Source of the DNA: Pyrenula massariospora
Taxonomy: Eukaryota > Ascomycota > Eurotiomycetes > Pyrenulales > Pyrenulaceae
Assembly: GCA_021030905.1 (NCBI GenBank)
Contig: JAGFMI010000009.1
Span: forward strand, 1,116,001-1,180,000
Length of the DNA: 64,000 bases
Direction of reading: 5' to 3'
The translations under genes were made by a program, and so were the position numbers. Numbering within the stretch: the stretch's first letter is position 1; each line of letters opens with the position of its first letter. Under the pieces are notes generated by a model. The model ran no database searches. It was not told the origin of the DNA and saw nothing but the letters and a program-made list of their open reading frames with translations. Below, piece by piece: positions 1 to 64,000 of the stretch.

Positions 1-540
1 TGATGTGATGTTTGCCGTCGCCCAAACATCATTGGTCAAGTCGGAATAGAGAGACGCGACAAATTGACCGCTGTAGGCGCCCGTCACCCAGAAAGAGCCG
101 GTGTATGTCTGCGGCTTGACATCAAAGCCCCAATATCCGGGATTCGAAAACCCGACGTTGCCGCTGGCATTCGATGCGGCGACACTCATAGACGTTGGGA
201 GAGCGGCTGATAGAGGCACAGAAGTATTCTGCAGAGTGAGAGTGGCGCCATTGACAGGCTCCCAAGGCGTTAATGTCGATGGAAAGACAGTATTGCCTTG
301 GAAGGCCCGATTTTGAATAAGCTCGGCGTAAATTCCTCCATCGCCTGAGTGATTAATGTCCTAGCATTATTCAGAAAGGGCCTGGCATATTTGCGTATCC
401 TGAGCGCCTACCTCGAACATTACCCCATATTGCAAAGGCGAAGTCTCATTCCCGCCTGTGCTACCAACCTGAAGATTGACGGTGCTATTCTGCGCCACGG
501 AGGCTCCGGCAAGGAGAACGGAAGCAAGGACGGTGAGCAT
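1..540 (-). CDS. GH51 alpha-L-arabinofuranosidase, 5' part (gene runs off the window)
   Basis: Secreted hydrolase of glycoside hydrolase family 51, which removes terminal arabinofuranosyl groups from arabinoxylan or arabinan. Exons are 412-540 and 1-360; intron 361-411 (51 nt, GT...TAG, phase 0). The start at 540 is chosen because it opens a signal peptide (MLTVLASVLLAGASVA, then QNSTV). An ATG-less extension to 603 adds a charged tail and looks spurious. Visible family features are YGVMFE at the end of exon 1 joined to DINHSGDGGIYAEL, then QNRAFQGN and a GYWGFDVKPQ block followed by TGSFWVTG, as in the N-terminal beta-sandwich of fungal AbfA-type enzymes. Splicing restores the family pattern exactly. 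About 163 residues are visible of the usual 620-660; the catalytic acid/base and nucleophile lie outside the window. Family assignment is strong; the substrate is inferred. Confidence 0.9.
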
Positions 541-1736
541 ATTGACACAAAGTGTTGCTCTCCGCCGCGGTTTGAACAAGGAAATGCATCTCGTTGCGTC
601 CACACAGGGGATTTAATATTGCTTTTCATGTTTTCGGGCATGCCTGGCTTTGTCGCGGAGCTTCCTGTTTTGGCAATCAAAAATCCAGTCACCAGCCTAG
701 GAAGACAATGCACCGAGCAAGAGCTCCAGAATCATTATCCCCTGTGCACGTATGCAGGGCCGGTAGAGAATGACCAAGCTCCGCTCCAGGGGACCATGCA
801 GGAACCCACGAGGCGGCGGGGATTGGTGGAATATGGGTTTCAGAAAACTAAAAGCAGATCTTGCGGACAAGCTTTTGCCACCATTTTTTTCACACACGGC
901 CCCTCCGGAGCAAGACCGGGGCCATTTTCGGCAGCGTACTGCAGCTTCAATCAGTTTTTGGTAATGGCCAGTGGCTCAGAATGCTTGCGAGAGATGCATT
1001 GGCGTACCGTTTTTAATGCGGGGATCGCCACATTTCCGAGGCTCTGCCGGCTTCCCCACAGTCCCACGTCCCTGGCCAGCCCAAGCAATCAAGGACAAGA
1101 AAAGCCCTACCTCTTTGCATGTCTCACACATTTTCAAGATTCTAGCGTGATTAACGTGGCTGTGAAATAAGCATGCGATCAGCTTATTTGCAGATCTAGA
1201 AAGTCGACCCGTGTCGGCAATCCGGGTGATCGGCATGGTTGAGAAGCTTTTCCACGTCTTCCCTATTTTCGTGACACAAGAGACAAAGAGTGACAAACAA
1301 GGGTCATCACCAGAAAAGAGATATTGAGATGCCACGAGTATCGCCGTGGAAGACTTGACAAATTCTCGCAATCACAAACAATATGGATTCAATCTTTGGA
1401 AAAAGAGAGTTAAAATAAGTTGAGATAGACGGACCCCGTACAACTTAGGATAACGGATCTCCTAGACGTCGAAACAAGTCCGCAGCATATGCACGGCTGC
1501 CATTGGAGGTACGCAGATAAATTGGCGGAGATCAGGGATCTTGAACGTCCCGTTATATTCCGTGCAACGAGAAGTACACGGCCAAGTCCTCTCCAGCCTT
1601 GAAAGATTACGTTTTAAGTAGGGTCAAGGATCTTGCATAAAGTATCTCATCGTATTCTGTGTAATAAGAAGTATATGGGCTGCCTTCCTCTGGCTAGAAG
1701 CACCTGTGAGCATCGTTTGGTGAATCGAAAGGAATG
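541..1736. other. intergenic, upstream of the GH51 gene
   Basis: About 1.2 kb between the GH51 start and the 3' end of the Erg26-like gene. Open frames on both strands have no recognisable domain and overlap each other. I see no convincing gene; it probably holds the GH51 promoter and the 3' UTR of the next gene. Confidence 0.5.
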
Positions 1737-2926
1737 TTAGCGGGTCTGCTCCTGTTGAGTAGTATTTCTTTGAGTTGAGAGCCTCTGCTTGATTTCCTGC
1801 ATACCTCCGTCAGTCTCTCATTACCAAGTTACTTAGATATATTACTTCACAGGTTTCGCGAATCGACCTTTCGATCCCAATCTGCGCCTCGTAGCCCAGT
1901 ACCCTCTGAGCTTTCTCTCCACTTGCATATCTCATGCTGCAGGCATCCTTGATGCTGCCTCGGCTAAACGTTGTTGTAGTACCAAATATCCAAGTGAAGT
2001 ATTCAAGGACCAGTCCGGTAAAGAAACCTAGCCATAACGGGATGACAATCTCAAATGGTGGTGTGTGACCGAAGTGTTTCCAAATCTCAAGGCTGAAATG
2101 ACGGAACGTGATAGGCTCATTGTTTTGGATGAAAAAAGCTTCTCCCGCCGCCGTTTTGATTGAAAGGAGATTTTCCACGGCTAGGACGTGCGCATAAGCA
2201 ATGTTTCTCACATCAGTCACGTCCCACAGATTGTAGGCATCGCCAATGACGAATGGAGTCTCATATTTAGCAATACACGCGAAGATCGAAGGTACTAACT
2301 GGTAGTCGCCTGGACCGCATAAGACAGATGGACGAAGAATACATGTTGCAAAAGATTTTCCATTGGCTGCTTGGACAATTTCTTCGGCGTAAGCCTAGTT
2401 GTAGTCAGTTTTCTGACCGGGTTAGAGTCGGGAAGTTAACAGCACTTACTTTTGACTCGCCGTAGACAAAGGATCGCTTCGATGTTGGCCATTTTTCGTC
2501 AATGTTTGCGTAAGGGAAGCGCATGTCGTCCGTGACAGAACAGCAGCTGCTTGTATATACAAACCCTGACGCTCCAGCTTCCTGAGCTGCTGCAAGAGTA
2601 TTACGTGTGCCCTCCACATTCACACCAAAAACTCTTTGCTCCCATTTTCGGCGATAGCGTTCGCTCAGAGGCGGGACGACACCAGCTGTATGTACAATGA
2701 CATCTGGCTTCGCTGTCGAGATAGCACCGGAAATTTGTTGTGGATTTGTTACGTCCGCTTGGATGAATTTGACATTTTGATATACCCCCGCTTCTCTGCA
2801 AGGGCCTTTGAGATCAACAGACGTGATCAACCAGGTGGGGTGGGTGTCAGCTAAAGCTTTCACAATCCACGAACCGACGAAACCCGTGCCGCCAGTGACC
2901 AAAACATTCGAGGAAGCCATAGACAT
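1737..2926 (-). CDS. NAD(P)-dependent 3beta-hydroxysteroid dehydrogenase/epimerase, Erg26-like
   Basis: Extended short-chain dehydrogenase of the 3beta-HSD / sterol-4alpha-carboxylate 3-dehydrogenase type. Exons are 2450-2926, 1846-2394 and 1737-1796; introns 2395-2449 (55 nt) and 1797-1845 (49 nt, branch CTGAC, acceptor GCAG); total 361 aa. The N-terminal Rossmann motif TGGTGFVGSW is at about residues 11-20, a D at the end of beta-2 follows, VHTAGVVPP sits mid-domain, and the catalytic Y155-GES-K159 is split only by the first intron, after the Lys. Without the second intron the protein would end 15 residues later in an unrelated frame (VIYLSNLVMRD); the spliced end, EIKQRL..., fits better. 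Start at 2926, with a second Met two codons on. A paralogous gene lies at 23974-25092. The substrate cannot be read from sequence; a hydrophobic stretch near residue 270 suggests membrane association, as in sterol-modifying members. Confidence 0.85.
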
Positions 2927-3348
2927 AAATCATTTTGACAGAAGAAGTGGATATGTCCTGAAGCGACATGGTGCTATATCAGGGTGGTATGAAACAGTTA
3001 CGGCAACAGCTAGCATTAGGACTAGGTAGGTAAGTGTGGTGTGAGGTTCCGAGAAGTCTGGCCGAATTCCGGCGAGGGTCTAATCTGGAGATAGGCCGTA
3101 ATCCCGGGGAGCATCAGCGTAGGTTGAGGACTACTACCACCGTTTGAAACCAGTTTGACTGCTAGTACTTAGGTATGGGCATAGATGCAGATTCAACAGC
3201 TTTTGAAGTATGTACAGTAGTCTTTTATATCTGAAAGCGGAGCCATTGGCCTCATTTCTTTAGCATGCCAGGCCCTCATGTCTTTCCCAGAGTCGTAAAG
3301 GAAAGCAGAAACGCCTCGCAAATGCGCAGAAATTTCAAGTCCATGTCT
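2927..3348. other. intergenic
   Basis: About 420 bp between the Erg26-like start and the uS8m stop. Nothing recognisable; presumably promoter of the former and 3' UTR of the latter. Confidence 0.5.
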
Positions 3349-3861
3349 TCACCATACCCTACAAAGAAGAAGCCCTCCAGTCTTCCTCTCCACGCATTCT
3401 CGCGCCTCCATGATTCCGCGGTCCGTGCTGAGAAAGATACATTCCCCTGGTATCCTCAGCCCCTTCACATAGTTGCTGTCGCTCCCTCTGACTATATCTG
3501 CCAGAGATTCGGTGTTCAAATTTATTCTCCGCGTAGGCTTGCTAATCATCTGCATCTTCTCAATGACTGGCTCGCTGTTCCAGTATTTCAGACCCAGCCA
3601 TAAACGTCGCGATGCGATATTGTCTTGTGTCACCGGCTCGAGTGGTTCAAATTCGTCATTGACAGATGGGTGAGAGAGGAGCAGATGTGGAGGAGGAGGT
3701 GTGCGGCCGCCACGAACGACTGTAGAGATGAAGCCGGCTTTCAGTAGAGCTATCGAAAGGCGGAGGTGTAGATTCGAAGGTGGTATTGACGTGAGCCCGA
3801 GACGGGCTTTTGAAGCATTGGTGAGATGGGAACAGACGTGAGATAGGTTGACGAGAGACAT
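3349..3861 (-). CDS. mrps8: mitochondrial small-subunit ribosomal protein uS8m
   Basis: Structural protein of the mitochondrial 37S ribosomal subunit (bacterial S8 family). It binds 15S rRNA and is needed for mitochondrial translation. Single exon, 170 aa. The start at 3861 (MSLVNLSHVCSHL) is preferred over the Met five codons upstream because fungal homologues begin with this motif. The N-terminal part (NLSHVCSHLTNASKARLG) matches the uS8 first helix and loop. The C-terminus (GECIFLSTDRGIMEARECVE, then GGLLLCRVW) matches the conserved S8 C-terminal beta domain that ends in a basic/aromatic residue. The middle is rich in proline and histidine. It is a housekeeping gene between two possibly accessory genes on the same strand. 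Confidence in the family is high. Confidence 0.92.
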   Translation of the reverse strand: MSLVNLSHVCSHLTNASKARLGLTSIPPSNLHLRLSIALLKAGFISTVVRGGRTPPPPHLLLSHPSVNDEFEPLEPVTQDNIASRRLWLGLKYWNSEPVIEKMQMISKPTRRINLNTESLADIVRGSDSNYVKGLRIPGECIFLSTDRGIMEARECVERKTGGLLLCRVW

Positions 3862-4379
3862 AAGGCGTTGGCGCAAGCGCCCAAGATGTATGTAGACGAC
3901 GATCGTCCTCGATCAGGATCTCGGAAATCTGGGATAGGATATTGGCGACGCCGAACCTAGATTCTGGCGAACTGTGCTCACAATGAGACAGAAAGTCGAC
4001 TGCGTTCAATCTAATCCCTGCTGTGGCGTTCACCGGTAAAAATAACACACCTTGTTGCAGAGATTTTCGTCGTCAATCGATGGTGCTTCAAGTTTATTTC
4101 TGCGTTCATGGCTCTCCAAAAATTGAAGATGGCTGTCATAAATACTCCACATTCTTAGTCATCAATGCACAATTTGCCCCTGATCCCTTTTCCTACACAT
4201 CGCAATCCTTTCCGAATGAATTATCTTACAAAAGAGAAAATTAGTCTTTAATCGGATGCTTCTTAATTTACAGGTTGATTGATGCTGACTTTAAGGAATA
4301 TTTTCCTGCATCAAAATTGGCATAAGTATATTTTGAGAACCAACTCACCGCCTCGGGGAGGATCTATACTATAGGCTGG
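3862..4379. other. intergenic
   Basis: About 520 bp separating uS8m from the MFS gene, both on the minus strand. AT-rich in its distal half (4200-4350). No gene seen. Confidence 0.5.
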
Positions 4380-6508
4380 TTACTTGTTTAATGGTTCCTT
4401 TTCGACCGTAGCTTCCACACGCTCCGTCATCAAATCCTTGACGTCTCGTAAGAATCCGACAGCGACTAATGCAATCACGACAAAAGGAATGATGCTGGCC
4501 CAGCCCAATCGATATGCTCTGGCATACGTCCAGTGGCTTTGTTGCGAAGCCGCAGCCAAGATAGTCGTGTTGATCCCAGGTACTTCCTCAAATCCTTCTC
4601 CAGTCGAAAAGGCAGCCATTAATGCTGGCACAGAGGATTGCGGGAGGCCAGCCTGGATAGCTGCGCCACCAACTTCTGGCACCAGAGTAGAACCCAATTT
4701 GCCATTGATGATAGCATCAAGGACAGCAGACCCGAAAGCACCTCCAATAGCTCTTGCGGAGAAAGCAAGCCCAGTCGCCGTAGAGAGGAATGCGTGAGGA
4801 GCGGTGAACTGCACCAATGCCACCAGGAGGGTGAGGGGCCCTGACTGACCAATACCTGAAATGACATTGAAGCCGTACTGTGCCTTGCTTTCGCCTGGAT
4901 TGACAGTTGCGTAGCATATGCAGACAATGAGAAATAGGGTAAAGGTCACAAGTAACGGAGACTTAAGATCTTTATACCCTGTCGAGTATAGACTACGTGA
5001 TTTAGTATGGTAAACCTTCGAGGCTCTGGAAAACTTACGTGATTATAATAGATGCAAAAATGGTCGGAACCGTATAGCTGAGTTGGCGGATCGAGATCCG
5101 CCAAGAAGAAGTCTCCCAGCCAAGGTTAAGAACGATTTGGGGCGTGATACTGTTAACGGCAGAATAGAAGATCCACCTGTCGTCCATATGAGCTTGTGTC
5201 CAGCTTTAGACCTAGTGACGTCGATAGCATACCCTTCGACAGCAAATGCGAAAACAGACAAGGCAAAATTTGGACTTCCCCTGAAGAACACATGCGCTAA
5301 AATACCATCAGATCGACCCTTCCATTCTGTCGACTTGTCAGCGAACACTCGTTAAGTGTTTTCACGATGTAGTGCGCCCGAACCGTAGATACAGAAGGCT
5401 GCTAGTAGACCACAGCCGAGTCCTAATGGAACAGCAACATGTAAATTATGCCACGGATAGCTGCCAGCAGCCCAGTCAAGCGCCAGAAGCATTAACGTCG
5501 TGCTGCAGATAAATAGGAAAGATCCAACTGGGTCAATGGACCAGATGTATTCTCTCAGAGATAACTTTGGGTAGTCCGATCGACGCGGTGGGTGATAAAA
5601 AGCCAGCAATCCAAGAGATGTAGCCAAGTGAAAGGCAGCCTGCATCCAGAAAATATCTCGCCATCCGTCAATACTTTGATTCGTTACACCTCCGGCACCT
5701 AAACTCCCGACGCTGCTTCAGTGTTAAATCCGAGATCTGGAAAGAACTTGCGCAAGAGCGGATGGATATAAACACGTACAGGCCACCGACTGCGCCCCCA
5801 AAGAACGCAAAACCATTTGCTAATGCCCGGTATTTCAGTGGTAGTACTTCAGAAGGTATTGCTTGAACGATAGATATCGTGGCAAGTGTGACACCAATTA
5901 GTATACCACCTCCGATCAGCACCCCCATTGACGTAGCCTTTGCTGATACAACTGCACCCACGAAAGCAATGAGAGGCGGTATGGAAGCAAGGTACCGGCG
6001 ATCAAGAACATCTGATAGTCTTCCAACAATCGGCGAGAGTACGCTCTGCATTAGCAAGGGTCCCTTTTTGAATATTTATCAGCGCAAGAAGACTCCTTGC
6101 TCCGGAGAGACATGCTTGAATGATCCAACCAGCCAACCCAGGTTCTCCCAAGTCACGGATGATAAAAGCAATCACAGAGCCAGCTGCAACCACCACAAAG
6201 ACCTGTGCCATTATGCTGGCTAGATTTTCAGAAAAAAGTGGTAACAGCGATATCGGAGACGTGACTAACGCAAAACAAGTTACAAATACGACAAGCCATG
6301 ACCTCCATCCTAAGGCGATGCGGGTTTCGTCTACCTGCGAATCCTTTTTCGTCAGTTCGGCGTTGATATTCTTGACATGCTCCACCATCTCCATGTGCGC
6401 GGCTGGTTCGGTTTTGTCGTGTTCGACCGCCGCAATTCGATTGGATTCTTCCATGTCCACAGTCTTGTGGGAATCTATTGTGTGAGAGCCCGGAGAGAAG
6501 TCATGCAA
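4380..6508 (-). CDS. MFS transporter of the TRI12 / siderophore-iron-transporter type, 14 TM
   Basis: Plasma-membrane major facilitator of the fungal TRI12-like drug:H+ antiporter group. Exons are 6116-6508, 5780-6063, 5384-5712, 5233-5326, 5039-5176 and 4380-4992 (616 aa if starting at 6508; an in-frame Met at 6454 is an alternative). All junctions restore family motifs: WIIQ/GPLLMQSVLSPIVGRLSDVLDRR, GGAVGGLVGSLGAGG, then YEWKGRSDG, FAVEGWIFYSAVNS and SIIITLYSTGYKD. The MFS signature GRLSDVLDRRY lies in the loop between TM2 and TM3; the C-terminal half has ISGIGQSGPLTLLVALVQFTAPH and TGLAFSARAIGGAFG. The first intron (6064-6115) is GC-AG with donor GCATGT; without it the gene looks frameshifted. 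Other introns are GT-AG, one with a TACTAAAT branch. Possible cargoes are toxins or siderophores. No biosynthetic core enzyme is nearby, so the substrate is unknown. Confidence 0.9.
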
Positions 6509-7309
6509 GAGACAAATGAGACGGGTAGAAATACAATTGTAGCATTGTCAGTATTTCTAACGCCATGTCGTCCCTTACCTTGGAGGCTTGAGATCTGCCG
6601 TTTTGCGGAGAGACTGCTTGTTTCTATCTACCGAAGTCCCAACTGGTGACCCCTCATTTTCAAGCCTAGAACTCAAAATGATTTGCTCTCAAGCATCCAA
6701 ATCAGCCAGATTTACAATGTAAGCATTTTGATCTGGTGCCAGATGGATTATCTGTTGCATATGCAGGGTGAGCAAGGATTGTCATGGCTCTATCAAATCG
6801 GCTTTGATTCGCGATTGCCTGTCGAATTATCAAGGCCAGAAGTTGTGATTTGCAGCAACGGAGACTTAATAAGGAACACGTGCGCGCATTTCAATGCTTC
6901 GGGTCAAAGGAAATAACAGGCGAAACTTTGATGCATTGATAGGACGCCTTGACCATGGCGATGGGTCAGAGGTCGTATCGACACTGTAAGGTCAGGCAGA
7001 AAGTCATAAACATTTTCCGCCGGTAGGCGTCATGCCTAAAATAGAAAAAGGAAGCAGAGTCCAAGTACTTTTGACCCCGCAGTCGTCATTGGGCACAGCT
7101 CTGCTAAGCGCCAACCTCGCAAGCTGGGCGTTGATGCGCCTGGTTGGCGTTTCGCAAACAGGGTCAAGTCAACAGCCTGATGAGAGACACTTGGCCATGT
7201 GACTCAAGGACAGAGCATCTGAATTGCTCCCAGTCTCCATCCTGTTTGCTTCCGTCGCGACCTAAAACCAACGCGGAAATCTGCCAGCGGCTGCTCAAAA
7301 AAGCACAAC
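6509..7309. other. divergent intergenic region
   Basis: About 800 bp between the divergently transcribed MFS gene and the proline-rich protein gene. Short open frames only, none convincing. Confidence 0.5.
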
Positions 7310-8988
7310 ATGCCACCTCTTCCGGGTGAGGAGCGCATACTCACAATGTAAGTCCCCCATGCTCGAGATCGTGGCAGAGGCTGATGCCTGAGCAGATACA
7401 GCGACATCCATTACTACTTCACAGCTCCCACTCCACGACCGCTTCATCATCGCTTCGACAAAGGATCTTACCTCTACATCTACTTCAATTCCACAAGACA
7501 TTCTACCAGGGTTGAGGTTGCGAACAACCCAGGCACGCCGGACCAAGATGCTTTCAACGGCTGTAAGTGGTACACCTCAGTGTTGATCCAGATGAGGCTC
7601 TAAATTTTTGTGTATCAGACCTCGACACCGTCCTCATGCGATATTCGTACAAATTCCCTACCCTCGTTACCATTATAGTCGACGGCAACGCCTCGAGTCC
7701 AGGCGGCAACTCTCCTGTATCTGGACGGGATCCTCAAGAATGGCGACTGCCGAGTACAGATCCCCGCGACGAAGGAAAGTTTATGTATAGGCTACACACG
7801 CTTGACGTATACTTTTGGACGCTTGACGATGCAAAGTCTTTCATCGACACCACGAGAAAATATCTTGCTCCACATCAACTTGACATCCTTGACGCTCCTG
7901 AATCCTCTTCTCCCCAACAAGTCAGCTCTGTGGTACAGCAACTTGAAAACGTAGCCATCACCGATCCCGCCTATCGGAATGGGCAGACGCGCGACTCGCA
8001 AAATCAACCGCAAGCCGCCACACTTCCTGCGCCGCCTCCACAGCCAGTGCAATCCTCAGGGAATGCAGCGAAAGCCACACAATCAATGGCACCGGGTCAG
8101 CCTCCCTCTACCGAGAAAAAGGCTACACCAGAATCGTTTCAACCATTGGCTTACAACCCGGCAGCTCCTCCAGCTCCGGAGCCTATTGCCCATCGTGAAG
8201 ATACGCCACCCCCACCAGATGCCGGCCAAGGAACTGGCCTCGCCGCGGCGGCTGCAGCAGACCATGCTCCTCAATACGGAAATGTAGCCCAGCATCCGTA
8301 TACGGGCATTCCTCCTCCACCGGTAGCAGGAACTGCTCCCAGCCCTTGGGGTGCTCCTCCACCTCCTTCGGCTCAACAGAACCCTTCGCCATACATTTCT
8401 CCTCCACCTCAACAACTACAGCATCAAGGCTCAATATCGTCGGCTCATACTTCGCGCCAACACTCTGTTGCCTCAAATTATACCCCACAAGCTCCCAACG
8501 CAGCCCCTTCCGTGTTTGCTCCACCTCCCACTGCAGCTGCTTCTTCTCCTGCTCCGGCGAATATCTTTGCGCCGCCACCACTTTCCCAAACGATTCCCAA
8601 CCCAAGCCCTCGAACCAGTGTCAGCTCCCCGCCAGTTACGTCTCCAGGTTCCCAGATCTACGGCGGACAGCCAGGGTCTCACGCGCCTGTGCAGCATCTA
8701 CAGCCACAATATCCTGACTATCTCTCCCAAGGACGCCCTGCACCGCCACCAGGGGGGTATTCTCAGTTTTCATATGATCAGCAACCAGGACGAGCATCTG
8801 TGTCTGGGAATCCATACGATGTGCATGGTCAGGTATACCGGCCGACAGAAGCAGAAGCAACAAGTCACCACAAGCATCACAGGCACAGTGAAGCGAGCGG
8901 GCAGAAACCTGGTAGACTCGAAGATACGGTGGGTAGAGCTGAAAAGGGGGTCAATCGATTCTTGAAGAAGCTCGAGAAGAGATTATAG
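7310..8988 (+). CDS. uncharacterised protein: conserved-looking N-terminal domain plus Pro/Gln-rich tail
   Basis: Three exons: 7310-7347, 7402-7562 and 7619-8988 (522 aa); introns of 54 and 56 nt, both GT-AG. The first ATG (7310) gives MPPLPGEERILT, which splices to IDIHYYFTAPTPRPL; splicing removes the in-frame stops upstream of the long third exon. The N-terminal 150 residues look globular, with alternating hydrophobic beta-like segments (SYLYIYFNS, FPTLVTIIVDGN, YRLHTLDVYFWTLDDAKSFI). Residues about 165-470 are low-complexity and rich in PPP, Q, A and S, suggesting a disordered SH3/WW/EVH1-ligand-like region. The last 25 residues form a basic amphipathic helix (DTVGRAEKGVNRFLKKLEKRL). I do not recognise the family. 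The architecture resembles adaptor or RNP-associated proteins, but that is only inference. Confidence 0.8.
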
Positions 8989-9470
8989 TGTATTTCAAGA
9001 GGTGAAGTGATGTGATTCTCTTCTAGTTTGTAGCTGGTGGTGTAAATCAGACATATAGCTTGAGGCAATTGTGCTTGTATTTAACATATCCGACGACAAG
9101 ATCTGAGCCACTATATACAACTTTTCAAGATCAAATCAGTTAATAAACTAGCAATTCACTTCTCTGTAGGTTCATCTATACCGTCGCCTGTGATTGTTAT
9201 ACTTTACATGATCAAAGGGCGCGGCCCAGACGTCAGGGGCTGCCCCGTGGGGCTGAGTTAAGCCGAACTCCGAACGCTGCGGCTCAATTCCTCCGCGATC
9301 CACCTTTCCACGTCCTTCCTCCAGTCCAGGCAGCCGTGGATTCGGTTCTTAGGCCAATTCAGCTTCCTCTCCTTGCTCCAACGAAACCCTCTTTGCCAGA
9401 GCCTTTTCCTGCGTTCCGTGAAGGTCTACAGCTGTTGTTCCTTTCTGCAAAGTCAATTACTCGAAGAATC
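8989..9470. other. intergenic
   Basis: About 480 bp; 3' UTR of the preceding gene and 5' leader of the next. An open frame reaches back to 9336 but has no ATG before 9471. Confidence 0.5.
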
Positions 9471-10526
9471 ATGGGTATCGATCTTTGCATTTGCTTCTCA
9501 CGCAATCCGTCGGCAGGTCGTTCAAAGATTGATGATGGACAACCGAGCGATGCCAAAGCTGTCAGAGTCCAGGTAAAGATACGATCTTCGACACCATCCG
9601 TCTCTGTTCCCAAAATTCTTCAAGCGCCTTCAAGCTCAAGTAGAAGCCATCTTCTCGATGAAAAGGTCCCCAACCTGATCCAGAGTCCGCCTATCCAAGC
9701 TACTTCCTCTGAACGAACAATTGTCAATGACCGGGACTCCAACTCCGACACCTCCTCAGCTGTCTCAATCCCGGGTACGAGAATCGTCTCTCTGATTTCT
9801 ACGGAAAGAAGCGAGAGTCGCTTAAGTTCGAGCACCCGTCGTGATTCTCTTCGTCTTGCTAGCCTCGACGACACTCGGCCTCCACCTCCTTACACTCGCA
9901 ACCCTCCATCACTTCCACACAATGAGCCGCCGATTGGTTTCGTGCCACCACACAGGACTCGTTCGAGGAGCATACATCAAGACGACTTCAAAAATTATGT
10001 GCAACATCTCCGACAACGACTGCCCCTGGAAGGCGTAGCTCATCCTATGAGCTTGACAGAGTCGTCTTCTCTCCCTCGATCATCATCTATCCAGCCGACA
10101 GGTGACGGCGAATCCGTCTCTTCCTACCAAACATACGCCCCACAAGCACAAACATTCCGCCGCTCTTTACAGCCTTCTCAGCGCTCCGCCTCTCCCACAA
10201 CATCAATGGCCTCCCGCTCCCCCTCTCCTCCAAATGCACCCATCATCTCCAGGCTCACTACACCTTCAACCTTCGCCGCAGCTTCTGACCGTGATTCACT
10301 CTCCGTCTTCGACTTTACTGACGGAGAAGTGCCTGAAGCCGACTTTTCTCTGTTCCCCACCCAGTCTCATACCGGACGACAGCGTTCGCCTTCCCCAGCT
10401 CAGTCTCTGCAACAACAGACTCTCCTTCAAGAAGCTCAAGAAGGATTGTTCGAACAGCTCGATCAGAGGATGAGGTTCGAAGCTTGGAGAAGAAGTGCCG
10501 GGCAGGCGCCGAAGCAAATAGAGTAG
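9471..10526 (+). CDS. Ser/Pro-rich protein with candidate N-myristoylation/palmitoylation start
   Basis: Single-exon gene of 351 aa. The first ATG of the open frame is at 9471 in a good context; upstream codons (to 9336) are in frame but lack an ATG. The N-terminus MGIDLCICFSRN has Gly2 plus Cys6 and Cys8, the pattern of a protein myristoylated at Gly2 and palmitoylated next to it, so plasma-membrane or endomembrane anchoring is plausible. The rest is low-complexity and rich in S, P, R and T with many SP/TP sites (candidate phosphosites); the C-terminal 40 residues form a short Gln/Glu-rich helix (QQQTLLQEAQEGLFEQLDQR). No catalytic domain is visible and I do not recognise the family. It follows the proline-rich gene on the same strand. 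Confidence 0.7.
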   Translation: MGIDLCICFSRNPSAGRSKIDDGQPSDAKAVRVQVKIRSSTPSVSVPKILQAPSSSSRSHLLDEKVPNLIQSPPIQATSSERTIVNDRDSNSDTSSAVSIPGTRIVSLISTERSESRLSSSTRRDSLRLASLDDTRPPPPYTRNPPSLPHNEPPIGFVPPHRTRSRSIHQDDFKNYVQHLRQRLPLEGVAHPMSLTESSSLPRSSSIQPTGDGESVSSYQTYAPQAQTFRRSLQPSQRSASPTTSMASRSPSPPNAPIISRLTTPSTFAAASDRDSLSVFDFTDGEVPEADFSLFPTQSHTGRQRSPSPAQSLQQQTLLQEAQEGLFEQLDQRMRFEAWRRSAGQAPKQIE

Positions 10527-11692
10527 CATAAGAGATTTGGGGCAAGAACTACCGCGCTGAGAAGCCTCTGGAAACTCCAGCAGGATAGATGCGGATTGCG
10601 TTGTGGAAACCTTGTATGGGAAGGCTGGCCACTTCTCTGATTTTCTCTTCGAGATTCAAGTCTTCAGCAGGGCGCATTGGATTATCTTTGTTTGGTTTCC
10701 TATCCGTCCCAACTCCCATTCAAGCTTGAAGGAGGTCGATCTATATTCGACGGTGGATGTGGCTTTGCATGTTGTTGTAGCTATGGAGGATAATGGGTTT
10801 AATTGACCGTGTATGACAGCAGACGATAAACGTTTCCTCAACAATAATGATACGTGTAGCAAACTACTTTTACACAGCAATCGTACATTGTCACTTGGAA
10901 GTAGGCAGAGAGTGTCCATCGAGATAACCAACGGTATAGTAGACTTGGCCCGGGTTCAGCTGGGTCAACATCTACGCGAAATGCAGCTTAAGAGTATTCT
11001 CCACATTTCGCCGACACCGTCCCACAAAGCCCACGGGTAATGTCCAATGGTGGTACAGAGAAGGATTGTGGGTAGTAAACTCGGGATCGGCCTTCTCCAA
11101 GGGCCTGGCGTGGGGTGGGTGTATGAGTGACGACCTTGACGGATATTGCGAACAGGGTCCGGCTATGGGAGCGGACGCATTCTGATAATTAAATCTAGTT
11201 GTAGCTTCGCTTTGTTCTCTTCACAGCGATGTCATCGGCGCCCAACTTCTGGAACAGAGGTCGCCGGCAGTCAATGGAAGCTACTTTGGGCTGTGAGAAG
11301 AGCATTCGGTAGGACGGTCTTGATGCTCATCCCACTGCTTTGATATGGGAGGCTTGTTTAATTATGGACTGGCAGGTTCATTTATCGGCGAGGCTATCTA
11401 TCTAGTCCTTGTGGCCGACTATATAGGTATGTGTAGCACAAGGTCCTGTTACTTAGAGCTTTGCCCCCTATTTGACCTTTGCTTGCCAATCATGTCAACG
11501 TAGAGAAAGAATTTCTTTCATCTCAGAAGAATTGAAGTGACACTTGCTATGGTACATAATGAACCTTACAAACGTGAGGTCTCTCATCAATGTCGAACCA
11601 AGAATCAGCAGAGACGAAATCATGGCCCTCAGGCAAGGAATACCGAACGCCAGCCAAACTCCCACTGAGTTTCTAAAGGGCGGGTAAATGGT
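10527..11692. other. intergenic between convergent genes
   Basis: About 1.17 kb between the stop of the Ser/Pro-rich gene (+) and the stop of the RING-like gene (-). Short overlapping frames only. I see no gene, tRNA or repeat. Confidence 0.5.
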
Positions 11693-12920
11693 TCACTCAA
11701 CATCTACAACTGCTAGTCCCCCAACCGTCCTATAGTCTCCCTCCCGAAAAACACCCCGACAGTTCGGGCACCTGGGGTCCCGTCCACAAGAACCGTCTTC
11801 CACCAGTTGGCGGAAACAAGTGCTATGGAATCCGGCGCGGCAACGGCCGCAGCGGTACTCTCGCGACGAGGGAGAGATGGAGTATTGGCAGATGGTGCAG
11901 GGGCTATCAAGAGAGTCAGTCGTAGTCATCGAATGAGGGGCGGGAGTGGTGCCGGATGCGAGGTGGACGGGGGCTGATGACACGGGTGTGGGGGTGGGTT
12001 TGGGTTTGGGAGCGGCGAGGGGGAGAGGTACTAGTAGGGGAGATGGGGGAATACCCTGGGCTCTGGACGCGAGCGCGGGTGCGGTCGCGACGGGGTGGAG
12101 GGCTGCGGGCGGAGGGCCTCGTTGATCGTGGGAGGGAGAAATCGCCATCGTGATCGTCATCGGAGTTGAAGCGCCGACCGCGACTAGGACGGGATCGAGG
12201 GCTTGAAGGCGGAGGGAAGTCATCGAGATCATTATGGTTACCTGAGGAGTAATGACGATCACGACTAGGATCTGGAGAGTATTCGGGGCGGCGTCGGCGA
12301 CTTGAGGAGTAGTTAGGATCATAACAGCGGCTTGAGGAGGATTCAGAGTCGAAACGCCGGCTTGAAGAGCGGCCAATGTCATGACGACGACTATCACCGC
12401 GGTCAGAAAGTTCCAGCCGCATAAAAGCATCCTGGAGATCAGCTCGGCCTGGAACGTCGTCGTCTGGGTGTCGAAACATATTACGATCATGCGCACGACT
12501 ACTATGGGAGCTAGGGTACCGATCGCCAACGCGCGAACCAGTACGTCCGTTGTGGTTGCGGCGTGCTCCAGGAGGGAGCATATCGATCATGCCACGTTCT
12601 TCGTATTCTTCAAGCCAGCGTGGCGCATGATAAGATCCGCCAGAGCGAGCGCGTGAAAACCATTCTGGTTCACTGGTATCTTGGCCGTCACCCTCCCAGC
12701 GCTGGTCATATGTATACCACTGTCGACCTCCAGAGGTGGCCGTGGGACGACCAGTGGCGCGAGAACATTCCCATCCGTGCTCGTCAATGTAAGTATCGTT
12801 GTTGCGGTAGCTGCTGGAAGTCATCGCGGATAGTGTTGAAGCTTTACTTTGGCCGGGGGAAGAGGAGGCTGAAGAATGGGGTGATTTAAAGGGTACGAGA
12901 GCGACGGTTTCTTTGTCCAT
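11693..12920 (-). CDS. RING-like zinc-finger protein with long Arg/Ser-rich N-terminus
   Basis: Probable E3 ubiquitin ligase-type protein. Exons are 12032-12920 and 11693-11973 (389 aa). The start at 12920 (MDKETVALVPF) is the first ATG of the frame. Residues 60-300 are disordered and rich in R, S, D, Y and P. The C-terminal cysteine cluster reads C-x2-C (CTIC), then C-x2-C (CGRC), H-x2-C (HSTC) and C-x2-C (CPNC), eight metal ligands in RING/PHD-like order. The proposed intron (11974-12031, 58 nt, GTACCT...ATCAG) is needed because the two halves lie in different frames; its branch site is weak. An alternative acceptor at a downstream CTGAC...GATAG does not keep phase with the nearby donors. 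The Cys cluster is certain; the exact junction is not. Head-to-head with the F-box-like gene across about 920 bp. Confidence 0.75.
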
Positions 12921-13842
12921 GACGAAACGAACAGGGTCGGGGGTGGTAGGTTGAGTTTGGAGATTGGAATCGAGTTTGTCCGGAAAAGGAATCAGAGTCT
13001 TGGTTGAGATCTCGGGGCCAGCCGGATGAGGTTCACAAAGGCAAACAGACAATGAAAAGTGAAAGGTAAACGAAGGACAGAGACATTGTTCAAAAGGACG
13101 GAAAACATTGCCAATACGAATTCCAAAAGGAATATCAGAGCAGTTGTCCAAGGATGCAGCAAGGCAAATATGCCATCATGCTGTGATGGTCGATTAGCGT
13201 GACTGAAATAGCAACTGTGTCTAAGTACTTTGAGCATTGAGAAGCCTTGAGCTGTTCAAAAGTACCTGATCGACATTTGGGGCTGACTTAGACAGTAGGC
13301 TTGTAGAGTGAAGCAGTCTTTCATGACTGGGAACGCCGTGATGTTTCATGCGTGCTGTTAATGCCCGTGTCTGCCTTGAGACGCCTCGCGTGCTTTTCAA
13401 CCATTGACGCAACGCCCGACACCCAGGATGGGCCACAGACACCTTTAACAATCACTGACGACAAAATCCGAAAGGGACAACTCTTCGCAGTGATGCGTTT
13501 CATCTATGGTGATCTCACGAGTCAGTCACTAATGGATGGTGAAGGCTTTGAGGACGTCGGCCGGCAAACCTTCCACCCCTCGAATTAGGCGGACCAGGCA
13601 AGCGAGGCAAGACGAGGCTGGTCCTCTTGTCACATTTGAGCACACGTCCACCAAAAGTCCCAATTACGGATCCATGACCCATCAAGGCATTCTCTTGAGG
13701 CGTTAGGTGGCTTGCCCATCTATGTGGTTGCTTTTTTGCGGCACTTCAGCTCGGTCATTTTTAGTCTATCCTGAATGATGCTTCACTTGGGCCCACCGCC
13801 AAACCCCAACAGCCGGACAAGAAGCACGTCCGTATCTCAGCC
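12921..13842. promoter_or_regulatory. shared divergent promoter region
   Basis: About 920 bp separating the RING-like gene (minus) from the F-box-like gene (plus). Both may be transcribed from here. No individual sites could be assigned; small open frames overlap on both strands without domain support. Confidence 0.4.
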
Positions 13843-16800
13843 ATGGCCTGCAGCGAGAATGGGCTTACCCAAGGAAGATCCATTCAAACCGCATCAGACG
13901 TCCCTCAACCGACCTCCCGATTCGAGTCCGCGGTCTTCGGTAATGCGCCGATTGTCGAGTCCTTCCTTCGCAATACCCCTACCCTCACAATCTTCAATCT
14001 CTACCACACCTCTCGATACCTACGAAGTTACCTTCGCAATTACCCATTAGCTTGGCAGCATCTCTCTTTTCGTATCGCTCAGCCTGCCAATACCACGGTC
14101 ACTCCGCCCAATAGTGATCAAAAACAGTCCAAGAACTATGCACTTGACCATCTGATACTAGAAGTTATCAGTCCCTTCAGCAGTTGCATCAAAAGCTTAG
14201 AAGTCGACAACACTGCTGTGTCTGGCCGGACTCTGACCGATACGGTGCTCACTTTTCGAAAGGGGACAATTGAGCACCTATCGATAAGAGGTTGCAAGAA
14301 TGTTTCGCTCAAGTATCACATTATTCCCTACCTAGCTGTCATCCGCTTAGAACAGAATCGCGAACCCAAAACCTCCCGGGGAGGTCTGAGACCACCAGAT
14401 TTAGCATTGAAGAGTTTATACACATATCGATGCAGACATCACAGGCGCCGACCATACTTACCTGCCTCGCTTCATCGAAGAGACTCCGACTCCGAGCCGA
14501 CGCATGAATTGGTGGAGCTATGTCATAACCTTGGAATCTACACAGATACAGCTTGGTGTACAACGCCTGGTGGCAGGTGTTTCCGCCGGAGAGGATATGT
14601 TCAAATGAGAGTCCCTCACGGAACTGCTGAAGTGTGGGTCGTGTTCGACCGTCTCTGGCGATCAAAGAATTGGATTGGTCCTACAAATCGTGAAGAGTCT
14701 TGCAAGGAACGAGACGGTAGGTCATGGGAGAAGAGGGAACACGGCTTTGATGGAGAGGCATTGGGAATCGAGGGATCCAGGCACTACTCTGAGGGCAAGA
14801 CTCTTCCGACGCACCTTCGCTACAGTCATCGAGAGTTTGTTGAGAACGTCAAGTGCGACAATTGTGGCGATCGAATCCTAGAGCGTTGCGAGCAGTGCAG
14901 CGTAATGATGCATTGTGCAGGCTGCAGAAAGACTCTCTGCCACTCATGTGCTTTCGACCGGCCATTTCCTTCGGAATGGATGACGCCATTGCCTGAGGCT
15001 GGGCAGACAAAGGAACCGGATAAGTTTTGGTGGGCGCCTGGTTTCGGTGTTTCGCCATGCAGAATGAGCGAGTCTGCACCACAGCAACAACAGCCCCAAC
15101 CACAACAACAAAACCAGAACAACGCAACTCCAAGCTATCCTAATCTTAAATTCAAATGGTGCTGCTGGGAGCCGCTTTTCTCTGGCGGAGGCGGAATTTC
15201 CTACGGTGGACCACAAACTCCGACTAGAGACCATGATCGGATGCGGGCAGTTCCTTTGCCTAGAGGCCAAGGATGGGAAGACCCTGACTTTGATACGCCG
15301 CTCTTGGAGAGGAAAGAGAATCTTGCATGCGGTCCTCTGCCGGACCTCAAAAAAGCCTTTGAGAAATCAAGTCAATCGGATCTCATGAAATGGCTGTTAG
15401 GTGGTCCGGAAACACGCTCTGTTGTGAGCCCTCGAAACCTATGCCAGGAATGCTATGATTCAGATGTGTGGAAGATGACCTGCAAATCCTGTTCTAGAGT
15501 GCTTTGTATGGAACACGATTTAAGGGGCCTCCGGGCTAGAATTTGTGGCTGTAAACCTCTATCCATAGAAAAGACCGCAATCAATCAACGGACGGAAGAA
15601 AAGCGAAAAGAAGAAGCGAGAATAAGCCAAGACGCGGATGACGATGGCCCCCCTGACACTCCCACAAGATCCATATCTCCTTTAACCGCGACCCCGTCGA
15701 CGGTCACGGAATATGGCGGTCCTTCGACTCCTACGCAGACTCATGCAGTCGATGAAAGATCTATGTCTCCAGAAACACCCGAACCATTGATGTTAGCTCA
15801 ACCGACACCCATTCGCCCCGGTGCGTCATTTTCTGTGCCTGATACAATACAGCGGCCTGCATCATCTTCCTCCGATCGAACTGCTCAGGCGGAAAATGAT
15901 GACGGATCTCGCTGTAGTACCCCGGACTTTGACCCCGAGCAACCTTCTGAGACCCAGGAGCAAGAGAGTACTTCAAAGGCCGTACCCTGGACAGGTTGCC
16001 TGTCCTTTTTCTGTCCGTCAGTTCGACCGATGGGGGATCATCGCGTTCTATGTGGACCCTATATACGGGAGTGCATGTGCTGCAAGACTCTTGTTTGTGA
16101 GTCTTGTCTGAAAGTAGAATCGACACGTCGCCATGAGGCAAATATGCGTGACCTCACTACAGTCGAGGCGGATTACGAAAGAGAAGAAGCTCGTAGTAAA
16201 GGTTGCGATTGCACTGCCTGCGAAAGTCGCTTTTTCTGTCCGAATTGCAGACGGGACCGGGAGCAGAAAGGAGAATGCAAGTTTGTTGAGGAAGAACGTC
16301 AGAGATTACAGGAGAAATTCCAGAAAGAACTGGAACGTCAGCAACAAGTAAGAGAAAGAGAAGATGCTGATCGTATTGCTGAAGGAATGTCTGAATTTTG
16401 GGAAAGTCTTCATGATCTTACCTCACCGTTAGGCCTCCCAGGTATCGAGCTGCAGCCGACTCTGGTCTCCGACAAGGGAAGACTAGACCCGTCATCAGCT
16501 CCTGCAGCATATGCCAGGGCATCAAAGTTGATGGCACAGCAAATTGGTATGGTTGAACAGTCAAAGAGAGTGCTCAAAGACGGAATGACTCTGCTTGCCC
16601 CGCAGGATGCCGGCAAGGCTAAGCGCAAAGTCATTGACGTACTGAAAACCTTTTTGGAAGAGCTCGATCTCACAACTGGAGAGGAATCCAACGACGACGG
16701 AAACGTTGCAAGGAACACAATAGTCGCGGACACTAGGAACTCGGCTGCCGGACCTTCCTCGGGGTTGGGAAGTAATAACAATGGTCAGGAGAAATCTCCT

Positions 16801-17085
16801 GATGCAAAAGAGTCAAGGGACTCGAAAGGGAAAGGCAAAAAGGCCGTAGTAGAGGGCTCGAATCCTCTCGAGGTGGTGTCGTTAAGCGGTACACGCAAAG
16901 GCAAGGAATATACAAGGCAAAGTTCAAACGTTCAAAGTACCAAATCGTCATCACCTTGGCCGAGGCGGACTTCTTCAATCCTTACCCGAGGACCAACGTC
17001 TATTTATTCGGCTTTGCCTCCTAGGACAGGACTCTTCCTGAGTGATATGGGCTTTCGACCTGCCGTGGATGATGACGAGTCTTGA
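13843..17085 (+). CDS. large F-box-like protein with several Cys-rich zinc-binding clusters
   Basis: Single-exon gene of 1080 aa, starting at ATG 13843 (MACSENGLTQ). Residues about 25-75 look like an F-box (APIVESFLRNTPTLTIFNLY, then SRYLRSYLRNYPLAWQHLSF), suggesting a substrate receptor for an SCF ubiquitin ligase. A leucine-rich segment follows (about 105-170: LILEVISPFSSCIKSLEVDN and similar). At least four Cys clusters come next: CDNCGDRILERCEQC with C/H ligands (about 346-380), LCQECYDSD...CKSCSRVLC (about 533-565), CMCCKTLVCESC (about 745-756) and CDCTACESRFFCPNC (about 786-800). A coiled-coil region near 820-860 is rich in E, Q and R, and the C-terminus is disordered. The combination is not one I can name. 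F-box identity rests on pattern, so it is moderately sure; zinc binding is inferred from the CxxC pairs. Confidence 0.8.
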   Translation: MACSENGLTQGRSIQTASDVPQPTSRFESAVFGNAPIVESFLRNTPTLTIFNLYHTSRYLRSYLRNYPLAWQHLSFRIAQPANTTVTPPNSDQKQSKNYALDHLILEVISPFSSCIKSLEVDNTAVSGRTLTDTVLTFRKGTIEHLSIRGCKNVSLKYHIIPYLAVIRLEQNREPKTSRGGLRPPDLALKSLYTYRCRHHRRRPYLPASLHRRDSDSEPTHELVELCHNLGIYTDTAWCTTPGGRCFRRRGYVQMRVPHGTAEVWVVFDRLWRSKNWIGPTNREESCKERDGRSWEKREHGFDGEALGIEGSRHYSEGKTLPTHLRYSHREFVENVKCDNCGDRILERCEQCSVMMHCAGCRKTLCHSCAFDRPFPSEWMTPLPEAGQTKEPDKFWWAPGFGVSPCRMSESAPQQQQPQPQQQNQNNATPSYPNLKFKWCCWEPLFSGGGGISYGGPQTPTRDHDRMRAVPLPRGQGWEDPDFDTPLLERKENLACGPLPDLKKAFEKSSQSDLMKWLLGGPETRSVVSPRNLCQECYDSDVWKMTCKSCSRVLCMEHDLRGLRARICGCKPLSIEKTAINQRTEEKRKEEARISQDADDDGPPDTPTRSISPLTATPSTVTEYGGPSTPTQTHAVDERSMSPETPEPLMLAQPTPIRPGASFSVPDTIQRPASSSSDRTAQAENDDGSRCSTPDFDPEQPSETQEQESTSKAVPWTGCLSFFCPSVRPMGDHRVLCGPYIRECMCCKTLVCESCLKVESTRRHEANMRDLTTVEADYEREEARSKGCDCTACESRFFCPNCRRDREQKGECKFVEEERQRLQEKFQKELERQQQVREREDADRIAEGMSEFWESLHDLTSPLGLPGIELQPTLVSDKGRLDPSSAPAAYARASKLMAQQIGMVEQSKRVLKDGMTLLAPQDAGKAKRKVIDVLKTFLEELDLTTGEESNDDGNVARNTIVADTRNSAAGPSSGLGSNNNGQEKSPDAKESRDSKGKGKKAVVEGSNPLEVVSLSGTRKGKEYTRQSSNVQSTKSSSPWPRRTSSILTRGPTSIYSALPPRTGLFLSDMGFRPAVDDDES

Positions 17086-17931
17086 TCGCTTCAACAGCGT
17101 CTGCATAAGGGGGTCTTTTTTTCTCAAATTTTCATAGAGCAAGATGGGATGTACGATACTGGACATGTCTCTTCTCTTTCGAACATGGCGCTTGTGCGAT
17201 GGACGAGCATTAGCGGGAACATGAAATCGTGATGGCAATCTTGATCGTTACAGCGCGGTGCTTGCAATAGTCGATATCATTTTCGGTGGCGGTCAGTTCC
17301 AAGGAGGGCTTTTTGCTGGGATCCAGTCGTTCTACTATACGCTATAATGCTTTCACTTTTATAGAAGGACCGTGAAAGATAGCGCAAGATCGGTCTCTTA
17401 ATGAGGAACGTTGCCTGATTAGATTAAGCATTTAAGGAAGCTCATCGTAGTCCTAGGTCGTTCACACTCCTATATTTGTCTTCTAGACTATAAGGATTTC
17501 AAAGAATCAATTCTAGGGCCATCTCTAATGTCTCACGTTCCCCGAAGCCTCGCTTCTATTTCGCGACGAATTGCCTCGATGGAGCCTTAATAAATAATGG
17601 GTGCTGGTCTAGTCATAGCATTTCACGGTCTAACGACTTTGGCGTTCAGAACATCCTTCACTGCCATAATTCGAGATAGTAGAGATCAAATATGACCACC
17701 GACATGCATTTCGGGCGGTCGAAAAAATAGGTAAGGTATGAGGGTCTCCTCCTGCGCTCCGGATAACTTTTCCTGTTTGGGCTAATGCAAACCAAGCAAA
17801 CAACAGATTAGACTGGATCCCAAACATGCAAGACATGTGACTGAGAAAGTGCGCTATCTAGTGCGGCGGCCCACAAAACACCAATTACCAGATTGCTAGT
17901 TCCAAAATCCTACTCTTTGTCTGGCAAAGGT
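17086..17931. other. gene-poor stretch after the F-box-like gene
   Basis: About 850 bp with no convincing gene on either strand; it contains the 3' UTR of the F-box-like gene and leads into the stem-loop repeat tract. Confidence 0.5.
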
Positions 17932-18278
17932 GTAACAGTCTGCGGGCTGTTACGATTGCCTTTCCCCTCCCCCTTGCGAGAGTTTGAGTGTCTGCGGGCA
18001 CTCATATCATCTCTCGCCCTCCCACAATACGAGTTCTCGCGTAGGCGAAATTCGATACAGAATATTTCAATCTGGTGTTACCAGTATCTTCAATTGAGTG
18101 CGCGACAGTCTGCGGCCTGTTGCCATCTCTTCCCTCTTCTCCTTCGGGAGAGTGTGACAGTCTGCGGGCTATCACTATTCCCTCTCCCTCCCTTTGTGAG
18201 AGTTTGAGTGTCTGCGGGCACTCATATCACCTCTTACCTCTCACCCAAGACGAGTTCTCGCGCAGGCGAAACTCGATA
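17932..18278 (+). repeat. tandem stem-loop leader-like repeat (two copies, period about 220 bp)
   Basis: Two diverged copies of one unit. Stem-loops with an almost constant loop TCTGCGG(G) lie at 17932-17953 (stem GTAACAG/CTGTTAC), 17986-18003 (GAGTG/CACTC), 18102-18123 (GCGACAG/CTGTTGC, one G.U), 18154-18175 (GTGACAG/CTATCAC, one mismatch on this strand) and 18206-18223 (GAGTG/CACTC). After the GAGTG/CACTC hairpins, at a fixed distance, comes a double palindrome: CGAG-TT-CTCG joined by CG(T/C)AGG to CGAA...TCGATA, at 18029-18057 and 18250-18278. The spacers are pyrimidine-rich. The same composite module occurs at 32443-32509, just before an ORF start. No known transposon or RNA family is recognised. 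Confidence 0.75.
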
Positions 18279-20724
18279 AATATTTCAATCTGGTCTTACC
18301 GGTATCTTCAGTTCAATGTGTGGCAGTCTGGATGGCGGATCCCGATAGAAAAAATCTGAATCTGGTTCAACTGTTTTCTTCAAAACCAAGTCTATGAAAG
18401 CTGGATGGCAGTGGAGACTTGAGGCTTTCAACAAACAGAAAGCTCAAATACTGTCTGGACCGAGACTGGAAGCCAATGACTAACATCACAAACCTCTTGA
18501 AGAGTGACGTGAAAAGTATCATGGAGAGTAACGTCATGAGGAAGACGAGGCAGGTAAATTGCTCGACTATGGGGCCACTGGATGCTGACATCGAGAAGGC
18601 CCTTGGGAATATGACGCTCTGGAGGGAGATGAAGACGTGCGGGAGAATGAAGCACTAGAGGACGGGATGCCCTCAGGGCGAATAGCGCTCCGAGAGTTGA
18701 TTAACATGGTATCCAGGGCTAGCAGACCAGTGCCATCGGCAGCTTTCTTTCTTGACTTTCACTACCGGGAAGAATCGCACATCCGCCTGAATGACACCTC
18801 GAGCTTTTCCGTTTCCCAAATCCCTAGAGCCGACTGAAAACTAGACGAGGTACTTCTCCTCTAGCAGCAAGGTCTCAATATTGAGCAGCGTTCTCATCCC
18901 CTTGGCAGCGCTCAGCGCGCCCTCACCGCTGGAGCTGCCTCCGGCCGAGAGTAGGCTGACCAAGGATAGCTTGCGAAGGTAGACGCTTGAGCGAAAAATC
19001 GTAGCTCACGCTCGATTTAGTGAAGAATGCATCCTTCAAATCACCAAAAACCAAGGCGTCAAAGACCGGCCCATCTGTGTGTCTACGACATAGCTCCGCC
19101 CCTCGCGCCCAAGTCGACTGCCCTCGGTGCATCAGACTCCAAGTCCCAGAAGCGTGAGGAGAAGACCCTCCTGCAATCAGGCGATCCAGCGATGTTCACC
19201 TACATCTAGTCTAGCCGAAGCAGGATGTTAATCACGGCCGGAGTTCTTCAGATGATGAGGATCAACAAAGTTGTGGGAGAACTTCACCAAGGAACCCCGA
19301 AGCAGTTGATTTCAACGCCATGGACGTAAATACCATGGCGCAAGAGGGACTTACGACTGACCTGTCCTGCCGACTCTAATGCAGATCAACACCCTCTGCT
19401 CCGTGAGAAATGGCGAGAAAAATGCTCCGTCCGAACCAGGCGTGTACAGGGCATTCAGTCCAATTCTCTGAGGACCAAGGATACATGAGTTGAGGAGGAT
19501 GCCGTCGAGCTCGACGCGAACGCCTCTTTCGAGCATTGCCATATGCCACTGTCTTGGGTCACCATCCGCTTTACGTGGGAGCAATCCAGCAGTAATACCT
19601 GCAACATCTCGAACACGCACCGTTATGGGTAAGATCATCAGGTACCGACTGTGGCATCAAGGGCTTAGAACATCTAACCTTTGAGAACGATACTACGGCC
19701 GTCAATTAGCACATACTGCGCGAAGGAGACTGACAAGGTCTTAAACGCTCAGAACACAAGGATTCGAGTGTGGAAAAGGTGTTTCAGCGTCTGCAAATCT
19801 ATGCTTTGAAGACAGGAGGAGCACAAGCAGAGTCTGACCAAAGAGGTCAATTCTCAGCGACTCATCAACTTCGATAGGAGTTTAGCGGCCGCGTGTTTAC
19901 AGAGCAAAATGATCTTCTGACATTGTTCATACTAGGCACAGCAAAAAAGACTTGTGCAATCTACGATAGCTATGGAGATATCCAGTTGAGAGAGTCTGTC
20001 GACATGCGTTTCTGGACCTTCGGTCATCTCGAAGAGTAGAAGGACGAGGAGGGAACACCTCACGGAGGTCAACTCATGGGTAAAAGCACTGTTGACTTCA
20101 CCATTCCAGCATTCCATATGATCGGAAACACATGCATGTTCAGTACGTGTACTCGGATCAAGAATCCTTGAGGATGTTCTGAGAATAATGTTGGGAAGCC
20201 GACATTAATGGAGAAGATTTGCTCACAGGCTTGCTGGACGGGTTCCAGGGAAACTACAGCAATATTCAGAAGGGTCCAAATTGTTCTGATGCGAAAGAAC
20301 TCGGAGAGAGTTATGGCCTTAGCTTTGCCCGACAACAACAATATTAGATGCTCGCTGGAGCGCCGTATTGGAATAGCTGGAACCAGGGACTTCAATCGCT
20401 GAGAATTGAGCTGATTTCTGGTGGCAATCATTCAAATTCTCAGCAGGATGATCTCCGGCCTTTTGGCCCGGCGTCATCCGCTCGTATACTTATTGTCGCA
20501 CAGATTACCGGTGAGGCATTCAGGATCCTTGATCTCGGGCATCTACATGTGTCCCTCCAATCGCAACCTATCACGTGCCATGACCCCTCTTTCACCGCAC
20601 TGTCCTCTCTCAACATCGCTGGTATGATATTCGTCCTCCTCTCTCTCCTGTTATAATCACTAATCTAACAGTCTAGGCGTCCTTCGCAGACAGATAACAC
20701 TTTCACTTTTACAGACTTGTCAAC
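18279..20724. other. gene-poor, decayed region
   Basis: About 2.4 kb with only short interrupted open frames. On the plus strand 18398-18837 reads as one frame with several stops, including a stretch beginning ALEGDEDVRENEALEDG; on the minus strand 18839-18990 encodes a protein-like tail ending LLLEEKYLV followed by a stop; and 19351-19638 (minus) has an uninterrupted 95-codon frame. These look like remnants of lost genes, but none matches a family I can name. The position just downstream of the stem-loop repeat makes a decayed gene of the kind seen at 32.5 kb possible. Confidence 0.4.
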
Positions 20725-21856
20725 ATGGATACCTTTTCCAAGAGAGTATCTCTCCTGGTGGCTTTGGTAGGAATTCTCAGCCTTGTATGCTTTGAATGCA
20801 CTGCTGACAAGACGAATGGCCAGCTGTTCGCCATCTCAACTGCCCTTCCAGCGTAGGTCTTTCCACAACCACGCCGTATCTCTCGTCTTTGCTCACGCTC
20901 ACCTCCGTTCTAGCATATCCTGGTCGATCCACGCCACATTCAACCTCCCACTACCTCTCCCCATAACCGCCGTCAGCACATTTCTTCCTCTCTTCTCAGC
21001 CTTAGTACTTGGTCTCGCCAGCATCTCTCCACGTCATTCCAGCTCGCATGGTCATCCTCTCATCAACATCCTCACCTTTATCCACCAGCGACTCCCACAT
21101 ATCCTACCTATCCTTCTCACAATCGCCCCAGTAGCCCTATTCACCCTCTCCCTTGTATATATTCTTCCCTCACCTCTCTCAGCCTGCGCTCTCGAATCCC
21201 ACTGGGCCAATCTCTTTCGCACCAAGAATAGCGCTGCCGTTCGTGCCATCGAGCTCGGCCTGCATTGTTGCGGCTTCAACTCCGTCCAGGACCGAGCGTG
21301 GCCCTTCCAAGGGGGTGGCGTCGATGCATGGGAATGTCATCGAGCGCTGGGATTTGACCAGCCATGCAGGGATCTGTGGGCCAGGGAGGAGAGGAGAGCC
21401 GGCGCGCTTGTTGCAGTGGGGACGGTGGGGACGTGGGGCTTCGTTGTAAGTCGATCTCATTATCGTCTGCTAGTGGTGGTGGCGGATGGATTGGATTGAC
21501 TGGGCTGTGCATTTATTTGAGTTCTCATCTAAAAATTGCTGCTAACGTAGTTGGGTTGTTAGGTGATCGTTCTTTATCTCCTCAGGATACGCATGCAGCA
21601 GCAGACTTGGATGGGAAAGGGGAACCATAATAATGATCCAGAAAGACAGAGACTCGTAAGCGGGACAAGGTCAGGACTGAGACAGATTGAAGAATATAGG
21701 GATGAGGATGGAGAGGAAAATGGATCTGATGCGGAGCATAATCGGTCGTCAAATAACAGACCGCAGCTCATCGAAGGGGACGGAGAGCCATGGGATGAGG
21801 AACAGCCTCAGAATTCTGGCGGAGCGTCAACGGTACATATTTCCAGTCTCCGCTGA
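20725..21856 (+). CDS. fungal tetraspanin (Tsp3-like)
   Basis: Four-pass membrane protein of the fungal tetraspanin group, linked in other fungi to membrane organisation and, for Pls1, appressorium function. Exons are 20725-20784, 20824-20852, 20914-21445 and 21563-21856 (304 aa); introns 39, 61 and 117 nt, all GT-AG, the first with a CTGAC branch. TM1 (VSLLVALVGILSLLFAIS) is only formed by splicing exons 1 and 2. TM2 is near 48-66 and TM3 near 93-115. The large extracellular loop holds the hallmark C148-C149-G150 followed by FNSVQDRAWPF, plus C171 and C181, and a preceding CALESHW...F..KN pattern typical of Tsp3. TM4 (LVAVGTVGTWGFVVIVLYLL) is completed by the last exon. The cytosolic tail is acidic. 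Tail-to-tail with DPH2, only 39 bp between stops. Confidence 0.85.
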
Positions 21857-21895
21857 GGACTGTTCTCGGTAGCCGGATGAAGGCCAGATCCGCCG

Positions 21896-23713
21896 CTATC
21901 TCCGCCCTTCCTCTTCTCCAACGACATATCCCCTCGCTACGCCTCTCCTTCCTTCTTTCATCAGGCCGCCTTCTTGTGCTCTATTCACTTCATCCTCTTC
22001 ATATGCTATCTCAAAGTCGCTCCCCAGCCCCTTCCATATACGATTCTGTTTCAAAAACTCTGCACCGGGCGATATTGCGCCGCGTATGGAGGCAACGTCG
22101 CCATTGGCTCGTTTCGTCAGGGCATTCGATTTTTCATTCACACCATTTGAAGAGGATATCTTTCGAGCTGTTTGCTGGACTGGTCGGGAGTGCGAGACAT
22201 ATCTTCCAGTACGTAGATCGAACTCCGGAGGCGCAGATTCAGGTTCGGAATCGAAGTCATGCTGTCCCGTAATACCATCGCCATTGACATCAACATCGCT
22301 TCTCTTGTCTTCATTAGACTTCTCTTCCTCATCTCCCACAGAACCAGCTCCATGTACCCTCTCATCCCCAAACCTCTCCATCAACCACCCAAAATCCCCC
22401 CTCCACTCCCCCGTCCAAATCCTCTCCTTATCTCCCCGCAAACAAAGCTCCAGCTCAAACGGCGTAATCACAGGCCTGTAGAAATCCCGACTCTCGACCA
22501 AGCTGCTCTCCCAACAGCCAACCACGACCCAGCCGCCTACCTCCGCAAAGTTAGCCACCTTAGCCGCGTTTAGCTTTCCGACAACAAATGTGTAGCTCTT
22601 CTTTCCCGCGTCGGCGATGAGGGTCCGGATGCGTCCGACCATGTCTTGGTAGTTTTCGACGGAGAGGGTGTTGACGAGGATGCCCCAGATTGGGACTGTG
22701 GTTAGGGAGGTGACGAGGGCGTAGCGTCGGCGGAGGAGGGTGGGGGTGTTGGTCACCTCCGTTACGTCTGTGGTCGGGAGGTTACTTGTTGGTACTGAAG
22801 AGGTCGTGTTCGTAGAATAAATATGCACGCCCTTTACTCGACTCGCCAGGGTGAGCAGCAGCGCCGTGGGCGGCTCCGAGATGTGGAATATCTCCCACTC
22901 CCGCAAGTCCATGTCTCCCTCTTGATCTCCGCCCAGCTGGCCAAGGACTCTCCGGTTTGGCACCGATGCCCCCGGGTCTCGCACCACCCCGGTGCCTCGC
23001 ACCATTTCGTACCCTTCCCCCTTCAACCTCCCCACTAAACGTCCAACATGCCCCTCATACGGAACATCCGCCACGACCACCACCCTCCCATCCTTCTCCG
23101 GAAAAGTCTCCCCAAACGCGCGCACCACCGCGTCAAGGTCGAGCGGCTGCACGGTAAACACATGGAGCACCGGCAAGCGGGAAGTGGGCGACAGACACGC
23201 GCGGCCGTAATGCACGACGCCATCGGCGTCGACGTGGGACGCGGCGATCTCGTCGACGCAGCAGGGCGAGTAGGATGTGTCTGCTAGGATGAAAAACTTG
23301 GGCGGCGGAACATCGGAGGTTGGGTTGAGATTTAGATTTGCGACAGTCGTCGTCGTTGACGACGCCGCATCAGATGCGCTTGGCACTGCAGGTTCCGAGG
23401 ATTTCACGTCAGAACTTGGGGGATTGCCATTTGTATTCTGGGCGCTGTGATGGCCGCTGTCCACCGCCCTGCGGCTCAGCAGTCGGTACACCTGCGGGGC
23501 ATCGGGGAGCATCTCGTCGGGGAACTGGAGGGCGATGCGCTTCCATTTCTGGGCGCGGATCTCGCGGATGGTGCGTTCGATTTCGTATTTTGTGATTAGT
23601 TCCTCGTCAGAGGCGGGGATTGGGGCGGCTTTCTTCACGGCTGGGAGGGTCTCGTTGAGGATGTGGGTTTCTGGAGTTGAGAGGATGGGTGGTGCGCCGA
23701 GGGGTGTTGCCAT
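21896..23713 (-). CDS. DPH2: diphthamide biosynthesis protein 2 (Dph2)
   Basis: Subunit of the Dph1-Dph2 radical-SAM-type [4Fe-4S] enzyme, which transfers a 3-amino-3-carboxypropyl group from S-adenosylmethionine to a histidine of elongation factor 2, the first step of diphthamide synthesis. Single exon, 605 aa. Visible are the N-terminal helix and strand YEIERTIREIRAQKWKRIAL then QFPDEMLPDAPQVYRLL (about 43-79); the first-domain SYSPCCVDEIAA with C151/C152; HYGRACLSP with C173; the second-domain ADVPYEGHV; and in the third domain VVGCWESSL with C400. Clusters in eukaryotic Dph2 are held by Cys residues of this kind. Low-complexity inserts (about 82-135 and 445-520) make it longer than the yeast protein. 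A conserved housekeeping gene; call is firm. Confidence 0.93.
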   Translation of the reverse strand: MATPLGAPPILSTPETHILNETLPAVKKAAPIPASDEELITKYEIERTIREIRAQKWKRIALQFPDEMLPDAPQVYRLLSRRAVDSGHHSAQNTNGNPPSSDVKSSEPAVPSASDAASSTTTTVANLNLNPTSDVPPPKFFILADTSYSPCCVDEIAASHVDADGVVHYGRACLSPTSRLPVLHVFTVQPLDLDAVVRAFGETFPEKDGRVVVVADVPYEGHVGRLVGRLKGEGYEMVRGTGVVRDPGASVPNRRVLGQLGGDQEGDMDLREWEIFHISEPPTALLLTLASRVKGVHIYSTNTTSSVPTSNLPTTDVTEVTNTPTLLRRRYALVTSLTTVPIWGILVNTLSVENYQDMVGRIRTLIADAGKKSYTFVVGKLNAAKVANFAEVGGWVVVGCWESSLVESRDFYRPVITPFELELCLRGDKERIWTGEWRGDFGWLMERFGDERVHGAGSVGDEEEKSNEDKRSDVDVNGDGITGQHDFDSEPESAPPEFDLRTGRYVSHSRPVQQTARKISSSNGVNEKSNALTKRANGDVASIRGAISPGAEFLKQNRIWKGLGSDFEIAYEEDEVNRAQEGGLMKEGRRGVARGYVVGEEEGRR

Positions 23714-23973
23714 GTTTAAAATAAAGTAGAGGGTCCAGATGTATGTTTACTCGGACATACACAGTCGATCTATGTATGTGAGTTTTAGAATAAAATGATG
23801 CACAATTTTAGTTCGTTTTGGTGCGTAATAGTTTCTAAATTTCTAATACTAGGTGGCGAATTTTCCGCTCCGCCCCGCGCCAAGACCACTTTCTAACGTG
23901 GTATGCCTACAAGATCAAGGCGAGGTGTGAGAAGTCATGGCGCAGGTTAACTTGTGATTATCACAAGTATAAA

Positions 23974-25092
23974 TCAAGGCTTGATATTCTCTACCGCCCA
24001 CTTCATAGTCTTCTGGATCGCTGCATCCTGATTAATTAGCGGCTGGTACCCTAATCGCTCTTTCGCTTTCTCAATCGACCAGCAACACCCCCCGTCCAAG
24101 TGATCAATGTCCTGCCTCCGCATCTGAGGCTTCTTCGTACCTAAGGTGAAGATCCAGTAAAGCCATTCTCCTGTTGATGCCATTGCTTGAATCATCCCAA
24201 GGGGCATCTTCTTTACATCTTCTGGTTTGACAGGCGCACCAGCAGCAGCGTAGCACTTGCGCAGGAAGTCAAAAAAGGGTATTGCCTTGCCGTCACTGAT
24301 AAAGTACGCCTCGCCATCCGGATTCTGTCCTGTACTATTTTGTCCTGTGCTGCTGTCGGCGCGTAAAAGTGCTTTAGCCGCACATAAATGTGCTTCTGCG
24401 GCACTTTCAACATACAGAAATTCGAATACTTTCTCGTTATTACCAAGCTGAATCTTATGCTCGCCTTTATGAAAACTCGCCATAATATGCGGAATGAAGT
24501 TGTTATCGTTTTCGCCGTAGATGCCTGGAACCCGCAGCGTTGCTGTACGCAGTTCAGCCCCATTAGCCGCTAGAACCAATCTTTCTGCAGCTGCTTTTGA
24601 CCTCCCATAAGGATTATTGTAAGTCGTGTCATCCCACAACTGCGCCCGATCCTCAGTCAAAAGCTGCTGGCTTGGCCTTTGTGCCGAGTCCGAACTCGTG
24701 TACACAAAAGCCCTTGTCTCCTTACACGCCTTTGCATACTTCAGCAATACCCGTGTACCCTCCACATTCGCACGCTGCAGTACATTGGCATCACTCGTGT
24801 GCTTGGGCGATGCAGCGTGAAAAACAACCTGCGGCTTCAAGTCCCGAAAGAGCGCGGCCACAGCGGCATCATCCGCAACATCCACACTGTGGTAGGTCGT
24901 CCTCGAATCAGTGTGCTGCTGCTGCTGGTTTCGGCTGGCGGCGGCGCTACGGCTAACGATGGCGACGGCCTCGGGGAGGGCTGCTGGGTCTTCCATGAGC
25001 CGCCGGACAATGTGCGCGCCGAGGAATCCACGGCCGCCTGTCACAAGGACGGTGTGGAAAGGCTCCACGCTGCTGTTTTGGATGGCGGCCAT
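23974..25092 (-). CDS. Erg26-like NAD(P)-dependent sterol dehydrogenase / 3beta-HSD family
   Basis: Single-exon protein of 372 aa, an extended SDR of the sterol-4alpha-carboxylate 3-dehydrogenase type. The coenzyme motif T18-GGRGFLG25 follows strand 1, the acidic VDVADD block lies near 70, the catalytic Y162-GRS-K166 is preceded by YTSSDS (about 131-136), and the mid-protein VPGIYGENDNNFIPHIM is the family hallmark. The C-terminal half has a hydrophobic helix-rich segment ending in ERLGYQPLINQDAAIQKTMK. In yeast Erg26 removes the C4 carboxyl group from sterol intermediates at the endoplasmic reticulum; here the Ser/Ala-rich N-terminus and the existence of a second paralogue at 1737-2926 suggest a specialised rather than housekeeping member. 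Divergent from the SDR gene at 26076 across about 980 bp. Confidence 0.85.
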   Translation of the reverse strand: MAAIQNSSVEPFHTVLVTGGRGFLGAHIVRRLMEDPAALPEAVAIVSRSAAASRNQQQQHTDSRTTYHSVDVADDAAVAALFRDLKPQVVFHAASPKHTSDANVLQRANVEGTRVLLKYAKACKETRAFVYTSSDSAQRPSQQLLTEDRAQLWDDTTYNNPYGRSKAAAERLVLAANGAELRTATLRVPGIYGENDNNFIPHIMASFHKGEHKIQLGNNEKVFEFLYVESAAEAHLCAAKALLRADSSTGQNSTGQNPDGEAYFISDGKAIPFFDFLRKCYAAAGAPVKPEDVKKMPLGMIQAMASTGEWLYWIFTLGTKKPQMRRQDIDHLDGGCCWSIEKAKERLGYQPLINQDAAIQKTMKWAVENIKP

Positions 25093-26075
25093 CGGCCGAT
25101 ATAGGTATGGGTGAGTATGTTGGTAGAGTGGACCTGATGTATGGGTCTTTGATCAACAGCTGAGACTGCTCAAGTCTGCAATGGTATGGGGATATTGTGA
25201 ATGTACGCCGCAATAATGAAAGTGCAAGTAGAGACTGAGGCTAGGTAACAAGCGAAACATCAGATACCTAGGTACTCTACCGCGAAGTTGGTCAGGGGAG
25301 AGGGAGTGACGGCCACGGAGCTGGTGCGGGAGGCATTGGCGGGGATCTAGGAGGGATGGGCGAGGTCGAGTTCGACGCGCCCGGCTTCTTATACCATGCC
25401 AGCTCGTTGATCCTAGCTCTCAAGTAATCAATGGCCTCACGAGGAGGATCCGGGCGTGACGCCGCAGCATATGGCGTACAATTCATCGCCCGTGTTCAGC
25501 GGACGTGCCGGAGCTGTGCCGGAGCTGTACCCGGGCGGCGCGATCCATGTCACCCGCAGCCGCAGGCGCTCCGGAGAATCGATGCCGAGCTACGGATGAA
25601 GCAAATGCTTACAAAGGAAGCTATTTACTTTACGGCGAGATCAGCAACTCAAATTATAGCAATGATACTGAAGCCACATCTTTCAGCAGATGGATATTGC
25701 TGGCGGCCGCCCGTACGCCCGTCAAGTGACCATAAATTAAGGTACTGCTCCATCCAAAGTTCACACAATGGTGAGCGGAAATCTCTCTAGATGTAACTCA
25801 TGCCAAGAAACTTCTTCAAACGACCAAATATGCGACACCTCCATCCAGGAGCTGTTCTAAAATAAGGAAAAGTACACGAAATCTAACGTCAGCGCAGGTG
25901 CATCATTTGATGTTACTCCGGGTTACTCTTCGCAGCCGAGAGCTGCAGGTGCGCTACACGTGACAAAGACAAGCTCCGAAGTAGCGGCTTCTGGATAGTC
26001 CCACAACTGCTCATGTATATTTGGCCATAAGTTTCTTCATCTTCGCCCATTTCCCTCAAAAGCCGTCGGAGCAAA
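25093..26075. promoter_or_regulatory. divergent intergenic region, Erg26-like / SDR
   Basis: About 980 bp between two divergently transcribed oxidoreductases. A small minus-strand frame at 25292-25486 (64 codons, ending in a Pro-rich tail) is possible but unsupported. A TATA-like TGTATATTTGG lies about 65 bp before the SDR start. Confidence 0.4.
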
Positions 26076-27133
26076 ATGTCAAAGCCAACCGTCCTCATAA
26101 CCGGCTGCAGCCAAGGCGGCATCGGCGACGCTCTCGCCCAAGAATTCGCCTCTCACGGCTACCACGTCTTCGCGAGCGTCCGCGACCCCAGCAAAGCCGC
26201 ACACTTTTCCAACAACTCGTCCATCGAGATTATAGCACTGGACGTGACGGCACCAGAATCAATCGAACGCGCAGCCAGTGAACTAAAAGATCGTCTACCA
26301 GAAGGTAGACTTGACATTCTGGTAAACAATGCTGGTTTTGGAGCCAGAGGTCCCCTGATCGAGGCGGATCTTGCGACGGCGAAAGCCATTTACGATGTAA
26401 ACGTGTTGGGTGTTTTGGCGGTGACGCAGGCGTTTGTGCCGATGCTCATAAAGGCCAAAGGAAAGGTAGTGAATATCAGCAGTGTTGGGGGCTTGTTGGC
26501 CATGCCATGGGGAGGCAAGTAGATATTTCCTTGTTTCACTATGTGCTTGATATGTTTGGACCATTGAGCAAGACCCTTTTCAGTCTGCGAACAAGGCCAG
26601 ATAGGCATACATCTCGCTTGGTGGGAAATCGCTCGGAACTGGGACAGAGCAGGACTAACGTTTCTCCATGGCCGTAGGTCTCTATCACTCTTCCAAAGCC
26701 GCTGTCACCATTCTCAGCGAGACCCTCCGCCTTGAGCTCGCCCCATTGGGCGTAACAGTCATTACAGGCATGCTAGGCCATATTGAATCCAATTTCCACG
26801 ACAACGACCATTGGAAGGGTCTTCCGGAGTCTTCCCGTTACAAATCTGTTGAGCTGCAGATAGCAAAGAGTGCCTCGAAGGAAGTCGATTCGAAAATTGA
26901 AAATCTCGAGGACTTTGCAAAGCGTTTCGTGAAGGATATCCTTGGGGGTGCGACAGGGCAGGTTTGGAGAGGGGCGAGGGCGCAGACTATCAGGCTTTTG
27001 GGCTACCATGCGCCGAGAAGTCTCTGGGTGAGTAACCGTCATTTGAAGGCATTAACAAGCCTAGAGCTGACAGGAGAGAAAGGACCCCTTGTTGATTTCC
27101 GGAAGTGGACTGGATGTCATGGGAAAGGATTAA
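26076..27133 (+). CDS. short-chain dehydrogenase/reductase (classical SDR)
   Basis: NADP(H)-type classical SDR, 282 aa. Exons are 26076-26514, 26678-27027 and 27074-27133. The first intron (26515-26677, 163 nt) begins with GCAAGT, the consensus GC donor, has a perfect ACTAAC branch and ends GTAG; no GT donor keeps the frame, and GC splicing gives MPWGG/LYHSSKAA. The second (46 nt) turns a rambling frame into a typical SDR ending (ERKDPLLISGSGLDVMGKD). Motifs are TGCSQGGIG (residues 9-17), NNAG (84-87), the catalytic Ser in NISSVGG (about 135), and Y149-HSS-K153. The family resembles 1-acyldihydroxyacetone-phosphate reductase-like SDRs (Ayr1), but the substrate is not readable. Neighbours are an Erg26-like dehydrogenase upstream (divergent) and a Zn2Cys6 regulator downstream (convergent). 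Confidence 0.88.
26515..26677 (+). other. GC-AG intron in the SDR gene
   Basis: Donor GCAAGT (the optimal GC-type donor), branch ACTAAC, acceptor GTAG. Joining 26514 to 26678 restores the SDR catalytic-loop sequence; no GT donor in the vicinity does. Confidence 0.8.
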
Positions 27134-27761
27134 GGAAAGACATGGAAAGATTTCATTGCTCAATGCGAATTTTGGGCCAGCTAGACATCATGCAAAATAG
27201 ATTCTAGCCTAGGCGGGGCGTCAAAGTTTATCTGAGACACCAGTCTTCGCTTGACAGCAGAATGTGGACAGAGCGTAAAGCTCCAGCGACTGCTCCTAGA
27301 ACCCAACCCTCTTCACACCTCTTGACGTCTTTTCTGTTGTTCAGGAAAAGGCACGTTCGACAAAGTAGTCGCCGCGTCGTATGCGAAAGACGGATAATGA
27401 TTTCCTGCATCCGTTATCCCCTGAGGAGCGAACTGAGCTCCACGATCTCCCAAGAAAGCCATCTCGGAGCTCTCCTCAGAGATCGGTGGCAGTGATCGGC
27501 TTTGGTAGTTGTACGTTTTCGTGTGAATATCAAATTCTGGGACCGGTGACTTGGAGTCTGGGCGAGACACGACCAGGTTTCGCATCGGGCCGCGTTCAAT
27601 GTTCTCGCGACAAATGCAAAGGCCGTCGTGAGGGAAGAGGATGCCCTGGCACCCACCGTAGCGTAGTGAGAGAGGTGTAATCTGTCAAGGACAACAAAAT
27701 TAGCTAGGCGTCTGCGGCAGCTAAGTTCAGACTACTTAATGCAGAGGGTTCAATAGACATT
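27134..27761. other. convergent intergenic region
   Basis: About 630 bp between the 3' ends of the SDR gene (+) and the Zn2Cys6 gene (-). Overlapping short frames on both strands, no recognisable gene. Confidence 0.5.
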
Positions 27762-29940
27762 TCATGGTTTTGCGAACTTTTTTTTCGCAAAATACTTGGC
27801 TGACTTTACCACTGTCGCTTCACTAGAATAGAACCTTGCACGGATATGGATGGGGTCCTCGGTAGAACTTACAATAGGAATTGCGCCGACCTTGTCATCA
27901 CAAAGTTTGGGCCATGGAATCCGGTCCAGCTCGATGTCTTGTGGGTCAGCGTCGTACGGATAGTGCTGCATATGTAAAACAGCATCATTGTCCTGGAAAA
28001 CGTGATCGGCCTGTAAGAGCCTTACACGGCTTGCGTGAGGGATATCCCTGCGGCTTGCCATACTAGTAAGCCCACGTTCTTCGATGAGTATGACTCGTTC
28101 GGCAATATTCGCTGCTGTGCACGTATCCCACAGACTCTCGGTGTGATGGGAGCATTGAAGGAGTGCAAGTGCCTCCCGCCGAAGGATCGGATCGCGACAT
28201 TTCGTGGCAGTCCAGAACAGGGGAGAAATTAAACCTAAAGAGGCATTTGTTCGAACCGAATCCGAGTAGAACACCTTTCGACAGCTCTCAACCAAGAAAC
28301 GAAAGTCCTCAATATAGTCATCAAAATGCATCTCGTTATATGCACAGCGATTGTTTAGCAACATTTTCAGTAATTTATGGTGTGCATAAAACAGAATAGC
28401 ATCTTCATCCCTGGCTGCATCAGGTGGAGAGTCCTGGTGATACGCATGAAAGGCTGTAAGCCACGCATCAAGAGCATGGTTTATGTCACTTCGCAGGTCG
28501 AGAGGGATCACTTCATCCTTGCATGCTTGCGGATCTTCATGCGCGGCAATAATCCATGAAAAGATCCTGGACAGAGATTGTCGAGGCCCTGATCTGTTGT
28601 TAAAGGAAGTGTCGGGGATCGTCTTTCGAAATTTGCTGTCTCCCGGCTTGATTACATCTGAGAACATAGAGCATTGTTCACGAACACTGTCAAAGATTGG
28701 TCGTACATGGTTCTTGAAGAGATCGGAGACGTCGTTAGCAGGCGTTCTCGATGGTTTAGCGGTAGTTTGGTATTCCACTATCAATTTTATGCCATTTGTG
28801 GTGTGAGCAAACTACTCAAATGTTTAGTGATCATCCAGGAAATAGTGAATATTTGCCTAGGGAAGAGCCTTGTTTGATTTAAATCGTAAAGGGGCTTGAA
28901 AGGTCAAGGATGTTAACGGGGGTGGGGAAGTGCAAATCAGCTCACCTCTCTCTGAGATCGATAGTCTTCAAGGGCGATAAACAAAAGGCAGGCGACCAGG
29001 ACTATCTCAACTGGTGGGACTTGTCCTACTTTGGTCAAGCTTTTCATGGCTTTGGTGTAGTGGAGCATTGACAGTTTGACTTGATGATCTGACCATTTGG
29101 GGTCAACTCTCCGGGATAGCGCAAGACATCCAAGGGATATAAGCCCGTGACTAGCAGCAACTCGATCAACCACTTGTGTGGCACAAAGATGTCGATACCC
29201 TTACCGTATGACAGGGTATGAACCGCTGATTTTTTGGGCTAGTCCCTTCCAAAGACCATAATCCCAGAACGAGGCAAGTGCATCGGAGGTGCTACTTTCA
29301 AAGAATTGTACTGACATGTACTCGTCTGGAGATTCGGATCCTCCGAGCAGGTGTGACGGACCAGACCATCTTGAGATAGATGCAGCGTCATCTAGTTCCG
29401 CATGTTGGCTGGGTCCTTTTTCGCGTCTAGCAGCCCCTCCTTCTGTCTCGGCCTGATCCCTTTTAGAATTGTGCGGCTCAAATAACCATATTTTAGGCGT
29501 CGCATAGCCATCACATTTTCTCCCAGTAGAGGTGCATCGATGACAAGACGGCTTTCCTATTAAGGCAATTGACAACCATGGTCAGCAAAAAATATTACAC
29601 TTTACTGGCCGAGACAAGCATGCTGAGTTGACAATAGTTCTCAACCTCTAAGACGCATCACTGGACCCGTCATCGCTACTGACCTTCATCGCATTTTACA
29701 CGCCGCTGTCTGTTGGCCAGCCATCGTTAGATCACATTTTCAGGCGGGAAAAGTACTTTCTATAGGTCGGGATCTTACTTGCACGTCAAGCAGCCACTGA
29801 TTCACCGTCAGCACTTCGTATATACACTGAAAGGCTAGCTCATACCTCCGAACTTTAGAATGATATGTTTTTCGACGGTCCTTCTTTTTAGCTGGAATCG
29901 GAATCCCGTCCCCAGTTTCGGGACAGCTCGTGGAACTCAT
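27762..29940 (-). CDS. Zn2Cys6 transcription factor with fungal-specific regulatory domain
   Basis: Fungal binuclear-zinc-cluster regulator, 581 aa. Six exons: 29846-29940, 29779-29796 (18 nt), 29684-29709 (26 nt), 29205-29556, 28946-29150 and 27762-28811. The two micro-exons rebuild the DNA-binding domain exactly: GCLTCKQRRVKCDEGKPSC, then HRC...C, with ligands C34, C37, C44, C51, C54 and C61 (C-x2-C-x6-C-x6-C-x2-C-x6-C). Basic residues around position 18-30 precede it (KKKDRRK). The middle-homology region is recognisable across the exon 4/5 junction (PVIR/HGLISLGCLAL) and the exon 5/6 junction (ALEDYRSQRE/FAHTTNGIKLI), consistent with the Fungal_trans_2 family. All introns are GT-AG (49, 69, 127, 54, 134 nt). 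It may control the adjacent SDR and Erg26-like genes; that is inference from proximity. Confidence 0.88.
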
Positions 29941-31244
29941 GGCGTTGGTAAGTCGATGAGATACAGGTCATAGCATCACAATGCATGCGCTTCGGAACGA
30001 GGAAAGCGACGCCAGTGTGCGAGGAGGCAGGCCAACGGTTTTGTGTCAGTTCCAGAGCCTCCCCAGCTGGTATTACCGGGAGATGCATGTAGGATGACCG
30101 TTTTGATATTAATAATCAGTGACGTCGCCCGATTCGCCAAAATCAGAGATGCTGCTGAGTGTTTGTTCCATCGCGCCATAGTTCTGGTTGTCCGAAGAAC
30201 GACAAGATTAAGGTCAGATGTCGAAAAATCTACCTAGTCCATGCTGGTCATCCGGGAAGGACACGCTTCTGTGCGAACTATCCTATCGGTACATGAGCCG
30301 AACCGTCTAGGGAACGCCCCACTGCTCTGGGGGCGAAAATGCTGCAAGCGGTGACCAGGCCCGTGGACGACCGCGCACGCCACGCACACCAGAAGGATCA
30401 AAGGGCTGAGAGGCGCTTGGGAGACTCACATAGATTTCGGAAATGATGAAGATATTATCGCGGAAATCATTTCCGCATATTCTTTTGATGATTAACGAAG
30501 AGCAGCCCTGTGCAGCTCGATTGGGTCTCGGTTTTCGGATCTTTAACTGTACGTGTTCGGGCTAGCACTAACCACTGCGGTACGTTCGAACACCTCATAG
30601 AGCCACCTCTGAAGCCTTTCAATCCAGGCTTTTCCATGTCGCCGATACTCTCACTGATCTCCGGATGAGCTTCAATGAGAAATTGTCTTCTCAGAGAGTC
30701 TTTTCATTCTTTTATCGCGAAGGATCCTCGCGAGCTCCATTGGCTTTGTCCCGCGTCTTTGATCCTTGAAGGTAAGTATTTTCCTTGCCTGTTTAAAAGC
30801 TGAAATTCGAAGCTAGTATAGAAATCATGACGCCAGCTCGGGCCTCTTGGCCCGATTATCAGGTTAGCTGGTAGGTAGTGCAACGACTTTTGTACCGCAG
30901 CCTCAATGACAATACAAAACATGATCTAGGTATTTCTGCCATGCGCTGGAAGATCTCTAGAGAAAAGCAACAACTCTCATTTCTGGGATGGATTGCGCTT
31001 TTTTCCAAGAATCGATATGTAGTTCAAGGAAATGTCCTCAATTCTACACTAAGCTTTTTGCGACGTTTTCTCATCATCATCCTCATGATATCAAGTTTCA
31101 TCGAGAAGTCGACAGAGGGAGAAGGTTTTGATTTTCATTGATGAAAATTCACTTGGTAAGCAGAATCAAGCCGTGAAACATTCTCATACTTTATTACCCA
31201 TCGTCTGAAATTCGTCACATGTCCGCCCTGGCCTTTTCTCCTGC
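29941..31244. other. gene-poor stretch
   Basis: About 1.3 kb upstream of the Zn2Cys6 gene. Only short frames; no gene, tRNA or repeat could be supported. Confidence 0.5.
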
Positions 31245-31915
31245 TCAGCATCTTCGAATTAGCTCACGCATCTCGTCTTTCTCAAGCGGTCTTGGACCGG
31301 AATATCGCGCCTGAGCTGCAATCTCTGCTATCTTTTCGACATCGCCTCCCTTCATCCTAAAACTCTCTAATCGATCTCCATCTTCATATGTCCAGCGGCA
31401 GATTCAGCCCTTGAGTGGGGCTGCTATCGCTGCCGGAAAATGCTTGAGCAATCTTGTCCAGCGTATCCATTGGTAATGTCGGTGCGTTATACGATAAGAC
31501 ATGCGGTAATACTATTGTATGTGTTTCCGCATGTGAAAGATCGAAAGTTCCACCGTGTACGGCAAAGCTTGTGATGTAAGCCCATACCTACGCTTCCAAG
31601 GCAATGCCCGCACGAATGTCCGTCTTGAAGGGCCTTCTCACGCGCCTGCTTTTCTTTGTCACTCGTCGCCCTTGGGTCAGCAACCACATCTAGAAGTGGA
31701 GTTGCAAGGGAGCTCATAACCTCGACAGCGAGCAACTTGATGATTGGATTCGTCGTCTTCGAATGTAGAGCTTCAACAGTATGTGCGACAATGACTGCGA
31801 GACCCTATTTTAGGCGCGGAGGCGTCTAGAAGACTTTACTACCTCTCGCCGTCAGCAGGGTGAGTTCCAGATGACGAGCCCGATGGACAAAGGAACAGAG
31901 TCATGACATCAAAAC
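31245..31915 (-). pseudogene. maleylacetate reductase pseudogene, C-terminal half
   Basis: Remnant of an iron-containing alcohol dehydrogenase-type maleylacetate reductase, which reduces maleylacetate to 3-oxoadipate in hydroxyquinol/resorcinol catabolism. Recognisable pieces in order on the minus strand are FDVMTL, then AVIVAHTVEALHSKTTNPII, DGHSCGHCLGSVGMGLHHKL with the metal-site HHK, a shifted frame with GGTFDLSHAETHTIVLPHVL including the second His site, and a C-terminal YSGPRPLEKDEMRELIRRC followed by a stop at 31245-31247. At least two frameshifts and several stops interrupt it. The N-terminal half is 12.4 kb away at 44275-44710 in the same orientation, so one gene was split by inserted DNA. 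Confidence 0.85.
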
Positions 31916-32314
31916 GCAAACGTTGAACAAGCTTTTCTGCATTCTAATCCACAACCACTTGCTAAGTTGGAGAAGCGCATGATCGTGGCACAAATGCACA
32001 ATGAGTTGATCAGAAATCGCATTCGGGAGTTGGGATAGTCTCGCTATCCTGTGTTGGGACCAAATGTGTCTGGTACTCTTTATCGTTCTCATTCCTTCTT
32101 CACTGATAAGAAGCACTAACTTAGGAAAGGTCTTTTGTCACTGTCTTAGCTTGATTCACCCTTGCTTCAGCTCCAATGTTCACAATTGTAGTCTTGTGTT
32201 TGCAGTATCACGTGCTGCCAAAGTCGCGCTAGTGATTGGAAACCTATCGCTGACCACTTTCGCCGCACAGAATATTCTTTTCACCTTTTCACACACAACT
32301 CCATATTCTTGTTT
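31916..32314. other. left flank of the insertion in the broken gene
   Basis: About 400 bp between the pseudogene breakpoint and the first leader hairpin. No gene recognised. No terminal inverted repeat matching the right boundary (about 44240-44275) could be seen by eye. Confidence 0.4.
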
Positions 32315-32514
32315 ACAGTAGTTTTATCTACTGTATACGCTTTTTTCGGCTGCCTTGCTCCCCCCGGAGCTTATTTTGTTTTCTTTTCTTGCTATAGCTC
32401 CTTTTTGGGGCTATAGTCCTCCCAACACCTGGCACGGATTGGTCTGCGGGCCATTCCACCGCCAGGTTTCCTCCCTTTTTACGAGGTCTCGCGTAGGCGA
32501 ACTTCGATACTAAT
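32315..32514 (+). promoter_or_regulatory. structured leader upstream of the coiled-coil gene
   Basis: A 200-bp stretch dense in perfect inverted repeats: ACAGTAG/CTACTGT (32315-32334), GCTCC/GGAGC (32357-32370), CTATAGC/GCTATAG (32392-32416), and ACCTGGC/GCCAGGT (32427-32467), which encloses TGG-TCTGCGGG-CCA. Then, 38 nt from the TCTGCGGG, the double palindrome CGAG-GT-CTCG / CGAA..TTCGATA at 32481-32509 ends five bases before the ATG at 32515. Order and spacing match the two copies at 17986-18057 and 18206-18278. It could act as DNA (factor sites) or as 5' UTR RNA structure. Confidence 0.65.
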
Positions 32515-34521
32515 ATGTCTTCTCCATCTACCTCGCAGATCCCGCGAGGTTTTTGCGCTTCGAAAGATTGCAAGATAGCTCGCTATAGCGAGTTGCTTGT
32601 TGTTTCTGAGAACGATGAAAAGCTTCGTGAGGACCTCGAAGCAAAAAAGAACCAGGAAATCCTGGATATCCAAAAGGAGCTCGATGATATGACCGAAAAG
32701 TCCGATGGATGGCATCAGTGGGCCCTTCAGCAGGAGAAGAGAGCCTACGACATACAGTGCGAGAGCCTGAAGGTGAAAGAAAAAATGGAAGAATTAGAGC
32801 AGCAAGTGAAAGGCTATGACGCTCTTAAAGACAAGATGGAGAGTTTAGAAATTCGGCTCAAACATGTTGACCTTGCAGCCGACGGCGTTGAAGGGGCTGA
32901 TTTCGACGACAAAGCGAAAAAGGTCCTTTATCTACATCAGACACGATCCACAGTCATCAAAGAGACGAAAAGCCAAAACAGGGAGATACAACGTCTGAAA
33001 GAGAAGACACAAGTGGCAGATAAACAGCTCCATTCTTTGAACCAAGATCTGCACAGGCGTGACGCCGAATGCAGGGGCCTAAGAGTTCAGATTGCAAAGC
33101 TTGAGAACGAGATCGCCGCCTTGAAAAAGGAAAAGAAGCAGGGTCCACCTCAAGCTGCACCTCGTTCTTTCCCTCAAACTCCACTTCAGCGGCAGTCAAA
33201 TTCAACTCCAACCGGAAAAGCAAAGGACAAGCTGGACACTCGACCCGGGGCAGCACAAGGCGGGAGCTTAGGAGGCGGTGTAAAAGCGTTGGAGCAACCA
33301 GAGCCAAAACCAGAGCAACCAAAAGACTATGCAAGCGCGGCGGTGGGACAGAAATTGCCTGAAATGGAGCGGGCGGTAAAAAGAACTAGGCAGGTCGATA
33401 CAATTGTCATAAGGCCTGCTGGATTGGTCAATCAGTCCGAGGGTAGGGGACCAGCACAGGCTGAGCCATCTGGAAAAGCTGAAACTTGGGATGACTTTGT
33501 GTTTGCAGCACAAGAGTTCGAGAATTACAGGCGATCCCAAGCTACTGCCACGGCACAGGCTCCATCAGTCACGCGGACACAAACATTCAGCGAAACCATA
33601 TCCAAGGAAATACGCAAAGGCCAAAGGCAGTAGATGGAGGCCTTGGAAAAAGCTTGCCAAAATGAAGGTTCTACAGCCAGCGTTGAGCCACAGTCAACCG
33701 TGAGAACAGACGACAAGAAGGACTTTCTAGCTCTGGCTGAACCTAAACAGCAGGCCGAGGCCGAGAGACCTAATATCCTGACCTTCCCTTCAGGAAAGGA
33801 CAGGACTGCGTCTAAGGAGCCCGAGAAGCCAGAGAAATCTGATGAAGAGCTTTGCCGGCTCAGAGAAAAACTCTGGAAGATGAAGTATGCTCTGGATTAT
33901 CTGAAAGAAGGTCCGACCAAGACAGAGACTATTCCTGAAGTCAAAGGCAAATCTCAAGCCCTGTTGCTGGAGGAGGAGCTGCAAGTCTTCGAAGAACCAC
34001 AATCGAAGAAAGTGGAGAAGGATTCTAAGGCTAGAGAACGAGATCTAAAATCAGGTGAGAAAGAAGAGCCTGAAAATTCTCATGATGTTCCTGCTAACTT
34101 AGGATCCGCTCCTCTAGAAGTTGGCATCGAAGGCAAGGTCGATACTGCCAAAGAATCTGTGACCGCCAGGGATACAAATGTCCCTTTCGAGCAGTGCGGA
34201 GACGATAAGGTCGAGACTCTAGAAGATTCTGGGAGGACTAAAAATCTAGAGCTCAAGGATGCTCCTCTTCCTCGGTCTGATCCCACCCCTCGTCCTGAGC
34301 CTGTAAATACTGATTCTACAGGAACTATATCAGGGAAACCGAAGCCAGAGAAATCTTCAGCACCGGAAACCCCACGGCAGAAGGACCCTGCTTCTGGACA
34401 ACCAGGAGGAACGCTTCATCCTCCACGGAGTGAGCCATCCACCAGTGTTACAGGCACAAGAGGAGGTCCGAAAGGTTATCGCGGCAACCTTTGCGGAAGG
34501 AATCGAGGCAGAGGAATGTGA
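32515..34521 (+). CDS. coiled-coil protein of unknown function, one in-frame TAG
   Basis: A 669-codon frame interrupted by a single TAG at 33631-33633, followed at once by ATG in the same frame. Part 1 (372 aa) starts MSSPSTSQIPRGFCASKDC and is dominated by heptad-rich coiled coil (about 30-215: ELLVVSENDEKLREDLEAKK, and VADKQLHSLNQDLHRRDAEC); a Pro/Gln-rich linker follows. Part 2 (295 aa) is acidic and Lys/Pro-rich with another short coil (DEELCRLREKLWKMKYALDY) and ends in a Gly/Arg-rich patch (GYRGNLCGRNRGRGM). Possible readings are a nonsense mutation, read-through, or two cistrons. No intron covers the stop. I do not recognise the family. The gene lies inside the DNA that splits the maleylacetate reductase gene, behind a structured leader, so it may belong to an accessory or mobile unit. 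Confidence 0.55.
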
Positions 34522-36507
34522 AGTGGATGAGTTGCAATTTTTGGTAAGCTCCTTCCGCGCAGGTACGAGTATGGAAGACGATGTAATAACTGCAACAGGA
34601 AAAAAGATCTTATAACTGCAATACGAAAGAAGATGTTATTACTGCAACGCGGAAGAAGATGTCATGATCAGGCTCAGCCTCAGCCTCAACCTCAACCACG
34701 GGCTCAAGTGCAAGCTCAATCAGCTGCTCATTCAGCCTACGCAGTGCAGCGAATGAATGCCTACAACCAGCCGCAGCATCCGCAGGGACCTCCAATTCAC
34801 AGATGTGATGACTGCAACACGGAGGAAGATAGTGCACCGGTGAGCCAAGACTGTGGACTTTACAAAGCAGAGATGGACGACAATACAACACGTGGGGTGA
34901 TGGTTGCGGAAGACAATGCGTCCACTTGTGGAGCGGAGCAAGGATTCCCACCCAGAATCCGCGTCCAGTCAGAGACATGGGCAGATCATTGCAACTTCCT
35001 ACTTGGGCGAGTATGTGTCGTCTACAGAAGATCCAGGAGTATCTGGCCCGAAGACAGAACAGGCGCCACTATGGTACCATCTTGGACCAAGTCAGCAAAG
35101 ACTGCCTGGTAGTACGCTACGTTGCTCAGTCAACTCCCTTGCATACCCGTCCCGGTACTATTCGGACATGGATGGGGCCGATGAAAAGAATCCCGAAATG
35201 AGATGATGGTACGTCATATCATCGATGAGATGCGGATGTGGAAACACACAGCGCATATCACCTATGCCGTGAACATCGAAGCACCGATCTTCTTGTTCAA
35301 CATATAGCGCTTATCACCTGTGCCGTGAATATTGAAGCGGTAGTCTTTTCCTCGAAACTCTCCGGGTCAATGAGCAGAACTATGGGAAATTCTCTTTATT
35401 CCTTATGGAGAGAACTGCTTCAATTCCTGCCCAGGCTGTATTTTAAAGAGCTCGGCGAAATCTTTGACTACTAGCAGCAACATATTTACTGTGCTTCCGC
35501 TGCTCCACCACATTGATCTCAGCACGGTAATCTGTGGACTCAGAGACCTTGAAAAACGTTATACAGATATCGAATGACACGTCGACCATAATTTGACCGA
35601 GACGATCGCCAACCATTTCCTACCCATTAAGGCGGCTTTGAAGGTCTATTTCCTATGGCGCAACAGCCAGCTTTCGGATCTCCCCCGACCTTGCTCGCTA
35701 TAGTCCTGCTCCCGATCCGCGCATGGGCTGGCCTTGTCAAGGATCTCAGCCTAAATCGATAGATTACGATGTCTATCCTCACACTTCTTTCATATAGGAC
35801 ACATGGGGCGGACCCTATCCTTCCCAAGCAAGAGAAAGTCGAAGATCAAAATCCGGTCACCGACCTTCCCCAAGCGAGATGTACGGTCGTATACAAAGCC
35901 TCAACCGGAATACCAGCCAGATCTTCGATCTTCTACAAGCCTGCCAGCGGGTACATCATTCCAGAAATTGGATGGTACGTCCTCAACCTAGATATCTTCG
36001 GCTTCAGCGAAATCTTCGATCTCTTAACAGCCTATCAGCGGGTACGTCATATCATCCTCTATGCTGATAACTCTCCCTAACGCCATCGCTTCAGATCCTT
36101 GCCTGTTTAACATGCCAATAACAGAAAGAACATTGACTTTCCATCAATGCTGGACGCTCCATGAGCTGGTACGGGTCAACACAGTGAGAGTAAGCGCAAT
36201 GGCAGAAAATTTTGCTGAGACTGCCATAAAAATTGGGGGAATTTCAGCCAAGATCATGGGCTTCACAGCGCCAAATATGGACAAAAATACTACACATGTG
36301 GCCACGAATGCGGAAGACAATGCAATAAATGCAATGAAGAGACGGTGCGCTTGTGAGCCTCGATCAGAAGCTTTACAAAACAAGGTACAGCCTGCAACAC
36401 AACACAACATATGTGGCTCAGGGCGCGGAAGGCAATGATATGAAGAGAAGAAAGACTGCACAAAGGGACGGTGTTTACGTGAATCGAGACCTCCAATTTT
36501 ATGTATC
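34522..36507. repeat. tract of degenerate short repeats with Cys-rich relics
   Basis: No intact gene. Contents: about three 27-29 bp tandem copies at 34577-34665 (a GAAGATGT..ATAACTGCAAC pattern); a pair of 33-bp direct repeats at 35250-35282 and 35306-35338; a pair of about 36-bp repeats near 35926 and 36014 ending CAGCGGGTACRTCA. One plus-strand frame near 36294-36350 reads CGHECGRQCNKC, and near 34803-34820 another reads CDDC, suggesting decayed Cys-rich modules downstream of the coiled-coil gene. All are interrupted by stops. Confidence 0.5.
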
Positions 36508-36794
36508 AAAAGACAGACAACTTCAAAGATAGATAATTTTAAAAATAGATAATTTTAAAAACAGATAATTTTAAAAATAGATAATTTTAAAAACAGATAA
36601 TTTTAAAAACAGATAATTTTAAAAATAGATAATTTTAAAAATAAATAATTTTAAAAATAAATAATTTTAAAAACAGATAATTTTAAAAACAGATAATTTT
36701 AAAAATAAATAATTTTAAAAATAAATAATTTTAAAAATAGATAATTTTAAAGATAGATAATTTTAAGGACAGATAATTTTAAAAACAGACAACT
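36508..36794 (+). repeat. 16-bp minisatellite, left part
   Basis: Tandem array of a 16-bp unit. The outermost units read like AAAGACAGACAACTTC. Nearer the retrotransposon they become AGATAATTTTAAAAAC, i.e. the same unit with C-to-T and G-to-A changes. It ends in CAACT, the left copy of the element's target-site duplication. The array resumes on the other side of the element at 43498. Confidence 0.9.
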
Positions 36795-37186
36795 TGTTAC
36801 GTAGATACTTCTAGATTATTGAAAGATATTTATATAGATTGGTTCTTAAAAGATAATTTAAAATTAAATTAAAAAAAAAATATTTATAAAGAGTTATAAA
36901 AATAATTTAATATTTTTATAACTAACTAAATATTTAGCTATTTAAGTTGAATATATTTTTATATTTTTAGAAAATGTGAAATTATTTTTTATATATTTTA
37001 AAATAATTAGCTGTGATTAATTTTACTTTTAATATAAAAATTTAATTATTTTTTTTTTAATATTAAAAATAATTAGTCGCGTTTATATATAGTATTTTTA
37101 ATTATTTTTAATTTAATTATATAATTATCCTCGAATATTTTTTTCTATAAATAATAATTAATGTGCTTTGTTTAATAGCCGCAATA
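36795..37186 (-). repeat. LTR (3' LTR in element orientation)
   Basis: Begins TGTTACGTAG on the plus strand and ends GCAATA. Read on the minus strand it therefore starts TATTGC (ancestral TG changed to TA) and ends GTAACA. Aligns with 43102-43492 over its full length. Confidence 0.88.
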
Positions 37187-40100
37187 CTATTTTTTTCTTT
37201 TATAGAAATATTTTTGTTTGTGATTGTATTTAAACTGGTTTTGCGCTCTATTTTTTTTTAATTTTGTAAATATATACTATATTTTTATATATCGTAAAAT
37301 TAATTAATTGTCGTAAAAAATTTATAGTCTATTTTTCTTTTATATTTTTTTCTGCTATAATTTTTTATAAATAATATATTATAGATAGTACTTTCTATAT
37401 TATTATAGAGAATTTTTCTAAATATTTAAATTGTATCAAAAAGGGGTGTTGTTATAATAGTAGTATTTTTATAAATATTTTTGATAATATAGCCCAGCAA
37501 CAATAATAATTATAATATTTTATTTTTGAGAGTCGCCGGCAAATTGCTTGGTTGATTTAAAAATTAATATTAATTTAAATAGAGCAAATAAATATAGAAG
37601 AGAAATTAGAAAATTTGAATCGTTAATAAAATAAAATAATAATTTAAAAAGTAGGCGCAGTTACTGTTTTCGATAATATAATTAATATTTTTATGTTGAT
37701 TTAGTAGAACGATTCTTTTTTCGAAATTGATATTTCAAAATTATTTTTTTGCAATTAACTAAATTTTTCTGTGGTTTTTAAGTATTTTTAAATATAGAAT
37801 ATTTTTTCTACTTGATTAAATATTTCTGACTTTGTTTTTTCAAAATTTTTTTAATTTTATATGTATTTTTTTTTTGCGTCTTATAATAAAAGATTTTTTA
37901 AAATAGTATTTTAAGATATACTAGTTTTAAAAATTCGATATTGAATATAGAATATATTTAAATATTATTTAATAGTTCCAATTTATAAACTGTTAATTTT
38001 TTATTTTATTTAATTTTAAAAAATTTAATCTATTTATAATCTACTTTTTTGCTAGATCGTAAAATTTTTAAATTTTTTATAAAAAAATAGATTTTATTCT
38101 CTTTTTTCAGCTAAAAACTTTTTTTTTGATTTTTTTTGTATTATTGGTGAAATTTCTATTGAATTTATTAAATTTTTTTTATTACTGTGTCAACAGTTCC
38201 TCTTTATAGTAAATTTTTTAAAAAATATAAATATCTTCTAAAATTTGTTTTATAAAAAGAATACTTTATTGTGTTATTTTTTCTGTTATTATAATATAAT
38301 TATGCTATTAGTAACTGCTTGCTTTAATTATTTATATTTGTAAAAAAATAATGTCGTAACCAATTTTCCAATATTTGATTAATTTTTTCTATTTGTCTAT
38401 TTATTTATAGATAGAATATTATAAATATTTCTAATTTGATTTTTAGCTTAGATATTATTGTTTTTTAATATTAGAATATAAATAGTTTATTTCTATCAAA
38501 TATAATTTTTTTTGGAAATTTAAAATATTGTATTATTAATTTTATAATAATTTTTACTATCTATAATGCAGTGTAATTTTTTTTAAAAAATTTAAAAATT
38601 GTATATTTAGTATATCTGTTTATTATTACGACAATTAAATTATAACTATTTGATATTAATAATTTGATGATAAAATCAATTTTAATATTTTTTTATAATT
38701 TTATAGGTCGTTCCCATTGTGTTGTTAATATATAAAAAAATTTGTTAGTTTTATTTTTCTAATATAGAATATATCTTCTAATATAATTTTTAATTTATTG
38801 TTTTAATTTTAGTACCTGGTATATTTTTTATATTAGTTTAATAATATTGTTGATTTTTGAGTGTCTGTAGATAAAAAAATTGTAATATTATTATATAATT
38901 TTTTCTACTAATTTTTCTGGAATTATAAATTTTGTTTTTCTGTTTTTTGTGGCTGAGCTTTGCTTTTTTTTATATTTCTATATAGTAATGTTGGCAATTT
39001 AGTTTGTGTTAAAATTTCTATCTAAATTTTTTTTCAATATAGATTATTCGATAATTTTTTTTATTATATAATTTTTTTTTCGGCTGAGTGTGTCTGCTCG
39101 ATTATTTTCTTTATTTAATTAATAATATATTTTAAATTTATATTATTTTAAAAATTCTGACTATTAAATCTGCCTTCTATTTAATTATTTTATAATTATA
39201 AATGTGGCTAAATTTTTGTAGTTTGTAAATATATTAAATTGCGAGATATTTTTTATATATATTTATTAATATTTAAGTGCTGCCACTATTACTAGCAATT
39301 TTTTATTATAGATATTATAGTTCTATTCTGTTGAGATTAATTTTTTAAAATAGTAGACTATCAAATACTGTTTTTTATTTCGCAATTATATAAAATAGAT
39401 TTTTATAGCTAAGTTTGATATATTTGTCTTAATTTGGTTTAATTAATTTATTTTAAATATAATCAATATTAAAATCTCCGCGCAGAATTATATTAATTAG
39501 TTAAATATTTTTTGCTGTTTTAATTTTTATTTATATTTATAATTTTTTTTGATTAGTCTGATTAATAGTTTTATTTTATAAAAATATTTTTTAATAAATT
39601 GTCGGTTGAAATTGCAGAATTTAAAAAAAATTTATATTTCTATTATTGTAGTTAATTTGGGCTATTTTTTAATCACTTTATTTTTTTTAGAATTTATATA
39701 TATTCTATGTCGTCCGACGATATATTTTAGAAATTTAATTTCTATTTAATGAAACTCGTATTTTTCTGGTTTAAATTATAGTTATATATCTACTAACTTT
39801 TATAGTACTTTTTTGATCTATTTTTTATATATTTTGAGATTTTTTAAATAGATAAATAATAACAAAATTGTCAAAAAAGAATTTTAATAGATTATTTATT
39901 AATATCTGGCACATAGCTGACGTATTTATAAATTTAAATAATATTATTTAATATTTGTAATATCTATATCTAGTTTTGAAAACTATTTTTTATTTTTTGT
40001 TTTTTTTTATGTGTATTAAATTGTAAGCTTCTTGTTAATTTAATTTTATAAAATATTTAATTTTTTGTAGTCTGTCTCTCATCTCTGTAATATTAAATAA

Positions 40101-43100
40101 AAAATATTTATTTTTGACAGTAATTTTATTAAGCTTTTTGTAATTCACGCATAATTTTAGTTCTTTATTTTATTTTTTTGATATAAATAAAATAGATAAG
40201 TCGATGAGTAATTCAGATTTTTAGATAAATCTTTTTTTTAAGTTATCTCGGATATAGTCTTATAGAATATTAAATTTTTTTTCGAATAGTTTATATATTA
40301 ATTCGAATATAAATTCCTTTTCTGTTTATAATTTAATTTTGTAATTTTATAACTGATATTTTAGTAGTATATTTATATTTATTTTTTTTTTAAATAATTT
40401 GTTCCACACAGTGTATTTTTAAAATATTATTAAAATTATATATTTTTTTAATATTCTATTTTTATCATAATTTCTTTTTTTTAAATTATTGAAAAAAGTT
40501 GATTTTTATTTCGCAAAGCTGTTTAATTTCGAAAAGAAAATTTTTTAAAATATTTTTTTATTGTTTTTTTTATTTATCAATATATTATAGTATTGCGCAA
40601 ATTTTCGCATAGTTATATAATTACATCTATTAAGTTTAAGTTTTTTTATTTGCCAATTAATATCTAAATTGTACTTCTGTAATTATAGTATATTAAAGAT
40701 TATTTAATTAATTATCATTATTATAATATTTAAATATATTGTTTTAATATAGCTGTTTATTTTATATTGCAATAATTTTATTTTGATTGATATTTTCTAT
40801 ACTTTTAATTTATTTTTTTCGAAGATTAATATATTGTATGTTTTTTTTTTTTTTTTATTAGAATTTTTAGTTTATTTATCTGTTTTTGGAATATTATATT
40901 AGCGGTAGCTTTTAAATTTATTAAAGTTTATATTTTTTATCTATGAAGGGTAATTTTCTTTTTTATAGTATATATATTTTTGTTATTTGTTAACTATTTT
41001 GGGATTATAGCGTAAATTTTTTTTTTTTGATTTATTAATTAGAGAGTCTATTTTTTGCTTCTTTAAAATTTTTTTTATTTGATTTTTCGGAATTTTTTTA
41101 TAATCTATATTTTTGAAGATATTGCTATATATCTGTGCTATATTTTTAATATAAAAATTTATTTATATAAATATACTATAATAGCTGAATATATTTATTA
41201 TTAGTTTAATTTTTCCATTTTTTTTTATATCAAATTCGGGAATTTTTAGAAAATAAATTTTAAATATATTTATTTTTTATATAGTCTTCACATAAATTTA
41301 TAGAATAATAAATTTAAAATATTTTTATATATTTTATTTTTGGGTGCGCCTTCTAATATATTATTTATTTTATATAAATTTCTATAATTTAGTAATACCA
41401 GATATTTGATTTAGATACTACTTTTAATATTAATTATTATAATATAGTTTTTTAAATCTATAATACTAATCTCTGTACTATTTTTTGTTTTTATTAGTTC
41501 AAAGTAGCAGAAAAATATTATTATTATAGATATATTATATTATTTTATTATTTAGATGTTAAATACTCATCCTTAATTTTTTTAATTCTATATATAATTT
41601 TTTAAGGTTGGTAAATCTTATATTTGTTTAATAAATATAATTTTTAATTTTTTAATTAATATTTTTAAAACTATTTTTGTTTAATGATTTATATTATTTG
41701 GTTAAAAATTTCTATTTTTTTTTAAAAATAGACGTTGACTTTTTTGTTGCGTAAATAATATAAATATTTTTTATTTTTATATTTTTTCTATATTTTTATA
41801 TATATTTTTTTGTAATATAATTTTTTAAACTTCTTTTTCGCTGTTTAATAAAATATATATTCTTTATATATATACTTATTTTAGTAAGTTTTTTTGTAGA
41901 AAAAATTTTATTTATTGAAACATAAATTTTTTCTGTATTGCTTTAAAATAATTAAATAATATTTATTTTTGATGTATATTTTTTATCTTTTATTATATTA
42001 TTTGAATAAATTGATTTTTTTTTGATTTTTTTTAATTATATAACCTTATTGTCCTCCAATACTATATAATTATATAAAAATAATTTTTTTTGAATTTAAA
42101 TTTTTTTATCGGTGAATTGGCTCGGTATACTTCAATTTTTTTTTTTAAAATTTATTTTATTTTTTGTTTTTATTAATTTTTTAAATATTTACACAATCTT
42201 TAAAATATCTGTTTAATAAATTATATTGAATTTATATATTAATTTGTCTCGGCAATTTTAAGCTATATAATTTTTTTTTTATATAAATAGCAATTTCTGA
42301 TTATGTTTTTATTTGTATTTTTTTTTTTTAGTAATTTTTTCTCCATATTATTTATTTATATTATATTTAAATTGAAGGTTTCTACTCTCTGCGCATAAAA
42401 ATATTTAAATTTTTAAAAAATTTTTTTAAATATCTATCAATATTTTATATTGTATTGATTATAAAATTATTTCAATTTATAATTTTTTAATTAATTATTT
42501 AAATATATTGCCTTCTTCGTTAAATTTTTTAACAAAAATAGATTTATTTTTATTTATATAAATTTGTTTTTAATATTATTTTTCAATTTAATTTTAAATA
42601 TTATTATAAAAATTTTATCTTTTTATTTTAATTCTATAGAAATTTTTTTAAAATGTTAAATATATTTTGTTGCAGAATATATTTATTTTATTTATTATAT
42701 AATTTTATTAATATTTTTTTTGATATTTATTACTCCAAATATTTTCTTTATTTTTTTTTGAAAAATATTAAAATTTTCAAAAATTTTAACAACAGCGATC
42801 TCAAAATTGTTTAAATTTTTTTTTTTTTTAATTTTAATTAATAGGTAATTTCATATCTGTAGTTTAAATTATTTATAAACTTTTTTTTGAAATAGTTCTG
42901 CTGCAAATATAATATATTTATTAATAATAATTTTATTACTTTAAAATTTAAAATAAATTTGATATTGGACAAGCTAGTTATTAAATTTTTAATAATTTCT
43001 ATTATATTTATTGGATAAAAATTCTTTTATTTTTTTAATATCTATAAAATTAGTTAAAGATTCTTTTTGATTTAAATAAACTATCTTTAAAATATTCAAA

Positions 43101-43101
43101 A

Positions 43102-43492
43102 TATTATGTAGATATTTTTAGATTACCGGAAAATATTTATATAAATTAGTTCTTAAAAAATAATTTAAAATTAAATCAAAAAAAGAATATTTGTGAAAAG
43201 TTATAAAAATAATTTAATATTTTTATAACTAACTAGATATTTAATTATTTAAATTAAATATATTTTTATATCTTTAAAAAGTGCGAGGTCATTTTTTATA
43301 TATTTTAAAATAATTAACTATAATTAATTTTACTTTTAATATAAAAATTTAATTATTTTTTTTCAATATTAAAAATAATCAGTTATATTTATATATAGTA
43401 TTTTTAATTATTTTTAATCTAATTATATAATTATTTTTAAATATCTTTTCCTATAAGTAATAATTGATATGCTTTGCTTGATAGCTGCAATA
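43102..43492 (-). repeat. LTR (5' LTR in element orientation)
   Basis: Begins TATTATGTAG and ends GCAATA on the plus strand; full-length match to 36795-37186 with RIP-type transitions. Followed by CAATT, the right copy of the target duplication. Confidence 0.88.
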
Positions 43493-43497
43493 CAATT

Positions 43498-44240
43498 TTA
43501 AAGATAGATAATTTTAAAGATAAACAACTTTAAAGATAGACAATTTTAAAAATAGATAATTTTAAAAATAAATAATTTTAAAAATAGATAATTTTAAAAA
43601 TAAATAATTTTAAAAATAAATAATTTTAAAAACAGATAATTTTAAAGACAGATAATTTTAAAAATAAATAATTTTAAAAACAGAGAATTTTAAAAATAAA
43701 AAATTTTAAAAATAGATAACATTGAAAACAGATAATATTAAAAATAAATAACATTAAGAATAAATAATATCGAAAATAGAAAATGTCAGGGACAGACAAC
43801 GTCAGGGACAAACGTCAGGGACAAATAACGTCAAAGATAAACAACATCAGGGATGGACACTACCAAGGACAAATGATATCAAGAATAGACAACACCAGAA
43901 ACGGAAAATGTTAGGGCTATTTAATATTCAGGACGGACAATACTAGAGACAGAAAATACCGGGGACGGGCAATGTTAAGAACAAACAATATCAGGGACTG
44001 TCGACATCAAGGGACGGATAACATTGAGGGACGAATGGTATCAAGGGATAAATAACATCAAGGGACAGACAACCTTAAAAAATGGACAACATGAAAGCAC
44101 GGACGATAGTAAGGAACAGACAGCATCAAAGGACAGACGGCATCAAGGGAAGGATGACATCAAAGGACGGACAACATGAAGGAATGGATGACATCGGAGA
44201 GCAGTCAATATTGAGGGATGGACGACATAAACGGACGAAC
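43498..44240 (+). repeat. 16-bp minisatellite, right part, with fading AT bias
   Basis: Continuation of the array interrupted by the retrotransposon. Next to the element the units are AT-converted (AGATAATTTTAAAAAT). From about 43780 outward they become GC-normal and read like GGGACAGACAACGTCA or GGACGGACAACATCAA, with increasing copy-to-copy variation toward 44240. The array ends where the N-terminal half of the broken maleylacetate reductase begins. Confidence 0.85.
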
Positions 44241-44274
44241 CACGATATGACATAACACAAAACGTGTGGTCACT

Positions 44275-44710
44275 TTTGCCAGGCTTCAGATCTGATCTCG
44301 ACGTCTTGCGTCCTTCCGCCGCTTCGCCCAGATCCGGTCTCATCTCCACCGCCAGCGTACATACTCGGAATGCAGACATGCAGAAGCCCCATACGAACTG
44401 AGATCGCTTCACTCAGACCAATCATGGAGCCCCCACCAACGCTCACTTGACAGTCAGCCTCCAACTCCCTTGCAAAATCTACAGCCGTTTGGGTAACATG
44501 GGTCGGCGTATACATTGCCACCTTGGAGAAGACCCCGACCGGCTGGATGTTGGCTTCGCCCAAGCTTGATACAAGTCCTCCAGCGCGACCCATCTGTCCA
44601 GCAGTGGATAATAGCCGCGGACAATTCACCTTCACATTCAAACGCTCTATTTTTAAGGGAAATTTGCCTGAGAGACCCGGCCACGAATATCACCCAAAAT
44701 GGGGATGCCC
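44275..44710 (-). pseudogene. maleylacetate reductase pseudogene, N-terminal half
   Basis: Minus-strand remnant. Recognisable in order are IFVAGSLRQISLK (coenzyme-domain start), a frameshift, then LLSTAGQMGRAGGLVSSLGE, YTPTHVTQTAVDFARELEAD and CQVSVGGGSMIGLSEAIS with the GGGS coenzyme motif, then IPSMYAGG. A one-base frameshift follows, after which EMRPDLGEAAEGRKTSRSDL corresponds to the conserved EMTPILGET...GRKTT segment. Homology stops at about 44275, exactly before the region that resumes at 31915. A solitary N-terminal half cannot form the enzyme. Confidence 0.85.
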
Positions 44711-45196
44711 ATGTAAATGACTGGCTACATCATCCAGTGCAGCGTCAAGTCTTGAGCAGGATCTGAAACATGTCACCAAACGCTACAACGGTTTGAAGAC
44801 TTTGAAATGTGAGATGAGCGGGAAGATTCAACGGGGGGAAAACACAACCAAATCAAGTCATGAAAAGGAGAATTTCGGAACCGGAGATTGAAATGACCCG
44901 CTGTTGGATTTGAAGGCGACGTCAAACTGCTATCGCCATGGCGGGCAACCACCACAACGCCGACTTATTTCTGCATCTGCCGACATGATGTCTTGCGGGG
45001 AAAAGATTCGGAATGAAGAGGCAACAGATACGCTGGATTTGGGGTGGACCAATTGCTCGGTATAAATTGTGGAAACAGTTGTTAGCTCTAAACCATATAT
45101 CATTGTCGCCTTTTGAAATGCAATAGGCTGCTTTGTAAAACAAATCGCCATACATGTGGAAAGCCTCCAAATAACTTTTGAAAAAACGCCTCGTTA
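44711..45196. other. intergenic
   Basis: About 490 bp; promoter remnant of the broken gene and 3' UTR of the four-TM gene. Nothing else recognised. Confidence 0.5.
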
Positions 45197-46166
45197 TCAT
45201 TTCTTCGTCCAAACCATCCAGCTCAGTCTGCCTTCTTTCGAAGTGCCCATCCGTCTCTGTAGACCCAACCGCCGATACGCCAACAACAAAGTCACCACAG
45301 TCAGCGTCGCCGCAACCGCCTCGGCGATGCTCACCGCCCAACTGCTCCCTTGCACCCTACACTGCCTCCTGAAATTCACGACCCCCTCAAAACTCTCCCG
45401 CAACTCCACCATATTCTGCCCCTTGCAACTCCACCCCCACAGGTCCCGACCGTCCTTTCCCGCCCTGTACGCCGAGGCGGTCGCGATCCAAACAGACGCG
45501 TGCGCCGCGAAGCTCGCGTAGGTCACGTACGTGACAGAATCGTGGGCGCGATTGGCGGCCTTGATGCCTTTCAGGTAGAATGCGACGACGATCAGGGAGC
45601 CGAAGAAGGTGACGATGGAGGAGGCGAGGAGGAGGTAGGTGGGCCAGGTCTTGGTGTCGTGGAACCACGGGCCGCGGGTGACGGGTCCGGAGGGCGTGGG
45701 GACTTCTCGGAGAGTGTGGCGCGTTTGGTAGAATATGACGAGCGTGAGGATCATGGTTGCGGCGGTGTAGGCGCTGAGCAGGACGGAGAGGAGGCGCGTG
45801 AACAGACGGAGGATTCGGATGCGGTACTTTAGAGACTGGGAGGAGATATGTTAGATTTAGCGGCTTCTCTAGACATTGTGGAGGAAATTTCTGATTGCTG
45901 TTTCTGAGTTCGAGGGGGTTTCATGAGCTTACTGCATCCTGCGCAACCATCATGTCGATATTCTCGCCTGACCCCATCTTGCTGTAGTCCATGGGCTCGA
46001 TGCTGGGTGAAGGTGAGGGCTGGTACGGGAGCGCGTTGTACGTCGTTTCTTGTCCAAAATTGAGTGAAGAGGGTTTGTTGCTTCTCGGGGACTGATACCC
46101 TGATGGCAAGGTAGAAGGCGACTTCAGAGGCGTTGGAAGGAGATTTTGCGTCTGCTGAGGGTCCAT
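45197..46166 (-). CDS. four-transmembrane (MARVEL-like) protein, uncharacterised
   Basis: Two exons, 45933-46166 and 45197-45835 (290 aa); intron 45836-45932 (97 nt, GTAAGC...CCCAG, phase 0). The cytosolic N-terminus (1-78) is Pro/Ser-rich. Four hydrophobic segments follow: LLSVLLSAYTAATMILTLVI (about 92-114), TYLLLASSIVTFFGSLIVVA, VTYVTYASFAAHASVWIATA and AEAVAATLTVVTLLLAY near the C-terminus. A conserved-looking extracellular loop has W/C residues (DLWGWSCKGQ, FRRQCRVQGSSW). The topology and lack of catalytic motifs resemble fungal MARVEL-domain proteins; the family name is an inference. The start at 46166 opens MDPQQTQNLLPTP. Confidence 0.75.
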
Positions 46167-47835
46167 GTTGACAAAGATTTTCCCACGTAATCTACACTGC
46201 GGTCATGACAAAGAAAGAAAGGTCAAGTAGAGGAACAGGTTAAAGGTCAGCACGAAGAGCGGAATCAGCTAAATTAAGCGTCTCCTTCGTTGGCAATCAT
46301 CATCACTTTGCAGCTTGATAGAAAGGCTTTTCCGCCCCCTGCTCTAAGGAGCGTGGCTTCAGCTTTTGGCGCAGTCTTACCTTTTGCGGCGAGACACTGG
46401 ACTCAAAATGTAAAGAGGCAGGCCAATAAGGGCATGTCTGGATATTCATGCCGTCCAAGTTGAGCGGCGATATGCAGCGGCAACTCTCATCAAGTGCTGA
46501 TGTGAGGCTGAGACCAGCGTGATGCTGCGGGGCGGAGGCTTCAAGCCGATGAAAGTGTTGGCGGTTTTACACTGTCAGCAAATTTGCATGGAGGCTAAGA
46601 GTCTAGCCCCATTTAGATAATGGCGCAGGTAAACATTTAATGCAGTAAATTACTATCTTCCTTTGCATAGTCATCTATCGGGGCACGCTTTGCAGCAACT
46701 TCATTTTCAAAAATCGCATTGAATTCGAGATGGTGTGAAAAGGCCGTGGGACGGCTTCAGGAGTGACCGATTGTATAATGGTTCCAGATGTGAAAACAGA
46801 TGTTGAATGAGACACTCACATTAAATGCCCCAAGGACAACGCACGCATGTACTTTTGACGGGTCTGCAAAAGCGAGCCATGTCCACGTTGGGGGAAAAAA
46901 GATAGACAGGAGCGAAAAGGTCTATGCCTGGGGCAGTAGTTGGGGCGTCCAAGAAATTGCCGTGGTGGGGCCAGCCTGACGCTTCAGGGGCCTTGGGGAG
47001 CCTCAGGCTCTCGGTGTGTAAGCAGACGTCGAATATGTTTATGCATCCTAAACTTCAGCGTTCCTTCGAGCACAGAAATCCAATATCCGGATAGCCTCAT
47101 TCGAGAATCCGATGCAAGCGGGAGCATGTTGAAAATGGCTCTCAAGCTTTCAAAGGGAAATAATGGGGTCGCGGAAAATTTCGTATTCGAAGCGCACGCA
47201 AAGCCGCCCAGACGAGTAACCTCGAACGGGAAATGGTGTCACCATTCAGTTACAGGTCGAAGATTCTCTCGATCCCATTCATCTCATCGTATCAGCTAGG
47301 GACAAACAACGCTCAGATACGACACGTATGAAGTTGTTTTCCTGTTAAAGATGGCATGTTGGGTTCTCAGAGCTGTCACGGTACTGCTCGCCCTCGGCGC
47401 CATCGAAGCTCCGACATCAGCTGCACGTTGAAGATCATAGAAGCTTAAAGCCCAGCAAAGATTAAAGGGCGATCCTAAGCTTCCTGATATCTAGGACGAT
47501 TTCCGGAGTCCGAATTACCAATCAGATTGAAGGAGAGGGTTACGATCCGTCAGATTCCCCGGATCAACCCAGAGCAGTATGCAGTGACGAGCTAACGACA
47601 CATGACCCCATATTCATCTAGCAGCAGCAAACTTTGGCCTCCGCGGGACTCCAAGGGTCCATCTCTTCTCCCCAAGCCTCAGCGAAGCCCCCACGTATTC
47701 GGGACACGATCTCTATGGATTTCTCAAAGGTGGAAAATCACGGAGCGCTGCACTGGGGCACCCAATCAGGCTTGGCGCCGCGGCCGGACATCGGCATTGT
47801 GGACCCCGATCTATCGAAGGCCAGCGACACTCACG
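46167..47835. other. intergenic
   Basis: About 1.7 kb. A frame with good splice signals may lie at 47500-47835 (GTATGC...GCTAAC...TAG around 47579-47624), possibly upstream exons of the next gene, but no start codon could be fixed. Otherwise nothing recognised. Confidence 0.35.
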
Positions 47836-48292
47836 ATGGCGATTGCCGGATCTATGGACGGGCACGACGAAAATGGACAGCCAGCGGCGCAGAAGCGACG
47901 CTGCTTCGACAACTCACGCATCGACATGGTCACATCGTCTTCAGCAACATGTCCGTAACCGACATTCTTATCAGAACCGACCGCATGGAGACTTTCTGAG
48001 AAGCTTCAGAAAGCCCAAAGTCTCTGCACGGATACCTTCGATCGGACCTCAAAGCTGCATAGCCAAGAAGGCTAACTACGAAGATCCACCTTGACACGCT
48101 CGATGTTCTGTTTTGGCGCCGCGAAACTCTAACCTTCTTCAATAGCAATCCTAAAGTCAGCTTCGGAGACTTTTCTCTTACCTGGACTTCAGTACCACCT
48201 CCCAAACCGTCGAGAAAGAGCTTTGGTAAATCACCAACTCCTACAGCTTGACCTCTTCGGCATTTGCAAAGAATTCTCAGCTTGTTTACAGG

Positions 48293-49087
48293 ATGCAGTA
48301 CTTGAACTTCCTTCCACTTTTTCAGCCTCTCGTCCGTAACAGGGAAGATATCCAGGCTCTCAAGGAGATCCTGGCAAAGCAGCACGCCGTCATAACACGA
48401 TTCGGTCTCCCTGAATTCAAAGAATCTTGCGGAAACGAGGCTGATCTAGAAGACCTCATGAAGAGTGACACCGTGGACAAGCTCCTGAAGCAAATTGGGG
48501 AAGAAGTCATTGAACAGGTGAGGACAATGAAGCTACCCAGACACGAGTGTCAATTTTTCTGTTATGACATTATCGAGTTCTTGAAATCACATTACGATCC
48601 CTCGGGAAGGGGAGAATGGCGATGGAAGACCCGTAAAGAAGAGAGGGAGATGGAAGAGAGAAGAAGGATGAGACAAGAACAGAAGGTGAAGGCTACTGCG
48701 GATCAATTAGACTCTCAGACGGGTTCTGGAAGTGCGTCTCCGACAACTAAGAGACCCTTGGATTCTGATCCTGGCAACAATTCTGATGAGAATCAGTCAA
48801 AGCGTCCGAAGCAACAGGAAGCACTTGGTGATGGAGAACTTGACGCGAAGGCCTCGGAAGTACCTTCGAGGAACAAAACCCCGCCTCCAGCCCAGGAAAA
48901 TCGGGAAAGTGAATCGAGACCGACAGAGAACAGACCACCCAGCGCAGCGAATTCGCTTCAACCAGCCGATCTCAGATACCCATCCAACATATCTCCGATG
49001 AACTTGCCCCCGGCTATAGACCAAGGAAGTCGCTCTTCTATCGAGAGAAATGGCAGTCCACTCTTGGAAAAACGCCGAGGACGATAG
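48293..49087 (+). CDS. uncharacterised protein, last exon(s) of a gene with unclear 5' structure
   Basis: An open frame of 264 codons from ATG 48293. Helical N-terminal part (PLVRNREDIQALKEILAKQH, then GEEVIEQVRTMKLPRHECQF, CYDIIEFLKSHYDPSGRGEW), a charged E/R-rich coil (KTRKEEREMEERRRMRQEQ), then a disordered Ser/Pro/Glu-rich tail with a nuclear-localisation-like KRPKQQ. The true start is probably upstream: frames between 47836 and 48290 also look coding, for example FLLPGLQYHLPNRRERAL in another frame, with a CTAAC branch and TAG acceptor at 48140-48154 and a CAG acceptor near 48325. I could not settle one exon chain, so the first residues here may be intronic. Family not recognised. Confidence 0.5.
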   Translation: MQYLNFLPLFQPLVRNREDIQALKEILAKQHAVITRFGLPEFKESCGNEADLEDLMKSDTVDKLLKQIGEEVIEQVRTMKLPRHECQFFCYDIIEFLKSHYDPSGRGEWRWKTRKEEREMEERRRMRQEQKVKATADQLDSQTGSGSASPTTKRPLDSDPGNNSDENQSKRPKQQEALGDGELDAKASEVPSRNKTPPPAQENRESESRPTENRPPSAANSLQPADLRYPSNISPMNLPPAIDQGSRSSIERNGSPLLEKRRGR

Positions 49088-50741
49088 AGCTCTGACAGAT
49101 GCTCAAGCTGATCTTTACCATCGTGTCTCAGCACAGGGCATGACGGCTCGTTGACGAGCTATGTCAACTGGAAAGGGCGTTCACAAAGCTTGATATGTCT
49201 TTGGAAGCTGGCAGACCAATGAACCTGTGGGACTCGATTCAGCCTTTTCCTACGAGCAATAGAGATTCTTGCTCGTGGCTGAAATTGTTTGCTAAGAGGC
49301 GTGGATGTGTTAAGCGGCCCTGAAATTGTCAATATGAAGCGTGGACTGTGAGCGCCTGATCTCGGGATTTTGATATTTCCCATGTCTTGTTAGCGACCAC
49401 ATTGTCAGTGTCTAGCATCGCGAAGAAGCAGCGTCGCCCTTGTGGCAATATAGGGGGATAGGGTGAACGAACCGTCTAACTTGGGGTGATTCTTATAGCT
49501 GTAGAGCTGTTCAGCAGCTCGAGTTGATTACAGCCACTGTGTGGCAATAAGACTTAATATTATACCCTTTTCCGGAATTCACCGACCAACTACCAACCGT
49601 CCCAAGCATACCCTCCTCACGCACGACGTATCTGAACATCGATCCCGCCTCCGGCCGTATGTGCCAACGTACGTACCCCGGGGCCGCAAACACACAAACT
49701 CTGCCCCCGCCCCCATCCCATCCGCAACAGGCAATCAAGCACCTCTAATCGTGTCGAGCGACCTCCTCGCCGTACGACGGGGACATGGCAAACTTTGCGG
49801 CTGAAGGAGATCGTGGTGATCCTTTTTGGGGGTGGGAATTCTCCGATTCGGGCTGGATCATTGGCGGGGGTCGGTGACAGGGGGTAATACTTGGTTTTTT
49901 TTTTCAGCTAGAAGGCCCCCCGGGAGGGGCAAGTGTCAAGAGCATTTCCTCTCCGGCTCTGGCGGTGAATATTGCGGCCCTAAGCTCGCGCGATAGTGGA
50001 TATGCGGTTAGTGGCGTCCGGATGACTTTTAGATATTGTCTGGTAGGGGCTGGTTAGCTGGATAGGTGAGGGTCGCCCTGCTGAGTGCTGCTACGGCCTG
50101 TACATAGAGTAGAGTGTTGGATGGGGTCCTAGCAGCTGTATTTGAATTTTGGCTTCTTCGTCACTAAGATTGTTCTTTATTTGGACGTTAAGCTGAAATG
50201 TCCCGCGTGATTCAGGTATTACCAGGTTGGCAGATTTAATACTTATTCAGTTTCGATGAGGTTGATATCAGCAGAGGGTAAGTAGTATGTAATTATCTAA
50301 TATCCATTTTAATGCTGGTGTATAAATAAATAGAATACTACTATCTATTTTTTTTCTGAGGCTATTAACTGCGCTATCAGTTTCCTCTGCTTCTTTATTT
50401 CTGCTTTCTGTTCCTTCATTTTATATTGTTATTCTATTTGCTTGCCCCGCTACTCTAATCTATGAAATTAATTGCTTCGCTCAGTTCGGCGCTGCACTGA
50501 TTGTCTGTGTAAGCAAAAGAAACAGCGCGGAACTCTCTGGAGCATGGCCGGCGGGGTAGCCTACATGCTCGGTCTTCAGGAATCAAGAGGTAAGGCCGGA
50601 GGCCTCACCTCACCTAGTACAACTAAGCCTTACAACACTATCTAGTCCATATGTATATAAAATATTCCAGCGGCCGTTTCTTGCATCCTCATTTAGTAAG
50701 TAATTTAAAGTATCCCGCCATTGTCTTCTAGACAAACGATA
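49088..50741. other. intergenic, partly AT-rich
   Basis: About 1.65 kb with no convincing gene. The stretch 50160-50480 is AT-rich, and its minus strand reads SAELSEAINFID then stops, which could be a decayed mobile-element relic. The lead is weak. Confidence 0.4.
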
Positions 50742-53676
50742 CTACTGTCGGAAGATATGAGACCAAATCGCCTCCGGATTCTCACACATTTCTGCCGTGA
50801 GCGATATGTGTGGTCTCAGTCTTTCACAGGCTCGGATGATGTCCCACAGTAGCATATCTTTCAGGTGATCCTTCAGTGCCGGACTTCGTGGCGGACAATC
50901 TTGCAAAGTATCAATGCAAAGAAAAAGTTCACATGGTAACGCTTGTAAGCTCGTGAGGCATACAGATAGTTCCAAGAAGTCTGCGGGTTGTGCAGCTTGC
51001 ACGAACAATGGCGTCACATCCAGTTCACATCCTGACCAGAACATGTGGCGGAGAATTGATATCTCAGTAGGCCAATGTGCCTGACGAACGACGAGTGAAA
51101 GGAGATTGTTCCTCGAACCCGTGAAATGATGTCTGCATTCCACTAGTGCTAATATCAGTTGAATATATGCGAGCTCCCGCTGACGTAAGGGAAGGCTATA
51201 GTTGAGATCTCGATTTAGAAGATCAAGGACTCGAGGGCGCCTCAATCTGGACATAATAGTGTCGTCGCACGAGATCATTGTCCTAATGATCTCAACTCTA
51301 CGCTCATAGATTGCTGTTTCAATAGGTGAAAGCCTGTTTGGGTTGAAGCCGTGCGTCCATGGCGAGCAACCATTTTGCATGAGTACACGTACCGCATCGA
51401 AGTTGTCTCCGGAGACGGCATCGTGCAAAAGAAGACGTCCACCTTGCTTGTGTATAGACTCAGGGTGAATGTCCTTTTCTTGAATGTTGGAGAGTAGGAG
51501 CAACAAAATTCGAGGGTTTTCCATAGCCAGATGCATTGCTGTAGAGCCGTCAGTTGAACATATTTCAAGTACAGAGGCACCTCTTGCAAGCAGACGCTTC
51601 ACAACCGCAAAATTACCTGCAATAACGGCAGTACAAAGTGGAGGAAGACCCATGTCCGTGCGCAGGTGGATGTCTGTCTCACTGTACAAGAGCAAAAGCA
51701 GCGCTATACGACTTTTTTGCATGCTTAGTTGTAAAGGGGGTATTCCCCCAGGGCCGATGAAGTTGATATTCGCGCCTTCATCAAGGGCTTCGGCAACACC
51801 ACGAAAATTGTTTTGGACAATCGCCTGATGGAATTTTTCATCGATTGCAAGAGCCTCTGCGGCTGTATATGTGGTTCGAAGAAGCCGGGAAGAGCGCGGT
51901 AGATATTTTGGCTTATCATTCAAGAACGGCTCTACGTCCATCTTAAGTTCCGGATCAAGCAGAAATCCAGAGTCAGCTTGTACAGTGATACAAGCTGTGG
52001 AGTTCATCGCAGCCCGCACGTTGGTGCTTATTGCGGTTGTGAGATCCTTTAAACTGATACCTATCGTTTGCTGGTCGTCATTCTCCGAGGCTACCTGCTC
52101 GCTTTTTTCCACGCTTTCAAGACGTATGACGATATGGCCAAAATTTCCGCTTTCTTCTGCTTGGCTTGAGCGAGGGCTTTTTGACCCAGTTTTAGTTCGA
52201 ACGGAGACGGCTTTACCAGCTTGGAATTTTTGAGCTGGTATCGTGTCAATGATACAGTTATCACGATAGATTGTTGTCGGTACACTGCTTCTTGCTAGAC
52301 TCGGACTTATGCTATTCCGAGTTGAGTCTGTGTACCCAGACCATGTCGAGTCTCTTAAGTCGCCGGGTAGAAAAAAGTGCTGATCAGATCCGCAACCAGA
52401 GGCGGAACTACTACATGGGGCCAGCGGTAAGGGTGGAATAGGTGGTATAAGTGCGTCTAGAGTATCTGGCGGCGATTGATTAGTAGCGCCTGGAAAGTAG
52501 GCAATCTGGATGATGTCCGAAGCTCGTGTTGGATCATTTGAAGCGGTTGAATGAACCGAGTGGGTCGAGCGCCTGTGCTCTTGATGTCTGTCCACTTGAC
52601 CGAGGTCGGAGACATTGTTGTTGCGCTTGTTTAAATTGGAATCTTTGTTGGAAGTATTTCTCTGCTGAGCATGCTTCATTGCGGACGTGTAGGTTTCAGA
52701 TGAAGTCTCACGAAAGCTGCGGAATAAGGATCGTGTTAGCCGGCCAAGTAAAGGTCTCTTGCCGGATGCAGAGGCGCTTGGATAAATTTGCCGAGGGCTT
52801 TGCGAGGAAGAAGATACGGATGAGCTAGAGGTAGGCTGAGAAAGGTAGCTCTGGTCGCGGTCCACAGAATTTTGGGCACCAGGGCCTTTGGCAGGTGGTG
52901 CCGCTCTTGTACTAGCTTTGGATCTGGCTGCACGATTACCGCTTTGAAGCCTGTCGTAGATCTGTCTCTTGTAGACTGGGGCAGAGAAACAAAGTGTGTC
53001 GAAATCAAATACCCGTTCCGACATTATGCTTCTTGGTCGTTTAGACATGGTATCAAAAGTGGCGTAGCTCTGCCTAGAGGAAAGAAGCCCAGATTCGTAG
53101 AGAGTCCAGGCGCTTTCCTCGTCTTTGCGAAAGACGACTTCGCTCTCTTGGAGAGCAATGACTTGAGCGCTCGGTGATGGTCTAGATTGGATGAGCTTGG
53201 AATGGACATCTCCGGTGCGGTCTAACTCACATCTTCGCAACGGCCAACAGCAGGTGGAGAGATGAGATGTGTAAATTCAACCTGTGGCAATGGTCATTCA
53301 ATGCCCCTTGGTGAGAGGCAAGTCTGGCCCGTGCTATCGCTTGACGCCACGGCGGTATCTCTGCTGTAGGGCTAAAACTTTGCAGGTCTTCCATCAGAGC
53401 TTGCAAATAGACTTCACCAATCTCGATATGTTTAAGGAGTTGATCGCAAGTCGGCCCCATTCCTGGTTGATTGCTCGTGACACTTGAGGCCCACTCTTCA
53501 ATGCGGCTCCATGCTGCTTCCAGAGCTTGACAAGTCCCGATCATGCACCAGATACTTTTCTCAGCTTGCCTGTACCGAGACGCGTAGGTCGTTAATAACT
53601 CGGTAATTTTGGCAGCAAAACTGGCTAAGGCGAGAGAGCCGCTCGTTATGCCGATGATGGCGGAAGCTGGTTCCAT
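50742..53676 (-). CDS. Helo-like N-terminal domain plus ankyrin-repeat protein
   Basis: Two exons, 53231-53676 and 50742-53181 (961 aa); intron 53182-53230 (49 nt, GTGAGT...CTAG). Residues 1-150 (MEPASAIIGITSGSLALASF, then AAKITELLTTYASRYRQAEK) match the Helo-like/fungal STAND N-terminal domain found in NLR-type and ankyrin proteins. A long disordered Ser/Arg-rich region follows (about 170-590). Ankyrin-type repeats occupy about 594-790, e.g. GLPPLCTAVIAGNFAVVKRL, GSTAMHLAME and LLLHDAVSGDNFDAVRVLMQ. The C-terminal 170 residues are helical and Cys/Leu-rich. No NACHT or NB-ARC module is present, so it is an ankyrin protein with an NLR-type head rather than a full NLR. Possible roles in non-self recognition or signalling are inferred from the domain family only. 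Confidence 0.85.
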
Positions 53677-54989
53677 GGCTGGCTTTCCACGATCAAGCTG
53701 CCTGGATTCCCCTACCAGCGGTGCTTAAGTGTTGCTAAACGCAAAAGCGCACAAATTGAAGCTAAGGAGAAAGAGATGAAATTTTCGACTTACGATGAAG
53801 ACGCCTTCAAAGCGGGATCAGCGACCAGCCATGGAAGCTCTGGGCGCACTATGAGGCTTTCACAGCCTCGTCGTAGAACTGTAGGTTACTTTCAGCCGGC
53901 GACCTGAGCAGGCACTTCAGGGCAGCCACTGGAATAACCATCCTGTCATGCGGCCATGCCAGGACCCCCAGCACCGACTATCTAGGTCATGGAACACATA
54001 CATGTCGTATAGTCTCCAGATTCGAGGTTGGTATCGCAGCGAACGATTATCGTCCTCGGAACCATCGTCTTTACGCTTAGAATACTCTATAGAGATATCC
54101 CTATTCTTTCTGCCTGTTATCACCTGCTTATTCTCTCCCTTATCCCTTAAATATCGATAAATGGCGACTTATCCGCAGCCCCCACTTTTGTCATCTGTCG
54201 ATCTGTTTACTATGCATCACCAAAATTTTGAAAGCTTCATAATGGTCGCAAACAACAAACAACTGCTCGATTCCAATGGTTATAACAGTTTCTGAATCAC
54301 AAGAGCTTGGAAGGGGTCTTCGTGCCAAAAACCCCACCCCAAAAGCCTCTGAGGCCGTCGTGCGGCGCCTTAAACTTAAGAGGCATATATCACCACAACG
54401 ATGTAAAGCCATCCACAAGACACCTTTAAGTAAGCCACTACTTCTTCTAAATAAGAAATGAAAGACTTCAGGACGAATCAAAGTGAAGTATTCACAAGAT
54501 ACAAGCAAGGAACTTCCAGAATATTACACATAGGACCCTTGAAAGGGTCGAGCAAACCTGTATGCGCATATCAATCCTGAGGACCCTCTCCCAATATTTG
54601 AATTATTCTACCCACCTAAACTTTTTGAGCGTGGGTGAGAAGCGTCATCTCGGGCTGGGTGTTGGAATACCCAGGTTGCGACGAGACGAGGTGGGTGAAG
54701 GGCGGCGACATTTTTTATGTTACCCGGAGCGGCAGATGTGCTGATCTACTCTAGTTTTTTGGAGACGGGGGGTTGGGACTGCGCCGCAGTTTGTGGGGAG
54801 GGGAGAGTGTGGAGGAGCTGGGTGGGGGGTTCTAGATAAGAGATTCTCTAAGCATCTATTATGGTCTCTGCCTAATGCTGTGTCTTTTTTGTCTAATACC
54901 GCGCTATGCCCGGGGGAGTTCTGAGGTCCTCGAGTCTCGTATGCGCGTGCTCTTTGGTGTCTCCTGGTTCTTGTTACTGTGTCGGGTAT
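53677..54989. other. intergenic
   Basis: About 1.3 kb between the ankyrin gene start and the 3' end of the methyltransferase gene. Short frames only; no gene, tRNA or repeat recognised. Confidence 0.5.
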
Positions 54990-55923
54990 TTATTTTCCCT
55001 TATTTTCCTTTTCACTCTTTTCCCCTTGCGGCCGTAGAGCCCACATCTTCACCTCAAACAGCCCCAAGCCTTTTGGAAATCCCCTCTGCACTTCCTCTCT
55101 CACCACCTTCAACCCCGCTCCTGCGAAAATTCTTCTCCAACTCCGTTCGCTCCGCGTTACCGAGCTGTCCACCTCATCGTATAGATCCTCTCCCACAGCA
55201 TTGCTCCCTATGTTTTCCTTGACTACGATCCAGCCGATCTGGGAGAGGGATGCGGAGATGCGACGTAGGTACGCGATCAAGGCGGTATCGGGGAGGTGGC
55301 CCAGGCACCATTGATTCCAAATGAGATCATAGGTCTGGGAGGGCTGAAAGTTTTCGAGAGGAAGGGTGTGGATGACACCGAGAGTGCCTGTGGGCTTTTC
55401 GGTCGGTTTGAGGGCGGCGGCTTGGTTGCGAACGGTGTCTGTGAACTGCGCAACGGGTTCGACGATGTCGACAGTGGCAGCAAAATGGAGGAGGAGGCCA
55501 AACGTTATGCGGCCGATGCCAGCGCCGGAGTCGAGAGCGCGGGTTAAGCGTAGCCGTTTCGGTGTTGGGGAGTCTGAAGGTGGAGGGTAGGCTGAACGCA
55601 AGAGCTTGGACAGAAAGGTGCGAGAGCCGCGAAGATCAATCACTGAGACTTGTGGGAAGCCGCCGAGCATGCCATTCACCTAAATGTGGTGCGGAGATCA
55701 GTATGCGATCAAGGGAAGCTGGACATAGAGGTAAAAGGAGGTTTGTGCTTACATCGGCCGACACTGATTCCCAGTAAGCTATCGAAGCGTTAGGATTGAT
55801 GAGAGAAGAGGCAGTTGGAGCTTTCGTTACGGAAGGTTTCTCGTGAATGTCATCTTGGGTGAGTTTTTCGTTGTCGCGTAAAGGCCGAGCAATCGACGTG
55901 CTGGGCGGTGGGATGGGATCCAT
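54990..55923 (-). CDS. TAE1: protein alpha-N-terminal methyltransferase NTM1/Tae1
   Basis: S-adenosylmethionine-dependent enzyme that methylates the N-terminal X-Pro-Lys of ribosomal and other proteins. Exons are 55753-55923 and 54990-55679 (286 aa); intron 55680-55752 (73 nt). Splicing rebuilds the family's N-terminal block: YWESVSAD / VNGMLGGFPQVSVIDLRGS. The SAM-binding motif LDSGAGIGRI is at about 106-115, VDIVEPVAQF gives the acidic ribose-binding residue, and YDLIWNQWCLGHLPD, then IGWIVVKEN and DEVDSSVTRS are the remaining family motifs around the substrate groove. Slightly longer than yeast Tae1 (232 aa) because of a disordered N-terminus. Divergent from the aldehyde dehydrogenase gene; housekeeping. 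Confidence 0.92.
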
Positions 55924-56526
55924 GTCACGTTTAAGCTCGAGAGCTTGTTACTGTCATAATGGTAAAAGAATCATTGTGGGACCGGTCCTGTCTGGCGTCC
56001 GAAGCGTGACACGTCCGAAATAATTGAGTGAAGTTGGTGCAAAGAGCTCAATTCGGGGTGCTGTCATTGTGCATAAGAAGCTATGGGCAACGACGCAGCC
56101 TCGGCACCAAATATTCGGCTTAGCGACGGTGCTCTATGCCGAAGAGGGCAAGCCTTTCCGGCGTTATCATGGGCTCGACCAGCTCCAAAACCACGATAGC
56201 AAGAAGAAATGTGAGAGCGGGGAAATGGCATAGAAGAGGAACCCTCCTCCGTTCGCCTGACTCGCACCCATCCTGGTTGAGGGTTATTCTATTTAATGAT
56301 TAAGTCGTGCTGTACGTTGACTTCAATTCTCCATAGTTCACGTTTGTCTTTCCCACGCGCCTTAAGCTACCCTTCGAGAAGAGCATCGTTCCACTGTCCA
56401 TCACGATCCTCACCTTGCACTCCCTCCAGCTTTCCAGTCTGTTTCAAATTTCTTCTACCCGTTCAATCGCATATCAAGACTTGCTTTAGACCTCTAAGCC
56501 GCAGCTTTAACACGTCATCCTCCAAC
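55924..56526. promoter_or_regulatory. divergent promoter, NTM1 / aldehyde dehydrogenase
   Basis: About 600 bp between the two starts if the aldehyde dehydrogenase begins at 56527. The part 56296-56526 is open in frame with the enzyme and could encode an N-terminal extension. Confidence 0.45.
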
Positions 56527-58035
56527 ATGTCCGACCTCTCCATTGATCTCAAAGCCCCCAATGGCCGTACCTTCACCCTCCCCACCGGCCTCTTCATCAA
56601 TAATGAGTTCGTCAAGTCCAGCGACGGCGAAAAAATCACCTCCATTAACCCCACTGACGAGTCCGAAATCTGCTCCGTCTATGCTGCATCCCCCGACGAT
56701 GTCGACAAAGCTGTTAAAGCTGCCCGTACAGCATTCAATGATCCCTCATGGCGTGACATGGCGCCCACAGATCGGGGTGCACTGATGTATAAGCTTGCCG
56801 ATCTTATCGAAAAGAACTTTGAGACACTTGCCACGATCGAGACATGGGACAACGGAAAACCGTATAATGACTCGACTAGTATAGATCTGCCAGAAGTCAT
56901 CGCGACTATCCGGTATTACGCTGGCTACGCCGATAAAATCCATGGCCAGACCATTAGCACAACGGTTCAAAAATTTGCCTATACACTACGGCAGCCAATT
57001 GGAGTCTGTGGACAAATTATTCCTTGGAACTATCCTCTGGGTATGGCAGCTTGGAAGCTGGGCCCGGCTTTGGCTTGCGGTAATTGTGTGGTACTCAAGG
57101 CCGCAGAGCAGACACCCATATCTATCTTATACCTCGCAAACTTGATTAAGGAGGCGGGGTTTCCACCTGGAGTGGTTAATATTCTGAACGGCCATGGAAA
57201 GATCGCTGGTGCGGCTATAGCGAGCCATGAAGGGATCGACAAGGTGGCCTTCACTGGTAGCACCGTTACTGGGAAGCAAATCATGAAGACGGCGGCTGGT
57301 ACCATGAAGAATATCACGCTCGAAACAGGAGGCAAGAGCCCGCTGTTAGTGTTTGATGATGCAGATCTCGATCAGTCTACTAAATGGGCTCACATTGGTA
57401 TCATGTCGAATATGGGTCAGATATGCACAGCAACAAGTAGACTTTTAGTTCAAGAGGGTATCTACGACAAGTTCGTTGAACAATTCAAGGAGGTTGTCAA
57501 GACGACAAGCAAAGTCGGCGATCCCTTTGAGGAGACGACTTTTCAGGGCCCACAGGTCACAAAGGCACAGTACGATAAAGTGCTCGGATATGTTGAGTCC
57601 GGAAAGAGTGAGGGTGCAACTTTAGCTGCAGGAGGTCAGCCATACAAGAAGGTTGGTTCTGGCAAAGGCTTCTTTATCGAACCGACCATCTTCACCGGCG
57701 TTAAAAATAATATGAGAATCTTCCGAGAGGAAGTTTTTGGGCCTTTTGTGGTCATCGCAAGTTTCAAAACAGAAGACGAGGCTTTAGCAATGGCTAATGA
57801 CACCACATATGGACTTGGCAGTGCAGTGTTCACTCGAGACGTCGAGCGAGCGCATCGTGTTGCAAGCCGACTAGAGGCAGGCATGGTCTGGGTAAATAGC
57901 AGTCAGGACTCGGATTACAGGATACCGTTCGGAGGAGTCAAACAGAGCGGAATTGGAAGAGAGCTGGGTGAGGCAGGCTTGGCAGCCTATACTCAGACAA
58001 AAGCTGTGCATGTTAATATGGGCCTGAAAATTTGA
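56527..58035 (+). CDS. NAD(P)+-dependent aldehyde dehydrogenase
   Basis: Oxidises aldehydes to acids (ALDH superfamily, 502 aa, the usual length). Single exon. The start at 56527 (MSDLSIDLKAPNGRTF) fits cytosolic fungal homologues; an in-frame ATG at 56296 would add 77 residues rich in S, R, P and C with no acidic residue, resembling a mitochondrial presequence. Motifs are PWNYPLG (oxyanion Asn168), VLKAAEQTP (K191), the coenzyme motif FTGSTVTGK (243-250), the catalytic ETGGKSP (E266), NMGQICTATSR with the nucleophile C300, and EVFGPFVV. The active-site block GQICTATS differs from the GQCCCAGS of AldA-type enzymes, so it belongs to a different ALDH subgroup; substrate unknown. The stop lies 16 bp from the stop of the convergent Hsp70-like gene. 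Confidence 0.92.
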   Translation: MSDLSIDLKAPNGRTFTLPTGLFINNEFVKSSDGEKITSINPTDESEICSVYAASPDDVDKAVKAARTAFNDPSWRDMAPTDRGALMYKLADLIEKNFETLATIETWDNGKPYNDSTSIDLPEVIATIRYYAGYADKIHGQTISTTVQKFAYTLRQPIGVCGQIIPWNYPLGMAAWKLGPALACGNCVVLKAAEQTPISILYLANLIKEAGFPPGVVNILNGHGKIAGAAIASHEGIDKVAFTGSTVTGKQIMKTAAGTMKNITLETGGKSPLLVFDDADLDQSTKWAHIGIMSNMGQICTATSRLLVQEGIYDKFVEQFKEVVKTTSKVGDPFEETTFQGPQVTKAQYDKVLGYVESGKSEGATLAAGGQPYKKVGSGKGFFIEPTIFTGVKNNMRIFREEVFGPFVVIASFKTEDEALAMANDTTYGLGSAVFTRDVERAHRVASRLEAGMVWVNSSQDSDYRIPFGGVKQSGIGRELGEAGLAAYTQTKAVHVNMGLKI

Positions 58036-58051
58036 ATTTTTCCTATATTGG

Positions 58052-60349
58052 CTAAGCTAACTCGTACCGCTGCTCTGCTATCATTTCCTCTTTCCTTCCA
58101 AACGAGTTGCTCTGTGGTGGATTCCAAGTCACTGATATAGGATCATCGACTGGGTTTAGTTTCTGCCCCGCCTTATCGTGAATTTGAAATGTCAAGTCGG
58201 CGTGTCCAACGACAGCGTTGACATTGAATTCTGCTAGAAGATATTTCTTGCCCCGACTGTACCAGTGACGATTTTTCATCTTCATATTGATGCCATCGAG
58301 AGAAGCCGCCACTAGACAGACCGGCTTGACTTGTCCGTTACTATGCTTCATGCTTGTCGGAAGCTGCGATTCTGGCAATGCTGACGTGACGATTTGTGTC
58401 TTCCAAGCATGCTTGGGAGAGTTTGGCTGTGCTTTCAGCTGATAAGGTTTCGCTAACCCTGTCACTGGTACGTTAACGCCCTTGAGAAAAGTCTTTTAGC
58501 GTTACCAAGCTTCAAATACGGTTCACATGAATGTTACCTGTTTCACAAACCAATCTATCTGGCTCAGCGCATAATGTTTGCGATTCCGATGGTCATACTC
58601 GGTATCCTCCCCCACGTGCTTCACAGGTTGATAAATCTCCTTGAAAATCATTCCATAGCTCATTCGGCAACATAATTCGTCAAAAACGGCGATCTTTTGG
58701 CTGACTTTTTGGACCCGGTCTATGAGCAGCCCAAGCACAACAGCGAGTTGGCTAATTTCACAGTAAGCAGGCTTCACGCCGATCAAGGATTACGATCTTA
58801 CGGTTTTCTGCTCAAGATAAGTCTGAGATCTCTAGTGTTGGATTTTTCGATCATTCGATGGCTCTCAAAATGTGTTTGGAACCGTTCCTTAAGATATGGA
58901 GAACTTCCGAAGCCACCAGACAATATCAGATAGGACTGAAAAGATGGCGCTTGTCAACAGAGCATCAGCATAAAAGGCTGGTTGCTTACAATTTGCTCAT
59001 TTGGATACTTCTCTTGCATTCTCGACAACTGTTTATCCACTAATTTCAGCATCGGATTTACCTGGCTATCAAAAGCTGCTTTCAGTTGGTTGCTGCCGAA
59101 GTCCTTAGAAAGACAGTCCTTATCACTCTGGTTGACCTACCGCTGAATTCGCAACGTATAACTATGGACACCGATGTCAGGAAAATCTCCGTGCCCCGGC
59201 TTCAAGCCTTGAACTTCAAGGGGTAACTCGTCTACATCCCCGCTTGCTGCACCAAAATAGCATTTGAATCTCTCAAATTTGCCTCGCAAGGTCTTTTCGG
59301 CACAACGCTCGGGGTCATCTGAAAGACAATCCTGGATCTGTTGAAGCCGGTTCGCAACCAATTGACGGAAGTATTCATTGATGAAAGTAGAGCCTATGGC
59401 CGTCCCTTCATGACAAGAGGTCAGGTCTAAGCTTCTGTCTTCACAAAAAAGCTGTTCGAACCTTACCTTCCACGTACGTTCTTGGGAGCAACTTTGTCAT
59501 ATCATCCTTCCCGGATATGACCTTCAACACGTTGACATCCTATGTGGTGCCTCATCTAAGACTCAGTTGTGTGTGAAGCGAAGCAAGCACTGCTTACCGT
59601 GGTGCCTCCTCCTGCATCACAGACAAGAATAACGTCGTCTTTCTAAGCAATCTAATTAGAATTCTAAAGTGGCAATTTTGTGGTCTTTGGACTCTGACCT
59701 GAAATTGCTCGCGAGCTGCATACACAGCTGCCGCTTCTGCCTCTGTTAGGCCGATATGAACTCGGCGACGAGGTCCGTCGTCCCCAAACCCAGCTTTACG
59801 GATGACTTCCAGGGTCTTTGCAATTATGCTTGGATTATTCCACGACGTCGGTACACTGAAAACATATTCGATCTTCGTCTGGGTCCATCTAGGATTCGTG
59901 TCTTGGAAGTATTGATCGATATGCGTGTATACACAATTGAGATAGTCTTGAAACAGCTCCCTCGCCTGCTTGAGAGATGGACGATTTATATTGTCGTCTT
60001 TATGATCGGGGTCAAGGTAGAGCTTGAAGAGCTCTTCGATATCAAGAAGTTCCTTTTCTTGCTCGGACAGAAATCCCCACGTTTTCAATTGCCTTGGATT
60101 TTGCGAGTATCCAAGCAGGGTTGGGACTTTATTAGCAAGCTCGTTGATGGACTTGCCTGGCCAATTCTGTAATGGTTGCGGCGTGCTCCAGTCTGGTCCT
60201 TCAGCATATGCTACGCCTTTGAGAAGACAATCAAAGTCAGTACCCTTTTATTTATCATACAGTTCTTTTTCGGGAAGTCTCTTGCCTGTGCATGTCATGC
60301 CAAAATCTACTCCAATGATGATATCCGGACGCCAGTCATCGCTCAACAT
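58052..60349 (-). pseudogene. Hsp70-like ATPase gene with a premature stop
   Basis: Member of the fungal Hsp70-like/actin-fold ATPase family (divergent, no peptide-binding C-terminus). Eight exons: 60286-60349, 59699-60216, 59598-59642, 59467-59539, 58990-59405, 58802-58935, 58538-58751 and 58052-58480. All junctions keep phase and family motifs: phosphate-1 VDFGMTCTGVAYAEG, SVPTSWNN, AEAAAVYAAREQF, phosphate-2 VCDAGGGTTDVNV, adenosine motif LSGGFGSSPYL and QLAVVLGLLIDRV. The first intron (60217-60285) is GC-AG. The only lesion is an in-frame TAG at 59137-59139 (codon 323) in a region where the frame is otherwise open on both sides; no GT-AG or GC-AG intron removes it in phase. Full length would be 629 aa. 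It may be a young pseudogene or allele; an unusual splice or assembly error is not excluded. Confidence 0.8.
60217..60285 (-). other. GC-AG intron in the Hsp70-like gene
   Basis: 69 nt, donor GCAAGA, branch CTGAC, acceptor CAAAG. Joining at phase 1 gives TCTGVAYA, the phosphate-1 loop; the only nearby GT donor leads to an immediate stop. Confidence 0.75.
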
Positions 60350-61316
60350 GTTGGACGTACGTCTCATTCACTATGAGTCGTGGATAAAGAAGTAAAGAAG
60401 GTAATTTCAGCTTTAGGCTTTCCTTGGCAGATCGCCTCAGAGGATGGAGGCATGGTTCTAGCCTAACGTGTTATCAGTGCAGTTCCGCTTTCGAAGCCGG
60501 TGATCAACATTTTGCAGACTCTGGAAGGATAGAAAGACTAGGATAGGCGGTGTCGGTCCCTGCAATCATTACGACTAAAATCTGCCTGACATAAACCTTG
60601 AGAATTCGAATCGGAAATGTTTGCTTGAACCCGCATCTAACCGAATTTGTGCAACGACCGATCTTTCGCCATTCAACTACCTGACCATCGTATCCTAGGA
60701 CTTTCAACCACCCCCCCACATTTGATTACGGGCCGAGCGGCTCTGCGTGACGGTGCGAATTCGAATTTGCCACGCTATTGGAGATCAAATCACTTTTACT
60801 AGGCTCACAGAGAATACTTCATTTCCTAGTTACGAGCCAGCTCGACCATTTTCGCTGTTCCACCTACCTTTTAGCTACTTGTGCTCCATTATTACTATTT
60901 CACGTCTTCAGATGTTTGAAGGTTTATTATTGGCAATAGAAAAACGCTGGATGTTGTTAACGAGCTTCATTTGACCTCATTTCTTGTGCAGCCTGACCTC
61001 AAGAGACGCCAATCAGACTTTAAATAGCAGGTTACACTACGTTTTGATACCACCTTGATCAACATGAAGGCATCCATCTGTTGCTGTCTTTTCCCTCTTC
61101 AAGGACTCAATCGACCTATCGTCTTGTCAGTTCACAAGGAGGAGTATACTCGTGTACACAGTCTAGGCGACGTTCTCAGACACTGAATATTCGGGGCAAT
61201 AAATTAGTTCCTCAAGGGCGATGTGAGCTTCGAATTTTAGAGACGATCAATGAAGTCTAATCACAGTCAGAATAAATCTCAATTCCGAGAGCCGACCTTC
61301 TTCAGCGAGCGTGACG
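60350..61316. other. divergent intergenic region
   Basis: About 970 bp. A plus-strand ATG at 61064 opens a short signal-like frame (MKASICCCLFPLQGL) that ends after about 40 codons; it could be a first exon of the next gene but no junction convinces. Confidence 0.4.
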
Positions 61317-62887
61317 ATGACTTCGGGAATCCCCACAACAGCCCCCTCGCCAGTAGCTCTTATCGCTGGTCCTATAAGTGTTCCAGACAGCTCGCAGTCG
61401 ACTTTTACCATATCGATAGTGACCTTCTGGGGCCCATTTTCGATTCCATCGACAACATCCGCAGTTATAACAATCCCGACAACGACCGTATTCAGCTCCA
61501 CATCTATTTCGTCTGGCTCTACGTTAACCATCACCGTCTCGACGGCTTTCCGAGAAACACCAACGGTTCCAACGACATCATTGACAGCGTTTCTTGTCAC
61601 TCTTCAGGCCGGACTGAGTAGAGAGAGCGGTCAATTCACTATTGCGCAAGCAACAAATATATCCAGCCAGACAACACCGTCGCCAAGCTATTCTTCGTCT
61701 ACAAGTATCCTATCGTCGCCTGTGGTTTCCTCGTCGAAGACGTCAGAGAGTCCACAGTCGTCTTCGGAAAGCTCGCCATTAGCCTCATCTTCCCCTACCA
61801 CTAGTCGAACTTCGTCTGAGATTGCCCCCGTGACCACGACATTCACATCCAGGCCAGGAGCAAGCCGTCGACTACCGGATGGAGCCGTTGCTGGTATAGC
61901 AACTGCTACTGCTGCTTTCGCTTTTCTTGTCACTCTTGCCGTGACTCTGTTCATTTTAAGGTCAAAACGCTCTCGATCTCCGTCACCAAGCATTACGGAC
62001 AATGAGCGTAAGGATAGCGGCCCTCCGCAAATAGACGGCTCATCTCAAGTCGATGACAACGGTGGCGGTCCCATCTCCGGCTTTTCAAACGCGAGACTGG
62101 ACAAATGCCTGCCTCCATCAGAGGATGATTACACTATCCAGAATAGTGTGAATGAAGTGTTCGAACAAATCTCGATTCATGTCGACAATTACTACAAACC
62201 ATCCGCTCCGAGAATGACAAGAGAAACAAGAGCAGAACTCGAGGCATTTGCATTTCTCAACTCACGAGCCTTGATCGATCTACTTCATTCCAGCTACAAT
62301 TCGCTGCCAATGGTCAAACACCTCTTGGGCCGCCAAGTCGTGCAACGGATCTCACCTGCTTGTGATCCTAGCATCGCATTTCTTCCACCTGACTTTGTAA
62401 CTCTTCCTCACACGCTAGAGCGGACGAAATCAACGTCTCAGAAAGGTGTGTACATTACTTCGCCGTGTGGTCCGAGAAAGCTCACACCTCCCCAGTAGCC
62501 TACGACGAAGCATTCTCCCGCTGGCGTGTCCTAACCGCTTACCTCCAGCCATGTCCAACATCAGATTCCGATTACGCCATACACCGCAACTCCCACATTG
62601 AGCCCTTCCTCGACTCGGTCTCTCTCGCCTTCGCTCCATGGCTCAATCGCAACAAAGATCCCGCTCTCCGGTCTCAACACCTGGCTGCTATTCTCCAGAA
62701 CGCTGTTGAGAAGGGCATCATGTTGTTCTCACAGGCAAGTTCGTTTGAGTTTGACTGGGGCCAGGCGTATGATGGAGGGAAGAGGGAGCTTGTCGTGGCG
62801 CCAGCTTTATTGAAGATTGGCAATGTGAAGGGGGAGAGATTGGGGACGCCGCAAAGAATGATTGAGAGGACTATTGTGAAGATTTGA
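61317..62887 (+). CDS. Ser/Thr-rich single-pass membrane protein with a conserved-looking cytosolic domain
   Basis: Exons are 61317-62445 and 62496-62887 (506 aa); intron of 50 nt, GTGTGT...CCCAG, phase 1. ATG 61317 is the first Met of the frame, but no signal peptide is evident, so an upstream exon may be missing. Residues 1-190 are Ser/Thr/Pro-rich with TTT and SSS runs, a heavily O-glycosylated-type ectodomain. A Gly/Ala-rich TM helix (AVAGIATATAAFAFLVTLAV, about 192-215) is followed by basic LRSKRSR. The cytosolic part (about 260-506) looks globular: TIQNSVNEVFEQISIHVDNY, RALIDLLHSSYNSLPMVKHL, VLTAYLQPCPTSDSDYAI and QASSFEFDWGQAYDGGKREL. The layout resembles cell-wall stress sensors, but no WSC Cys-rich domain is present. 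Family not recognised. Confidence 0.75.
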
Positions 62888-64000
62888 GGTTCTGACTGGC
62901 GCAAGGCAAGGTTATTAAATGTGCATTTGCGCTTTTACAGTTGACAAGTATGCTCAAACATGGTCTCCTCCTTGTTTCAGGAGCGTTTTTGCTCCCTCAT
63001 TTGGATGCCTGGATCTCGTCACGACCGGAGAACTTTTTAGACCAGCCCTGTGCGTTACGCAGGATGGCTGAGTACTCGGCTTTTGCAAAATTTCAAGAAA
63101 TACCTTACTTGAACAAGCATCAGTTTTCTTAATGGTGAGGCCGCATGTCGGGGTTTTTATTGTGGGGGTTTTGTAGAATGATCTTCACGCATTGTATCAA
63201 TATTGCAGATTCATGCTGGCACGGCTGCTAGCGACTCTTCTGCTCCTTTTTCACGTAATGAATAATTATGCACTGTCAAGCAGAGTCATTTCCGGTCTCG
63301 TGAATCGTCCAGATGGTCTCTATGTTCGAGATTTGCTTAGGAATAGCTTCGGCCTAAAATACCCAGGGTAGAAGTGGTTACTCAAGCTACCTACAACAAA
63401 GTCCCCGTGGATAAATCCATTGTAGAAAACATCAAAACTAAAAATGGCCAGCACTGGAATTAGGACGGGAAATCCTCTAGACCCTCATGGAGACCTGTCG
63501 CACCAAAAGATAACGATCCCAAATGATTGTCGAAGATAGCTTGACCGTAAATGAGCATGAGTACTTAGTGTGCTTCTTACCGTCTTGATTGGCGGCGGAT
63601 CTCGAAGCAGATAAGAGTCCCATTTTGACTAAGGTGTAGCATCTTGATCAGAATCAGAGATGATTTTGTGCAGATGATTAAAATTTGAAGGAGATTGGCA
63701 CGCGACAGGAATAACTCGCAAGGGAAAGATTACGATATCATGCGCTATTCTTAGTGGTCAAGAACGGGCCTCGGGAGGATCGGGGCCTTCGGGTGGGCTA
63801 TGGCTCCTTTGAGCAGAGAGTACGAGCTGCGGCCGAACCAAGGGCCTGAGTGCTGGGCATCAGCCGGTGTAAGGTGGGCATGAGAGACTCGAAAAAGCTC
63901 GAGGGAGAATCAAAGCAGGATCTCAAAACTCTCATGACAAATGTCGTAGTTTTACAATCCTAGAAATCTGGCATAAATGGATTTAATGCACAGGCATAAC
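62888..64000. other. 3' flank; possible tiny secreted-protein frame
   Basis: No secure gene in the last 1.1 kb. A 60-codon plus-strand frame at 62950-63132 starts with a signal-like stretch (MLKHGLLLVSGAFLLPHLDA) and has one Cys; it lies within the probable 3' UTR of the preceding gene and is doubtful. Confidence 0.3.

Follow-up and report, generated by a model that had tools for sequence, protein, structure and literature searches.

The window, a stretch of 64,000 nucleotides of the Pyrenula massariospora genome, contains several copies of what appears to be a functional structured-RNA element, a module of two hairpins, HP1 and HP2. This reading of the sequence is supported by fixed loops, a fixed HP2 layout, compensatory changes in the stems and a fourth copy of the module on another contig. 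The module is a candidate for a new structured RNA, whose function we infer, and selection of some kind at the RNA level has probably acted on it.

Layout of the module

The initial annotation described an octamer, TCTGCGGG, followed at a nearly constant distance by a 29-nt double palindrome. The octamer is found at 17991, 18211 and 32443 and the 29-mer begins at 18029, 18250 and 32481, so that the distances are 38, 39 and 38 nt, as given earlier. The linkers between HP1 and HP2 are indeed pyrimidine-rich (67%, 62% and 93%), and the gap between the last 29-mer and the ATG at 32515 is five bases. The double palindrome itself was not borne out, because the 29-mer folds as one hairpin. Octamer and palindrome are thus more convincingly explained as a pair of RNA hairpins. 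The first, HP1, has a stem with a UCUGCGGG cap. HP2 consists of 6 bp, one bulged base, 4 bp and a GYAG tetraloop, and is followed by AUA.

The 29-mer arose in none of 100 shuffles, and the octamer is seen six times against 1.67 expected. The octamer at 50980 was rejected as an HP1, as it has no comparable stem. Three extra HP1 hairpins are present near 18 kb, with loops at 17939 and 18161 and a variant loop, TCTGCGGC, at 18109. The 18-kb array is a tandem of hairpins comprising five HP1s and two HP2s. Tandem duplication, with an offset of 218-221 nt, accounts for the copies at 18029 and 18250, and hence the window contains two independent occurrences. A search of the 37.8-Mb genome for the 29-mer, with up to 3 mismatches allowed, gave three matches, all of them inside the window. 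The features are listed below; model R1 was built from all six window HP1s.

17922..17965, plus strand: HP1 array copy 1, loop TCTGCGGG at 17939 (fold z -4.18; R1 52.4 bits)
17974..18017, plus strand: HP1 array copy 2, loop at 17991, partner of HP2-A (fold; R1 53.6 bits)
18030..18058, plus strand: HP2-A, 6 bp, bulged C, 4 bp, tetraloop GTAG, then ATAC (fold, pairing)
18072..18084, plus strand: HP3-A, small hairpin CTGGT-GTT-ACCAG (fold)
18092..18132, plus strand: HP1 array copy 3, variant loop TCTGCGGC at 18109, with poor pairing in its outer stem (R1 40.2 bits)
18144..18187, plus strand: HP1 array copy 4, loop at 18161 (fold; R1 50.9 bits)
18194..18237, plus strand: HP1 array copy 5, loop at 18211, partner of HP2-B (fold; R1 53.3 bits)
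18251..18278, plus strand: HP2-B, loop GCAG, then ATA (fold, pairing)
18290..18302, plus strand: HP3-B, small hairpin CTGGT-CTT-ACCGG (in the full-length fold, absent in the span-60 fold)
32315..32334, plus strand: leader hairpin ACAGTAG-TTTTAT-CTACTGT (fold)
32392..32416, plus strand: leader hairpin, 10-bp arms, loop TTTTT (fold)
32426..32468, plus strand: HP1-C, loop at 32443, outer stem ACCTGGC/GCCAGGT (R1 37.2 bits; fold)
32482..32510, plus strand: HP2-C, then ATAC; hairpin end 8 nt upstream of the ATG (fold, pairing)
32515..33633, plus strand: ORF of 372 aa, coiled-coil-like (ORF list; Pfam matches below cut-off)
33634..34521, plus strand: ORF of 295 aa, in the frame of the 372-aa ORF and immediately past its TAG (ORF list)
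18712..19156, no single strand: mosaic of three exon pieces (sequence matches to source genes)
34669..36040, plus strand: mosaic of exon pieces of four unlinked genes (sequence matches to source genes)

Pairing of stems and loops

The covariation sample is thin, comprising four HP2 copies of which two are tandem duplicates, but all 40 of its pair cells are standard and 5 of the 10 pairs have changed on both sides; slid controls were 17.5-52.5% paired. The structure in alignment A1 was named after the folds had been seen. For HP1, 86.2% of cells are paired in the six window copies, compared to 36.8-51.8% when slid, and 6 of the 15 pairs have changed on both sides. Between the tandem duplicates (17991/18211 with HP2-A/B), one pair has changed in a fully compensatory way (CG to TA), and two one-sided changes keep the pairing. 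Among 232 distinct CGYAGG sites in the DNA sampled, 9 of 9 further pairs were present only in the four HP2s; one other site had 8 and seven had 7.

The non-standard pairs of HP2 and of the HP1 inner stems, read on the plus strand, are G-U (10), A-C (1) and other mismatches (3), and six of the ten G-U pairs are a recurrent U-G. The copy at 18161 has an A-C mismatch, and in the copy at 18109 the U-G pair is gone, along with much of the outer stem. Constant tips on stems whose two sides change together suggest a working RNA part. The modules fold with z of -3.1 to -5.3. Fold stability does not single out the loci, which rank 8th, 12th, 13th and 19th of 1704 150-nt windows and are outranked by some unrelated stretches.

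The apical loops of HP1 and HP2 are predicted to be complementary, as in a kissing-loop pair: with G-U counted, 6 of 6 positions can pair in one uninterrupted run, and 5 of these pairs form under the energy model. About 2% of shuffled loops reach 6 pairs. The loops hardly vary among the copies, and both GUAG and GCAG pair with the HP1 loop. The kissing hairpins of Ty1 RNA, as they appear in the sections of PMC5454406 considered here, are similar in that two hairpins near the RNA 5' end have complementary apices. They belong, however, to an LTR retrotransposon, form a pseudoknot and have 7-nt motifs tested by mutants, whereas the 6-nt complementarity of HP1 and HP2 is deduced from sequence and no retroelement genes were seen among the ORFs tested.

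UNCG hairpins are a general tetraloop class. HP1 resembles them, as it can close as C(UGCG)G, and goes beyond them in its recurrent U-G pair and flanking G-C. H/ACA snoRNAs are defined by two hairpins, an H box and a 3' ACA box; this identity was rejected, since ACA follows HP2 in only two of the four copies (tails compared by eye) and HP2 is 25 nt long, lacks a pocket loop and has no Rfam match. The covariance models of 4227 Rfam families gave no match at gathering score over the window. Permissive scans of three loci gave two weak matches in one locus and none in the others, and the matches to cyano-S1 (E 0.3) and Ocean-V (E 0.24) were rejected because they were far below gathering scores.

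Structural RNAs of fungi have been found by covariation in UTRs, in introns and between genes, and the taxonomic range of those linked to mRNAs is no wider than a subphylum (Gao, Jones and Rivas 2021, PMC8216456). The module is like these in being a structured-RNA candidate recognised by covariation, and differs in being known from one genome only. The sections of that paper considered here describe neither tandem hairpins nor a two-hairpin module with the HP1/HP2 loops, and its main text does not use the terms tetraloop, kissing, tandem, bulge or loop motif. Among the literature matches listed, the octamer string occurs in no fungal RNA element and no equivalent of the module is described; one may still exist elsewhere.

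The fourth module

The fourth module lies at a locus on another contig (C15), which was chosen on HP1 alone. Its HP2 keeps the layout, the loop and the AUAC tail; 10-13 of its 20 stem letters differ from the window copies, with pairing and bulge position retained. Model R3, for which only the three HP2s of the window were used, scores it at 26.8 bits (E 3.5e-5), the best match outside the window in 188 kb from 41 sources. The C15 HP1 was found with model R1, built without C15, at E 0.0043 within its 7-kb locus. Alone it is not distinctive (E 0.11 across 92 sources), and L025, another of the 70 GTCTGCGGGC sites in the genome, likewise has 7 of 8 flanking pairs. Five of the 70 sites are in the window. 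C15 is the only one of the other 65 with an HP2 at 36-66 nt, in a search confined to the loop CGYAGG, which HP2s with other loops would escape.

A composite search gave 16 matches against 7 in a reversed control, and four were real after stem checks. A further search gave 17 matches against 20 in the control; thus there is no excess beyond the four modules. The C15 locus also contains an array of different hairpins, which for the most part repeat every 70 nt. A search for hairpins of this type gave 12 matches, five of them within the C15 array, and none alike among four of the seven outside matches (two folded, two judged by eye). Pfam gave a single match for six C15 ORFs (E 0.46, below its cut-off).

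Possible roles of the module

The name 'leader', used in the initial annotation, fits at 32.5 kb, where a sizeable ORF starts at 32515. This is the first ATG after 32300; the preceding 215 nt contain none, and the HP2-C hairpin ends 8 nt before it. The longest plus-strand ORFs within 2.4 kb past the modules at 18 kb and C15 are 102 aa and 137 aa, respectively, counted as ATG ORFs with splicing not modelled. A sizeable ORF directly follows one of the four modules, and the name therefore applies at one locus of three; copies do not consistently precede a gene start, with one in four before an ORF longer than 137 aa. The 372-aa ORF was found once in the genome, and neither it nor the 295-aa ORF has a homologue at E up to 0.001.

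The module may be a shape-selected docking or control element acting in cis in the transcripts that carry it, a reading that we hold tentatively, as possible rather than probable. HP1 would present UCUGCGGG, and HP2 would present GYAG on its bulged stem with AUA following. A trans-acting factor, most likely an RNA-binding protein, would read both loops, and loop-loop pairing may precede this step. At 32.5 kb the module would close the 5' leader, leaving 8 nt up to the AUG of the 372-aa ORF, and would gate the access of ribosomes. The putative parts of this cis-control are transcription, a trans-acting factor, pairing of the loops and translational control. The in-frame TAG after the 372-aa ORF, together with the missing homologue, counts against it.

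Alternatively, and with somewhat less likelihood, the module would be a domain within stand-alone multi-hairpin noncoding RNAs, with the 18-kb and C15 arrays as the real genes, and the ORF at 32.5 kb would be adjacent by chance or have been gained later. The three modules with no ATG ORF longer than 137 aa within 2.4 kb downstream, the tandem nature of the 18-kb array and the 70-nt periodicity of most of the further C15 array agree with this, whereas the short gap between the 32.5-kb module and the ATG at 32515, with no ATG in the 215 nt before it, does not.

An improbable explanation is upkeep at the DNA level, in which the replication machinery switches template at small palindromes and so preserves or rebuilds the stems, without any RNA function. 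According to the part of PMC8794818 considered here, such a mechanism makes and maintains hairpins and compensatory changes. Two mosaic pieces overlap by 6 nt, which suggests template jumps nearby. However, the identical loops in both hairpins, the fixed HP2 bulge and the AUA tail across loci are left unexplained, and the plus-strand excess of G-U over A-C, 10 to 1 from few independent events, also argues against it.

Similarly improbable is a by-product of a repeat or transposon family, such as the worn 5' end of a gene-capturing element. Exon-piece mosaics, with pieces from unlinked genes, do follow two of the loci. At 18712..19156 the piece of a C2-domain gene is antisense and those of GPAT and Prp28-like genes are sense; at 34669..36040 all pieces are sense, going by the long open frames in their source genes. 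The concern that the module belongs to a longer repeat with conservation along its whole length is justified for the 18-kb pair, a tandem duplication, but not between loci, and no full-length copies were found at several loci. In blastn, about 40 nt are all that the regions 17.5-20.7 kb and 31.5-36.4 kb have in common (E under 0.5); the 18-kb array (17925-18350) and the C15 array with its module each have no match outside themselves at E up to 10, and the 29-mer was found only within the window. No transposase or reverse transcriptase was detected among seven ORFs tested. A Helitron end is a hairpin followed by CTRR, and was rejected because only the 32-kb copy fits, by eye. The exact 22-nt core has no match in viral collections, and three in bacterial collections were taken as chance (257 Gb viral and bacterial).

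The suggestion that this is a functional element stands for a structured RNA but not for paired factor sites on promoter DNA. The latter have the palindromic look and the pyrimidine-rich spacer in their favor, and such spacers are common in fungal promoters; the recurrent U-G pair and the compensatory changes in the stems nevertheless make them barely credible, and the 10-13 letters replaced in the C15 HP2 stem would hardly be tolerable for a DNA-binding site.

As far as we know, only a small number of structured regulatory RNAs have been described in fungi. It is conceivable, although very unlikely, that the HP1/HP2 kissing-loop fold represents a new fungal RNA class, a common tag at loci that build genes from unlinked exon pieces, with one factor controlling or recruiting all such transcripts. 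Stems that are rewritten while loops, bulge and spacing stay are a strong lead to an RNA-binding factor and its targets, and the neighboring exon mosaics, with an ORF that has no known relatives, offer a way to ask how new fungal genes gain control elements.

Architecture of the two-hairpin module

Three pairs of an octamer and a palindrome are present in the window where the initial annotation had placed them, and their distances of 38, 39 and 38 nt are confirmed. The letters of the 'double palindrome' are also correct, but the whole stretch folds as a single hairpin (HP2) and not as two palindromes. According to the predicted folds, each module consists of two hairpins. In the first, HP1, an internal loop separates the outer from the inner stem, and the latter is capped by the octamer, whose U-C and G-G can pair and would then leave UGCG as the tip. 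HP2 has a stem of 6 bp followed by 4 bp, the two being separated by one bulged base in the 5' arm, with GUAG or GCAG at its tip and AUA after it. One module is found at 32.5 kb, and two others, with HP2-A and HP2-B, belong to the following array:

17.9-18.3 kb: 18-kb array of five HP1s and two HP2s, a tandem duplication with an offset of 218-221 nt

Besides the six HP1s of the window from which it was built, and which it necessarily returns, model R1 has one weak match in the window, on the reverse strand. The module loci are not remarkable by fold stability alone, as the 150-nt stretches over them rank 8th, 12th, 13th and 19th of 1704 by z-score. The cut-out modules have folding z-scores of -3.1 to -5.3. 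The window's lowest z-score (-5.15, first of 1704 stretches) belongs to 50251-50400 on the minus strand. This stretch is a long, imperfect inverted repeat that neither the HP1 nor the HP2 model matches.

The fourth module

The genome-wide search proposed in the initial annotation uncovered a fourth module on contig C15 of the 37.8-Mb genome (33 contigs), in which the window occupies C33:1116001-1180000. The 29-mer itself, with up to 3 mismatches, was found three times, each time in the window. There are 70 sites of GTCTGCGGGC in the genome, five of them within the window, and the sequence around every one was folded. A single site outside the window, C15:148,959, combines a stem resembling that of HP1 with an HP2 whose layout is the same as in the window; its stem arms are CAGAGT/GCTCTG and CCAC/GTGG, the bulge is T, the tip GTAG and the tail ATAC. 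The HP1 and HP2 loop starts are 53 nt apart at C15 compared to 49, 50 and 49 nt in the window. The C15 HP1 is unconvincing by itself because its E-value is 0.11 over 92 sources and one further site of the 70 equals it in flanking pairs. Unlike this HP1, the C15 HP2 is convincing. A model of the three window HP2s only (R3) scores it at 26.8 bits (rough E-value 3.5e-5 over 188 kb), the top match outside the window; the runner-up, with 17.9 bits, belongs to a locus that was chosen because it has this core. All nine further pairs occur in four of 232 distinct CGYAGG sites, exactly the four HP2s, in a set of DNA that was chosen in part for containing such cores. Two less strict patterns, applied to the genome, yielded 16 matches versus 7 in the control and 17 versus 20, four being real in each case (in the second, judged from the matched text only); modules with other loops would have escaped detection.

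Upstream of the fourth module, C15:148289-148839 is a hairpin array, mostly in 70-nt steps; in several units a TYACTGA motif occurs and a bulged stem ends in a C(AYAA)G tip. No other part of the genome matches the array at the DNA level.

Reading frames and exon pieces near the modules

The HP2 at 32.5 kb ends 8 nt upstream of the first ATG after 32300, which opens a 372-aa ORF. A 295-aa ORF continues in the same frame, the two (32515-34521) being parted by a single TAG with an ATG directly after it. Neither has a homologue in the protein collection at E up to 0.001, and one copy of the 372-aa ORF was found in the genome. Among unspliced frames, the longest plus-strand ATG ORF within 2.4 kb downstream has 102 aa for the 18-kb modules and 137 aa for C15. 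A 238-aa ORF starts at 20783, and a diphthamide-synthesis protein is encoded in the window. Together with Prp28-like, GPAT and DUF7730 genes elsewhere in the assembly, the latter suggests that the genome is that of a filamentous ascomycete.

Downstream of the modules, both window loci contain exon pieces from unlinked genes of the same genome, forming mosaics at 18712-19156 and 34669-36040 (seven source genes, identity 71-88%).

Exon pieces in the window, with source contig and identity
18712-18813: C30, C2 domain, 82%
19004-19085: C32, GPAT, 88%
19080-19156: C27, Prp28-like, 87%
34669-34801: C28, 83%
34989-35143: C14, 83%
35224-35576 and 35960-36040: C12, DUF7730, 71-82%
35584-35900: C24, 85%

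The GPAT and Prp28-like pieces overlap by 6 nt. Judged by long open frames in the sources, six of the seven genes are in sense with the plus strand. At E up to 0.01, the same searches, in which only the top candidates are scored, detected no further exon pieces elsewhere in 18.3-20.7 kb and none in 28.8-34.6 kb. Further on, 36400-43900 is a block of 15% G+C, compared to about 50% in the rest of the window. It has 16-nt tandem arrays close to both ends and contains a pair of 281-nt direct repeats (at 36776 and 43083) that are 86% alike.

Covariation and the origin of the module

Stem covariation supports the RNA structure strongly. The support is not final, because the scored structure was named after the folds had been seen and the four copies represent three lineages. 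In HP2, all 40 cells of the four copies pair and five of ten pairs have changed on both sides; none of 500 shuffles matches the paired percentage and none the covariation score, while further pair types are unexceptional (311 of 500). The C15 HP2 differs from those of the window in 10-13 of 20 stem letters. HP1 is 86.2% paired. In 6 of its 15 pairs both partners have changed; this count is not exceptional among shuffles (52 of 500), whereas the covariation score is (0 of 500). Between the tandem duplicates (HP1 copies 17991 and 18211, with HP2-A and HP2-B), one CG pair has become TA, and two further changes, each on one side only, leave the pairing intact. Two HP1 copies count against covariation: 18161 has an A-C mismatch, and in 18109 the U-G pair is absent, as is much of the outer stem.

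The HP1 loop (UCUGCG) and the HP2 loop (CGYAGG) could form six of six pairs, counting G-U; the energy model forms five, and about 2% of shuffled loops reach six. Pairing between the loops stays a proposal, because they hardly vary between copies and so offer no covariation to judge it by. Use of complementary hairpin tips close to a 5' end is known from a fungal RNA, that of Ty1 (PMC5454406); the likeness is in these tips, and no membership is claimed for the module.

Template switching at palindromes, a published process (PMC8794818), could help the stems to remain paired, but does not account for the loops, bulge and tail staying alike. A plain repeat family, the other possibility raised initially, is not supported between loci, although the 18-kb array is itself a tandem duplication. 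The functional element of the initial annotation is favored, as a module of two hairpins that probably acts at the RNA level. The best account of the module is RNA-level selection on it, which is likely; this likelihood is divided between a control element acting in cis and a noncoding RNA in its own right.
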